Origin: Hirundichthys speculiger
Lineage: Eukaryota > Chordata > Actinopteri > Beloniformes > Exocoetidae
NCBI GenBank assembly: GCA_018398805.1
Contig: JAGFBZ010002033.1
Span: 2,069,501 to 2,133,500, forward strand
Direction: 5' to 3'
DNA: 64,000 nt
Shown here: positions 1 through 64,000 of the stretch, one piece after another
Position numbering within the stretch: the stretch's first letter is position 1
Layout of the letters: each line of letters begins with the position of its first letter
Made by a program: the position numbers and the translations under genes
The notes under the pieces: model-generated
Told to the model about the DNA's origin: nothing
Databases searched by the model: none
What the model saw: the letters and a program-made list of their open reading frames with translations, nothing else

Positions 1-444
1 ACCAACAAGAAGATGAAGACCAACGATGCCCAATCTCCTTGTCAGTATATCAAAGTCGACCTCCGTATCACATAACACACTCATGGCCATTTTAGCGAGA
101 TACATGTATACATAGACTGAATTTCCAGGTACAATGAAAGTAGAATATGTATCAGTGTCGTTAATGGCGCCCCCTGCTGGTCTGTTCTAGCATGATCCTT
201 CTCTTCATTTCTAACGTGACGTGCAGAAACAAAAGCAATTGCCAGTGTGTTTCAGCTTAGGTTTTCCTAAAGTAGTATGGTTTTATTAACATTTCGGGAA
301 GAGATATAGTCGGTATTACATTTTCAGCTGTAAGCTGTTAAAGGTTTAAGCTGTGAAAGACACAAGTGAGTGTGATAGTGTGTAATGTTGGTTCATAGGT
401 CAGACAGACAAGGAAGTACTGGACGGTAAAGCACTTCAGCAAGA
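1..444. other. 5' flank of the GLOD5-like gene
   Basis: No coding signal or recognisable repeat is seen in this stretch. It should contain the promoter and 5' untranslated region of the GLOD5-like gene that starts at 445. I see no convincing TATA box just upstream of that start. Confidence 0.4.
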
Positions 445-1769
<1,325 letters not shown>

Positions 1770-1895
1770 ACATGGAAAAATACATTGAGCGCCTCGCCCT
1801 CATTGCACTTTTATGTTGTTCTTTAAGTTTTTATTTGCATTTTCTTTTTTTACATTTTGGTAAAGTGAGCTTGAGTGTTTTGAAAGGTGCTGATA

Positions 1896-1901
1896 AATAA
1901 A
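1896..1901 (+). terminator. Poly(A) signal of the GLOD5-like gene
   Basis: A canonical AATAAA lies about 125 bases after the stop codon, followed by T/GT-rich sequence. Confidence 0.65.
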
Positions 1902-2559
1902 GTTTATTGTAATTATTATAAAGATGTGGACAGTAAGGGGGTGTGATCACCTCACACATGGGTGAATTGTAAGGGGTTATTGTTGATGGGAGGAATGGCT
2001 TCCTGAATTGTTTTTTTGTGACAGTAGAGCTGCAGCAGTTTATTGAGAAAAAAAAATGTTTTTCCTCCAGCTTGTCATGCACTGGGGGGTGGGGGGGTGG
2101 CTGTAATTAAACATTGCTTTCACTTGATTCAGGAAAGGAAAGATGGCTCTGCAGCTCTGCTCTGGTGTCTGTGTATATGTTGTCAGCACCACTGAGGTAA
2201 AATTAAAAATAAATATACAAATAGCTCTGTGTTCTTCTTTATTTTCCTTTCATTGGTCAAATACCATCAGATGAACAGTGAAAACGGAAAGCCTGACTGT
2301 GAAATTGTGGCGTTAGACACAAAGTTATATTACAAAGATAATAGGGTTGGTATAAGGCTTGTTATATAAGAAATTATGATCGCAACACATGAAACAGTGA
2401 AAATATCCATTGCTACTGATAGTTATTTAACACCCCCCCTCCTGAGGTAAAACCTGATTTAGCCCCAAAATGCATTTAGTCAGCAGCAACAAGGTGTGTG
2501 TTTTCTGTCTTGAAAACAACAGCTCTTCCACTTTGATTTTTTAACCAAATCAAAGCATT
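1902..2559. other. Intergenic, no gene seen
   Basis: AT-rich sequence with short homopolymers and a G-run near 2083-2100. No coding or structured signal was recognised. Confidence 0.4.
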
Positions 2560-2567
2560 ATTCAGAC

Positions 2568-3455
2568 TAGGGATGGGAATTTGGTGAAGATTTATTTGTC
2601 GATCGTCGGGAGAATTAATGATTATTAATCGATTAATCATTAACATTTTTATATGGAAAACTATCACAATTATTCTCGATATCGGCGTGACGTTTGTTTT
2701 CCCCTTTGGCCTGGTTGCTATGGCCCGCGCAAGCCCGGATGTGTTCAGTGGCCCGGATGTCTGTGGTCGAGAATAATGTAACAGGAGACCTAACTTTTTC
2801 TTTTCTTTAAAAAAAACAACAATATTAAAAAAAGAGATATCGAGGGGACTACTTAACAAGGACAATTTATATCCCATTATATTAAGGCGCCAGTATTACA
2901 AGCTTTTTGTTTCTTAAAAAGATGCGCTTGTTGTGTGCTCGATGTGCACTGCAGCTCCTTCTGGTCCGTGCTAACACTGAGTTGAGGCTAGGCTAGGCTA
3001 GGCTAGGCTGAGATAGAGATGAACCGCCTCCACCGTCCTTTACAAGGCTTGGATGCGCGTTGTCCAAGTGATACATCATTGTCGTTGTCGATTAATTGTA
3101 TTTGTAATTTGCATTGCAGTGATTGCAGTACACTTGGTCATTTTCTAAACGAAAATGGTCCCACGCCACACTTCGCCGCGACCGCTTCATGATTAGGCGA
3201 TGACCTACAGAAGTTCGCATGTAACAACCGAGGCCAGCCAGGGTAGGGTGATGGTGAAATGTTGCCCCCTGTTGCCAAATTTCTATCGGTGGCACAGCGA
3301 AATGCATCGCATTGTTTGAGGACGTGCACTGATAACTTACATTCGGATTGTTTAAAAAACAAACAAAACATTCGGTTCATCGACGAAAATGAATGTCTTC
3401 GACCAAATTCTTAATGATCAATCATTGATTAATCGATTAATTATGCCCATCCCTA
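2568..3455. mobile_element. hAT-type DNA transposon, 888 bp, with decayed BED-finger fragment
   Basis: The ends are perfect 10-bp inverted repeats (TAGGGATGGG and CCCATCCCTA). They are flanked by a perfect 8-bp target duplication, ATTCAGAC, at 2560-2567 and 3456-3463, the hallmark of hAT elements. Both ends continue as AT-rich sequence with repeated GATTAATCGATTAAT motifs. Inside, on the minus strand near 3092-3175, is a short reading frame with the pattern of a BED zinc finger (WDHF, then CNHC), as at the N-terminus of hAT transposases. The rest of the transposase is missing, so the copy is non-autonomous. A (GGCTA)n run lies at about 2984-3008. Confidence 0.85.
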
Positions 3456-3559
3456 ATTCAGACATATGTAATATTTGTTTTTTAAACAACTTGTGATGGT
3501 ATTTTGCCTGGGGATTTGGATTTGCATAGTGATGAGGCAGAAGGTGCGGACCACACCCA

Positions 3560-4009
3560 AATTCTCGGAAACGGGCTGTCATGGCGAAGATCTCGTTTTA
3601 CTGGTTGATCTTTGTTCCTCTCCTCACCCATGGTCACGTACGGTGGGTAGTGACTGGAAGTATGAGGTCACGGATACAAGCATCTGAAATGAGTTTTCTC
3701 TGCAGGGTGGCTAGACTCCCTAAGAGATAGGGGTGAGAAGATTGGTCATCCAGGAGGGACTCGGTGTAGAGTCGCTGCTCCTCCACATCGAGAGGAGCCA
3801 GTTGAGGTTGTTTGGGCCCTGGTGAGGATGCCCCAGGGCAGGCCCAAGAACCATTGGAGAGACGATGTCTCTCGACTGAACTGGGAACGCCTCGGTGTTC
3901 CCCCAGAAGAGCTAGAGGAGGTGGCCGGGGAGATTGAAGTCTGGTTGCTTCGGCTGCTGCCCCTGCAACTAGAATTTGGATAAGTGGAAGTTAATAGATG
4001 GATGGATGG
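3560..4009 (+). mobile_element. LINE 3'-end fragment (reverse transcriptase C-terminal region)
   Basis: The translated remnant, in broken frames, resembles the C-terminal part of fish LINE polyproteins (GRPRTHWRD-like and PPEELEEVAGE-like segments). It ends in the short tandem tail (ATGG)n at about 3997-4009, as expected of a target-primed retroposon 3' end. The frame is interrupted and the 5' part is missing. The family was not assigned. Confidence 0.6.
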
Positions 4010-4041
4010 GTTTCCTAGTTCTTTAAACTAGTATATATGTG

Positions 4042-4208
4042 CAGGGCCGTCACAAGGGGGGGGCGGGGCCCGGGGCAGACTTGAGATGCGAGGCCCTTTT
4101 CAGGATAACCTATTGACCTATTGGTCAAGTGTGAGGCCCGTCATAGGTACGTCACAGCGCGGGGCTCTGGGCGACCGCCCCCTTCGCCCCCCCCTTGCGA
4201 CGGCCCTG
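4042..4208. mobile_element. hAT-type MITE, 167 bp
   Basis: The inverted termini begin CAGGGCCGTC and end GACGGCCCTG, each running into a G-rich or C-rich tract. A perfect 8-bp target duplication, TATATGTG, flanks the element at 4034-4041 and 4209-4216. It has no coding capacity. Confidence 0.85.
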
Positions 4209-4415
4209 TATATGTGTCATCTGTGAACGTTGTCGCTGCTTTAAGGAAGCTCATGCGACATATTGATTTATTTTGTTCTCTTCATGGCCTTTTGTTTTTA
4301 GAATTGAACTGAAAAACACTATTTGTGCCTCTATTTCTGAAAGCATTACTTTTCAAACACTTGTTATATAATTTACTGTTAATGCTCACGGTAAAGGAAA
4401 GTTGAACTTCACCCT

Positions 4416-5488
4416 CAGTGTTGGGCAAGTTCACTTTCTACATGAACTAGTTCAGTTCATAGTTCACAGAAATTAAAATGAACTAGTTCAGTTCAACATT
4501 TCAAAAAATGACCTAAATAGTTCACTTTTAGTTCTTTTATTAAAATCTTAAAATAATTGCCACTGCCCATATACTACCCCACCACAAACAAGCAATCATT
4601 TCATCCAGTTTATCTGTCGAAAACTATGTGTCCAATTCAGAATCCTTAACCAACCAGGGTTCACATTAGCATTGAAGGGACAGCCCATGTAAAACTGTAA
4701 TTTCAGTTTCTCTCTACAGTATATTAAAATATGAGCAAAAACTTGCTGCCAAATGGTCTTTATTATAAGACTATGTCAGCTTGTTCACAAACACGAGACG
4801 AGAGTTCTTAGGCTGATGTTTACTGTGGTTTGTATTAATTCTTTGCTTTTTCACCACAAGAACACCATAGAACTGATAAAACACAGAAAATGATGTACAA
4901 ACATTACTTACACTACTCAGCTTATACAAATATACAATTTGCGAAACATAGAATAACATACCACTTTGGCCTGCAAGTGGACAAACCGGTGAACTTAAAC
5001 GCTTATTATCCTTCTTATCAGGGTCGTTGTATTAAATGTTTACCGAACCTTTTGGGACTGGAAGTAACATCACCGTCATCTAACTAAGTTTATCAAGCTT
5101 GCTGTTTTACCTTTGCTTAAATACCAAAAATTATTACTTCTTTCCTCAAAATATGTTATTAAAATATAAAAAAATAGAAATTAAAGCACTTAAAACAAAC
5201 ATGTCATTTTAACATTCTCTATGGCATGAACAGCACCACAACTACATCCAGTGGCAAAACATGACCAAAAAAAATACCGCAACTGCCGTTACAAAGACAA
5301 AAACAGGTCCTTAAGGTGCAAATGTTTTTTTTTCCCCCATTTCAATATTTTAATCCCAGACTGCAAAGATTACAGTGTAATCTCTGGAATCGGGGTGCTC
5401 CTCCGGCTCTGGGTGACTGCAGCTTTCATCTTACTCCATGATCGTTTTAAACGTTTGATGACGCAATTGTTAGCGTGACAGAAGCGAC
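4416..5488. mobile_element. hAT-like element, CAGTGTTGGGCAAG family, right end lost
   Basis: The left end is CAGTGTTGGGCAAGTTCAC, followed by repeats of an AACTAGTTCA/TGAACTAGTT motif. The body is the reverse-orientation relative of the element at 40632-41836 (shared segments around 4560-4780 and 5270-5480), but it carries about 480 extra bases at 4790-5270. The homology stops near 5488, where sequence of the tandem 5.5-17.8 kb repeat begins. The second terminus is therefore missing and no target duplication can be shown. Confidence 0.6.
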
Positions 5489-6660
5489 AGCCGTGTTGCT
5501 TTCTTTCCTTATTGTTGTATTTTATTAAGGTCGAAACTTAAAAACTTAAATGTTTCCTTACCATCTTTGCAATGCTTCCTTGTTAGTCATTGAGTTAGCG
5601 ATACTGTTGTTTTCAGGAAATTTGCAGGCTTTGCGTCACTTACTTTCCTTCTAAATGATTATCAAAAGAGATTATTTATTAAAAGAGATTACAAAGGAAA
5701 GATATTAGCAATAAAGTCAGACAACTATTTATTTATTTGTTTCGCTTTTTATTTAGGTCACCAGTATTCTTCTGAAGATCCTTCTGAAGATTGAGTAATG
5801 ATTAGTCAGGAGTTTATGGTCTTTTTCCCACAGCTATTTTTTTATTGAACAAAAACTAAGCCAAGTTACAGAAGTAGTGTGTGAACAATAGATTTCATCC
5901 TATGATTCAGAAGGTTTTAAAACCACTTTTTGCCACAAACCACAAACTTGAAGTACATTGCAAGAATTTGAAGAGTCACTCTATAATTGTGCCTGAATTT
6001 ATTGAGGTTAGTGAGCATTCACATGCACAGTTGTCTGGATTACCATTACTAAACCCAGATTTGTTTCTCTTACAGGCTTTCTGTTGTGTTTGATTTGCTA
6101 TGTTTGGTTTTATCCAAATATGGCACAGTGCATTCTTAACAAACATTTGTTTTGTGTGTCTATAGGTTTGCTCAAATGCAGCTTTGCAAACCTTTGCTGC
6201 GCTGCTGCATGCGTTTTAGGGAGAAGAGACTGTCTCCCTGGTAACTCTTATCAACAACCTACTTCCCTCCATGATTTTCATACCTTCAAAGCTATTCAGG
6301 TATATTGTGTCTCTGTTTTGAAGAGCATTTGTTTTGAATTATTAACTTAATTATTTTTTTTCTACTTGTTCAGAGTTCTTAAGGTTACATATTTACGGTA
6401 AACTTGCCTGATGTTTTTAGCACATCCGTTTCCTTCTGTCCCTTTCAGGGTCCTGCTGGGCAGGTGCATGAAACAGAGGTCCACTGTTTCCAAGACACAC
6501 ATAACTTAAAATTCACAGACCAAAACAAGGAAGCTGTTGTTTCCCAGCACTGCTGTGCATTTGAAAAAGCTCTTTTGTGCATTTCAAAACTTAAACACCT
6601 GAACAAGAAAATCAACTCTATTTTTGCTTTTGTTATAAAATCATGACAACAAACATTTTT
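5489..6660. repeat. Partial copy of the local tandem repeat unit
   Basis: It contains the same blocks, in the same order, as the units at 10479-17391. These are the AACTTAAAAACTTAAATG block (about 5535), the AAGAGATT...GGAAAGATATTAGC block (about 5690) and the TTATTGAACAAAAACTAAGCC block (about 5842). It ends with a block at 6297-6660 that recurs almost unchanged at 17404-17770. It is internally deleted relative to the longer units. No coding sequence is supported; the short reading frame here recurs in both copies only because the DNA does. Confidence 0.65.
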
Positions 6661-7070
6661 TGGATTTATGACTAGTGATTCACTGAAAGTGACTATTATT
6701 CTCTTCTCAGTTCCCCATACTCAAACATTTTTCAAGATGTTGAAACAAGAGTCACATTATGCTTCAGGAAAAGTACCGACAATGATTGTGCTAAATTCGT
6801 GTCAGTGTTAAGGTGCCCCAGGTGACTTAGCATTCTGCCACAAATTTACGAGAAGCGGTATGGAAAGTATTTGAATCTTAAGATTGTGCAGTTTGTGCTG
6901 ACTGGCGTGGTGACCAGCAACCTGGTCCTCTGGCCATCTCATCTCAGTGCTGCTACCTGCATCTGTTTATGTTTATGTGGTCATTATATTTAGTCATTTG
7001 TGTGCTCTCCTCTATCTGTCCTACACCCTCTCTCTGTTCTGTCTCCCCTCTTTTCTTTCTTTACCTGGCT

Positions 7071-7318
7071 GGCCTTTGGCAGGAAGGTCCCCCCATATGA
7101 GCCAGGTCCTGCTCAAGGTTTGTTCCTCTTAAAGTGGAGTTTTTCCTTGCCACTGTTTGGCTGAAAGGTTTTTTTTAACCTGCCATTATCCTTGTTTAGG
7201 ATTCAATATTATATTTCTAATTAATGATATTTGCTCGGGGGTCATGCTCTGGGTCTCTGTAAAGTGCCTAGAGACAATTGACATTGTAACAGACGCTATA
7301 CAAATGAATTGAATTGAA
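7071..7318 (+). mobile_element. Fish LINE/SINE 3'-end fragment with (GAATT)n tail
   Basis: It contains the segment GCTCAAGGTTTGTTCCTC followed by TTTTTCCTTGCCACTGT, a very common interspersed repeat of fish genomes, and ends in a GAATTGAATTGAATTGAATT tail at about 7299-7318. A decayed copy of the same 3' region occurs at 37780-37905. The assignment is by recall of the family pattern. Confidence 0.55.
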
Positions 7319-8389
7319 TTGAATTAAGATGTTACCTGCGGTCATGAGAGACAAAGGCCATTATATTCAGACTGTCAACCTGTAACCCTGGAACTTCCAA
7401 TCACCTGACAAAAGAAACCCTGCGAGGCATTGTGTGGAAACTCCATCTATTTCACTCATACAAGGGCTCAAGTTTCTATATATGACGTGTCATATGATGT
7501 CACTCACCACCGTGTTGCCTCACTTATTGTGGAAGGTGAGAGTACCATAAATACTTTTATTTTTCACCGTTTTGGGTTGAACTTTGGTGTACTGACTGGA
7601 TCTCAGTGTAAATACCACTTTGCTGTTACATCACATATTAGGCTACTCATACTCCTCAGTATTGTAGTCTGTATTATTTCTCTGAAGGACTGAAAGTGAG
7701 AAATCCATAATAAATACCAAAATTCATATAAAATAGCACAGAAAATAGTACATAAATAATATTAGAATAATGTGTGCATACTCATTTTTAGCTGTAATTG
7801 TGTAACCATTGTGTAACAGCTCTACTGTCATTTTCATTTAGCAATTAAAAGCATTTCATTTATTTCTTTATGTTTGATTTACAAATGTAAATCAAACACA
7901 AAGAAATATACATATAAAAATATTCTAATAATAATAATTAAAAAATAATAAAAATATAATTCCTCTTTTATTTGTTTTCTTTTATGAGTTTATTTCTGTA
8001 TTTTAATTCTAAAATGTTTCTCTAATGAAATAAGAGGCAGTTCTTGATTTGGGCAAAGTGGACAAGTGTCCATGGTGCACTCTGTCTGAGGGCGCATGAA
8101 GGGAGGAAAAAAAAAGTGGTCCAGAGACCGGAGAAAAAAACAATGTGCTAGTGAAGAACAAAACCCACCACCACCAACAACAACAAAAAAACAATTGCAG
8201 AAGAAGAGCAGGAGGGGGGCAGTGCAGTGTTACCTTCACCTCTGGGTCTCAGGCCACTGATTCAACTAAAGCCTATCACACCAGAAACTGCTTCTAAAGA
8301 AAATGACATATCAGTCATATAGTTTTGGTTCTTGTGTTCATGCCTGGAGCTCACATCCTGGTACTCAAAGTTCATACCAGGATATGCAG

Positions 8390-8500
8390 CTGTTGTCGAG
8401 CCTCTGGAAACACTTCTCCACGGAGCCGAGTCATTCACATGGATACCTGAGGCCCAGAGTAGTTTTAAAACTGTGAAAGAACTGATTTGAACAGCCCCAT
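8390..8500 (+). mobile_element. Possible Ty3/gypsy-type pol (RNase H boundary) fragment
   Basis: One frame reads EPLETLLHGAESFTWIPEA followed by a QSSFKTVKEL-like segment before a stop. This resembles the region just after the reverse transcriptase in Ty3/gypsy pol (EPLxxL...FxWxxEAQxxFxxLK). The piece is short and broken, so this is a weak call. Confidence 0.35.
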
Positions 8501-8579
8501 AGTCCCTCTGTTGAACCCTGAGCTACCCAATGGTCTGGGTGTGCTGCTTACCCGGATACATCCGGATAGCTCAGAGATA

Positions 8580-9085
8580 GTTCAGTTCAACATTTCAAAA
8601 AATTAACTAAATAGTTCACTTTTAGTTCTTTTATTAAAATCTTTTTTAATGTTGCTGCGGGCAATTATTTGTCAAAATGATTACCACTGCCCATATACTA
8701 CCCCACCACGAACTGCAATTATTTTATCCATTTTATCTGTCGAAAACTATTGGTCCAATTTGTAATCTTTAACCAACCAGGGTTCACATTAGCATTGAAA
8801 GGACAGCCCATGTAAAACTGTTATTTCCGCTTCAGCTTCTCTCTACAGCAGCCATTCCTAAACTTTAGAATACCAAGGCCCAATTTGAAATGTGAAAAAT
8901 CTCAGCAGCCCACCGAAACCTTTAATTACAACTGTGATCAACATACAGGACAAGGAACCATGATCCGATATTAATGTAAGGGGTCAACAAATAAAGTGAC
9001 ACTTGTCATATTAAGTTAAGATGACAGTAGAACAACACTTAACTGGTTTGTTTTATTACTTCTTAATGTTTTTCAATCATGTCAT
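8580..9085. mobile_element. Composite hAT fragments (same family as 40632-41836)
   Basis: 8580-8850 matches the body of the CAGTGTTGGGCAAG hAT family. At about 8851, within CTACAG, it passes into the smaller element that is also nested at 41093-41474 (AGCCATTCCTAAACTTTAGAAT). The match fades at about 9085, where the tandem repeat sequence starts. Neither element is complete here. Confidence 0.55.
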
Positions 9086-9089
9086 GAAT

Positions 9090-9611
9090 ATGAAAGAGAT
9101 TATTTATTAAGAGATTACAAAGGAAAGATATTAGCAATGGTATACCTTTAAAGTCAGACAACTATATATTTATTTGTTTACCCATTCATTTAGGTCTCCA
9201 GTCAATGGGGGGTAAACAAGTGCTCAAGATGTTAGCATCTTTTTGAAATAATGAGAGAGTAATGTATAAGAATCTTTTTGTTCTTCCTGTGATAATTGTT
9301 TCTTTTATGAATGCAATGATATTTTTGCCAGTGTGAAAGCTGGCATGCTGTCAGCACTGTACATACGAGCTTTTCCTGAATGTTGGCATGAGATGGAGGA
9401 AAGAGACAAATGTTTCATTGTTCTTTTTGACTTCTAATGCATTCACTATCAGTTCAATTGTTCTTGTTTGTTTTTTCATTGATGCGTTTGCAACCAGTCT
9501 GGTATCATTAAACAATACCTGAGTTACTCATGAAGTCACCTGTTGTTTCAGAGCATCTTTAGTTTCATTGTTACAGATGCCACTGAAGATCAGCCTCTGT
9601 ATATGGCTCAC
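9090..9611. repeat. Partial copy of the tandem repeat, adjoining the env remnant
   Basis: This ~520-base block is highly similar to 10610-11085 and 14290-14870, including GTGAAAGCTGGCATGCTGTCAGC and GAAGATCAGCCTCTGTATATGG. It runs directly into the end of the env-like reading frame at 9612. Part of the repeat may therefore be retroviral sequence 3' of env, but no LTR borders were identified. Confidence 0.6.
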
Positions 9612-10299
9612 CTACTTAAATGAAATTAAAGCAATTAAACCTGCCACAAACACGGCCAATGACATTAAAACAGAGGACACTAAGAGACGGTATTTTCCAA
9701 AGGAATCCCTCCATGAATCCCACATGGAAGTGTCAACACCAGAATGCTGTTTCATCTTGCTATTGAGGGTATGTAGGCCTTCAATGGCCTTAGTCAGGCT
9801 GCCATCAGCAGCGGTGTTATTTGGTATAAACGAACAACATTGTTCACCAAACATTGCACAAATTCCTTCGTTTTCAGCAAGCAACATTCTAGAGCTATTC
9901 TATTCTGGAACACCATGAGTGAAGTCGCCGACAGCTGTCCATGAACAGCCTCAAAACCGCTGTGGGTCCAATTTCCTAATCTCTGAACATTGTAGTGGAT
10001 GTAGTTGACCCTGTCCACATTCTTGTTAAGCGTACACCACCAACAGATGAAAGATTCAAAACCTGCTGCAACTTGATCAACTAATTTGTACTCATCAGTG
10101 ATGGCTGCTGGTATTATCTGGGCCCTGGACCCATACAGACCACACAATCTATTTTTGTTACATTCGCTGCTTGTTCTACCATCAGTAACCATCTGTTGTT
10201 GTCACCAGATACTCGAGTGGTAACACGAAAGCATCCATCAACATTATCAAGCGGCACACTGACAGCTGTCACGCCAGCTCGTCGTGTATAACTGTTCAT
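9612..10299 (-). pseudogene. Broken retroviral envelope (env) remnant
   Basis: On the minus strand three overlapping open segments (10299-10114, 10192-9794 and 9887-9612) lie in different frames and together look like the end of SU and most of TM of an endogenous retrovirus Env. Visible marks are two Cys-X-X-Cys pairs in the upstream part (CVVC and CWWC) and, in the last segment, a Cys-X6-Cys-Cys motif. After these come a charged stretch and a hydrophobic membrane anchor just before the stop. The frame changes at about 10.11-10.19 kb and 9.79-9.89 kb, and the lack of a signal peptide or gag-pol nearby, show a dead, truncated copy. The CX6CC arrangement is typical of gamma-type Env. I did not attempt a repaired reading. 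Antisense open frames over the same bases are shadows. Confidence 0.7.
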
Positions 10300-10379
10300 C
10301 CTAGGCTACTCTGTGGTTCCCATATTACTATTGACACATTCATTATTTTATTGTTGTCCATTTTCTTTTTTATTGCTAT

Positions 10380-10462
10380 TTCCACTTGCTGCTGTAACGA
10401 TGTAAATTTCCCCATTGTGGGACAAATAAAGGAATATCTTATCTTATCTTATTTTATCTTAC
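10380..10462 (+). mobile_element. LINE 3' tail with (TATCT)n
   Basis: TGTAAATTTCCCCATTGTGG, GACAAATAAAGG and then a run of TATCT units form a familiar fish LINE 3' end. It separates the env remnant from the first tandem unit. Confidence 0.55.
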
Positions 10463-10478
10463 AACAATCCGAGCTCAA

Positions 10479-12231
10479 AACTTAAAAACTTAAATGTTTC
10501 CTTACTATCTTTGTAATGCTTCCTTGTTAGTCATTGAGTTATTGATACTGTTGTTTCCAGGAAATTTGCAGGCTTTGCGTCACTTGCTTTCCTTATCAAA
10601 GATTATTAAAAGAGATTATTTATTAAGAGATTACAAAGGAAAGATATTAGCAATGGTATACCTTTAATGGGGGATAAACAAGTGCTCAAGATGTTAGCAT
10701 CGTTTTGAAATAATGAGAGAGTAATGTATAAGAATTTTTTTGTTCATCCTGCGGTAGTTTTTCATTTATGAATGCAATGATATTTTTGCCAATGTGAAAG
10801 CTGGCATGCTGTCAGCACTGTACATACAAGCTTTTCCTGAATGTTGGCATTAGATGGAGGAAAGAGACAAATGTTTCATTGTTCTTTTTGACTTCTAATG
10901 CATTCACTATCAAATCACTTGTTTGTTTTTCACTGATGCATTTGCAACCAGTCTGGTATCATTAAATAATATCTGAGTTACTCATGAAGTCACCTGTTGT
11001 TTCAGAGCATCTTTAGTTTCATTGTTACAGATGACACCGAAGATCAGCCTCTGTATATGGCTCACCTATTTAAATTAAATTAAACCACAAAGCTATCCAG
11101 CCTTCCTGGGATAAACCACTGTTATGGATTGTTTTGACTCTAAATGCTAATACAGGGACTTACTGTCAACCAAAAATAATAACCATGTCAGTTATTGTTC
11201 TGTGGAATCTCCAGCTGTGTCACTACTATAGATATTAGTTTACTTTGATCTTTACATCTCATTGCACTGTTATTGTATCACCTCCTTTTGTGTGGTTGAA
11301 AAGAACATGAGAAGTGTACATGTTTAAATCGAGCTGATTGTAATTTAACTCCTTTTGCTGTTGTCCCAATGAAAAATTTCTCCCAGTATTGTTTGAAAGA
11401 CAAAACACACACATACACACACGCACACACACACACACAAAAACACCCTGCTCCAATGCAAAAGTTTTCTTTATCAGGAAACAAGATTGAAAAAATAATC
11501 TGGCCCTGATCAGGTCTTACAATTAGAGGAACAACACTTTGCTATTTTTTTATTGAACAAAAACTAAGCCAAGGGGCAGAAGTAGTGTGTGAACAATAGA
11601 TTTCATCCTGTCTGTGTGAGTGGACACATTTATGTCACAAAGACATAATACCTTATTCAATACTAATACAGTCTCAAACATATATGCAGTGGTGGGGGCT
11701 TCTTTGAAGTTTCTAAAGAGTATTTGAGCTTAGTATTTTTAATTTCTTTTTTTCTAATGTTGTCAGGTGACACTCAGGTGACATAAGACATTAGATATTT
11801 GTTTCCAGCAAAAACACAGTGCACATTGACATCAACTGGAGAAATCTAAGAAACTCTACTTGAATAAGAGAAAAAAAAATTAATTTCTTTTTGATGAGCA
11901 TCAGACAGCTGTCTTGCATGTAATAAAGATCACAGATGTTTAGGAGCCAAAGATGTACAGATGTGTTCAGATCTGATAAATAATAAGACCAAAGCATATT
12001 ACCAGTGAAATCCTCCATCAGCATAATAGAGCCAATGGCTTTCTCATTGTGTGAAACCAATACCACATTATATACATGACGTCTTGTACGGTGTATTTGT
12101 ATCTTGCATAGTTATTTATTGTTCTGACAGGTGTATTTTACATTTTTGAAATATGATCCAAAGGATGATATTAACACTTACTTGTGTTTCACCCTGCCTT
12201 TCTTTCCTTATTGGTGTATTTGATGAGCTCG
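10479..12231. repeat. Tandem repeat unit 1 (~1.75 kb)
   Basis: The order of blocks is: AACTTAAAAACTTAAATG; AAGAGATTATTTATTAAG; GTGAAAGCTGGCATGCTG; GAAGATCAGCCTCTG; ACAGGGACTTACTGTC (11153-11168); a CA-rich run (about 11401-11447); ATTGAACAAAAACTAAGCC; CCAATACCACATTATATAC; and TTCCTTATTGGTGTATTTG. The same order recurs in units 2 and 3. No long open frame was found. The nature of the unit is unknown; it may be a segmental tandem duplication of transposon-derived DNA. Confidence 0.7.
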
Positions 12232-14152
12232 AAACTTAAAAACTTAAATGTTTCCTTACCATCTTTGCAATGCTTCCTTGTTAGTCATTGAGTTAGTGAT
12301 ACTGTTGTTTCCAGGAAATTTGCAGGCTTTGCATCACTTACTTTCCTTCTCAAGGATTATTAAAAGAGATTATTTATTTAAAGAGATTACAAAGGAAAGA
12401 TATTAGCAATGGTATACCTTTAAAGTCAGACAACTATTTATTTATTTGTTTCTCTTTTTATTTAGGTCTCCGCTGCAGCGGAACATGTCACTGCCGGGCC
12501 GATGGCAGGGCACACGACCGGGCCCTTTAAGCCCAATAAAGCTTGTGATTTCATCGTTTTACAACATACACTTGCCTGCAACAGCGGGGCTTTCAAGCAT
12601 TACTACATGTGACACATAGCTCTAAGCATTTGATAGTAAGAGTTCAACAACACGAAGAGTGACAATGCCATTTTGAAATAAATTAAACCTGTTGTATTAT
12701 GGCATTATATATTGTCTAAAATATATTCGGCGGTATGCGGTTGTGACGTCACGCGGGAGACGCACCAGTTATTGTTGTAGTAGCTACCGGCATTCATTCA
12801 TTCTGCTTGGTACCAAGTGCCGATTTCCCCTGATGTGTTTCCATTGCTGTTAATAAATACCAACTCCGAGCATGTCATTGTACGAGCCTTTTTGCAAGAG
12901 TAACCCGACAAAACCTACATGAAGTCTAACAAACCATGGAAGAACAAAAACATTAGGCTACCTGGCCCCTAATAATAACGTTAGACGGTCGGGCTACTCT
13001 GAAAATAACTACATCAACAGTTTACAACTAACTCACATGTTGTTTTCAGTGTCAGTGATTGTGAGAAATTGTATCTGTGAATCTGGCTCCCTGACTGTTG
13101 TGCCAGGTTTGGTGGCGTTATATTCAAATGATGAAAATTTGTTAAAAGAAACTTCCTTTGATAGAAATGTTGCCCTTGTGATCAAGGCCGTTCCACCTCC
13201 TTTCCTGCCCACCCTTGTTGAAAATAAAAAATTAAAAACTGGAGAACAGGTCTCTGTGAGAACAACACATGCATCGGTGCCCAGCCATGTCTCAGTAAGG
13301 AGAATACTGTCAAGTTTTCTATCCAAAATTAAATCATTTATAATAAAAGATTTATTCGAAAGCGAGTGCACATTCAGCACGGCCATCTTAATGTCCGTGC
13401 TGACCGTGCGCTCAGCATGTCTCTTTACGGGAACATTAAAATTATAAAGTTGGTCTAAAAACAGTCCTGGGTTTATCTCTGTGAGTGATGACTGTTTCAA
13501 TGGAGAGGATGGTCTGTGGTTCTGATGGAGGTAGTGATGGAGGGGTGTGTGGGGTGTGTATGGTGCAGTGAGTGGGGAGTGAGTGTGGATGAGAGTTAGA
13601 ATGAGGGGCAAAGTGTCCGGGTGTGCGAGTCAGGAAGTGGGTGTGGTCCATGACTCATTCTGGCTGGGGCAACCTATATATATAACCTCATACGTAGCAC
13701 ATCATATTCTTCGCAGAAGTTGTTGTATCCAGTAATGCGCAAGGCGTAACCAACACTTGGGAAGAGGCCTGTTTCTTCGTCTTTCACCGGGCCCTCCAGT
13801 GCCCGGGTCGGGGGAGTACTGCCCCCCCAGCCCCCCTGAAGCTCTGCCCTTGGGTATCCAGTCTTCTTTCTGGAGATCCTTCTGAAGATTGAGTAATGAC
13901 AAAACACACACAAACACCCTGCTCCAATACAAAAGTTTTCTTTATCAGGAAACAATGGCTTTCTCATTGTGTGAAACTAATACCACATTATATACATGCC
14001 ATCTTGTGCAGTGTATTTGTATCTTGATTATTTATTTATTATTCTGACAGGTGTATTTTACATTTATGAAATATGATCCAAAGGATGATATTAACACTTA
14101 ATTGTGTTTTACCCTGCCTTTCTTTCCTTATTGGTGTATTTGATGAGCGCAA
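12232..14152. repeat. Tandem repeat unit 2, with foreign insert
   Basis: It starts and ends like unit 1 (AACTTAAAAACTTAAATG ... TATTTGATGAGC). It carries the block AGGTCTCCGC...CCCAATAAAGCTTGTGAT at about 12465-12550, shared with unit 3. Its centre is replaced by unrelated DNA (about 12551-13860) containing the LINE endonuclease fragment, after which unit sequence resumes with a deletion. Confidence 0.65.
13033..13680 (-). mobile_element. Non-LTR retrotransposon fragment (APE-type endonuclease)
   Basis: A minus-strand frame (13611-13033) contains MAVLNVHSLSNKSFIINDL, then LDSILLTETWL and GRKGGGTALI. These match the N-terminal apurinic-type endonuclease of fish LINEs (N-x-S-L, the catalytic Glu in TETW, then a GGG loop). 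The frame is truncated after about 100 residues of the domain and no reverse transcriptase follows. Upstream residues are low-complexity Pro/His. Confidence 0.75.
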
Positions 14153-14942
14153 ATCTTAAAAACTTAAATGTTTCCTTACCATCTTTGCAATACTTCCTCG
14201 TTAGTCATTGAGTTAGTGATACTGTTGTTTCCAAGAAATTTGCAGGCTTTGCCTCACTTGCTTTGCGTCACACATCAAAGATTATTAAAAAAGATTATTT
14301 ATCAAGAGATTACAAAGGAAAGATATTCGCAATGGTATACCTTTAAAGTCAGACAACTATTTATTTCTCTGTTTCTCTTTTATTTAGGTCTCCGCAGCAG
14401 CGGAGCATGTCACTGCCGGGCCGAGGGCAGGGCACATGACCCGGCCCTTTAAGCCCAATAAAGCTTGTGATTATAAGTGATCAAGATGTTTGCATCTTTT
14501 TGAAATAATGAAAAAGTAATGTATATGAATCTTTTTGTTCTTCCTGCGGTAGCTTTTCATTTATGAATGCAATGATATTTTTGCCAGTGTGAAAGCTGGC
14601 ATGCTGTCAGCACTGTACATACAAGCTTTTCCTGAATGTTGGCATTAGATGGAGGAAAGAGACAAATGTTTCATTGTTCTTTTTGACTTCTAATGCATTC
14701 ACTATCAAATCACTTGTTCTTGTTTGTTTTTTCATTGATGCGTCAGTCCGGTATCATTAAAAAATATCCAAGTCACCTGTTGTTTCAGAGCATCTTTAGT
14801 CTCATTGTTACAGATGACACCGAAGATCAGCCTCTGTATATGGCTCACCTATTTAAATTAAATTAAACCACAAAGCTATCCAGCCTCCCTGGGATAAACC
14901 ACTGTTATGGATTACTTTGACTCTAAATGGTAATACAGGGAC

Positions 14943-16319
14943 TAGGGATGGGAATTGATAAGATTTTTCCGATTCCGATTCCATTATCGATACTGTTTAA
15001 CAATTTGATTCTTTATCGATTCTCTTATCGATTCTAATTTATGAAAAAAGTAGAACTAACAGTTTTATTAGCATCATTTTTTTTACTTAGAAGTCACGAC
15101 CTTACAAACTCAACAGCGAAGTCAAAAGAGGCCCATAGCCTAGATAATGTGTTAACTGTTGTAATTGGTAACTGTGCAAATACACAAGAATGTGTAACAT
15201 TTTACTAACAGATTTTTCCTAATAGAAATAAAAAAAAAATCTCTCTTTTAAAAGGATATATGAGCTCACTAAGCACTCAAAAATAATAATAAAGAAAGAT
15301 AAATACTATCAAATACAACGGAACAGTGCATAGTACAAATCTGCAAATACTATGAAGAATTAACAATTCTTTTGCAGAAGAATAAGCATGTCAGCCAGCC
15401 TCTGAACCAGCCAGACTCTCACTCTCGTCACGGTCATCTTCTAAATGTAATGCAGAAGGCATTCATTTAATAGCACAGCGTTAATGTCATAGCGTGTTTT
15501 ACAAAGAAACACATAGGCAGTAGCCGAGATAGCTACTTACCAGAGTTGCCAGAGGTGATCTTAACTCGGCTACTGCTGCTGCTGCTGGGTTGAGATCCAT
15601 CAGTCCGAAGCGCGTCAAAAACACGACACTCGTTATCGCATGTTGTGTGCGCAAATGTTTCTGCATGTTAGTCGTGTTCCCTCCCGACGCTGTTATCTAC
15701 ACTTTACAATGACTGCAAGTTGCCTTGTTGCCATCTTTCTTTGTGAAGTGAAGCCAAACTTTGGAGCGTTTGAACCTGCGCCATTGTTGTTTACAACTCC
15801 AATGTGCGTGCTAAACCGACGTAACTTAATCATCATCATCATAATCGGGTCTCCTGCTTGGCGGCGGGGGTGACGCCATGCGTAGAGCCAATCAGTTTCA
15901 CTAATCTTCTCCATTTGGGTCGGTCCAGTGCTAGAGGTTCGGCTTCAGTCAGCGACAAGCCTAGTTGGTGTAGGTTCCTGGTAACAGCGTACATCCATCG
16001 TGTGCGGGGAGCATCGCGGGGGCGTTTCCAGCCGGCAGATTTGGGGTCAAAGTGGAGGATAGCGTGAGTGGGGTGTTCGGAAGGGAGTCTTTTGAGATGG
16101 CCATACCAGCGCATCCGTCGCTGTGCTGCTAACTGGGACGCTGCTGTAACTTAATCATGCTTTCCGGAATTGACTGTGCGTAACTTGCGTAAATTACGTG
16201 AGATTCATGCTGGTTGGAATCGATAAGAGAATCGCTAGATAAACTGCCAAACGATTCCATAGAATTGAAACACACAGAACCGGTTCTCTACAGGAACCGG
16301 TTCTCAATTCCCATCTCTA
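14943..16319. mobile_element. hAT-type transposon, 1377 bp, inserted into unit 3
   Basis: The ends are TAGGGATGGGAATTGATAAG and, on the right, CTCAATTCCCATCTCTA. They are flanked by a perfect 8-bp duplication, ACAGGGAC (14935-14942 and 16320-16327). The uninterrupted target ACAGGGACTTACTG exists in unit 1 at 11153-11166, so the empty site is present in the same window. The left terminus resembles that of the 2568-3455 element. No intact transposase was found. Confidence 0.9.
15834..16145 (-). mobile_element. 5'-truncated LINE insert nested in the hAT element
   Basis: A minus-strand frame (16114-15839) reads MRWYGHLKRLPSEHPTHAI ... RPRDAPRTRW, the typical C-terminal end of a LINE polyprotein after the reverse transcriptase. 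The fragment is flanked by a 13-bp direct repeat, GTAACTTAATCAT (15821-15833 and 16146-16158), a classic target-site duplication. An (ATC)n run on the left side corresponds to the LINE 3' tail. Confidence 0.8.
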
Positions 16320-17403
16320 ACAGGGACTTACTGTCAACCATAAATAATAACCATGTCAGTCATTGGTATGTGGAATCTCCAGCTGTGTCACTACTATAGA
16401 TATTAGGTTACTTCATTCTTTACATCTCATTGCACTGTTATTGTGTCACCTCCTTCTGTGTGGTTGAAAAGAACATGAGACGTGTCTGTTTAAATCGAGC
16501 TGATTGTAATTTAACTCCTTTTGCTGTTGTCCCAATGAAAAATTTCTCCCAGTAATGTTTGAAAGACAAAACACACACACACAAAAACACCCTGCTCCAA
16601 TGCAAAAGTTTTCTTTATCAGGAAACAAGATTGAAAAAATAATCTGGCCCTGATCAGGTCTTACAATTAGAGGAACAACACTTTGCTATTTTTTTTATTG
16701 AACAAAAACTAAGCCAAGGGGCAGAAGTAGTGTGTGAACAATAGATTTCATCCTGTCTGTGTGAGTGGACACATTTATGTCACAAAGACATAATACCTTA
16801 TTCAATACTAATACAGTCTCAAACATATATGCAGTGGTGGGGGCTTCTTTGAAGTTTCTAAAGAGTATTTGAGCCTAGTTTTTTTATTTCTTTTTTTCTA
16901 ATGTTGTCAGGTGACACTCTAACTGAAACCAGCATAGAGCCATAAGACATTATATATTTGTTTCCAGCAAAAACACAGTGCACATTGACATCAACTGGAG
17001 AAGTCTAAGAAATTTTACATGATTAAGAGAAAAAAAAAATGCTTAATTTCTTTTTGATGAGCATCAGACAGCTGTCTTGCATGTAATAGAGGTCACAGAT
17101 GTTTAGGAGCCAAAGATGTACAGATGTGTTCAGATCTGATAAATAATAAGGCCAAAGCATATTACCAGTGAAATCCTCCATCAGCATAATAGAGCCAATG
17201 GCTTTCTCATTGTGTGAAACCAATACCACATTATATACATGCCGTCTTGTGCAGTGTAATTGTATCTTAATTATTTATATATTGTTCTGACAAGTGTATT
17301 TTACATTTATGAAATATAATCCAAAGAATGATATTAACACTTACTTGTGTTTCACCCTGCCTTTCTTTCCTTATTGGTGTATTTGATGAGCTTAAGGCTA
17401 TTA

Positions 17404-17815
17404 TGGTGTATTGTGTCTCTGTTTTGAAGAGCATTTGTTTTAAATTATTAACTTAATTATTTTTTTTCTACTTGTTCAGAGATTCAGAGTTCAGAGTTCT
17501 TATGGTTACACATTTACGGTAAAGATGCCTGATGTTTTTAGCACATCAGTTTCCTTCTGTCCCTTACAGGGTCCTGCTGGGCAGGTGCATGAAACAGAGG
17601 TCCACTGTTTCCAAGACACACATGAACTTAAAATTCACAGACCAAAACAAGGAAGTTGTTGTTTCCCAGCACTGCTGTGCATTTGAAAAAGCTCTTTTGT
17701 GCATTTCAAAACTTAAACACCTGAACAAGAAAATCAACTCTATTTTTGGTTTTGTAATAAAATCATGACAACAAATATTTTTTTGATTCTTGACTAATGA
17801 TTCACTAATAGTGAA
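17404..17815. repeat. Partial repeat copy matching 6297-6700
   Basis: It is nearly identical to 6297-6700, including GGGTCCTGCTGGGCAGGTGC and CACTGCTGTGCATTTGAAAA. The two copies bracket the whole tandem block. The short reading frames in both copies differ at their N-termini because of small indels, so they are not treated as genes. Confidence 0.7.
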
Positions 17816-18552
17816 CTACTTACACGACCGATAAATTAGATAGTTACCTAAATTATATTTTTCTTCATAAAATTTGAATACAGGTAAACTGTGTGGCTTT
17901 CGTTTTTATGTTGGCGTAGGGAATAAACTCGAATATGTTCAGGTCTGACCTTGTTCTTCTCAGCCCAAGAAGTTGTGCGTTTTAAACAATGTGTATTTAC
18001 TAGTTGTTTTACAAATCACAGGAATAAATGCGTTGATTTATCAAGTTGGTTAGTTTATTAAAATGAAGTCATACAAGTAGGAATGCTGCATTTGGTTTCA
18101 GTGGTATTATAGTACAGACAAACATATTTCCAGAAAACATTCAGCAGCAACACAAATAACAGTATCATACAAACAGCACATTTATATATAAATCATATAT
18201 ATCTAACAGTGATATCTGAAAGCACTCACAAGGATAAAACTCCCTTTTCCATCATTTGACCAGCTTTTCTCACTTACATTCACATTTTCTTAATAAACTT
18301 AAATAATAAGATAAAATATTTGCCCTTATAAATAAATCATATCAAGCTAATGTACAGATAATGCCCAATAAACCTTTACCCCTGCAGGAGACAAGCTTCA
18401 TAAACATGCATCAGGTGAAGAAGTAATATTCTGCAGCACTCATTTGGACCAATGTGTCATTTAAAAATCTTATCTCCCTAAATGTTGAGGTTGAATACCA
18501 TTTCATTTAGTCATATACAATCATTCTTTTCTTTCTGTTTGTCTGTAATTGT

Positions 18553-21500
18553 TCATTGCAGCTGTGACAGAAGGACCCTGCAGTCCCCAACTCTATCCAG
18601 CTCCTCCACCACCTCAGTCAGTTGTTCAACCTTCTCTGATGGAAGCACCATTTCTGCATTGTATTTGAACTTCTTCCTCAGGCTCTCATTTGTCAGTGGG
18701 TTGCGCCAGTGACCGTAGAAAGTGTCACAGCGCCCCTTCAGAATGTCTCCTCCCACCAAGTGTTACTTGGACTTCGCCATACATGCGGTTGAAATTCGCT
18801 GGGTTGTCATGAGGATGTTCCAAGCGAACACAGCTCAGCAGAGCGAGCAGCTCTGGGGCGACTCATGGCAGCTGGGGTGAAAGACTGCACAGTCACCTCG
18901 CCATCCAGGAGAGCGCTGCAAGCATTATACTGGAAGGAATGGCGCGCTTCGTGCTCAGACTTAGGGAAAGGCCTGTTGATGTATTTAGACTGGGGGACTC
19001 TGAGCAGAATGTCTTTGACTTGAGCTGGGGAGACCTTACCATCATCAACTCCCACAAGATGTTTATGGACTGAGGCTGCAGCATCTGCCACCCAGTGCAT
19101 CCCCAGATGAGCAGGGAAGCGCTTAAAGCCCATATCCTGCTCCTCTAACAGGAACATATGACCGCCATCAGTGGGTGATTCCAAAGATGTTGGAACATAA
19201 TCTTCATAGAAAGCATTGAAGCCTGCCACCCCTGCAACAGCATCCAGGACTAGAGGACTGGCCTCTAGACCCCTGGAGGCCAGTAGAGCAGCTTCAAGAC
19301 CCAGACGGGAAGCATTACCAATATGAAGGGGTTTAGACTGAGTGGCAGCATTAGCCATTGGGGCTCCAGCTAGAGAGGCAGCTATAGCCAAGGCATGACT
19401 GCACTGGGAGGCATCCAGAGACAGGAGACGAGCACAGGCTGCTGCACTTCCCATGGTACCAACCACACTGGGTGGATGAAACCTGAAGAGAAAAACAAAC
19501 AGACACTTTAGTCAGCTGTTTTTGTAATGGTTTACTCTTGCAAGGAAAGACCTTTTTCAAATTAGTGCTTCAAAACTACATTATATTGCATGCAAACAGA
19601 ACATTTGTGTAAAAAGATTTTTGTTCAGTGCAACTCTCCATATGCAGTGACAGGCTTGTTCATGGATGTTTTTTTTTTCTTTTTTCCATTGATGTCAGTA
19701 TTAGATAAACAAGCAATAATGTCCCAGGTCATTTGAGTTGGCAAAAACATTCGTCAAATGGTGTGTCCTGAGATATTCTCCTCTACATGGCTAATTCCAC
19801 TAACACAGAAGGCCTCTAATGTCCCTGAAATGACTATGTTAACACTCTATTCACAGTTCACTGACACAGCTAAAAGGCTACACATTGCACCTCTTTGCAC
19901 GGAAAAGTGCAGAGATCAGCAGAGTCAAATAGGCATGTCTATAAATTAATGTGGGTACTTGCAGAATGGGGTAAGAATGGGAAAATATTAAGAAAAAAAT
20001 CGGCTTTGAATCACTTAGGAAGACAAAATATGAGAGAAAATATACTATAATGTTGCTACCAGGCTTATGTTCTGAAGCACAAACCTCTTGGGGATGTTGT
20101 GGGTCTCATTAGAGAATCTCATTAGACGGCCCTGGATCTCGATGCCAACATTGAAGGCAAGCAGGAAGTCCAAGCCGCTAGGCTTACTGCTAGATGGTAT
20201 CAGGTCGCTGAGAGCTAACACGGCAGGAAGGACTGCTCCTGACGGATGAGTGGCAGGGTGCCACGTATCATCAAAGTCCATGGAGTGAGTCTAAAAGCAA
20301 ACAGATTTTCATCAAATGATACATCATAACAGAAGTGAAAGCAATTAAAATGCTTTTGATACTCTCACTCTTGCTGTACTCTTGCTGTGCTTCTTTAAAA
20401 TACCACAGAAGCCAGTTGTAAACCCTCTGTTTGTTTACTCTAAATGATGCAATTTTCTTCTCCACACCCATATTTTTTTTTCTCCCTTAGGGAACATTGA
20501 CTCTTTAACTTTGCTTAGTCAGACAGTTATATTTTAAAGTGTTGTGTAATATCCACCTTCAGCCCCTGGAGGCAAATACAAGGTGCACAACTCAGCTTGA
20601 CATTCAGATGACGTCTTTGGAAACAAGGGGTAAGTATTGTTTTGGCATGTAAAGATGGAAATTTCTGAGCTCAGTTTAGTTATTTTTGATTTTTATAAAC
20701 CCCTCCTGTTTACAGGAGGAATTTATAAAAATGAAAAATGCTGAGTGCTGTTTAGACAGCTTCTGAGTATCTGCGGTGTCATTTCTGACTGACTGAGCTA
20801 ATGAGTTTTTTATCTGAGTGGATTTCTCTGATGTACTGGGGAAAATGGAGACAAATATTTTCTGCTAATTTACACTTACCGCCACGCCGTTGACAAAAGC
20901 GGCCAGTGTTGGGGAGAGCCTGATGCCTCTGCGGCCGTACACCGAGCTGATCTCATCAGGAGCATACATATGCTGGAGGGAGGGAAAAGCACACATGTTG
21001 CAGTCAAGTTTTTGAACCTGGATCCCATCACCCTGCAAATGATATTCTGAATAACTTCCTTTGTATGGCATGGAAAAATTTAAAGGCCATCAGGGGGCGA
21101 CAAAAACATAAAAATAGAACCAAAGTCTTTTTTCTTTTTTTTTTTGTCTGTCATTCCACCTGTCCGCACACTGAATTTGTACTGACTTAGCTCTTGTGTT
21201 TATATAAGGTCAGGCATTTGCTTTCATCTGTCTTCTTGCCTCAGATCAGACAGGATTTTAATAAAAAGCTTTTTTTTTTGCTCTTTTTTTTTTTAATCAC
21301 TTTTTTTTTTTTTTCAATTTTTCTCACCAGGCAGTGCTGCAGGGCCAGTTCAAACACATCTGTTGTGCTTCCAATCAGACCCACTCCGATGCTGTCCAGC
21401 ACCATCCTCTTGCTGCGGTGGAGCACAACTGGTGATAAATGCTGGGGCTTAATTTCACTGATGAACTTTCCAAAACTAGCTGTGACAGTGTCCTCAGGGG

Positions 21501-22193
21501 CAGGGCGCTTCAACACTGCAGGAATTCAGGGAGCAAAAAAAATGAAAAGGAATGACAAATGTTAACATTTGTATAAATAGAAGTGATTTTCATGAAGACT
21601 GAACTCCAGAAAAATATTTTTGCTGGTGTTTGAGAACATGACAGAGACAGCAAACATGTTTACCTTCAACTGCAGACTTCTGCAGTCCCCTGACAGTCTG
21701 CACTGGTCTAAAGGTTTTTTGTATGACAGACATCTGGAAACCACAAAGGGGACATGATTCATTCATTTATATATAACAGGCTGTTGATATACATGGCAAT
21801 TTTCTACTTTTTTTTTTCCTTTTTGTCAAACTCAGAAGACTTTGCTATCGCTGTAATGAATATCACTCAGTCTTGTGTTCCTATTTGAAAGAGCTATTGT
21901 GCTGTCGAGTGCTGCAACAGGTGTGGTTCAGCATTTTCACACCAGCATTTGATACAAGCTCTTCCCTCTTGTGCTCCCAAAACAAAAACCTACACAGTAT
22001 ATATTCCAAAATTATTTTACATTTTTCTCAACAGAAAATTAAAACTATCATAACATTAAGTGAGTCAAACTCTTTTCTATAAACTCACAACTAGGATTTA
22101 TGCCCATAATTACAATCTGGAAAATGTAGATTTGTATATGGTAAAAATAGGTATTCAGAAGTGATTAGTTTGTGCCCGTACCTTGGAGAGCAT
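18553..22193 (-). CDS. acod1: cis-Aconitate decarboxylase (ACOD1/IRG1), 6 exons, last exon with two apparent frameshifts
   Basis: This MmgE/PrpD-family enzyme decarboxylates cis-aconitate to itaconate in mitochondria of activated macrophages. Exons from the 5' end are 22193-22182, 21733-21664, 21515-21328, 20972-20880, 20290-20085 and 19482-18553. All junctions keep phase. The N-terminus MLSKMSVIQKTFRPVQ looks like a presequence. Signature segments: MDFDDTWHPATHPSGAVLP (Asp, Thr and His of the active site), the His opening exon 6, SKPLHIGN (Lys), FPAHLGMHWVADAA (His) and SEHEARHSFQYNA. In the last exon the frame breaks twice: an extra A in CGCCCCAGAGCTG (about 18851-18857) and an extra G in ACTTGGTGGG (about 18756-18762). 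Without those two bases the protein would be about 498 aa, near normal, and the family C-terminus (GRCDTFYGHWRNPLTNESL) is present in the shifted frame. It is either a recent pseudogene or carries assembly indels; five intact exons favour the latter. Confidence 0.88.
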
Positions 22194-22290
22194 GGCTTTA
22201 TTCAGACGTTCCTTTCTTGCCTCTCTGTGATGCAGCAGCTTTGCTTTGTTGAAGGATGCTGATACTTCTCTGGACTAAGAAGTCACCCGC

Positions 22291-22297
22291 CTTTATA
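22291..22297 (-). promoter_or_regulatory. TATA box of ACOD1
   Basis: The minus strand reads TATAAAG about 100 bases upstream of the ACOD1 start codon, which predicts a transcription start near 22265. The element suits a strongly inducible gene. Confidence 0.65.
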
Positions 22298-22386
22298 TTC
22301 CAAGACTCACAAAGGCCACAAATACCTGGCGTAAAGTAACAGGAAAGGGGAGGCATTCACAGCAACCTCTTATCATATCAAAAGGA

Positions 22387-22395
22387 GGGATTTCC
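22387..22395 (+). promoter_or_regulatory. Putative NF-kB site between ACOD1 and fusion gene 1
   Basis: GGGATTTCC is a 9-bp kB-type site about 90 bases upstream of the ACOD1 TATA box and about 65 bases upstream of the first exon of the divergent gene. Mammalian ACOD1 is induced by TLR/NF-kB signalling, so the position is plausible. A single 9-mer can occur by chance. Confidence 0.4.
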
Positions 22396-22457
22396 ATCAC
22401 AGTTGTACAAGTGGAATCATCACTATCCTCAGGGGAGGAGAAGAAGGAAGTTATTTC

Positions 22458-22622
22458 TGTCAGGTGCATGGCAGTGATGTCATGTTTTATCTTGCTGATC
22501 GTATGAGAGCGTTTTTTCTTCCTACCAACTCCTCCTCTGTCAAGGAAACCCTTATTTATAACAAACTTTCATCCCTGCTTCAACACAACTCAACAGTCCT
22601 TCTGTCTGAGCAACATTACCAG
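22458..22622 (+). other. 5' untranslated exon of fusion gene 1
   Basis: A good donor (CAG|GTAAGAG) ends an exon at 22622. Joined to the acceptor at 23334 it gives an in-frame stop before the main ATG (TGCAACTAA), so the exon is non-coding. It contains short upstream ATGs. The 5' border is a guess. Confidence 0.5.
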
Positions 22623-23343
22623 GTAAGAGTTTTTTTTTATTACTGACATAACTGAAGCCACTAAGATACATGCTGTACTTAGGACGATGATAAAACAATG
22701 AACTCTATTCATTAGATAGATACCTCATGGAAATGTTTTTTCAATGAGAATTTTTTAAGGAGACTGAAAAGATAGAAATAAAAATAATAACTATTTTTGG
22801 GATAAATACTAAATATCAGTCTTATAGTTTAGAACAAAATGTTTGTATTGGAGACCTGGTGCCACTTTTGATTGAAGAGAGCAGAAAAGCTGAATGGCGC
22901 TTTAACTTTTACTTCTGTCAGACCACAACATTGGCTGAGTCCGCTAATGACAGTGGAGGACTGGAAGGTTTCAGGTGTCATATTTATGATAATAATACAC
23001 TAAAGTGCTCAAGAGAGGACCTTTTTGTCACGTCTATAAACTAACAAAACATTAACTGAATTTTTGCTGAATGTCTGAATGATTTACATTCAGACATTTG
23101 ATCTTCTTGTTATTTTTGCCCCACAAGTGCTTTCCCCCCAAAAACTTTTTACAACAAAATTAAGTTTCATCTTCATCACATCACTAAATCTAGTAATTTA
23201 TTCTTCAATTTGGACATTGTGTTGTAACAATAAGGAAATCAATATTTACACACTAATTTGAACTTTCTGTAAACATTTATATTGTGTTTTCTGTGCCATT
23301 TCTTTTTTTTTTTCGTTGTTTTAGTGCAACTAAAACAAGCGTT

Positions 23344-26300
23344 ATGGAAGCATTAGATGGATTTCCAGCCAGTTTCTACGGGGAACCAGGCGTGTTAGGC
23401 ATGCTATCGAATGGGATCAGTGCATTCCTTGTACTCATGCAGAACTTCAATACAGCTCACACTGGCATTTCACCAGTCGGAGTAGAGAACATACTTGCAG
23501 GTAAAACCTTAAGAAAACATATTCATATATCATGAAGTAGAAAAAAAAAAGGTTAGGAATTTCAAAATCTTTTTTCTGTGTTTCTTTTTACAGGTGTTCA
23601 TCTCATCCTGATTGGTGGCATTTGCCAACTGGTGGCTGGACTGCTTTCCTTTCGAAAGTATGATCACCTGAGTGGCACTGCCTTCATTGGCTATGCTGCT
23701 CTTTGGGGTAGTTATGGTGCTACCCGTATCTACTATGGTTCCTTATATGATGATCAGAAACTGTCAGTGTCAGATCAGTTTAACAGCTCATGCAGTAACA
23801 TGACGAGCAACACGTCTCTGAATGCCTCCAGAGATTGTCATTTATACTTGACCTTAGAGCAGTCAGCGATTGCTGGTCTGGTCCCCTATATCCTTCTGTC
23901 ATTTCTCCTAGCATTTTGTTCTGCCACAGTCAACTACATTATGCCTTTTGTTTTTGGGGCCATCACGGCCACTTTAATCTTTGAAGCCGTAGCATTAGTG
24001 GCAGATTCCTGGGCTCTCGTGGTCTCTGGGGTTCTCGAGTTGCTCATTCTGATCTTTGCCATCTACGGTTCAGCTGCTCTCCTTGTCAAAGGTCTAACTC
24101 AGCGTCTGGCCCTCAAAGGCTTCGGTACTCCCCTCTTTAATGTTCTCCTGCTGGGGACGCCCAATTCAGCAAAAGCCCAGAGCATTGGTCAAGAGAAGAA
24201 GAAGAACACAAAATATGCTGAGCCAATGGCATTGGGTTTCTTCTGTGACTCAGTTGCTCCTTTTATTTTTGCTTTCTACAGTTTTGGTTACATGAAGTCG
24301 TTTGGTTTAGGAGTTGCATGGGTCTCAATCATATCAGCTGCTCAGCTGCTTTCCAGCTACTATGCCCATCTGCGCCAAGACGTCTACTACTCCTCCAAGT
24401 TTGGAATTCATGCTACATATTGGCTGATCAAGGCTTGGGATGAGTTTGTGGTATCTGCACTGAGTCTGAGGGATGCTCAAGTTGTCCCTGGGAGGGAAGC
24501 AATGGTGGGAGACTGGTTTTTTGTAGCTGCAGGCTTAGTGCTCTGCTTGGGAAGCCTGAACATTGACGTCTTAGAACTGATCCATAACTTACTCTTCGTC
24601 CTGCTCACAGTTGCGACAATCCCCCAGATCCCCCTGCAAGGTTACTACATCTTCTTTGGTGTAGCTTGCTCCCTTTTTACTGCAACCTCCATCTATGGCA
24701 CCTTCTCACGTCTCATCAACACCATCGCAGAAAAGTCTCTCATCCCTGTAGGACCGCAGCCCATCTCCACTGACAAGCTCAAGAGGGCTTTGAAGTGCAG
24801 AGGGTCTCCACAGGGAGACCAGGAGGTGCTGCCCCAAACTGACCAGGCTTCTGATGCCCTGTTCTACTTTTCCAATGGGGTTGCATCTCTTTCTGCTCTT
24901 CATTCAAGCATCTCCAGTACAAATCTTACATTTCTTCATATGACTGTCCCCTGGGTCCTCATCTCTGGAGCAATCATCCAGGCCTATGTCAGCAGGCTGC
25001 AAGTGACAGCGGGTGGCCGGTTTGGATCAGTCATCGCATCCCTCTATGTGGTTGTATGGGCAACATGGACCTGGTTTAGGTTTGCAGGTACATCGCTGTA
25101 TGTGAGATGGATTATGGTGTTTTTGTCATGATTCACATAAAATTCTGATCACATATTTATTTTGTAGGTAACCAGCTTCAGTTCTCTGCAGAGGCAAATT
25201 ATGGTTTCACAGCAGGAGGCATTGCCTTTCTTGTCATTAATGCCTTCCTTATGCTGACTGGTAAGGTTAATTTGGGGTTTTGTTTTCATTTATTGTTTTT
25301 ATACAATTATTTGTTTTGAGGATTTTAAAAAAGAAATACTTGTGTCAGCTGCTCACAGGAACCTGGTCCTGCTGTTTCTAACAGCACTAATGGAGGTGGT
25401 TCTGGTTTGTTTTCTACTCTCCACCCTGAATCGCCTGCCATATGAGCTTGAAAGTAAGTACAAAAAAAGTCTCATTTTTAAATGTAGAAACAATCTTTAA
25501 TCAGATCATGTGCCCATTTGTCTTATATTAACACTTTTCTTTCTTTTACAGTAGCCATGCTTGCACTGGTTTCAATCATTTGCCTATATGGCACTTTAGC
25601 TTCATTGATAAACTGCATCTTCTCACAGAGAATGCTTCCAATGGGGCCTCCCTTGATAAAGGTAAATAATAAAAAACAAATATAGAATTTTCTGTACTGT
25701 ATGTATATGTATGTATATACGTACATATACATACAGCTTATGTATGTATACCCGTGCATTCATCAAACACATCACTGCCCTTTTGCCCTGTAGGAAAAAG
25801 TGAAGCAGGCAACATCTCCAGAGCTGCCCTGTCCAGTGGCTAACTCACGTCTCACCAGCGGCCTCTTAAAGATTGCTGGCCTTCTGGATGAGGGAGGAGT
25901 CTGTGGTATTCCTACAGACACTGTGTATGCTCTGGCCGCCTCATGCAAGAATCCTCAGGCGATAGAGAACATCTACAACATTAAAGTGAGAAAAAAAAGA
26001 AGGTGTTTGTTGTTGTGTAAGATGTGAAAAATGATTGAATTTTACTTACATAGTGTGCTTCCATTCTAGGAAAGACCAGCAGAGAAGCCCATATGCATTT
26101 GCATCTCTAGTGTGGAGCAACTGGTAGAAGCCAAGCCCCCTTTCAGTCCCCTGCTGTGGGAGTTTATGAAGAACGTGTATCCTGGAGGCATCAGCTGCAT
26201 CGTCAGGAAAGGAGACTGGCTGTTCAATTTAGGTAAATAGTGTAGGCCACATGTGTCAAACTCAAGGCCCGCGGACCACATTCGGTAGACAAATCTAATA

Positions 26301-26909
26301 ACACTGACAGCAATTTCAGTTTGGTTCCAAAAGAAAGTTCATGTAAACTCTAAATGTATCTTGTGTAGGAGTGGGACCAGCTTATGACCGTGTTGGTACC
26401 AGGGACAGCATCATGATCCGCGTCCCTGACCATACAGTGACTGGCCACTTATGTAACATTACTGGACCTCTTGCTATTACCTCAGCTAATCCCAGTGGAG
26501 AACCAGACAGCACCCACCACAACATGGTCATCAAGTAAGACTTAGCTTGAAAGGACTATAGTGCAACTGACAACTTTTAAAAAATTGTGCTGGAAGTTGC
26601 TGAAAGTGGAAATTGAATCTCTCTTGTTTTCACCATTTGTGTTTACACAGTCGACTGGGCCACAAGATCCAAGGAGTTCTCTGTGACGGGTACTCAAATG
26701 AAGTTGTTGCTTCCACTGTGATCAACTGTCTGAACATTGATGAAGGTAAATGCATGCCTCCTAGTAAACCTCTTGATGAGTGTTTTATTAAGCCTTTTAA
26801 AACCCATCTCACTCTTTATCCAGGTACCATCTCCATTGTGAGAGAAGGCTGTGTTCCAGCCATTAAGGTCCAACAGATCTTTGACAGGGTTAAGAACACA
26901 ATGCTCTGA
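23344..26909 (+). CDS. AceTr-like multipass membrane protein fused to C-terminal YrdC/Sua5 domain (fusion gene 1), 10 coding exons, 886 aa
   Basis: Exons: 23344-23500, 23594-25087, 25168-25260, 25349-25453, 25552-25661, 25794-25985, 26070-26232, 26369-26534, 26651-26745 and 26824-26909. All phases match and there is no break. Residues 1-653 are very hydrophobic. They hold segments like the acetate-uptake (GPR1/FUN34/YaaH) family: GEPGVLGMLSNGISAFLVL, then GGICQLVAGLLSFRKYDHL and SGTAFIGYAALWGSYG. A second copy starts YAEPMALGFFCDSVAPFIF. A third, weaker copy reads ISGAIIQAYVSRLQVTAGG. A loop (about residues 135-160) has NSS, NMT, NTS and NAS sequons. Residues 654-886 form a YrdC domain: IPTDTVYALA (PTDTVY 693-698), IKERPAEKP and GPLAITSANPSG (SAN 810-812). 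YrdC proteins make threonylcarbamoyl-AMP from ATP, bicarbonate and Thr; here the domain is tethered to a membrane. Substrate and activity are unknown. The gene is head-to-head with ACOD1 and tail-to-tail with a paralogue. Confidence 0.88.
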
Positions 26910-27381
26910 GTCTTCGTTCTGAGAGCTGCTTCCTCGCTGCTTCCCTCCAAGTCAAGTTCTGCCTCCTCAGCTCCATTTGAGCAAAAACACAAAAGTAACT
27001 GGGTGAAAACCAAAGCTGTGCTATTTATATTGACGTAATAATCTTGGCAGATAATACAACAGAAGTACCACACTGGTAATACTAAAACTTGTATTTTATA
27101 TATATTCTACATGAAGAATTTCAGCTACTACAAGTTGTTGAACAAGATATTTCTTGGCTATGTAACAACTACTGTGAACACTAATATATATGTTTGGTGA
27201 AATCAAAATATATCTTAAAAAGTATTGTTGTTGGTTAAGGATTGTGTAAATATGTATTTATGCATTTAAATGATATTTTTATGTACACTTTGCTGGTTCA
27301 AGGTTGGAAGAGGACACAAATGTTCTGAGCTGCATTGTATTTAGGCTCATTGTGCATTCTTTTACTGAATATTTCTGTTCA

Positions 27382-27387
27382 AATAAA
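27382..27387 (+). terminator. Poly(A) signal of fusion gene 1
   Basis: AATAAA lies about 475 bases after the stop codon, followed by TGTGCTGTGCTTGT, a GT-rich downstream element. Confidence 0.6.
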
Positions 27388-28276
27388 GTATTTAACTGAC
27401 GTTGTGCTGTGCTTGTATGATTAAACCAAAGATATGTAGAAAAATATAATGGGTTTTCCAAGATTTATTTAGTAAATATTTTAAAAAACCTTCTTGACGG
27501 ATGATTATTGACAAAGTTTTAAATGGCAATAAAGGGATATTCTTAGTAATTACTTTTAACAGATTTTTTGAGAATTTTATTTTCAAAATTTTGCCTTTGT
27601 GGTTGAATTCATGCACATGCCTTCTAGTGTTGTTCAAGTAAAATTATTAATGTGGTGAAAATATAGCTGAAGAGCAGAATGCAGACACCTAAGAAAAGTT
27701 CTCAAAGGAATACTGTACAAGGCCATTTGGTCAGTAGTTGTGCTGTCAAGTTAGGGGGTAGGGAGGAGGGGGTAGATTAAAGGCTGGGCCGTAAATACTG
27801 GAAAAACCAGCAAGATTTTGAAAACATGCAATTTTAAAAAGTACCACCACTTTCTTCAGACCTTCCTCCAAAGCCATCACGCCAAAGCACTGAAACACGA
27901 TAGTTGCTGACTGAAGAAAAAGAGAGCTGGATGGCATTTCTAGATCTGTGACTTTCTCACAGGTGATTCATGTTTTTTTGGTTTCATGTGAGAGCATGTA
28001 ATTTATTTTTTGCTACCACTGTGGAAAGAGAATTCCAAGTAATATAGCAAAGGGTGCTTCAGAAAAAGTCTACTGCCTAAAATTTAAAGTACTGATAAGA
28101 AGCCATGAAAGGTGCAGATTGTGTCAGAATATCTCTAGGTTTGCTGTGTCTCTGAATAACAGAAGCTGAAACAGAGCTCTGGTTAAGGCATGAGTTTTAA
28201 TGGTCATATTTATTTATAGTGTTAAAGTAAGATGGTATGAATGTATGGAAAAAAATGTGTATTCTTTTTGATGTGG
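27388..28276. other. Intergenic, no gene seen
   Basis: AT-rich sequence without coding signal or identified repeat, apart from short A/T runs. Confidence 0.4.
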
Positions 28277-28589
28277 TTGTTCACTAGGGATGCAACGGTA
28301 TTCAGTAAAATACCGGACCGTTCGGTACGACCTGCACGGGACAATACGCTTTTATGTCTTGCTGGATTTATGTTCCAATACTTTTGCATTGGACTTGCAT
28401 GTGAGCTACTGCATGTCAATGTGGACTCGCCTCCGCTCACTCACAGTGACCAGCCTATCACACTTTGGCCGGTTGGCTACGGGCATCAGGACAGGCAGAT
28501 GGACAGGCATCTCCAGCGTAATCATCCTGATCTTATGACTTCCGTACACCCCGGAAAGGTAACGGCAGCAGAATAAGAACTGTCTATAG

Positions 28590-28813
28590 CAGGGATGTCA
28601 AGATCCAGTCCTGGAGGGCCACTGTCCAGCATTTTTTAGATGTTTCCCCGCTTCAGCACACCTGATTCAAATGACTGGGCCATTAACAGACTTGTGCAGA
28701 CCTGGATGACAAGGTGGTGATGAGCCATTCATTTGAATCAGGTGTGCTGAAGCAGGGAAACATCTAAGGTATGCAGGACAGCGGCCCTCGAGGACTGGAG
28801 TTTGACACCCCTG
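28590..28813. mobile_element. hAT-type MITE, 224 bp, nested
   Basis: It begins CAGGGATGTCAAGATCCAGT and ends GGACTGGAGTTTGACACCCCTG, a long imperfect inverted repeat. An 8-bp duplication, GTCTATAG, flanks it (28582-28589 and 28814-28821). The interior is itself partly palindromic (CACCTGATTCAAATGA / TCATTTGAATCAGGTG), so the element could fold into a hairpin. Confidence 0.88.
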
Positions 28814-29309
28814 GTCTATAGAGAAGGCTTTTCAACAAACCTACCTTGCCACCTCGGATAAATACAAGAACATAACCCGAGCAGTGGGAGTGTTTAGAAG
28901 CCATGTCAGAGCCTTTTTATGGATTGATTATGTATGTATATGGATTAATAATATGTTCATTTAAAACAGGCAAAGCAGGGGGTATTTCTGAATCTCTGAA
29001 TAAATGTTTCCCCAATTTGTCATAGATTAATTGCACTCTTTTGCAACTGCTTACCTCTCTTTTTATGCTACTACTTAGTGTGCACTAAAAGTAAAGAATA
29101 AAATGGACTTAAACAGTGTTTCTTGTTCACATTTTTGTGTGTTTTAATTTCTTTATATGTATTTATTATGATTAAGGCAAGGAAACAAAGGTAAGTCTAC
29201 AGTACTCTGAGTTTATTGACGTGTTGTGCTTGGTAACTAACTGTTTACTTGAAGTATTCTGTTATTCAGCACTGGAAATTGGAACTTGTTCTGAGAAGCA
29301 AAATAAATA

Positions 29310-29407
29310 CAGTGGTACCTCTACTTACGAACGTCTCTACATACGAAATTTTCAGGTTACAAAACTACTTCCAGAACCAATTAATTTCGTAAGTAGAGGT
29401 ACCACTG
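29310..29407. mobile_element. Mariner-type MITE, 98 bp, nested
   Basis: Terminal inverted repeats CAGTGGTACCTCTACTTACG and CGTAAGTAGAGGTACCACTG are perfect over 20 bp. The element is flanked by TA on both sides, the Tc1/mariner target duplication. It is almost entirely palindromic. Confidence 0.88.
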
Positions 29408-29552
29408 TAAATCATTTTAGAGAAATGAATTGTCACTTTATGCACAAAACGCATATCGAAACTGTACCGAATCCGTACCGAAACCGTGACACAAAAACTG
29501 AGGTACGGACCGTACCGTGAGCCACCTGTACCGTTGCACCCCTATTGTTCAC

Positions 29553-30229
29553 GCGACTTTAATGGGTCTGGTGGTTTCACAACCGACCTGTGGACAGTGT
29601 TGGGTGTGAGATATGGTGAAGGAAATATCCATCCATCCATTTTCTATACCCGTTTCATCCTTGAAGGGTCACGGGGAAGTCTTTGCAAGGAAACAAACAA
29701 AATCAGGCAAGGATAAATGTTAGATGTTGCACTGTAGTAGCTGCAGTGTTGCACTGTAGGAAGTATTCTGTTGCGTATTTACTTCTTCCATAGTGTTCTT
29801 TAGTCCTGGCTCGCAGGACCTGCATTCCAACACATCTGATTCAAATTAATGAAGTCATTGACAGAATTGTGCAAACCTTGATGACAAGCTGGTGATCTGT
29901 TGATTTCAACCAGGTGTGTTAAAGGAGGGAAATATCTAAAACATGGAAGGGTAGCACTGAGGACTCAGACAGAAGAACACTCTCTTACGCAGTAGTTACA
30001 TCTGCATATTGAAAATATAAAACAGGAACTTTCATGCATTATACAGCACACGGGAATATAAATTTGTGGAACAATTATTGCTTAAAGCTCTGTGGGTCTT
30101 AAATTGGTTTAGTTTAGCAGTTCTGTTAAATCCGGGTCTATCATTGGAAGTTTACTGAATATCAGAGCTTTTCTTTTCTCTTGGTTCAGTCTTGAAGTGC
30201 TTTTAAATGCTTTCTGTCTCTCTAGTTTT
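29553..30229. other. Intergenic, no gene seen
   Basis: No exon is recognised. A piece at 29810-29945 (TCGCAGGACCTGCATTCCAA ... CAGGTGTGTT) resembles a weakly conserved copy of the 28590-28813 family with its dyad structure. Confidence 0.35.
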
Positions 30230-30600
30230 GCTCTGGAAAGAAAACCTCAACAACTGGGGCAGAAGGTATATTAACTCCATCTATTTTGATATTTACTTTA
30301 GAAGAAATGAGTTGTACAGTTTCCAAATGACATTGTTTTCATTTTACTTAAGTGTATGATAATTTGTTCATATTAAACCATATTTTTAGTCTGAGTATTA
30401 TTGTAGTATTGATCTCAAACGAGTAGCTCACATCATCACCAGAACAACAGATGCTTAAATTATCTGCAAATAAAAATAAAACCATAGAATGTTTCCATAC
30501 ATTTAGAGACACTGCCTATGTCATTAACATGGAAAATAAATAGTTAAGGACCCAGCACGGACCCCTGGGGAATACCTGACACTTTAGAGCAAACATCATC
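30230..30600 (-). mobile_element. Decayed LINE reverse transcriptase fragment
   Basis: On the minus strand the segment at about 30580-30530 reads GIPQGSVLGP, then a stop, then LFIFHVNDIG. This is the conserved (G/V)xPQGSVLGPxLFxxYxNDI block of non-LTR reverse transcriptases. Further along (about 30475-30455) LFADNLSI corresponds to the catalytic FADD motif with the second Asp changed to Asn. In-frame stops show it is inactive. Confidence 0.7.
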
Positions 30601-31429
30601 CAACTTAACAAAAAAAAAACAACTCCATGAAGTAGAGACTGATCATCCTTCCCTTGGTGTGCTGTTGAAAACTTTAAAATTGTCAAAGCTTCTGTAAATG
30701 TATTAACATTAGATGAACTTTTGCGCTTTTACATGGAGTGGGTCGGTGACATCATGACACATAGCTGGTAGTTGTCCATCTTATGAACTCGCACAGCCCT
30801 CGTCTATGCTAAAATCTGCCCTATCAGGAGAATTCCCATACTATGACATCCATAGAGTTTGCAATACATCCACTTAAAAATTACAAGTCACATTTTTGTT
30901 TACTTTTGCTTCATGTTTTGAAATGAAAGTTGAAACCAGAAATGTTTACTAACAGTTTAGAAACATCTTTTTCTGTGTGTGTCTGATAGTAAAGTTTAGT
31001 TTCATAGAGATGCAGAGTTTCCACATCTCCACGTTTTAATGTGTTTTATTAGATGGCAGATCAAGGAATGATGATTCTGACTCAGAATAGCAAACGACAG
31101 CAAATGTTATAGCAAACATTATACACATTTTCTCATTTTCATGATATTACTGTCATTATGACTCAACTGATAACTAGTATATGTACTTATTTGATAATAG
31201 AGCTGTGCCAGTGCACAGCATTTAAAGCTCAATTACTGTATAATTATAAAGGCAAAGCGAGGCAGCAGGTATTTTAAAATGCAAAGAATTGCAAATTAAA
31301 TATATTAACGAGTCTTTACTAAAAGGTCAAGAGAAGTGAAAGTTTATTTCTAACAAATATGCATTTAATCAATAACAGGCAATCAGCAAGAAAAACTAAA
31401 ACAGCAAATATATCAATAAAATCAGAAAT

Positions 31430-31810
31430 TAAAGGCATACAAACAGCCAAAATTCATAAATCTATGGTTATTAATAAATGTAAGGAATAATAACTATTAA
31501 GTAAATAAAGCAACATCAAATAAATCAGTATAAGTATACATATGATGAAAAGTCAGAAAATTCCTGAATCAGTTGTAAATTAATGAATAAATCAATAAAA
31601 TAACAAGAAATAAAATCAGGAATTAAAATATACATACAATCAAAATCTTTAAATTGATAGTCATTAATAAATGTAAGTCAAACAATCAATAAATCAACAA
31701 AGCAACGGCAAAAAAAAAAAGGTTATTAATAAGTATGAGCAAAAATCCGCTCATTCCTGAATCAGTAGTCAGTTAATAAATCAATAAAGCACCAACAAAC
31801 TGAAACAGGA
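31430..31810. repeat. Two imperfect ~190-bp AT-rich tandem copies
   Basis: Two blocks share ATTAATAAATGTAAG (about 31471 and 31662) and ATTCCTGAATCAG (about 31560 and 31755) at a spacing of about 192-195 bases. They also share many AATAAATCAATAAA segments. If the small gene at 32.1-32.5 kb is real, this could be its 3' untranslated region. Confidence 0.5.
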
Positions 31811-32097
31811 CTTAAATTACCTTAAATTCAATATTTACAATAAAAATCAAGTAACTGTGATCAAAGCAAGAAAGATGACATGAGCTTTCAACAGAGATAC
31901 ACTCAATAGTCTGGACATCTCTAATGTGAGAACGCCAGGCCACTGAGACTCTGCAAACAATAAAGAACAGCTCATAGTCAACAATGATATTTACAGTCAA
32001 AATCAAAACCAATAAAGAAATAAAGTCAGAAATAAAGAAATAAAGAAATAAAGTCAGAGCTCTTCAAATGGATAATCAAAAGGAAGGGCGAGGGGAT

Positions 32098-32458
32098 TTA
32101 AGTTGTGGGCTTCTGTCTTTTTGATTTTTTTGATTTTTTCCAGCCCAGAAAGCTCCCCAGTCTTTGAAAAACAGATTTTTTCTTTTTTCCTGTTTCTGGG
32201 ACAGTTTGTTCAGAAGGCTGGTCCATCATTTGGGGCTCAGGGTCGAAGCTCCTCTATTGTCTCTGGGAAGATTTCCTCTGAGGCATGAGCCACCGATATG
32301 GGCTCAGTATCAGGATCCTTTCCTTCCTGAGACGACTGGACCAACTCTGTGGTCTCAGGACCAGAGGGGACCACAGGGGTCTCAGGACCAGAGGGGACCA
32401 CGGGGGTCTCAGGACCAGAGGGGACCACGGGGGTCTCAGGACCAGAGGGAACCTCCAT
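32098..32458 (-). CDS. Candidate small gene with 9-residue repeats, frame break; function unknown
   Basis: I do not recognise this protein. Downstream of a TATA box (minus strand), an ATG at 32458-32456 opens a frame with four near-exact copies of the nonapeptide GPETPVVPS, then an acidic stretch (EGKDPDTEPISVAHASEE) ending ...EELRP at a TGA (about 32237). Shifted by one base, the frame continues through EQTVPETGKKKKSVFQRLG and SFLGWKKSKKSKRQKPTT to a TAA at 32098-32100. The basic, compositionally ordered tail looks coding, so one indel near 32235-32245 may separate two parts of one ~120-aa disordered protein. A competing ATG at 32472-32470 lies in the tail's frame but meets a TAG before it. 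The start, the frame and even its reality are uncertain. Confidence 0.35.
32354..32455. repeat. 27-bp minisatellite, about 4 copies
   Basis: The unit GTCTCAGGACCAGAGGGGACCACGGGG is repeated about four times with single-base differences. Because 27 is a multiple of three, the array stays open in all frames and encodes the GPETPVVPS repeat on the minus strand. Confidence 0.85.
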
Positions 32459-32619
32459 GTTTGAGAAGCCATTTCCAGTTCTTTTGTCTTTATCTGAACG
32501 ATAGATGTCAATCCGTCAATGCTTTCAGTGATCCGTTTGCCTGTCTTGCTAGCAGTGATCCGTCACGTGTGAACGTTTGGAGCGATCTAACTGAAATGAT
32601 GGAATGTTTTGCTCTGGTG

Positions 32620-32626
32620 CTTTATA
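32620..32626 (-). promoter_or_regulatory. TATA box of the candidate 32-kb gene
   Basis: The minus strand reads GGGGTATAAAGC. It predicts a start near 32594, about 135 bases upstream of the ATG at 32458. Confidence 0.55.
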
Positions 32627-32636
32627 CCCCCCTGAT

Positions 32637-32674
32637 GACATCATAATGATGTCCTGTGACATCATAATGATGTC
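32637..32674. promoter_or_regulatory. Two tandem 17-bp perfect palindromes upstream of the TATA box
   Basis: GACATCATAATGATGTC occurs at 32637-32653 and 32658-32674, each a perfect dyad about a central base, with a 21-bp period (two helical turns). The half-sites (TGACATCAT/ATGATGTCA) resemble ATF/CREB or C/EBP-ATF sites. A third, degenerate half follows. Confidence 0.6.
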
Positions 32675-32687
32675 CTGTTACATCATC

Positions 32688-32700
32688 TTCTAGAATGTTC
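32688..32700. promoter_or_regulatory. Perfect three-unit heat-shock element
   Basis: TTCTAGAATGTTC is TTC-nn-GAA-nn-TTC, the consensus HSF1 trimer site, about 65 bases upstream of the TATA box. Confidence 0.6.
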
Positions 32701-32965
32701 CGTTGAGGTTTGAGTTCCAAAGCCACACCCGTTCTACTTTTTAATGCATGTCTACATTTAAAATCAATATCTTTGATTCATGTTTAAAAATAAAATCTGA
32801 CTATTGTTAGGATTCAATTATTATCATTATTATTATTTTGAGTCTGACAATTGCATTACAATGAAAACAGGCGGCTCATGACTGCAGTTAGGACAAAAGC
32901 AAATTGTGTTGGTTTTTTTTTTTTTTTTTTGCTTAATTTAGATTCAGGTTTTCTATAGAAATATA

Positions 32966-33286
32966 CACTGATCAGCCAAAGCATTATGAGCTTTCATGGC
33001 TCCTCAAATCACCCAGCAGGTCATTAATGGACCTATAGACACATTTTTTAAGGAGTGCTCAGAAAGAGTCTGAGGTTTTCATTTGTTCTCCAGACTCCCC
33101 AGATATCATTCTGATGGGATCTATGGGAAGATATCCCACAGCTAACATCCTGGCATCAGACACTCCAGGACCCCCCCTCACCCTACCTCAGATGTTATTT
33201 GTCGAGACTCTCACTGATCAAAGCTCTTGTGGGAACATAAGGAGGACCTGCTAAGCAGGTGGTCACAATGTCGTGGCTGATTGATG
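32966..33286. mobile_element. Tc1/mariner-like non-autonomous element, ~321 bp
   Basis: The ends CACTGATCAGCCAAAGCATT and AATGTCGTGGCTGATTGATG form an imperfect inverted repeat. TA flanks both sides (32964-32965 and 33287-33288). No open frame. Confidence 0.6.
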
Positions 33287-33991
33287 TACTATGTGCAAAA
33301 GTTACTATCCCCTCTTCAACCTCAGATGAGCGACAACATAACTTTTTTTCACCATGCTATTCTTTATTTAACAACAGTGGAGAAATAAAATATTAAAATG
33401 GGCAATACTAAGCACTCTCTTACTACCTCCAGGTGCTATACATTATCATCAGAAAAGTGGGCGGGCCTCCATAAAAGCAGACATTTTGGCAGTTTCGGTG
33501 GTCTGGAGCGTTCAGGTGTGTCAACAAAAGTCCAAGAGGGGAAGACATACCCAATAATCTCAAGCCAAACATGAATGAAGGCAGTTTTGAGTTAGAACAC
33601 AGTGTGTGTTTGCAGCAAAATGGCAATTAATGCTAGTAACTTGGAGTCAAAATGAATATGTTAAAATAAATGGTTATTTTGAGCCTCTGGCTAAACTCAA
33701 AAAAAGTAATTCCTCTTAGGTGATAGTATGGATAAGGTTTTTTTGGACAAATTTGGGTAATTTTTTTTAAAAATTCTTTTTGATATTTAGTGTTTCTAGT
33801 TGCTTTTTTCTATGAAAAATAGAACTGAGCAGAAAAGAGGGAAGAGCCACAGTAAAGTATCACAGGCTGGGAGTTGAGCCTCAGTTGGCCACATGAGGAC
33901 TTTAGTCTCTTTATTTATTAACCAGTTTAGCTTTCCGGCAGCCCAAATCAAGGTAATTTTATGTTTGTGTGCATACAGAAAACATATAAAA

Positions 33992-34017
33992 GGGACGCTA
34001 TATATATATAGCGTCCC
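33992..34017. other. Perfect 26-bp palindrome
   Basis: GGGACGC, then an alternating TA tract, then GCGTCCC: each half is the exact reverse complement of the other. It is AT-rich in the centre and GC-rich at its edges, so it could extrude as a cruciform. Confidence 0.8.
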
Positions 34018-34659
34018 CAAATGCAGGAGATGCAAGTTTGTTTGGAGCATCCAAAGTGCTTGTCCTGAGAAATAGCATTACAGTTCACACTACACAAGAT
34101 GCAATATCCAGATGAGCAGTAGAGTCAGTGTTGGGGCTAATGTGTGTGGGTGTTTAACATTCTTCATTCAGGTGCCTTAAACACAGTCCGCATTATCACA
34201 GCTGTTGTTCTTCACTACTATCGTATCAGCATCAACGACAAATGATTTATTTATGACTAAAGAGAAAACCCTGGGCCCAGTCTATTGTAAGCAAGCAGCA
34301 CAATGGACAGAACTTCTTTGGAAAGGACTTTGATGAAAGCAAACTGTGTTTTGGATTTACTGTTACTGTGCAGGTGATAGTGAGGGCGCTGAAAAGGAAA
34401 AAGGGTTTAGGGTAAGTTCACATCATTGAGGAAGCTGCATTTGACTTTATATTCTATATTTCAGTAACCGACAGTTATAGACATGGAGAAGAGACGTCCA
34501 TATCATGTCTGGAGGAAATGCTTTGTTATCCTATTGACATCTTAATGCAGAGTGGTAAACAGAGTCCAGGGGTTTAAGAGTCGCAGCAGAGGCGTGGATG
34601 TACAAAACACACACAACTCTGACACAACTCTGAGGCTGCACTTTGGACTGAAGACAGTT

Positions 34660-34880
34660 CAATTTAATTCTTTATTGTACTATGGCAATTTACAACAAAA
34701 GTGATTTCAATAATTTCAGCTCTCCACATAAAAAGAAACTCAGTGATTTCCTTTAAGTCAGCATTTTTTCAAAGTTCCTCTCAGTGGCATGGTGTGGCTC
34801 CTTTCAAATATGTGACTGAACCACATTTGAGAAGGATTATCAGCTGCCTCAACTGGTTGGGATGACAGAGATAAAAAATG
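34660..34880. repeat. Dispersed ~200-bp repeat, copy 1 of 3
   Basis: It shares AGCTCTCCACATAAAAAGAA, GTGATTTCCT and TCAACTGGTTGGGATGACA with copies at 37013-37195 and 37205-37365. Confidence 0.65.
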
Positions 34881-35189
34881 AACTGAGGGAAGGAAACAAT
34901 AAACAATAGACACGTGGCAAATTTTATCATCTCTCTTTTAGCCACTATCACACTAAGGATTCTGAGTAAGACCAAGAATAAACGTTAAATAACAGGACTT
35001 GGCTATGATTGGAATACAGTGGATTTACTCTCCATTTGCATGGAAAAGGGGTCAGACCTTACACCTCAGCAGGTGACGCAAGAATGACAGTGACGCATTA
35101 GGAGACAAAGGCTTTTGACAGTGTCTGAACTCAAACGACCTTAAGATAAAAACCCTGGTGGCGCCACAGAAAATACTTCAGACAGGATT

Positions 35190-36120
35190 TAGAGGTCATG
35201 CTGGAACACATTATCAGTATATTCCTGAAGCATGTCAATTACACTCATACACCTGAACCACCTGCCGCTCCTGCTGCAGAAACGGCAGGTGGTTCAGGAC
35301 CGCCTGCAGCTCCAGCTGCAGCGGGGGAGAGGTGCGTCGGCCGCCACGGGAACACGGGGGAGGCGTGTCGGCCGCCATGGGAACACGGGGGAGGCCCGTC
35401 GGCCGCCACGGAGGCGAGGACGGATGAAACGGCACCGAGGACCGCCTTGGATGTCGATGTTAATGCCACCAGCCCCTCTCTATACCGGATCAGGTCGGTG
35501 TGAAGCGACCCGATGGCCAGCAGGGTGAAGAGCTGGGCCTGGGCGGTCAGGTTTTTCAGGAGGAGGTCATAGACGAATATCCACCCCCTCACATCGGTGG
35601 TCCCCAATAAGGAGGACGTGAGACGGTGGTAGAGTTTGTAGAAGGCCTTGACATTCCAAGGCCTCCATGGAAACGGGTTTGGCGGTGGCGACTCGGTCCG
35701 CGGTGCGTGGACAGGGGCCGCTGGTGGTGCGGCAGTGACTGGGTCTGTGGCTGAGGGGTCGTGGATGCGGGTAGAGATGCGTCCCGGACCACCTCAGGGA
35801 ATGACAGAGGAGGTGTGTCCGGGCCCGCCTCGGAGACGGATGGGGAAAGTGCGTCCACGTGGACCACCAGGGAGGACTGAGCCGGAGAGGACACTCCGAC
35901 TGGCGCTGGAGGCTCTTGGGGCCCCCCCAGGGCCAGTCGGGTGCCCCAAAAGGCATTGGGACCTCCTGCTCAGTCCAGTTCATGGTGGATCCATTCTGTC
36001 ATGGTTTGCAGTGGATGAAGGAGGCCCCAAGAGCAGGAGTTCTCAAAAACAAAAAGGGTTTATTATACAAAAACACAAATCCAAAATTCCAAAAGTCCAA
36101 AATACAAAAACATGAACTTA
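35190..36120 (-). mobile_element. GC-rich block, probably the start of an LTR retrotransposon on the minus strand
   Basis: GC content jumps here against AT-rich surroundings. On the minus strand, AATAAACCCTTTTTGTTTTT (about 36062), then CTCCTGCTCTTGGGGCCTCC and ACTGCAAACCATGACAGAAT, look like the R-U5 end of a fish Ty3/gypsy LTR and the adjoining primer-binding region. They are followed by ATGGATCCACCATGAACTGG, a gag-like start. Downstream frames are Pro-rich and broken. The block ends in a 30-32-bp imperfect repeat (GTCGGCCGCCAYGG...) at about 35336-35410. No second LTR was found. Six-frame translations of this block are long only because of the GC content. Confidence 0.4.
35252..35298. other. 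Perfect 16-bp hairpin, 15-nt loop
   Basis: CCTGAACCACCTGCCG (35252-35267) is exactly complementary to CGGCAGGTGGTTCAGG (35283-35298). The loop is CTCCTGCTGCAGAAA, which contains a PstI-like CTGCAG. Confidence 0.85.
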
Positions 36121-36154
36121 ACTTAAATCCCTGGAGACTGTGAGAGAACGTGCA

Positions 36155-36280
36155 CAACATCCTGTGATGTTTCCGCAATTTTTTCTTGATTTTTTTTTTT
36201 ATATGATATATTTCTGAAAAATCCGCAAATAACTAAACCGTGGAAATTAAAGCGCGAAATTTGCGAGGGATCACTGTATT
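36155..36280. mobile_element. Mariner-like end fragment
   Basis: TTTGCGAGGGATCACTGTA near 36260-36278 matches the terminal repeat (CAGTGATCCCTCG) of a common mariner family. The body toward 36155 has the matching AAATCCGCAAATAACT-type sequence. The other end is absent. Confidence 0.5.
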
Positions 36281-37012
36281 ACAAAGTTACTGCCGTTCGC
36301 CACAGCTAACGTTGAACACTGTCAAATCTAGCCAAAGCTCTGGTGAAAAACAGCTCCCATTTGCTAGAAGTTCGCGTCAAGCTTGTGTAGTTAATTATAA
36401 CATGAAGGAAGAAACACTGGCTTCTTTCTAATATCTCTGTAATCGGTGAATCCATGTCAGGGATGTGTGATTTCTTAAAAAAAAAAAAATGATAGAGGGG
36501 GACTGGCCAGGTGTGTCCTCTGCCACAAGGACGTAAGTTATGCTAATAAGGGCAGGATGTGAGTCAGGATGTGAAGTCTTTATTTTTTATTCTGTTTTTT
36601 TTTTCTCTATAAATTATTATTGTTCATTTCTAAATAAAACATGGACAGAACAAGATGCATGTGATGTTTGTGTTTGGTGCCTCCTCCAGATCACTAAAAC
36701 ACTGTGGGTGAGCAGAGCTCAATATTTTGTTTGGTTGCACCTGAAGTATTTCCTCCGCACCACCAACCCCCCAACCCCCCCTCCAACCCCCCCTCCAACC
36801 CCCACCCCGCAGGCACGCACACACTTCTCACCTTTTAACTCCTGACCCATTTTCATGTCTGAAACACACTTTACTGCGACAGCTACACTGCCACCACATA
36901 TATATGTTCACCATATACAAAACAAAATTAAATCTTCTAATTTTCCGTAAAATTGCAATCAACCTCGGTTACAACAGTAAAAATCACATTTTACAGTGAC
37001 AAGTTCAGTTCA

Positions 37013-37365
37013 AGTCTTTATTGTACTATTAAAATTTACAAAAGTTATTTTTGTAATTTTAGCTCTCCACATAAAAAGAAACTCAGTGATTTCCTGTAAG
37101 TCAGCATTTTGTCAAAAGTTCCCTTCAATGGTATAAATATATGACTGAACCAGTTTTAAGGAAGATAATCACCTTCCTCAACCGGTTGGGATGACAACTC
37201 ATTTTAGTAATTTCAGCTCTCCACATAAAAAAAAAAAAAAACTATGTGATTTCCTGTTAGTCAGCACTTTGTCAAAAGTTTCTTTCAATGGTGTAAATAT
37301 GTGACAGAGCTGGATTTGAGGAGGATAATCAGCTTCCTCAACCGGGTTGGTATGACATGAAAAAA
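37013..37365. repeat. Tandem copies 2 and 3 of the ~200-bp repeat
   Basis: Two adjacent copies (37013-37195 and about 37205-37365) share TTCAGCTCTCCACATAAAAA (or its one-base variant), GTCAGCA, TTTGTCAAAAGTT and CCTCAACCGG-type blocks. Copy 1 is at 34660-34880. Confidence 0.65.
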
Positions 37366-38334
37366 TGAACTGAAGGCGAAAAACAATATATACTTGTCAA
37401 GTTTATTGTCCCAGTCGCAGCAGTTAAGAAACATCCATCTCTCAAACCGAAAAAATGTGCAGGCAAGTGTGAAATGGAAAGCAAGTGGTATTCTTGTAAA
37501 TCTAAACACTTCAGTGTTACTACCTAAACCTGTTCATACAGCATCTCTGTTGTTCATGTACCAAGAATGAACCAGTCTTAATATAAGTACAAAGAGTTCT
37601 TAGTTCTCCAGCTAATGGATGATTACTATAATATACTGTTTTTTTCTTTATAATATTGCCTCTCCTCTCTCTGTCCTATCTCCCTTCTCTTTTCCTCCTT
37701 TTACCTCCTCCTTTTTTTCCTTGTTTTTAAATTGTTTTATTTAATTAGAATTTTATAATATTGGCTATTGTTAATAATATTTGCTCGCGGGTCATGCTCT
37801 GGATCTCTGAAAAAATACTTGGAGACAATATGTATTCTAATAGACACTATAAAAATGAAGTTGAATTAAATGAAATTTAATTGAATTGAATTGAACTGAC
37901 TTGAAAGTATGGAAAGTGAAAGAATATATAAATGCCTTGACAGTCAAAGAAGAGAGAGATGAGTAATGCGTCATTGTCGCAGATGAGCGAAATATAATCA
38001 AGGCTATGCTTTGACTAAATGAAAGTAAGCACTGACTGTATTAGCTTTACACATTTATTTTTTTTATTGTATTTCTTTTATTGTAAAATTCTTGAATGGA
38101 GGCACTCAAGTGGCAGCCTGCTGCTGTTATTCTGTTAAGTATTCTCTTCCTTCATATCTTCTTAAAATTTTTGTTGCGCTTTTTTCCATCAAAACTATGT
38201 CTTTTACAACAGTTTTCCATACTGGTTTGGATGCTGATCTACCTGGAAGATTTCTACTGAATGTAAAATCCCTGAGAAGTTGGATGGATGACCTTGTAGC
38301 ACTGATATGACACTCAGTACTGTTGTCTTTATCA

Positions 38335-38430
38335 AATCAAATCAAATCAAACTTTATTTATAGAGCGCTTTTTGTGCCCTCAGGCAACACAAAGTGCTTT
38401 ACATAAAAAAAAAAAATAAAGATAAAAATT
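38335..38430. mobile_element. Interspersed repeat 3' end with (ATCAA)n head
   Basis: ATCAAATCAAATCAAATCAA followed by CTTTATTTATAGAGCGCTTT and CACAAAGTGCTTTACAT is a very common fish LINE/SINE end, here in reverse orientation. Confidence 0.6.
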
Positions 38431-40631
38431 AAAACATTAAAACAAAATAAAAGCCGTCACACACCCCAAAGTCGCAAAGCCTCCTCCCATTACCCCCCAC
38501 CCCCCCCTTTATCTATTCATTCATTTATTTGTATGCTTTCATTTATATATTCTTCAATAATTTACTCTGAAACAATATAATTTCCCTTCAGGACTATTAT
38601 TATTCAATTATTTTATTTTATAAAGTCAATGGTTAAGTTATTGTCATCTTTGTTATAGGTGTGCCAGAAGTTGCATAATATAGTTGCTTATTTATTTAAA
38701 TTTTGCTGATGTCACTTTTCTTCTTCATTACAGGAATTGTGTGAACTTCCAGAGTGGGTGGTTCAACTGGAACATTGTCACAGTACCTCCTTTGTTCTTT
38801 GAGTTATGTTTTCAGGAATTTCCTAATGCTGGGAATGTGTGAGAACTGCAATTAAAAGAACAAAAGAAAGGAAAAAAAATGGAAACATTGGTTCAGCTCT
38901 TTTAAAAACTATAGATAGCTTATATTTCATAACAACATGTTTCTTTATCAGCTAGCAGAGCCATGAAATCTGCAAAATGTGACTAAAGTATCAGCTTACA
39001 TCATGGATTCTCACCAGACTTCAGAATACATAATATTGTTGTTATCAACAAAAATTAGGATGCAGAATTTTGAAATGTAATGAAAAACTTGTTGATCTCT
39101 AATGCTGATGAAAAGAATTATTATCCAAATATGTTTATTTGAAATACGTTTAAAGAGTATAGTTAGCGGCCTAGAGGGGAATCTAGGAGGAAGTTGAAGT
39201 AATAAAACTCACAGTTTTTTCCTTATTAGAATACAGTTTAAACTCATGGTTTTATTTTAGCAAATTATCAATTGTTCCTGAAATAACTTAAAAGATAGGT
39301 CTATCAGTAACATTCAGGGAAAGACCTTAAAAGGTCTTTTTGGTGTAATCCTAATATAATTACTGCTATTTTCAAGCATAAAGTAAATGATCTATTGGGA
39401 GTTTCCCAGTTTAGATAATACGTGACTGGTCAGAGAAAATAATAGACACTACTTATATTTCTAATCACCCATTACCAGGAAACAGTAGAGGAAGTGAGCT
39501 CAAACACAGCTAAAAACATTTTAGAAGGAATGTAATTGCTGTTTAAGTTTAGATATAAAGCGTAGCTATTGACCTTGATCCAATAAATCTTTAACTAACT
39601 GAAGGGGATTTTTCAATGATCTTTCTGAAGGAGGGTGAGAGTGACACACATCAGACTGAAAACGGAAGAGCATGTGATTAATATATAGTTACACGCACGC
39701 TCTTTCCCAGAATGTCTTTATTACCTTGCGCATATAACGTGTTGTCTGAGGTCCAGCGTGGTCACTCCCAAGATGAGGAGAGTTTCTGAAAGGCCCATTA
39801 AACTCAGTCACAGTGCTTATTAACCGATTTTCAGGAATACATTTCCTTTTGTTTAGTTCCTGAAAGTTTTTTTTTCGTTTTTTTTTTTCAGGAAATGCTA
39901 TGTTCATTTATGTATATGAGTCAAATTTAATTGTAGTGAAACCAAAATGACTGTAAATTTGATTCTCATATATTCAGTATCTGATTATAGATACCATCTG
40001 TTGCTATTTTAAGGACATTACAGGTAAATTAACATGTCACACAAAAATAATATTGTCAGCATCTTCTTCAGACTTTAACATATTCGGTCTGAGTAGAGAA
40101 ACTCTTCTGAAGTCTGTTCTGTTTTATATTCCCAGGAACTTTTTTGCACAGTTACGTTTATTGTTGGTTCTAATTGTTGAAGGAGCGAGTGTGAGTGTGC
40201 ATAGCTGTTCGTCTCATTTGTCTTTGTGTGGCTCAGTGATGGACTTACATTACAGTGCTGTAGTCGAGTCACCAAACTCAAGTCCCCCAGTCTTTGAGTC
40301 CAAATCAAGTCCAACCCTACAGAAAAACCCGAGTCAAATCCAAATAAGAAAGCTGACAGCTTTTTATACACACCCACAGTATTTAAAATGCATTTTAAGC
40401 ACTCTGAGCATACATGTTCTTGCATATCACTCATGGAGAATATGGAGCTCTTGCAGCACTTCTCTGATTACCTGATAGGTAAATTAGCCTCTTTAAAGGC
40501 CTATTTTTATATATCTTCACAACTTCACAAGGGCTGGATGTATAATCTTGGTCTCGAATGAAAGCTAAAACAAGTTTTCAACAGAAGTGTCCAGATATAC
40601 ATCACTATGTTAGAGTTAATTACTTAAAGTG

Positions 40632-41836
40632 CAGTGTTGTACCTGAACACGTTCGTTAAATGAAAGTTCACGAACTCGTTCATATTTTGTGCGAACGTGA
40701 ACTGAACGTGCTCTCTTTCCCCTTGACGAGCGTCGGGTGTGAACGAGTTCATTTGGGAAATTGTGAACGACGCTCTTTGAAAGTTCACACACGGTCAAAA
40801 CTGTGGCAGGTTTCCAGCAAACCCCATTTAAAATACACCACAAACAAGCCTAACAGGTATCTTCGGAAAGCAAACATGGCAACATGTCGGCTTCTGTCAT
40901 GCTAACAGTTGTGTCATCGATTTTAAAACAAGCATAGAGGAAGATGAAAGTTGCAGTCGCACAGAGCCGGAGGAGCGTGGATTGAAATATTGAAATGGGG
41001 GAAAAAAACATTTGCACCTTAAGGATCTGTTTTTGTCTTATAATAAAGACCATTTGGCAGCAAGTTTTTCCTCATACTTTTAATATACAGAGCAGTGATT
41101 CCCAAAGTGTGGGCCACGGCCCCCTGGTGGGCCGTCGCGGTACTGCAGGTGGGCCGTGAGAAGTCATTAAAATTAAACAAATACGTTTTAAATCCTCGAC
41201 CTTTTTTAAATATGTTTTGAATTACTGTAACATATTAATGACATGATTTAAAAACATTAAGAAGTAACAAAACAAAACAGTTAAGTGTTATTCTACCGTC
41301 ATCTTAACTTAATATGACAAGTGTCACCTTATTTGTTGACCCCTCACATTAATGTCAGAACATAGCTTCTAGTCCTGCATGTTGATCACAGTTGTAATTA
41401 AAGGTTTCGGTGGGCCGCGGAGATTTTTCACATTTTAAATTGGGCCTTGGTATTCTAAAGTTTGGGAATGGCTGCTGTAGAGAGAAACTGAAAGGGAAAT
41501 TATAGTTTTACATGGGCTGTCCTTTCAATGCTAATATGAACCCTGGTTGGATAAAAATTACAAATTGGACACATAGTTTTCAACAGATAAAATGGATAAA
41601 ATAATTGCTGTTTGGTGGTGTAGTATATGGGCAGTGGCAATCATTTTGACAAATAATTGCTTGCAGCAACATTGAAAAAAATAACTAAAAATGAACTATT
41701 TAGTTCATTTTTTGAAATGGTGAACTCAACTAGTTCATTTTAATTTCTGTCAACTATGAACTGAACTAGTTCATTTTAATTTCTGTGAACTATGAACTGA
41801 ACTAGTTCGTGTAGAAAGTGAACTTGCCCAACGCTG
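40632..41836. mobile_element. hAT-like element, ~1.2 kb, CAGTGTTGGGCAAG family
   Basis: The left end CAGTGTTGTACCTGAAC and the right end GTTCACTTG-type sequence (the plus strand reads GTGAACTTGCCCAACGCTG) form imperfect inverted repeats. The flanks TTAAAGTG (40624-40631) and TTAGAGTG (41837-41844) are an 8-bp duplication with one mismatch. Subterminal regions are packed with AACTAGTTCA-like and CGAACGTG-like repeats. The element at 41093-41474 is inserted in it. Confidence 0.75.
41093..41474. mobile_element. hAT-type MITE, 382 bp, nested
   Basis: The termini are CAGTGATTCCCAAAGTGTGG and TTTGGGAATGGCTG. The right flank CTGTAGAG is intact target sequence, as in the uninterrupted relative at about 4713-4720 on the opposite strand. 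The left flank reads C...AGAG with three bases lost. A fragment of the same family lies at 8851-9085. Confidence 0.75.
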
Positions 41837-41844
41837 TTAGAGTG

Positions 41845-43530
41845 AAACCACCTTTGAATCGTTGGATAGTTACGCAATTCATCTTGGAATAAGCTGAGTA
41901 ATAATCTTTTGAGAACCTCGGCAAAAGTAAACCTGAGCATTTTTACAGATGTTGTAACACAGGTATATCCAGGTAGAGAGACCAAACTCACTATTTGGGC
42001 ACATTTCGGCACCATATGTGCTGTTTGACCTTCCTCAGACACCAGGCTGGAAAACTAATTACATTTCACTGATATATCACTTTACTTATTAATTCCACCC
42101 AAATACAATTGTTTTTGACCCATTTTGAAAATTCACTCAGACCTCTCGTTTTAACTGAAAGGTCAGTTGCACCATTTAAAACTGAACAATGCGTATTGAC
42201 AAACTGTCACTGTTAAAGTTACACGTGTTAACTTGATCCACAAGTATCTTATGCCAAATTGGATTTCTTTTATTCTAAGGATACTGCAATGTACTGTGTT
42301 GCCTCAACACCTGCACACATCTTAAATCAGCTACAACAACCTTTTGATGATGTTCAAATGCACCTTGTCTGTGAAACTAGTCTTATATGCCAACAAAATA
42401 AAACTCACATTCAAAGGCAAAATCAAAAGTTCCTGAATCTTCCGTCTGTCACTACTTTCATGATCCTGAGACTGAGATTTTGACAACAGGTTACTGTTAA
42501 TTTATATATTAACTTATGCCAAATCAAAGGACTCATCTCACTTTACAAGTCTAAAAGTAGTTAATGCACAAGTCCAAGTCTGAATCTGAATCCATTAAAA
42601 TCATTAAAATTAGGGCTCACATTACTAGATACTATGCTATAGAGATAAAAAATAAAGAAGGTCCAATGTTTGATCAACATCAAGGTGACTTAATCTTTAT
42701 TATCTGTCTCATTGCTTGAGGGTGAAAACCAATCATCATATTGGTTGGAAAAATAAAGCAGTTTCTATGTACATGAAATGATCGATGCTCTTATAGTTTT
42801 ATGAAAAACAATGTTCAGATTTGATTTCAGAGTCTCTGTGTAACTGTAGCTGTGCTGGGAGATGATCATTTGCCATGTCACCAGGCTGTCAGCTGTGTCA
42901 ATGACAGAAGTGTACAATTCATCTGCCCACAGGTGCAACACACGATCACAGGAAAGAGAGACATATTTATGAGTGGAAGTCTGCACACACACAAGCTTGG
43001 GAAGACAACGAATTACAGAAACATTAACAACATGATTGTGCCCCTTGAAGGATCAAAAATATGCATGGATAAAGTGCAATACGACAAAATGACTGTACAT
43101 GACACATTAAACACCAGCTTAAACCACTGAGCTATGCATCAGGCCAAATATTAAACTCTTCCTTTTCTTCATATACTTGGCCTTTTCCTCTCAATTAAGG
43201 TTTTACAGTATTTGCAATGACTGCACCTTACAGTGCAATCAGATAACAGTCATAATGAATAGAAGTTTGTGGGGTATTCAAAAACATCTTTAAACAGCAT
43301 TGTGTAAACAAACAGAAAATGCATCTGAATATAGTAGTCAAACATAAACATAATGAAAAAGCGTAATGTATATACATTCATGCTACAACTTCAAGTTACA
43401 ATGTAAAAGATATTAGTGTAAATTACATTAAGTGCAAAATATAAAAATTATCAGCCTCTGTGCAATTAATTTATGTGACAACCATTAAATATTATCACAT
43501 TATGATTTCACAGCAGTAGTCTGAATCAGA
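41845..43530. other. Intergenic, no gene seen
   Basis: AT-rich sequence. 42555-42600 (CACAAGTCCAAGTCTGAATC) pairs in style with 40260-40350 (GTCGAGTCACCAAACTCAAG), and the two may be the ends of one older element split by the 40632-41836 insertion. I could not find its termini. Confidence 0.4.
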
Positions 43531-43610
43531 GTTTATTTTAACATTCAAAACATGTTTAAAGCAATTCACAAATAAACTGTTATGATTCATTTCTAAGGAC
43601 TGGACTTTGA

Positions 43611-46600
43611 TCAGCTGAAATAGTAGACGGTGTTGAGTTTCCAATTCCGCTCTCTGACTCTGAAGTTGTCCTGCTCTTCTGAACTTAGCTCCCTTTGTGT
43701 GTCTGGTGGAAGCATTTCATGTTCAAAACCAGGATTAATCTGTCCTTGTCTGTGCCGATTCTGAACCTCCTCAAAGATCTTAAGAACCTTGAAAACAAAG
43801 AGAAAGTGGGGGAAAAAAGACACAGGTGTTAAGGTTTGTGCACTTACCAAAATTACAACAATTTGAGATGGACCTAAGAGAGCAAGTGGAAATATCTATG
43901 TTACCTTGGATTTAGGGATAAGACCCACTCTAAAGAAACCAATATGCCCAGTTTCAATCTTGGTGCAGTCAACTACAGTAGATGCAATGTTCTCCGGGGA
44001 GGGCCCATCACACAACACTCCATCCACCTACAACCAACCAAATGCACATCATATGAGGAAAAAAAAAATCACTTAACCAGTTCCTCCTGAGTTTATGCTA
44101 AATTACTGCTAGTACCTTGTCTCCCAGCTTGGCATAAACTTGGTTATGGTGAGTTGTATCTGCCTCGCCTGTAGGGTTGGCTGAGGTTACCGCAACGGGC
44201 CCCACCTACAAAAAGAAAAAAAGAGGTTATTTACTGCTGGGTTTTCTAGCTGGTTGTCATTAAATCTAAAAATTGCAGTGACTTATTACTCAACACCTTT
44301 ACCAGATTAATGAGATGTGTTGCTACTGTACAGTCTGGGTTTCTGATTGCAATGCTTTGTGGAGTTCCAATGTGTTTGGCAGCATCTCCCAAACCAAATG
44401 TGTCCATCCAAGGGCCTGTGTGAGACAAGAAAACTGCATGAAGCTCATAAAATGGAAAAAAGATCTCACGAACGCACAAAGCATTTTGATTACAAATATG
44501 GAATCACTCACCTCTGGGAATGACCATGCTAATGGAGGATGGCCACGCGGCCTCCATGAAATCCAGGAGTAGAGGGCTCAGCAGGTGTCTGACAGGCTCC
44601 AGCTGTTTGATAGAGGAGATCCACATGGACATGGGTCGGTCCTGAGCCTGCTTTTTCACCCTGGAGCCAAACAACAGAGAGCAATGAGAGGGAATCACAA
44701 TATTATTGTAGCTAAAGCCATATTCCTGAACTGGAAACCTTACTTGTAAGCTTTGACAACTGCATCTGGCCTGTTGCAGGCTGCTACCAGCACATAGACG
44801 GTGTCAGTTGGCATTCCACATGTGCCACCATTTTTCATAATTTCTACGTAAGTAGAGGAGTTGGGAAGAGGAACAAATAAACCCATGTCCAGCGTATAAA
44901 CACAGGTTATTTTAGAAATTAAACATGACAAATTAAACTTGACACTGACTCTTATCCCTCACCTGCAATCTGCTGAACTGATGTTGCCTTGCGGGCTGGT
45001 ACATGTGGGCAGGCCTTTGCACCTCCTCCTACCCCACCCAATTTGACTAAAGGTTTTCCTAAGGGGATCTGGGGAGACTGGAAGGTGCTGTTGAAAATCT
45101 GCGCGAGGAAACAGTAAAAACTGACGAGGCCAAAGATAATGGTGACACCTATGTCATAACCGTAGGGCAGCGCCGCTATGGCATCCAGCAGAAAGCTAAT
45201 GAGTATAAGTTGGAAGGTGAGAGCGTAGACAAACCATGCAACATTTAGGAATAACGCTGCAACTGTCACTAGACAGTTAAACAGCATGAAGCTAATGATC
45301 CCAACAGACACACTGAAGCCTCTGGTTTCACCATACAGGCCGCCATATCGGGTCAATCCCCACACTGTCCACATCATCCCATAGAGAATAAAGACTGTGC
45401 TCTCAAATGTTTTACCCCGAGCAAACGCAACTGAACCACACAGCAGCTGCAGCACCCCACCAGCCATCACTGCCCAGGGCAGAACAAGCACAGAGAGAGG
45501 TTCTTTGCTGCCAACTGTGGCTGTGATAGCAAAAGCAGCCAGCACACTGCATGCATGACCCAACACCTCTGCATCTGCATATTTAGAATAGCCCAGGTGA
45601 GGTGTGTGCCTTTCTTTGTCGTGCTCTCTGAGAGTAAAACTTCGCATCCTTGATAGTAAAGCTTTAAAATAACCCTGCCCAGTAGGAATCTGGTTGCTGG
45701 TAACCATGTTCAATGTGGTGATTAAAAGCATGCCAGCAGAAACTATAAAAATAGCTGCCTGCACACCTTGAGTGCCTCCTTGGAAGAAGCCCTGAGGCTG
45801 TGCTGCAATGGAAATGCAATAGGCTACAAAGAATAACTGGTAGAGTCCATCTAACAAGCTCTTCTGGCAGCTGAACAGTGCTAGGACAAAGAAAAGCACT
45901 GAGAAAACAACAGGGAAGGGGACAGGGGAGAAGGGCTGAATGGAGTACATAGACAGCAGAGCACTGTAACCTTCTGCAAATTTCAGCACGGCTGTGAATC
46001 CATAGAAAGTGGCAGCTAAAGGGTCCATAGCTCGGTAGGAGAGGATACAAATACCAAGCTGGAACACTCCAGCAGTCCACAGCCAGGGCACATGTCCAAC
46101 AAAGAGTCGGGGGACCACACCTAAAAGGGGACAGGCTAATACAGCGGCAGATAGCAAGTTCATCACCAAGCCTACAACAACAGCATCACTGCACCCCTGG
46201 TTTTGCACCGTTTTCAGCTCAGTTTTTTGCTTGAGTCCTGTTCGTGGAGGTTCATCTTTGCCCTGAGTAATTGCAGACAACAGATGTGCAAAACCGAAAT
46301 AAACACACACTAGACATACAAGGAAGTAGTTAGCAGCTGTGGCAGACTGTCCGAACCTCAATGCCGAGAGACCAGCAATCTGATGTGCGCAGGCTAAAGA
46401 AATACCAACAGCTATAAGAAACAGAATTGCTTTTCTCACGATGAGAGCAACGCTGCCTATGATGAACAGTGCTAAGGTAAATGCTGCCAGGCCAGGGACC
46501 AGAGAGGACCTCAGCTCTTCTGACTTCAGCACTTTCTGCCCCACCAGGATGTACACCAGACCTGAACCACACCACAGAGCTGAGACGGTCAAACAGAGAG

Positions 46601-47857
46601 TGGAAAACAGCTGTGTGTGGGACAGACTGTGAAGGACACCTGGGAGAGAGAGGAGGCAGGGTCAGAGAAAAACGATGATCTCTGTGAGCAAAGGCAATAT
46701 TATGATCACATCTGTACAAACCTGCATAAGCAATAAGTGCTGCGATGACGAGGAGCAGAATCCCCAAGGCAGTGTGGTGGATGAAGTCTTTTCCAGGAAG
46801 GCTGGCATAGTTGTTCACCAAAAGCAGGAGAGACCCTGTTGGTTAAGACCGCATTATCTTGAGCTGATAACTGTGAGCCTTTAACAAAAGCGATAATTTA
46901 ATTAGTTTTTTTTTTTCTTTTTCTTTTAAGGAACTGGAAACATAAAATTGTAACAAAACGTATCTGGATAAAAAATAAATGTTTTTTTACAAGGACTAAG
47001 AGTTAACTTAATATCTCAGACTTTACAATCAAGTATGAATAATGCCAAACTTACCTATGACTTCTGAATTTATGCAAGATGCATAACAGATTAATGTTGC
47101 TCACATTAAATCAAGTCATTATTACTTTTTGTGTCGTTTACACTTAATATATCATCAGTTTAGGAATATTAGTTTATTTTCCCCATTATATTGATTTAGA
47201 CTCATATGCCAACAAAAAAAATCTTAATTTTAGTTTAATAACACTATCTCAGGCTCATGAATTTGTTCAGTTTGTCTCACTGTTTTCCAAATAATCACAA
47301 AGCAAACTGATTATAAGATGTATGCGGACAGTGGACTTTTATGTTTGCAAAATCCAGTTAATGTGATCACTTATGCACTGATCATTAATGCATGACATAA
47401 ATACGTATTAAATGTTTTGAACTTATGATAAAAAAAAAAAGAAAACTAACTGCATCAACGACTTTAGACATGTTTCACAAGTGGACAATAATGCATCCAG
47501 TAATTAATCACGAACTAGAATACGAGCGAGAATCAGTTTCACATTACTGAATTATATGATTTGTATTTGTATTTTTTTTAATATTTTTTTTCAACTTATC
47601 TTTACATACAGTTGATGATGATGAATAACGGGTAAACACTGTTAAATAGAATCAACTAGTGAGAGACAAATAGACGAATAAATAAAATAATGAATACATA
47701 ATACATGAATAGTGGACAACAAAGAAAAAAAGACAACAACAGCGACAAAACAAAACAAACAAACAAAAAAATAAGCAAAAACAACAACATTTCTAAACTT
47801 ACCACTAAAGATGCCGAGAATTCCGACGGACACATGAAGTGACTGATACTGCGCCAT
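43611..47857 (-). CDS. AceTr-like multipass membrane protein fused to YrdC/Sua5 domain (fusion gene 2), 9 exons, 865 aa
   Basis: Exons: 47857-47803, 46835-46722, 46639-44963, 44843-44744, 44660-44512, 44415-44303, 44205-44116, 44027-43905 and 43787-43611. Phases agree throughout and no break was seen. The start MAQYQSLHVSVGILG lies in a good context (GCCATGG) just after a TATA box. Residues 1-615 are a membrane region homologous to fusion gene 1. The clearest AceTr-like unit is DAEVLGHACSVLAAFAITAT, followed by GGVLQLLCGSVAFARGKTFE and STVFILYGMMWTVWGL. Residues 616 to about 807 are the YrdC domain: CGMPTDTVYVLVAACN (PTDTVY 627-632), QAQDRPMSMW and GPVAVTSANPTGEADTTHHN. A 58-residue charged tail (one exon) replaces the short end of the paralogue. 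The membrane part sits almost wholly in one 1677-bp exon. The function is not known; it is divergent from the ES1-like gene. Confidence 0.88.
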
Positions 47858-47891
47858 GGCAGAGTTTTCCTCTGAAGACGTGACGCTTAGG

Positions 47892-47899
47892 TTTATATA
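47892..47899 (-). promoter_or_regulatory. TATA box of fusion gene 2
   Basis: The minus strand reads TATATAAA about 35 bases before the start codon, which implies a very short 5' untranslated region. Confidence 0.65.
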
Positions 47900-47907
47900 G
47901 TAGCGTG

Positions 47908-47915
47908 TGACGTCA
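47908..47915. promoter_or_regulatory. Perfect CRE next to the TATA box
   Basis: TGACGTCA is a full palindromic CREB/ATF site 8 bases upstream of the TATA box. Further TGACG half-sites lie at about 47879 and in 47966-47975. Confidence 0.6.
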
Positions 47916-48580
47916 TCACGCAGGAGCAACACGACACACTTCCCCTTCCACCTTCCTCACCTGTCACGTCAGCGTGACAACGACCCTTTCTTTCTGATGA
48001 GGGGGAAAAAAGTTATCCCTGGGAGGAGCGTTACGATCATATTTAAGGATATGATAGCAATATTAATAATATAATTTATTTGAAAAGAGAGAAACCTGAT
48101 GCACCATTGAAACTTTTGAATATACACACAAAAGTGGTTTTGTAGCCTACAAACCCACAAAACAAGACAATTTAACTTGTAGTTTACAAACAGGAAACAT
48201 ATTTTGGGATTAATTTAGCACGTTTCCCCACGGCTTTTCTTTACCCATTATTGACGATATAAATTATAGTATGTTTGTTATTATGATGTGAATTATCTTA
48301 ATAATTAGGAAAATACACTACATACAGATATATACACTCAAATATGCCTCTACACATCGAAGTATTTTAACAAGCAGAGCTATTTATTTGTAGCTGGTTC
48401 TTCCTTAAAGGATGAATTATCCAACCACCGTTGAGAACAATGATTCAGTGTTTTAACTTCAGGATTAAGTGAAAAGCTCTTCCTGTTCTTGCACCGGTGT
48501 TTTTTTTTTTTTCCTTTATAGCATGATGTCAGCATTTTTACTTGAATAAGTGGGAGGAGACAGGAGAGGCAGGAGTAGGA

Positions 48581-48587
48581 TATAAAA
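48581..48587 (+). promoter_or_regulatory. TATA box of the ES1-like gene
   Basis: GGATATAAAACTTG about 30 bases before the likely start of a non-coding first exon (about 48610-48676, donor AAG|GTGAGAAA). Confidence 0.6.
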
Positions 48588-49163
48588 CTTGTGCTCCGGG
48601 GCTCACCAGTCACTTCTCCGCTGAAGAGCTCCATCACTTACTCACACATCTACATCAAAAAAGATACGCGTTTAAGGTGAGAAATCTTACTAATTTATCT
48701 TTTCTTATCTTTACTTCAAAATGAATGCTTGTCTTCACACAGCATAGGGACCAAGTGTGTGTTTTGGTGTAAAAGTAAAAGAAGCACAGGCAAAATGTGT
48801 CATGGAGACTGGCTAAAATAAATGATATTTGTTATAATCTAAAGTCTTTATTCATTGTAGCTGAGTTTTGAGCAGGAATTTGACCCTATCCTGCTTCCTG
48901 TAACCTATCTTTACTGGTGTGACCAGTATAACCCAATACCAGCCACACTCCCGGGACTTTTTTCTTACCTTGCTCTGTAAATTTTTTATGCAAATATGCA
49001 GCAGGTGGTAGAGGAGCAAGGCTCAGCTATTAATATACTCTTCATAACCTTCAGGAAAAACAGGAAAAAAAAGAGTGGCATACATTTTAATCTAAAATCA
49101 AGACTAATTTAGATAACCTAGAAGGTCTAGATGAATGTGTTTTTTGTGTGTTTTATAGGGATC

Positions 49164-50207
49164 ATGGCAAAGTGTGTTGCTGTTATTCTGTCTGGCTGTG
49201 GAGTCTATGACGGCACAGAGATTCATGAAGCCTCAGCTGTGCTTGTTCATCTGAGTCGTGCTGGGGCAAAAGTAAGGACAATGAAGACCTAACCCCCCCC
49301 CCCAAAAAAAAAAAAAAAAAAAAAAATTCTTTGTCTGTCTCAAGCATTTAGTCCTTATAGTAATTTCATAAGAAGTGCACATCCTTAGATGTGGAGTTTA
49401 GTGATGTATACATTGTCCAACATACTGTTGTTTGATTTTAGGTGCAGATGTTTGCTCCAAATGCAGATCAAATGCATGTTGTAAATCACTGTGAGGGGAA
49501 ACCTACAGAGGAGAAGAGAAACATCCTCCAGGAAAGCGCCCGCATCGCCAGGGTGACGTGACTGACCTGCTCAAGTTAGATGCCTCAGCATTTGATGCCG
49601 CCATCATCCCAGGTGACACTGCCTTTGCCATAAATCCCCTCAGAGTGAGATGCATAACGCCCCTCAGTTTTTCACATCTGAACATTTGGGATTTGTTTAA
49701 ACGGATCTTGTTGTGCTTCATCAGGGGGCTTTGGTGTGGCTAAGAACCTGAGTGATTGGGCTGTCAAGAACAAGGACTGCAGCATTCAGCCACATCTAGA
49801 AAAGGTCATCAAGGATTTCCACAAAGCTGGGAAGCCTCTGGGCATGTGTTGCATCTCCCCTATCCTGGCAGCCAAGATCCTCCCTGGGTGTGAGCTCACT
49901 GTGGGGCAGGACAAAGAGTGTGAAAAGTGTGTGAAACAGTTTCTCAGCTAACATAGATGCTAACAGTTATGAGACTATTTCAGTCAAAATTTCCTGTCTT
50001 ATCCTCCTTAGGTGGCCGTTCGCTCAGACAGCAGGTGCTGTGAAGGAGATGGGCTGCAAACATGTCAACAAAGATGTGGAAGAGGCTCACGTTGATGTCA
50101 AAAATAAGCTGGTCACCACCTGTGCCTTCATGTGCAACGCCCCCTTTCACAAAGTTTTTGATGGAATAGGTGTCATGGTTAAAGAGACTCTAAAACTGGC
50201 TAAATAA
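49164..50207 (+). CDS. ES1/GATD3-like class I glutamine-amidotransferase-fold protein, 4 coding exons, one apparent 1-nt deletion
   Basis: Exons: 49164-49271, 49442-49612, 49725-49926 and 50012-50207, with an untranslated exon at about 48610-48676. Residues run [20 protein letters not shown] ... [19 protein letters not shown] ... [18 protein letters not shown] ... [20 protein letters not shown]. They match the ES1 family (human GATD3, bacterial ElbB), a DJ-1/glutamine-amidotransferase fold. The nucleophile-elbow Cys lies in GMCCIS. GATD3 is linked to mitochondria and ElbB-type proteins to glyoxal metabolism. This copy starts directly at the core domain, without a presequence. In exon 3, GCCAGGGTGACGTG (about 49548-49561) leads to a TGA; one more G restores the family frame (RIARG..VTDLLKL) and gives correct phase to every later junction, for 225 aa. 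So it is either an assembly error in a G run or a fresh null allele. Poly(A) signal AATAAA at 50338-50343. Confidence 0.85.
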
Positions 50208-50343
50208 GGAATTGAATACAGATGTAATTGTATTCATTTTCTCTAAAATATATCAGATTTGTACACAAATGTTTGACTGAATATCAGGGTTTTTTTCCCA
50301 TCTGGTTTGAATTTGATGTAACACTATCAAAGTCTTCAATAAA

Positions 50344-51107
50344 ATTTCTGGAAATGACAACTTTGCAATTATTTTTGATTTGCATTCATTAAAGTATTGA
50401 AATCAACAATAAGAGAGACAATGTACAGCACAAGTGCTTTATGGTGTCCTGATATATATATAAAGACATTGTTGTACACTAGTCCGAATCAGGATTGCTT
50501 TATTGCCCTTGTCAATGAAGACAAGTTCACAAACTAGGAATTTGCACTGGTAGGATGGAGCAAACAAAAAGAAGTAGCAGTCATGAAAATTGAATAAAGA
50601 AAAAAAAATAAATAAGAATTGTTTTAATATTACAAGAATAATCAAATTGAAAGGACACGCAGGATTAAAATATAGCAAGATAGAGTCACAAAATATTCAA
50701 TATATACATGGGCAACTAACAAAATAAACGTGCAAGATAGTAACAGGTGCATTCTGAAAATAAAGTGGCTGTGAGTCGGAGCAGTTAGCTGTTGTTCATG
50801 AGTCTGATGGCCCAGGGGAAGAAGCTGTTCCTGTGGTGGGAGGTTCTGGTCCGAATGGACCGTAGGTCTGTGGGTCAAACAGACTGCGTCCAGGGTGAGA
50901 AGGGTCAGCCACAGTTCGACCTGCATGTCCAAAAGTCCTGGAGATGTACAGGTCCTGTAGAGATGGGAGGCTGCAGCCGATGCAGCAGTGTGTAAAATGC
51001 ACTGCAGTCTGACGTGAAATATATGGATCTGGCAAAATATGGTTTTCACATACATCATAAAAGAGTATTGACTGGATAACCTCTAAAAGAAAAATATATT
51101 GTTTTAG
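50344..51107. other. Intergenic with an interspersed repeat fragment
   Basis: 50480-51010 resembles a common fish repeat: GAATCAGGATTGCTTTATTG, then GAGTCTGATGGCCCAGGGGA and AGCTGTTCCTGTGGTGGGAG. It was not assigned to a class. Open frames over it on both strands are not genes. Confidence 0.5.
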
Positions 51108-51401
51108 CAGGGGCGATTCTAGGGTCAGAGCTTTAGGGGTGCTGAGCACCCAATGAGCCCCACCACAACCCACAAGTAACGTTAGTGAGAAGAGGACGAT
51201 ACCATTAGACGGGGTCGTTTTCATTTTCATTCTTAAAATATAAACTTAAACCACAAACAATGGATTAAGATTTGGACATTATCTAAGCCTATCAAATGCA
51301 AACTAAAATTTTAGAATAACAATATTTCTTACTCCAGGCCTTTGGGGTGCTGAATTTCAGTTTGCTGAAGCACCCCTAAAAAAGGGCTAGCCTCGCCCAT
51401 G
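51108..51401. mobile_element. hAT-type MITE, 294 bp
   Basis: It starts CAGGGGCGATTCTAGGGT and ends GGGCTAGCCTCGCCCATG, an imperfect inverted repeat. A perfect 8-bp duplication, TGTTTTAG, flanks it (51100-51107 and 51402-51409). Both arms contain GGGGTGCTGA-type sequence. Confidence 0.85.
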
Positions 51402-51939
51402 TGTTTTAGTATTATTTTTGAGGATCATTGCCAGAAAAAATAATAAAATAATAAGAACAAATCAAACACAGAAACATTATGGATTTCTGCTTGAAGGAAG
51501 AATCTTCTTTCATTGGTACTGGGTCACTGTTAAAGGTTTACAGATCAGAACCGTAGTCTTGCACCATTTTTTCCTCCAATAGTCTCCAATTTACATGAGA
51601 TTTACATGAGATTAAAAATAGTGTTGTTTTTTTTGTTCTTTTTTTTTTTTAACAGTATGGACTCTTTTTTTTCTTCCAACACTACATGTTGACCCCCCCC
51701 CGCATCATGTTTTAGATAATCAGGTTCCTCCAACATTGATTAATGGATTTACTAGTTTATATTTATATATAAATCCATCAAATTGGTTTTAAATCTAAGT
51801 GCCCCCCCACCCCACCCCCTCAGGGCTGCATTTTATTACTCACTTCTTCTCTGTGTACACTTAAAACTTTTTTTTTTGGTAGCATATAGCGATTTACAGA
51901 TTGCAATAAAATCCGTCTTCTGGATCAGATCTGGATCAG

Positions 51940-52220
51940 CCTCTCAAATGTAGGTTCCCATTGTCAATTCCTGAGTCAAATTTCACGAGTTTTGAGCAAT
52001 AATTAACGGAGATATTGAGAAAAAACAAAATTTTTAGCCCCATTTACCACAATGTTATTGAAAATTTGAAAGTGATCCAGAATCCAGGATTTCTTCCGGA
52101 TCACACCCAGAATGATATTGGTGCTTCCTTTTCACATTTCTGACAACTCCTGAAAATTTCATCAAAATCCATCCACAACTTTTTCAGTCACAGACAGACA
52201 GATAAACGCCGGAAAAAACA
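51940..52220. mobile_element. Unassigned interspersed repeat
   Basis: AATTTCATCAAAATCCATCC and GTCACAGACAGACAGATAAA are typical of a common fish repeat end. The direction and family were not resolved. Confidence 0.4.
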
Positions 52221-52225
52221 TTACC

Positions 52226-52830
52226 TCCTTATTATGCAGATGACACAGATACACTGTTAGCTGTTGCCGTGACCTGTTACCAGCAGTTAATCACCAACCA
52301 GATCCAGAGATTCACTGAGTATTCACTGGAGCTTCACATCACCATCATCAAGGAGCTGTGTGGTGGAGTCAAGAATACATTAGCAACACCATTATGCAAA
52401 CAGCTCAGTATTCAGGATCAGCTTGTGGAGCAGTTTGAGACTTTTAAATATCTATCCGCAGAGTTGGATGCCTGTCTTATGTTCTCTCAACATGCTGACT
52501 CTGTCCACAAAAAAAGCAATAGCCAAACAAAACAACCCAACCAAACGAAAAAAGGAAAAACCAACAGCGCCTCCACCTGCTGAGGAAATGAAGGTCTTCT
52601 AATATCAGTAAACTAGTTCTTTTTGCACATCGTTTTCTTCAGTCCTTCACCACCAAACACAAGGATAATCATGCAAGCAAATTCACCAGCTTACCTCAAA
52701 CTCTTTCTAATGTGTGCACCAGTTCTGTGATAAAGAAAGTCACCTAAAGAGCTGCCCCCTCCATGACTTCTTTCAGCTTTAGCTATCAGACAGGAGCTAT
52801 AAAGTTGTGAAGTTTATCTATCTGTGTTGT
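52226..52830 (+). mobile_element. LINE reverse transcriptase fragment
   Basis: The frame opens with YADDTDTLLA, the catalytic YADD box of non-LTR reverse transcriptases. It continues with a domain-like segment (FETFKYLSAELDACLMFSQH, like the FKYLG block) and then, out of frame, QQRLHLLRK- and TKHKDN-like pieces. Stops and shifts show decay. It lies between the ES1-like gene and the oxygenase gene. Confidence 0.7.
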
Positions 52831-53368
52831 GTAAAAGGTGTGAGGTGTTGTTCATGATGTTTTGGAAGACACACAGCAGTCATCACTGGGTAGTGAAGTG
52901 CAGTCTTCTCCATGGTTTGGAGATGATTCTTGCTTCATAAGTCACCCAGAGAAAGCTTAGGCTTTAACAAAGTTTACCTTATAAAGTTTTGAGGCTAAGA
53001 AATATTTGTCCGTGCTATATTTACAATATATAAATCTTTTTATTTGTTGCCAAAAGATGCATTAAAACAGGAAAACAAAAATATGATGTATTGCAGTTGG
53101 TAAAGTTTTTTTTAGATATTTATTGATGAAACACTGCACATATTCATGTTTCAGCTCAATTTGAACATTTTCCAAACATTGACACCAAACAGTATTACAT
53201 TATAGAGTTGGAATACATCAGCACAGTTTGATATATTGTAAAATACAGGCTTCCACAAAGATACAGATATGTGACGTACAAGGGATGACAAACATAGAAA
53301 GAACATTTGATTTCACTTAAATATTCTTGAAGTGTAAACGCTAGTACTGCCATGACTCAAGTAATAAA

Positions 53369-54786
53369 TTATGCGCTTCTGCTGGAGAAATGACTGAACT
53401 GGTCGGTCCCACACACCACCATTGTTGCATGAAACTTCCTGGGTCGTTCAGGATCCTTGTATCGAAACATTTAAAATAAATAAATAAATAAAAAAAAAAA
53501 GAAAATCAATATACAGTGCACAACAAACATTTTTAAAATACAGAAAGCGTGCTAAATATATTTCTCTCACCTCTATGGGGTATGCACAGGTGGGAACATA
53601 ACGGATCACAAAGCCGCAGCGCCTCATCTGGGAAGTGTTGGCGTCACTTGCATGGACTAGAAGTCCATCATGGATCTGTTGAAATAGTTTTGATTTTAAA
53701 TTTAAATTTGTTCAGCTTGCATGGATTTCAGACCTATTTAGAACCACAAATTTCTGACTTACAGACATCTGCCCAGCTTTCAGAGGGCAAAACACAGCTT
53801 CCTCCACCTGTAGCAGCTCCTCAGGGATCTCCTGGTTGATTGACAGCATGTTCCCAGGACGGATGGCTTGACGATGGGGCAGCATGCCAGAGCAGTGGCT
53901 ACCTGCAGGGAACAAGTGTCATGGGGGGGGGGGTTCAGTCTTGAACCAGGACTTTGGCCTGTAGCATGAACTTGCATAGAAAGCATAGATGCAGTTTAGA
54001 TACCTGGGATGACCCGAAGGGCGCCGTTTTCCTTTACTGAGTCATCAAAACCGAGCCACACAGAGAGAACAGGCCCACCTGCAATGCCCCAGTACCTGTG
54101 AACAGAACCGTCACAGTTAAACAAAACAATACCAAGCAGAACAAAACTGTGCTCTTTTTTTTTAATTTTTTTTTTTCATTAAGTCTGACTCACTTTATGT
54201 CCTGGTGCCAGGCCACATATGGAAGTTTAGTCTCTCCACCATTCCCATCTGCCTTGGGTGGATTTTCCTCACTCCCCTGGATGTTGGCTGGTTTGATAGC
54301 TGGGTACTTACAGATGAAGCGGGAGTCCAGTAGAATGACGTCGGGGCCCAGGATGGCTTGGACCACTTGCAGAATGCGAGGGTGTTTGGTCAGATTCATC
54401 ACCCACGGATACTGAAGATGAACATTGTGGAGGCTGTACTGAGTGTACTCCTCACCTGTGTATTCACACAAATACCTTAAACACCCATACTGTACATCTG
54501 AACAATTAAATATATTTTTTGAACTAACATGATAATAAAATATACAGATAAAAAGGAAGGAAATATTATCACTTTATTTAAGCTCTATTTCCTTCCTGCT
54601 TTCTCTGACAGTTTCTATTATGTTTCCTCTACCTGCATCATCTGAGTATTACTTACCAAATTCCTCCTCTAACTTGGAAAAGGCCAGTCTGGCCTCCCTC
54701 AGCTCCGGCTCATTCAACACAGGCAGTGCAGAGAGGAAGCCCTGCTGCTCATAGCGCTCCTGCAGCTTATCTGATGTTGTAGTCAT
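53369..54786 (-). CDS. Phytanoyl-CoA dioxygenase (PhyH)-family Fe(II)/2-oxoglutarate oxygenase, 6 coding exons, 271 aa
   Basis: Exons: 54786-54657, 54455-54194, 54095-54004, 53902-53763, 53675-53571 and 53455-53369. All phases agree and the frame is intact. The fold's metal triad is visible: His and Asp in AWHQDIKYWG (about residue 126), and the distal His in IHDGLLVHASDAN. They are followed by the 2-oxoglutarate-binding Arg region RRCGFVIRYVPT. Other family marks are NVHLQYPWVMNLTKHPRIL, GPDVILLDSRFICKYP and WLGFDDSVKENGALRVIPGS. There is no N-terminal targeting peptide, so it is probably cytosolic. The substrate cannot be read from sequence; relatives are often named hypophosphite-dioxygenase-like, which need not reflect function. 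A non-coding first exon (55349 to about 55375, donor GTATGG) and a TATA box lie upstream. It could equally be called PHYHD1-like. Confidence 0.88.
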
Positions 54787-55400
54787 CTTTGATGCTTCGA
54801 GCTTTATTCTTCCCGCGTTTGTAAGGTAGAAACTGAAACAAACGGAGAGAGGACAATTTCCCTGAGGTGTCATTTTCTACCCAGTTTCACATCGGTTATA
54901 AAGGCTTTTCTTAACGTCATATGCACCTGAAAAATAAACACTGCCCTCCCCACCCATCCTGAAATGAAAACGTCTGTCACATTTAGAGGATAACACTCAA
55001 TCTGTCCTTTATGACCAGTATAACCCTGAAGAACACACCTCTTTACCTGTCTGAATCAAGTTTATTGTCCATGCTTGGACACATCTAGCTTCTTTTTTTA
55101 GGTGGTCCAGATAAAAACACCACCCACGTTTTAATGGACACTGAAAACAGTCACTCATACTGCAGATGTGAAAAACTGCCTTCAAACCTTTTAGTTATCT
55201 AAAAGTGGCAAAAAGAAAACACAAAAAAAAAAGCATTGCACCCTATGGTATGATTTTGTATCTCTTAAAATCTGATTCTATCCGCAAACTAAGCATATCA
55301 GTTGCATGAACTAGTACAAGTGCAGGACATATGTTAAAGTTTCCATACCTGTCTGCTGTTCAGTCTTCTCCTGATGTCTGCCACTGTTCTGTGGGACAGG

Positions 55401-55407
55401 TTATATA
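55401..55407 (-). promoter_or_regulatory. TATA box of the PhyH-family gene
   Basis: The minus strand reads AGTATATAACC about 30 bases before the inferred start of the non-coding exon at about 55375. Confidence 0.6.
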
Positions 55408-55424
55408 CTGCTCACAGCAGCTTG

Positions 55425-55434
55425 GGGAAACTCC
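55425..55434 (+). promoter_or_regulatory. Putative NF-kB site
   Basis: GGGAAACTCC fits the kB consensus GGGRNWYYCC exactly. It lies 17 bases upstream of the TATA box of the PhyH-family gene. Confidence 0.45.
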
Positions 55435-55914
55435 TACTCCCCATGTCAGCATCATGAAATGATGTCATTTGCTACATGTATATCTCACATGATCTTGTTT
55501 TTCCATAAGCAGGAAATGAACGAGGAAATGCATTTGCATCCAGGTGTGCAGGCCTCCCCAAGGCTTTGCATTCATTAATGCAACTTGAAACCTTTATTCT
55601 TTTCTGGAAATACAAGTCAGACATGGTGTTTTCACAGACAGGGCTTTCAACGTACTTTATCACAGAGATAACATTCTGCAGTTTGTCCTGATTAAGCAGT
55701 ACATTCAGCATGACTCATGACAGCATCACACATTTTCCTCTCATCACAACCTCATTTTAAATATTTCTGTTCTTGCAGGGGATCGGAGAGTGATAGAGCG
55801 ATGACAGATCACATAAAAGACACAATTTTCAGGTGTGTGATGAGAGTGTGAGGACAGCTAAGTAAGAAGGTGAATTAGCAGCAAATGAAGGCTGGCAAAA
55901 TCCCTTCAAGGTTT

Positions 55915-56360
55915 TGTTGGATTAATTATACATAGTTATCACACATTTGCTTTTAAACTGTACACTACCTAGTGAAGAACTACTGAAAGAAGTTAAGTAT
56001 GTGTCACCTTTAAAATGGCTTGTGTCATTGCTGAATAACATGCTGTATAAGAAGAAGAAGAGCCGGTACTGGGACTGCATGAGAGAACATTGGGTATTGT
56101 ACAGCTATGTACTGATCAGTGTACTTAGATAGGTCAGATTAAGATATGCAGTTAGTCACTCTCCAAACCCCTTAGAGCTGCATATTCTATGTAAAGCAGC
56201 GACGTCCTAAGACAATAAAAGAGAGAGTTCGGCAGGAGTTAACCCAGAGCGGGTTGGAGACTGTAACTGGGCACTCTCTCCCGTTCTCCTTGCAAGTAAA
56301 ATATAATAACTGTCTCTTGTCTTCCTTTTGAAAAGTGTTTTAGGTTGGCTGAACCTGACA
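55915..56360 (+). mobile_element. Solo LTR, 446 bp
   Basis: It begins TGTTGG and ends CTGACA (TG...CA), and is flanked by a 5-bp direct repeat, GGTTT (55910-55914 and 56361-56365). Inside are a poly(A) signal AATAAA (56214-56219) and a GT/CT-rich R-U5-like tail. No internal retroviral sequence remains on either side, as expected after LTR-LTR recombination. Confidence 0.7.
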
Positions 56361-56365
56361 GGTTT

Positions 56366-57776
56366 CAACCAACTTTGATGTTATTTAACAGTATTCAGTG
56401 GCTATATTTTTGGGTGATTCAATGTAAATGTGACAACTGGAACAGACTCCAGCCGTGACCATGAGTACTGAAGAGGGTGTAGAAAATGCATGAATAATTT
56501 CAGTGATTTTTGTGAATTTTCCAGTTCAGTCTTTTTCAATAATTTGTGGTAATATTCTTGAATGATGAAAAGTGTTAATTAAAAAGAAAAAGTGGGAGAA
56601 CAAGGTTTTAGAATTTTTCTCTTTTAAAAACATTTATACATTCACTTTTTCCCTTTTTTCTTACCCTAAACTCAACTTTGTCAATATTGTCAATGTTTTT
56701 TTTTTTTTTTTTTAGCTGTTTTAGTTGTTGTCTCTGTTATTCTCATCCTCTTCTCCTGCATTTACATCAATCCTTGGATCATTCATACCCACATATTCCT
56801 GTTGAGGATCATGGGGGTCTACAGGAGCCTATCCCAGTTCCTTTCAGAACATGCATGTTTTTGGACCTGGACATGCATATATGTGTTTCTCAAAGACCTA
56901 AACAGGAATATGTTGTAGGCTATTTCTTGCACTTTCTTTATGTGGCAACGGGAACATGCTTTATCCCTCTCAGTTATACAAAGCTAAAGAAAATGCATAG
57001 ACATGATGGGTGGGTAATAATGAGCAGTGAACAAACGATCTGCTTGCTTTCTGTCTGAAAACTACCATCAAGTCTCTCACAGTGACTGGTAAAATGTCAT
57101 GCTGCCCCCTGTTGCCTCAGTCTATTTACTTTTCAAGTCTTCAGCTGACACATGATGTCATTTTATTTTTGACTCATCTGGAAGAGTGTAATTATGTGTA
57201 ATTAAGCTGAGAAAATAATTCACAAAGGAAAACCCCTGATCATTCAGCTGTTAGTTCTGTTAATATGTTGGTATGCATAAGGGGTTTGGTTTAAGATAAA
57301 GTGACCAGGAAAGAACTGTGGAAAATCTTAAATAACAGAACATGGACATCTTTTCTTTGGAAAACTACTTCCTTATCTGTTTTTTTTAAATGGTACACTG
57401 TAAAAACCCATTTCCATGGAACATTACTAGTAGTTGGTAGTTAAGTAAATACACAAAGAGACAAACATTTACTGAATATACAATGAATATATAATGAAAA
57501 TCCAGGTAAAGATAAAGTTAATATAGAATAATAATACAAAATAATATAAAGCAGACAAATGTTACACAGAGGTGTAAGAAAAATGACTCTATTAGATGTG
57601 TTAAATAAAGTTGTAAAATGATGAAAAATAATTTGCACAGCTACTTTTTCCACAAAAGTAATTCTGACATACTGTAAATTTTTGACACATTTAGCAATTC
57701 TCATTTTAGCAGGCTTAATCTCCTGTTTGATTAACTTGATTAGCTGTTTGTGAGATCACATTTCTCTCCAGAGGCC
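56366..57776. other. Intergenic, no gene seen
   Basis: AT-rich sequence with a T-run at 56696-56714. The piece around 56780-56880 resembles a decayed fish repeat (CATGGGGGTCTACAGGAGCC). No exon was recognised. Confidence 0.4.
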
Positions 57777-60723
57777 TTAGCCTGTCTCTTTGTCCCTTTG
57801 TTGGTGCTTGGGGCAGAGTGGGTGGTGCTGCTTCCTTTTGTCTCCATTTTGTGTCATCTTGTCTCCCCCTAGCAGCAGTTGCTCATTATTGCAGCGGTGG
57901 ATAAGCACTGGGTCCTTGCTTTGAGGCGTTTTCTGCAACAACAACCGCTGCAGCACCTGTTTGTCGGACCGCTCTCGTCTGAAGTCATCCTCGTATATCT
58001 TGAGCTGTAGAATATTAGATCAACAGACAACAGCACAAGTGAAAATCGAGAGACTTCAGAGAAAAAGAAACACTCTTAAGACAGTCAGGGAGCCGCTGAA
58101 TGTGTATTTATCCCTGAAACAAGGCACTGTAAACTCGAGGAATTATACTTGTGGAGGATGTGGATTAGTAACAAAAATTCTGTCTCAATTAGACTTTATT
58201 TCACATCTTTCTCTTCATGCTCCTGAAAAACAACACCACACCATAATCCCCCCTCCACCAAACTTTACACTTGGATCAATGCAGTCACACTAGTACTGTT
58301 CTCCTGGCAACCATCAAACCCAGACTCTTCCATCAGATTACCAGATGGAGAAGCGTGATTCGTCACTCCAGAGAACGTTCCTCCACTGATCTAGAGTCCA
58401 GTGGCGGTGTGTTTTACACCACTGCATACAACGCTTTACATTGCACTTGGTGATGTCTGGCTTGGATGCAGCTGCTCCACCATGGAAACCCATTTATGAA
58501 GCTCTCTGTGCTGTTGTTGAACTAATCTGAAGGCCACATGAAGTTTGGAGGTCTGTAGTGATTGACTCTGCAGAAAGTTGGTGACCTCTTTATACTATGT
58601 TCTTCAGCATCCGCTGACCCGCTCCATCAGTTTACATGTCCTACCACTTCATAGCTGAGTTGCTGTCGTTCCCAAACACTTCCATTTCCTTATAATACAG
58701 CTGACAGCTGACTGTGGAATATTTAGGAGCGAGGAAATTTAATGACTGGATTTGTTGCACAGGTATCATCCTATCACAGTTCCACGCTGGAATTCACTGA
58801 GCTCCTGAGAGCGACCCATTCTTTCATAAATGTTTGTAGAAACAGTCTGCATGCCTAGGTGTTTAATTTTACACACCTGTGGCCATGGAAGTGATTGGAA
58901 CACCTGATTCTGATCATTTGGATGGGTGAGCAAATACTTCTGGCAATATTGTGTCAATATAGTGTATGTAGTGACAATTGAAACATTACCTGTTCTTGCA
59001 GTAGTGCCACCTGTTGGCGCATCTCCTCCCTCTTTCTCCTCAGCTTCCTGTTCTCCTGCAGTGTGTGCTTGTGGTCATTGTGCTCTGTCTGATATTCTGC
59101 TTCATAAATCTCAGTCTGCAGAGACACGACAAGACATCAACATGGTCACAAGCCAGTGTTAAAGTCACATCTTGCAATCTGCAGATGTTCCTCTTTTGAA
59201 TTTGTGACCAGCACAAGGCCACCACTAGGTGGTGCACTGCTCCCTCTGATTGAAGCCTCTGTGTCAGCATTCAGTAAATCTTTACCCAGCAACAGTGGGC
59301 AAATGTTTGATATGTAAAAGCTCTTTTGATATTCTGCTGAAGAGAGCGGCTCACCTGACATCTCAGTGCATCCAGTTGCTCTTTTAAATCATGTACTTCT
59401 TGCTGGGAGCTTCCCAGTGCTTCCAGTGGGGTGCTGCGTTGGTTTTTTCCCTGCCATCCTGCCTCTGGGCTAGGGGAGTCTGGAGGAAAGGAGAAAGGGG
59501 GGTTGTATCCAGAAACATGGTTGCGTCCTCTGGAGGGATTACTGGTGGGATTACTGGTGGGACATGACCCATGACTTTCAGTTCCAGTACTAAAGCTGCC
59601 CTTTAATGAAAACATAAGACCATTTGATGAGTGATACAGTTTATAAAGGCAAGAAGGTAGTGACTAAAATTAAAATGACACAGCCTCAGGTCATAGACTC
59701 TTTGGTAAGAGGAGTACCTGTTTGGCAGGTGTACAGTCTCTCTCTGGGTGGTGCATTTTGTTCTCCAGTAACCTGATATATTCTTGCAACTCCTGGTTCT
59801 TCTTCAGCTCTGTCATCAGTGCCTGCTCATAATACTCCTTTGCGCTCTGCAATTCAAAAAGCAGCACATATAAACCACAAATGTTTGCTATTTAGAACAG
59901 CTGCTTTCGGAATTCCCCCGTGTACTTTATCTCCTCCCACATTCAGTGCAGTGCAGAGGTCAATGCAGTGAGCTTGTGGTCGTGTGGGTGCTTGAAGCTT
60001 TGTTGTGTTTACTTGTTGATGCTCGGCTCGGAAGAGCAGTCGGCTGTTTAGCTGTTTGATGGCACTGTTCTCAAGCTCCAAAGCCTCCAGTCGGTGCTGC
60101 AGACCCAACGTGGCACTGCGGTATACCTGGTCCCAGTCCTCATTCAGCTTCATCAGCTGTGACACACCACCACCACTTTCATCATCATCATCATCATCAT
60201 CATTATCATCTTCACATAATAGCTATCACTGCCAAGGCTTCCTCTGCAGCAATCAATAGTATCATTTATTTCACCATTATTTTCAGTCTGTCCCCACAAC
60301 AATATCAGGACCTGATCTGAGGCACTTCACTCAACACTGTGTGCTTCTCTGAATCTCTAAATACATTACACTTGCAGTTTTTAAGCAGCTTCTTATTAAA
60401 ATCACTTGACCAAGGCTGTATAAGTGTGGAGAAAAAATATAGCTTATATCATTATTTTCGCAGCTTTGCAGTGCTTTTCACAATACGCCCACATCCATCT
60501 TCAGGTTTTTCAGAGAAAACTAAATGTAATTGCCACCAACAGTAATAGAATGTGGACCTTTAGTGAATATCGTCTGGTTTAAATGTTGCACCTCTTTGTT
60601 GACTCTGCGGAGCTCAGTGTTCTTGTTAAGCAGCAGCAGTTTCTCCTGGTCGGTGGAGGTGACTGTCAAACTCTCAGTGATCAGAGTGACCTGCTCATCC
60701 GTGGACAGCAGTCTGTCACCCAT
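57777..60723 (-). CDS. TNFAIP3-interacting (ABIN/TNIP)-like coiled-coil protein with UBAN motif; 5' end uncertain
   Basis: Exons: 60742-60592 (start ATG proposed at 60723-60721), 60156-60013, 59846-59718, 59600-59355, 59115-58990 and 58004-57777. Phases agree, giving 334 residues from that ATG. The protein is almost all coiled coil: KLLLLNKNTELRRVNKE; LMKLNEDWDQVYRSATLGLQ; YYEQALMTELKKNQELQEYI (a possible ABIN homology box). After a Ser/Pro-rich linker come LKEQLDALRCQ and YEAEYQTEHNDHKHTLQENR. The last exon has LKIYEDDFRRERSDKQ, the DFxxERxD core of the UBAN domain that binds linear and K63 ubiquitin chains in ABINs, NEMO and optineurin. ABINs bring A20 to these chains and restrain NF-kB. 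It ends HHPLCPKHQQRDKETG without a clear zinc finger. The reading frame is open upstream of the chosen ATG, so more coding exons may exist. TNIP1, TNIP2 or TNIP3 cannot be decided here. Confidence 0.68.
58190..58970. mobile_element. DNA-transposon fragment in the last intron of the ABIN-like gene
   Basis: Sequences such as CATCAAACCCAGACTCTTCC, ATTCGTCACTCCAGAGAACG and TTTTACACACCTGTGGCCAT belong to a very common fish DNA transposon. It ends near ACTTCTGGCAATATTGTGTC. The left end is missing and frames are broken. The superfamily was not decided. Confidence 0.55.
60177..60212. repeat. (CAT)n microsatellite in an intron
   Basis: About eleven CAT units with one interruption, next to the splice acceptor of the exon at 60156-60013. 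Confidence 0.85.
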
Positions 60724-60742
60724 GGGGCTCACGTCTTCTGTC

Positions 60743-61154
60743 CTGAACACACACCAGCACACAGTGACAGACAGTAAGGAAACTGTGCGCCATAAATAAA
60801 GTCATGATCATGAACATTTGAAAAGGATTTCTATTATTAAGCAAATGCATGGATGCACAGAAGTAAGTCAGGGTACTTTTGAACACCCACTCTTGTAGAG
60901 TGCACTTGGAGAGAATCGAATAGCAGCTATTATGCACACCCACGCACACACACGCACACTCACATATACAGTGCCATTATACAGTCAAGACACTCAGACA
61001 TACACATGCATGCACATTGTAATATCTTTCTCTTGATTTGCTTCCCTGGTCAATCAAAGTCTCTGCTCATAGTTAGATGTGTTTAGCTAGTGGAAATTGA
61101 TCCCTGGTGATGATCCCTGGAAAATGATGATTTCTATGAAACCAATTGAAGAAG

Positions 61155-61217
<63 letters not shown>

Positions 61218-62790
61218 AAACTATATATATAAACTAGCTTTCATTTCCACCAGTTCTCTTCTGCAGTCTGATTTAAAAGTAAAAGCTGACAAGACGGCAG
61301 CGGAGAGACACCCCGAGGGAATGTGCTCACTCATCTCTACACTAACCCCCAGGCTTCTTCACACAAACATGGAGTTGGACTACTGTAACCTAACAGAGTT
61401 TACTACTACAAAGAGCCACAATCTGCAATCACCTCTCATCCCCCTTAAGGCTAAGCTCCTCCACAAATATGTGTTTTTATCCACTTAGGTACAGTCGTAC
61501 TACGTGATAAACCTGTTACACAACTTCAAAGAGCAACACTATAAGGTGAATGCAACGCATACTGGAACATGGACTGAAAGTATGTATATTCAATGCAAAA
61601 AAAAATAAGCGAAAAGAAAGACATTTTAGTAAGTTATGTGATTTCTTTACAATAAACATCCCTAATATTGATGTGAAGTGATTTGTTCTGTGATAACTAT
61701 GTATGCTCAGTTTCAGCTATTTCTTTTGTTTGATGGAATATTATTAGAATAGTTCGAGATTTTGAGAAGAGGTCACCTGACTACCGCAAAAATCCTGCAA
61801 TTTCTATCCGCTAGGTGGCAGAAATGCATTGCATTTGGGACTTTTTCCAGCTGTGATCACTTCCAGTAAAGAAAGCAACAAGCCAAAACAACAGATACAG
61901 ATAATTATTTTTATGCCATTTTCTACCCTTACACAACCATGGTGTACGACTGTGATGCTGCGGAGTATACATCACATAGCTCAAAAGCAACTGCACTACA
62001 CGCAACACAACTATCCCTTCATGGCTGATGTGATGTGGGTAAAGTGGCTGACAGACAAGATGGAAGCAACTGATTCGACGTGAGAGGAAGGACAGATTGG
62101 GGAAGAAAGTTGGCATGCTGAACCTCACAAAAAATCCAAGGTAATGTTCCTGTTATTTTGAAAAAAAAATCAACAGATCAGTGCTAACAGCTACACAAGC
62201 TGTGAATCTGGCTACTTTGTGTGGAATAATTGGAGGAAGCCACTAGCGCCAGGATAACCAGAATGGCACAGATGTGCAAAGCCCTGGATGACTGTGAGCG
62301 CTGCCCTCTTATGTTCTGTGGTACTCAGGTAGCCTCTTACATTTTTGTTTACAATGTCCCAGGTTGTCTTATCTATTAATAACAAAAAGAAAAAAACAAA
62401 TCTTAAAGCGACACAAAAGACCTTTACCAATTTTTAGCTTTGAGGGTGCACTATGGCTATGAGGTGAAGTCACTTTTATGACATTGTCTAAAATTTACTC
62501 TAGTTTGGTCTCCTTTTTGGCATTCTCTCATTTTGTCTTCTTCTACCCTTTCTTTCTTGGGTCTTTACTTCGCCTCTCCTATGATGTGAGCTAGCGTTGT
62601 ATCAGAGCTAGTTTTGACCATCATTGATATGTTATTGTAAAGTGATATGCAGTTGTTATGCAGCTGTTGGGAGAGAGAAACTATGAAAGCAGTCCAAAGT
62701 TACTTGTGGTTTTTTGAATGGTTGGGAGACCATGAGAGCTACAAAAAGCTGTCTAAAAATGCCACATATATATATATATCTATATATATA
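60743..62790. other. Non-coding flank or first intron(s) of the ABIN-like gene; no exon recognised
   Basis: It may hold 5' exons of the ABIN-like gene, but I found no coding block with good splice signals. It contains a CA-rich run at about 60933-61018 and a long (AT)n at about 61169-61211. Confidence 0.4.
61169..61211. repeat. (AT)n microsatellite
   Basis: About 21 uninterrupted AT units after a run of A. Confidence 0.9.
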
Positions 62791-63156
62791 CAGTCATGGA
62801 AAAAATTATTAGACCACCATTTTTTCTTCACTTTCTTGTTTATTTTAATACCTGGTACCACTAAACGTCATCATGTGACTAAAACAGACAGAAAAGAAAA
62901 CACTGAATGCATAAAAGCAGTGTTTTTGGCAGTACAACGCCATAGCTATTGATGTAAAAACTTAAGTGATTTAGGTTATAATCAAGAAAACCATGGAAAA
63001 TGGTAAGATATCAGCTCTTAAATAAAACTCTTATGGGCAATCTTTGTGGTTATCGTTATGTTTGTCCAAACAAATGTACCTTTAGTTGTACCAGGCATTA
63101 AAATGAACAAGAAACTGAAGAAAACAAGGGTGGTCTAATAATTTTTTCCATGACTG
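62791..63156. mobile_element. Tc1-like fold-back element, ~366 bp
   Basis: The terminal inverted repeats are perfect over 28 bp (left 62791-62818, starting CAGTCATGGAAAAAATTATT; right 63129-63156). They stay similar for about 40 more bases on each side (CTTCACTTTCTTGTTTATTT against its inverted partner). It sits inside a (TA)n tract, consistent with TA-targeted insertion. No transposase. Confidence 0.85.
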
Positions 63157-63158
63157 TG

Positions 63159-63216
<58 letters not shown>

Positions 63217-63228
63217 TAGATAGATAGA
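63157..63228. repeat. (TA)n then (GATA)n microsatellite
   Basis: About 28 TA units followed by about four GATA units, directly after the fold-back element. Confidence 0.85.
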
Positions 63229-64000
63229 AATTGAAGCTTACATTTTAACATGAGAAACTGTTTAATGTTGCTTTAAAGCTTTGTCTATTCTGATACATCC
63301 AGCTCTTTACCAGAAGTAACCTGAGGAACATAAACTGGCAATATGATTCTCAGTATCATTATTTCTTCAGGTTTAATTTTCCTTTGTTTTTATTTTCTGA
63401 GGTTAATAAAACTAGATGAGTCACTGGTTGATGGTAGGTTGCAGCTGTGGATAGAACTGGTTAGCTGGTTAGCTAGTTCCCTTTGTTTTGTGTCTTCTAT
63501 GCTAGGCTAAGCTAACAACTTTAAAGCAGCAAAACAAACTTTCTCTCAAGTTAAAATATCAGCTTCAATTTCAATTGCAGAAATATTTTCTAAATTTTGG
63601 AAAGCGTTGTTTATCCATCATGGCTGTTAACCCCTGCTATCACCAAACAGCTGTCTCCTGTGACAGCTATGCATTACTGTAAGGCACAATGTCAGATTTG
63701 ACAACATGTCAGAGGCAATCTAGAGACTCAAAAAAGTAATGATGGAGAAGAAAATGAAAGCAGACCCAAACAAGGGACAAGTAAAATCTTAGACAACGTC
63801 ATAAAAACCCTACAAGTCAATAGGGGTCTTGGTGAGCAAAAAAATGTCAGAAGTTCCTTTAAGATTTGGTGGCTCTAGTGGGCATTATTCACAGCCCATC
63901 AGACAGAAAACCAGGATAGAGTTAATGGGGAAGACACACAGCAAAGCATGACAGGCAGGGAATTGAACCTGTGACTGCTGTAGGGGGACTGGAGCCTCTG
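63229..64000. other. Non-coding sequence to the window end
   Basis: No exon, RNA gene or recognised repeat was seen. Confidence 0.4.

What the first reader, a model, noticed from the sequence alone, without database searches (positions are those of the whole stretch)
23344..26909. Membrane transporter-like protein with AceTr repeats fused to a YrdC/Sua5 domain
The exon model is intact over 886 codons and every splice phase fits. The N-terminal 650 residues show two clear and one weaker copy of an acetate-uptake-family (GPR1/FUN34/YaaH) pattern: EPGVLGM.../GGICQLVAGLL...YAALWGSYG, EPMALGF..., and ISGAIIQAYVS.... The C-terminal 230 residues have the YrdC marks PTDTVY, KERP and SAN. YrdC normally makes threonylcarbamoyl-AMP for tRNA t6A as a soluble protein. 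I know of no established vertebrate protein that joins this domain to a multi-repeat carboxylate-transporter-like membrane part. It could be a sensor-transporter, a bicarbonate- or nucleotide-gated channel, or a non-tRNA carbamoylating enzyme.
Basis: partly seen in the sequence, partly recalled or inferred. Interest (0 to 1): 0.9.

Follow-up and report, generated by a model that had tools for sequence, protein, structure and literature searches.

The report
Fish carboxylate-transporter/YrdC fusion beside itaconate gene
The gene is real and joins three copies of an acetate-transporter-like membrane unit to an enzyme-like YrdC domain, a fusion described in print in 2026; here it lies head to head with a gene for the itaconate-making immune enzyme, which hints at its unknown job.

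Summary
Gene A (+, 23344-26909) splices cleanly into 886 codons: three tandem AceTr-like six-helix repeats, then a YrdC/Sua5 domain (E 8.5e-37). A profile of its repeats and a paralogue's matches only SatP in the PDB (E 3.5e-7). The architecture is already in print: PMC13316224 (June 2026) describes ~900-aa vertebrate ATO proteins with this layout, absent from mammals, function unknown. What I add is context. Gene A is head to head (TATA-like boxes ~260 bp apart) with a cis-aconitate decarboxylase (irg1/ACOD1-like) gene, the itaconate enzyme. A second, diverged fusion gene B lies ~17 kb away. In zebrafish, irg1l co-varies with three si:ch211-153b23 genes, one labelled YrdC-domain-like; orthology is by name only. 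A's YrdC passes the TC-AMP-synthase equivalog cut-off; B's fails and has lost the KxR arginine. Best reading: an inflammation-induced carboxylate permease or channel of the itaconate pathway with a cytosolic TC-AMP-synthase-like domain. Transport, substrate and enzyme activity are inferred; the AceTr signature motif is degenerate; the neighbouring irg1-like gene carries two frame breaks in this assembly.

The parts
23344..26909 (+). Gene A: coding region of the AceTr x3 + YrdC fusion; exons 23344-23500, 23594-25087, 25168-25260, 25349(or 25334)-25453, 25552(or 25555)-25661, 25794-25985, 26070-26232, 26369-26534, 26651-26745, 26824-26909
   Evidence: Open, phase-consistent, all nine introns GT-AG
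23344..24162 (+). Gene A repeat 1 (aa 1-242), six-TM AceTr-like; loop after TM3 carries four N-glycosylation sequons
   Evidence: PF01184 30.1 bits, E 4.6e-7; sequons at aa 116, 121, 125, 129
24196..24762 (+). Gene A repeat 2 (aa 254-442; bounds set by eye)
   Evidence: Matches repeat 3 by hhalign E 9.4e-7; not SatP alone, E 0.22
24835..25655 (+). Gene A repeat 3 (aa 467-651; bounds set by eye), across four exons
   Evidence: hhalign to SatP E 2.3e-4, probability 44%, together with its gene B counterpart; PDB profile search lists only SatP, E 0.36-0.48
25842..26909 (+). Gene A YrdC/Sua5 domain (PTDTVYAL, KERP, SAN, STV present)
   Evidence: PF01300 E 8.5e-37; TIGR00057 126.1 bits vs cut-off 123.2
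22580..22622 (+). Predicted 5' untranslated exon of gene A (start approximate, donor at 22623); TATA-like TATAACA at 22557
   Evidence: Sequence inspection; inferred, no RNA evidence
22297..22563 (.). Divergent promoter region between the irg1-like gene (-) and gene A (+); holds the window's only GGGATTTCC (NF-kB-like) at 22387-22395
   Evidence: nine motif patterns tried; TATA-like sites of this kind are expected 0.84 times per 500 bp, so suggestive only
18553..22193 (-). irg1/ACOD1-like cis-aconitate decarboxylase gene; coding exons read by eye, approximate: 22193-22182, 21733-21664, 21515-21328, 20972-20880, 20290-20085, 19482-18553; the last exon reads in three successive frames (two frame breaks)
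   Evidence: PF03972/PF19305; PDB cis-aconitate decarboxylase E 2.1e-73, 8.3e-31, 6.9e-14, 1.3e-4
43611..47857 (-). Gene B: second fusion gene, 865 aa, exons 47857-47803, 46835-46722, 46639-44963, 44843-44744, 44660-44512, 44415-44303, 44205-44116, 44027-43905, 43787-43611
   Evidence: Open, phase-consistent, all eight introns GT-AG; PF01184 28.3 bits, PF01300 E 2.1e-30
49164..50204 (+). ES1/GATD3-like (DJ-1/PfpI) gene, divergent from gene B; possible cluster member (the ES1/GATD3 name is recalled)
   Evidence: PF01965 32.5 bits on a by-eye splice
53372..54786 (-). Phytanoyl-CoA dioxygenase-like gene; possible cluster member
   Evidence: PF05721 E 7.1e-23 on a by-eye splice

Best explanation
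Gene A encodes a vertebrate ATO protein: three tandem AceTr-like six-helix units (about 18 TM helices) with a C-terminal YrdC domain, most likely cytosolic. Two chains would make the six-pore ring seen in SatP (the ATO paper's hypothesis). It is most likely an inflammation-induced carboxylate permease or channel of the plasma membrane or endolysosomal system, serving the pathway of its head-to-head partner, cis-aconitate decarboxylase. Its likely cargo is itaconate or a related di- or tricarboxylate. The YrdC domain binds ATP, threonine and bicarbonate, and either makes TC-AMP or uses that binding to couple transport to cell state. Shown here: the gene structure, the repeats, YrdC homology with conserved active-site motifs, the head-to-head ACOD1-like gene and a second fusion gene. 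Shown in print (zebrafish, genes matched by name): co-regulation with irg1l. Inferred: transport, substrate, topology, pseudo-hexamer, enzyme activity, shared promoter.
For: AceTr homology: the six-repeat PDB profile search hits SatP only; B is above the Pfam cut-off and so is A repeat 1 cut out; 18 TM segments before YrdC in B. Sequons in A lie in the loop after TM3 of repeat 1 and at the edge of TM2 of repeat 3 (aa 496); both are external if the N terminus is cytosolic, and 18 helices then put YrdC in the cytosol. A's YrdC passes the TIGR00057 equivalog cut-off. The ACOD1-like gene is divergent from A, TATA-like boxes about 260 bp apart. Zebrafish: irg1l correlates with si:ch211-153b23.4 (r 0.90).3 (0.88) and .5 (0.86) over 18 exposures; they are three of the top five of 62 genes compared (54, 8; data of PMC8877790 Table 2). 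Of the six papers holding the si:ch211-153b23 name, four also hold irg1l: listed together in Shigella-infected larvae, a PFOS exposure, a WGCNA module and Table 2. The SatP constriction Phe is N, D, N, N, S in the five repeats aligned there; the sixth (B1) is gapped. The ATO paper says that Phe98Ala in ScAto1 eases the constriction and enables succinate transport.
Against: No transport or enzyme data exist. The NPAPLGL signature, described as critical for uptake (passages), is degenerate in all six repeats (best 3 of 7). Mammals make itaconate but have no ATO protein (for the absence), and MCT1/MCT4 carry itaconate in mammalian macrophages (PMC12658120 abstract), so ATO is not obligatory for itaconate biology. 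The zebrafish genes were matched by name (.4 is labelled YrdC-domain-like), not by sequence; adjacency to irg1l there was not checked; which of .3/.4/.5 equals A or B is unknown. sult5a1 (0.91) and si:ch211-207n23.2 (0.90) track irg1l as closely. Two of the six papers with the gene name do not hold irg1l. The irg1-like gene's last exon is frame-broken twice here.
Confidence: 0.4

Rival explanations
1. A carboxylate/acetate/bicarbonate permease whose cargo is not itaconate; it shares only the inflammatory regulation with irg1l (for example pH or short-chain-acid handling in stressed epithelium).
For: SatP and Ato1 carry acetate, lactate and, for SatP, succinate (PMC13316224 passages); sult5a1 and si:ch211-207n23.2 are as tightly co-regulated with irg1l.
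Against: Head-to-head placement with ACOD1 and polar residues at the constriction Phe position favour a larger dicarboxylate, weakly.
Confidence: 0.3
2. The YrdC domain is the working part: an inducible, membrane-anchored TC-AMP synthase that tunes tRNA t6A or another threonylcarbamoylation during inflammation, with the repeats as a sensor or anchor.
For: A's YrdC passes the TC-AMP-synthase equivalog cut-off and keeps KxR, SAN and STV (translation, alignments); the YrdC part is better conserved between A and B than the membrane part (45.5% vs 22.8% identity).
Against: B fails the cut-off and has lost the KxR arginine; YG of PTxTVYG is YA in A and YV in B; a separate soluble YRDC is expected elsewhere in the genome (recalled, not tested).
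Confidence: 0.15
3. A non-transporting scaffold or receptor that senses carboxylates or nucleotides.
For: Degenerate NPAPLGL motif in all six repeats; B's YrdC looks impaired.
Against: Two open genes with the same three-repeat layout.
Confidence: 0.1
4. Two separate genes wrongly joined by the exon model.
For: No RNA reads were available; an intron of 132 bases (25662-25793) separates the last membrane exon from the first YrdC exon.
Against: Phase-consistent junction; same architecture in gene B; ~900-aa vertebrate fusions in print.
Confidence: 0.02

Closest known systems
Vertebrate ATO proteins (Ghasemi et al. 2026, PMC13316224)
   Same: Three Gpr1/Fun34/YaaH domains in tandem plus a C-terminal Sua5/YciO/YrdC domain, about 900 aa; the paper's example structure is from a fish (Oryzias melastigma).
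   Different: No difference seen in architecture; clade not tested. The paper's main text holds 0 occurrences of itacon-, irg1, synten-, cis-aconitate and catalytic, which is what this locus adds.
SatP succinate-acetate permease (5zug, 5ys3) and fungal Ato1
   Same: Six-helix unit; the only PDB match of the six-repeat profile.
   Different: Single-domain hexamer with NPAPLGL and an F-L-Y constriction; here three repeats per chain, degenerate NPAPLGL, Phe replaced where aligned.
TsaC/Sua5 L-threonylcarbamoyladenylate synthase
   Same: A passes TIGR00057; KxR, SAN, STV kept.
   Different: Solved relatives are not fused to a membrane part; PTxTVYG reads YA in A and YV in B; B lacks the KxR arginine.
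ACOD1/IRG1 cis-aconitate decarboxylase (neighbour)
   Same: The head-to-head gene matches solved cis-aconitate decarboxylases at E 2.1e-73.
   Different: Its last exon has two frame breaks in this assembly.

Membership tests
Vertebrate ATO-YrdC family (PMC13316224) | Three AceTr-like six-helix domains in one chain | tested here: met
   Repeat profile, hhalign and hydropathy; repeat 2 only through repeat 3; no usable fold model
Vertebrate ATO-YrdC family (PMC13316224) | C-terminal Sua5/YciO/YrdC domain, total about 900 aa | tested here: met
   886 aa, PF01300 E 8.5e-37
Vertebrate ATO-YrdC family (PMC13316224) | Falls in one of the two vertebrate ATO clades | not testable with these tools
AceTr transporter family (SatP/Ato1) | Score above the PF01184 cut-off | tested here: inconclusive
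   A full length 20.9 < 25; A repeat 1 alone 30.1; B 28.3; 2 of 6 repeats match singly at E<=10
AceTr transporter family (SatP/Ato1) | NPAPLGL signature and F-L-Y constriction | tested here: not met
   At best 3 of 7 signature residues (EPGVLGM, EPMALGF); Phe replaced in 5 of 5 aligned repeats, B1 gapped; Tyr kept in 3 of 6 (A1, A3, B3); Leu not assessed
AceTr transporter family (SatP/Ato1) | Hexameric carboxylate/proton transport | not testable with these tools
   Needs experiment
TsaC/Sua5 TC-AMP synthase | NCBIfam equivalog cut-off TIGR00057 | tested here: met
   A 126.1 vs 123.2; B 106.8, not met
TsaC/Sua5 TC-AMP synthase | KxR, SAN and PTxTVYG motifs | tested here: inconclusive
   A keeps KxR and SAN, G of YG is A; B has Q for the KxR R and V for the G, where the five printed solved relatives have R and G
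ACOD1/IRG1 (neighbouring gene) | Closest solved relatives are cis-aconitate decarboxylases | tested here: met
   4 of 4 pieces tested hit them first
ACOD1/IRG1 (neighbouring gene) | Intact reading frame | tested here: not met
   Two frame breaks in the last exon as assembled

The most novel reading that the evidence does not exclude
Fish (and perhaps other non-mammals) keep an itaconate gene cluster in which cis-aconitate decarboxylase and two ATO-YrdC proteins are co-induced. ATO-YrdC is the dedicated itaconate (or cis-aconitate) permease, gated or coupled by a cytosolic YrdC domain that senses ATP, threonine and bicarbonate or makes TC-AMP. This would be a carrier whose place MCTs take in mammals.
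Probability: 0.25. Interest if true: 0.85.

Novelty: new member of a known kind. Interest (0 to 1): 0.55.

Why it matters
The vertebrate ATO-YrdC family was described in June 2026 with no known function. Head-to-head linkage with the itaconate enzyme here, and co-regulation with irg1l in zebrafish, give a concrete, testable hypothesis: a carboxylate carrier of the itaconate response in fish. If right, it would name a carrier missing from mammals and offer a reason why an enzyme domain sits on a permease.

Tried and rejected
Structure: two AlphaFold jobs on the longest single exons (B exon 3 and A exon 2, two-row alignments) gave mean pLDDT 41.1 and 38.5, helical but unusable, so no fold search was run. 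Pair profiles of repeat 2 and of repeat 1 find nothing in the PDB at E<=10; repeat 3 finds only SatP at E 0.36-0.48. Promoter motifs: C/EBP, AP-1, STAT, ISRE and the 10-base kB pattern have no site in 22150-22650. No tRNA or gathering-threshold Rfam match in the window. tblastn of A and B against the window showed matches only at the two genes, including cross-matches and internal repeats. Ten ORFs elsewhere gave only a weak BED zinc finger. A gene-model artefact was considered and rejected (see rivals). Four si:ch211-153b23 / YrdC paper searches found nothing or one paper.

The correlation uses PMC8877790 Table 2: irg1l against 54 genes and the 8 rows of the table's second page (r from -0.47 to 0.10). 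Rows tfr1b, hbbe1.2 and fkbp5 were dropped for missing or ND values. The median of -0.07 is for the 54.

Full report
WHAT IS THERE. The window is eukaryotic DNA with spliced genes; the species is not given, and the zebrafish and fish parallels below suggest a teleost (inference). Gene A occupies 23344-26909 (+). I rebuilt it exon by exon: ten coding exons, nine GT-AG introns, consistent phases, one stop at the end, 886 aa. Two acceptors are ambiguous (25334/25349; 25552/25555); the other combinations stay open and give 885, 890 or 891 aa. Residues 683-867 are a YrdC/Sua5 domain (PF01300, E 8.5e-37). Against solved structures, the best relatives of this part are threonylcarbamoyl-AMP synthases (9d3h, E 2.7e-18).

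MEMBRANE PART. Full-length A scores 20.9 bits for PF01184, below the curated 25. Repeat 1 alone scores 30.1 and the paralogue B 28.3. Scanned singly, 2 of 6 repeats match PF01184. In a plain phmmer search A reaches SatP only at E 0.077. The stronger test was a profile of all six repeats of A and B against the PDB: 2 of 177,635 distinct sequences reach E<=5, and both are SatP (3.5e-7 and 1.6e-6). As two-row profiles against SatP, repeat 3 gives E 2.3e-4 (probability 44%), repeat 1 3.3e-4 (38%) and repeat 2 0.22 (0.3%); repeat 2 is tied in through repeat 3 (E 9.4e-7, 91%). These pairwise E-values come from comparing single pairs, so they are weaker than database E-values. A simple hydropathy scan gives 18 segments before YrdC in B; in A it lists 17, one of them doubtful (224-242), and misses the third helix of repeats 1 and 2. 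Structure prediction failed (mean pLDDT 41.1 and 38.5); only two rows could be supplied.

TOPOLOGY (INFERRED). A has four sequons in the loop after TM3 of repeat 1 and one (aa 496) at the start of TM2 of repeat 3. Both are external if the N terminus is cytosolic; after 18 helices the YrdC domain is then cytosolic. Glycosylation would argue for the plasma membrane or endolysosomal route rather than mitochondria. A sequon also occurs inside the YrdC domain (aa 801), and B's only one (aa 573) lies at a presumed inner face, so sequons alone are not proof.

PRIOR ART. Ghasemi et al. (PMC13316224, iScience, 22 June 2026; abstract, section 14 and search passages seen) report vertebrate ATO proteins of about 900 aa, three Gpr1/Fun34/YaaH domains, almost all with a C-terminal Sua5/YciO/YrdC domain, in two clades with every major vertebrate lineage except mammals. 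They propose that two chains form the six-domain ring of SatP, and leave function open. The fusion is therefore not new. Their main text has no occurrence of itacon-, irg1, synten-, cis-aconitate or catalytic.

NEIGHBOURS. On the minus strand, starting at about 22193, lies an irg1/ACOD1-like gene. Two of its exons match solved cis-aconitate decarboxylases at E 2.1e-73 and 8.3e-31, and hold the stretches HSMDFDDTWHPATH, RFHPPSVVGT, SKPLHIGNA and KYINRPFP. That these hold the active-site residues (D93, T97, H103, H159, K207, Y318) is recalled from the literature, not from a call. It starts head to head with gene A; TATA-like boxes are at 22297 (-) and 22557 (+), a kind of site expected 0.84 times per 500 bp. 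The only GGGATTTCC in the 64 kb window falls between them (22387); nine patterns were tried, so this is suggestive only. The last exon of the irg1-like gene encodes ACOD1-like sequence in three successive frames. The two frame breaks sit at short C and G runs; they may be assembly errors or real damage.

SECOND FUSION GENE. Gene B (-, 47857-43611, nine exons, about 17 kb from A) is open at 865 aa with the same architecture (PF01184 28.3 bits and PF01300 E 2.1e-30). A and B share 22.8% identity in the membrane part and 45.5% in YrdC. A's YrdC passes the TIGR00057 equivalog cut-off (126.1 vs 123.2) and B's does not (106.8). The five solved relatives printed have arginine in KxR where B has glutamine; A keeps it. 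Both lack the glycine of PTxTVYG (A: alanine, B: valine). So A may be an active enzyme and B is likely impaired. tblastn of A and B found matches only at these two genes.

EXPRESSION (PUBLISHED, ZEBRAFISH). Six papers in the library hold the si:ch211-153b23 name; four of them also hold irg1l. PMC6980646 (passages) lists irg1l, si:ch211-153b23.4 (called YrdC domain-containing protein-like) and .5 side by side in its top-50 heat map of Shigella-infected larvae, which also lists a phytanoyl-CoA dioxygenase-like gene. PMC9228135 (passages) has irg1l.4 and .5 among the top five up-regulated genes of one PFOS exposure. PMC11140123 (passages) has irg1l.3 and .5 among the five top hub genes of a module with inflammatory terms. 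From PMC8877790 Table 2 I computed correlations with irg1l over 18 exposures: sult5a1 0.91.4 0.90, si:ch211-207n23.2 0.90.3 0.88.5 0.86, next 0.62, median -0.07 over 54 genes; the 8 genes of the second page lie between -0.47 and 0.10. That table lists genes selected as altered, so the background is not the genome. The other two papers: PMC11489432 shows .3 with log2 change -6.36 in stim2 mutants, adjusted p 0.18 (passage); PMC7083608 lists .5 among methylation-changed stickleback genes (passage). The gene names share a BAC clone name, which by naming convention (recalled) means they are neighbours. I did not verify that they are orthologues of A and B or that irg1l is next to them in zebrafish.5 could be the ES1-like gene.

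HOW IT MAY WORK. SatP and fungal Ato proteins pass small carboxylates through a pore constricted by F, L and Y. In the repeats here the Phe position is N, D, N (A1-A3) and N, S (B2, B3); B1 is gapped in the alignment. The ATO paper says that Phe98Ala and Leu219Ala in ScAto1 reduce the constriction and enable succinate transport. A wider, polar pore plus an ACOD1 partner suggests di- or tricarboxylates such as itaconate. The opposing facts are the degenerate NPAPLGL motif in all six repeats, the existence of itaconate biology in mammals, which lack ATO, and MCT1/MCT4 as mammalian itaconate carriers (PMC12658120, abstract).

VERDICT. Observation confirmed; interpretation partly supported; the architecture is already in print. 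The locus adds a specific, testable link to the itaconate response. Searches in which I saw no paper linking the fusion gene to itaconate transport: (PMC open-licence papers only; long result lists were seen in part, and most papers as listings).

Noticed in passing
18553-18870 (-): The irg1/ACOD1-like gene's last exon reads in three successive frames, each piece matching cis-aconitate decarboxylase: two apparent frame breaks, either assembly errors or a damaged gene.
   Followed up: partly
49164-50204 (+): ES1/GATD3-like (DJ-1/PfpI, PF01965) gene, divergent from gene B, so the window holds two head-to-head pairs.
   Followed up: partly
53372-54786 (-): Phytanoyl-CoA dioxygenase-like gene (PF05721 E 7.1e-23); a gene with a similar label (zgc:174917) is listed with irg1l in Shigella-infected zebrafish larvae (PMC6980646).
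   Followed up: partly
57780-60222 (-): Coiled-coil gene that by eye resembles TNIP/ABIN (EDDFRRERSDKQVLQRLL; name recalled); Pfam gives only a sub-threshold NEMO CC2-LZ hit.
   Followed up: partly
900-1766 (+): Glyoxalase-domain gene fragment (PF00903 E 1.9e-8 on a by-eye splice).
   Followed up: partly
6383-6643 and 17444-17765 (+); 11794-12111 and 17026-17274 (-); 11262-11541 and 16449-16685 (-): ORF pairs that look very similar by eye point to a repeated segment in the first 18 kb, probably transposon-derived.
   Followed up: no
3095-3376 (-): Weak BED zinc-finger match (E 0.00094, 19.6 bits vs cut-off 20.6), possible transposon remnant.
   Followed up: no
zebrafish, PMC8877790 Table 2: sult5a1 and si:ch211-207n23.2 track irg1l as closely as the si:ch211-153b23 genes do; a wider regulon seems likely.
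   Followed up: no
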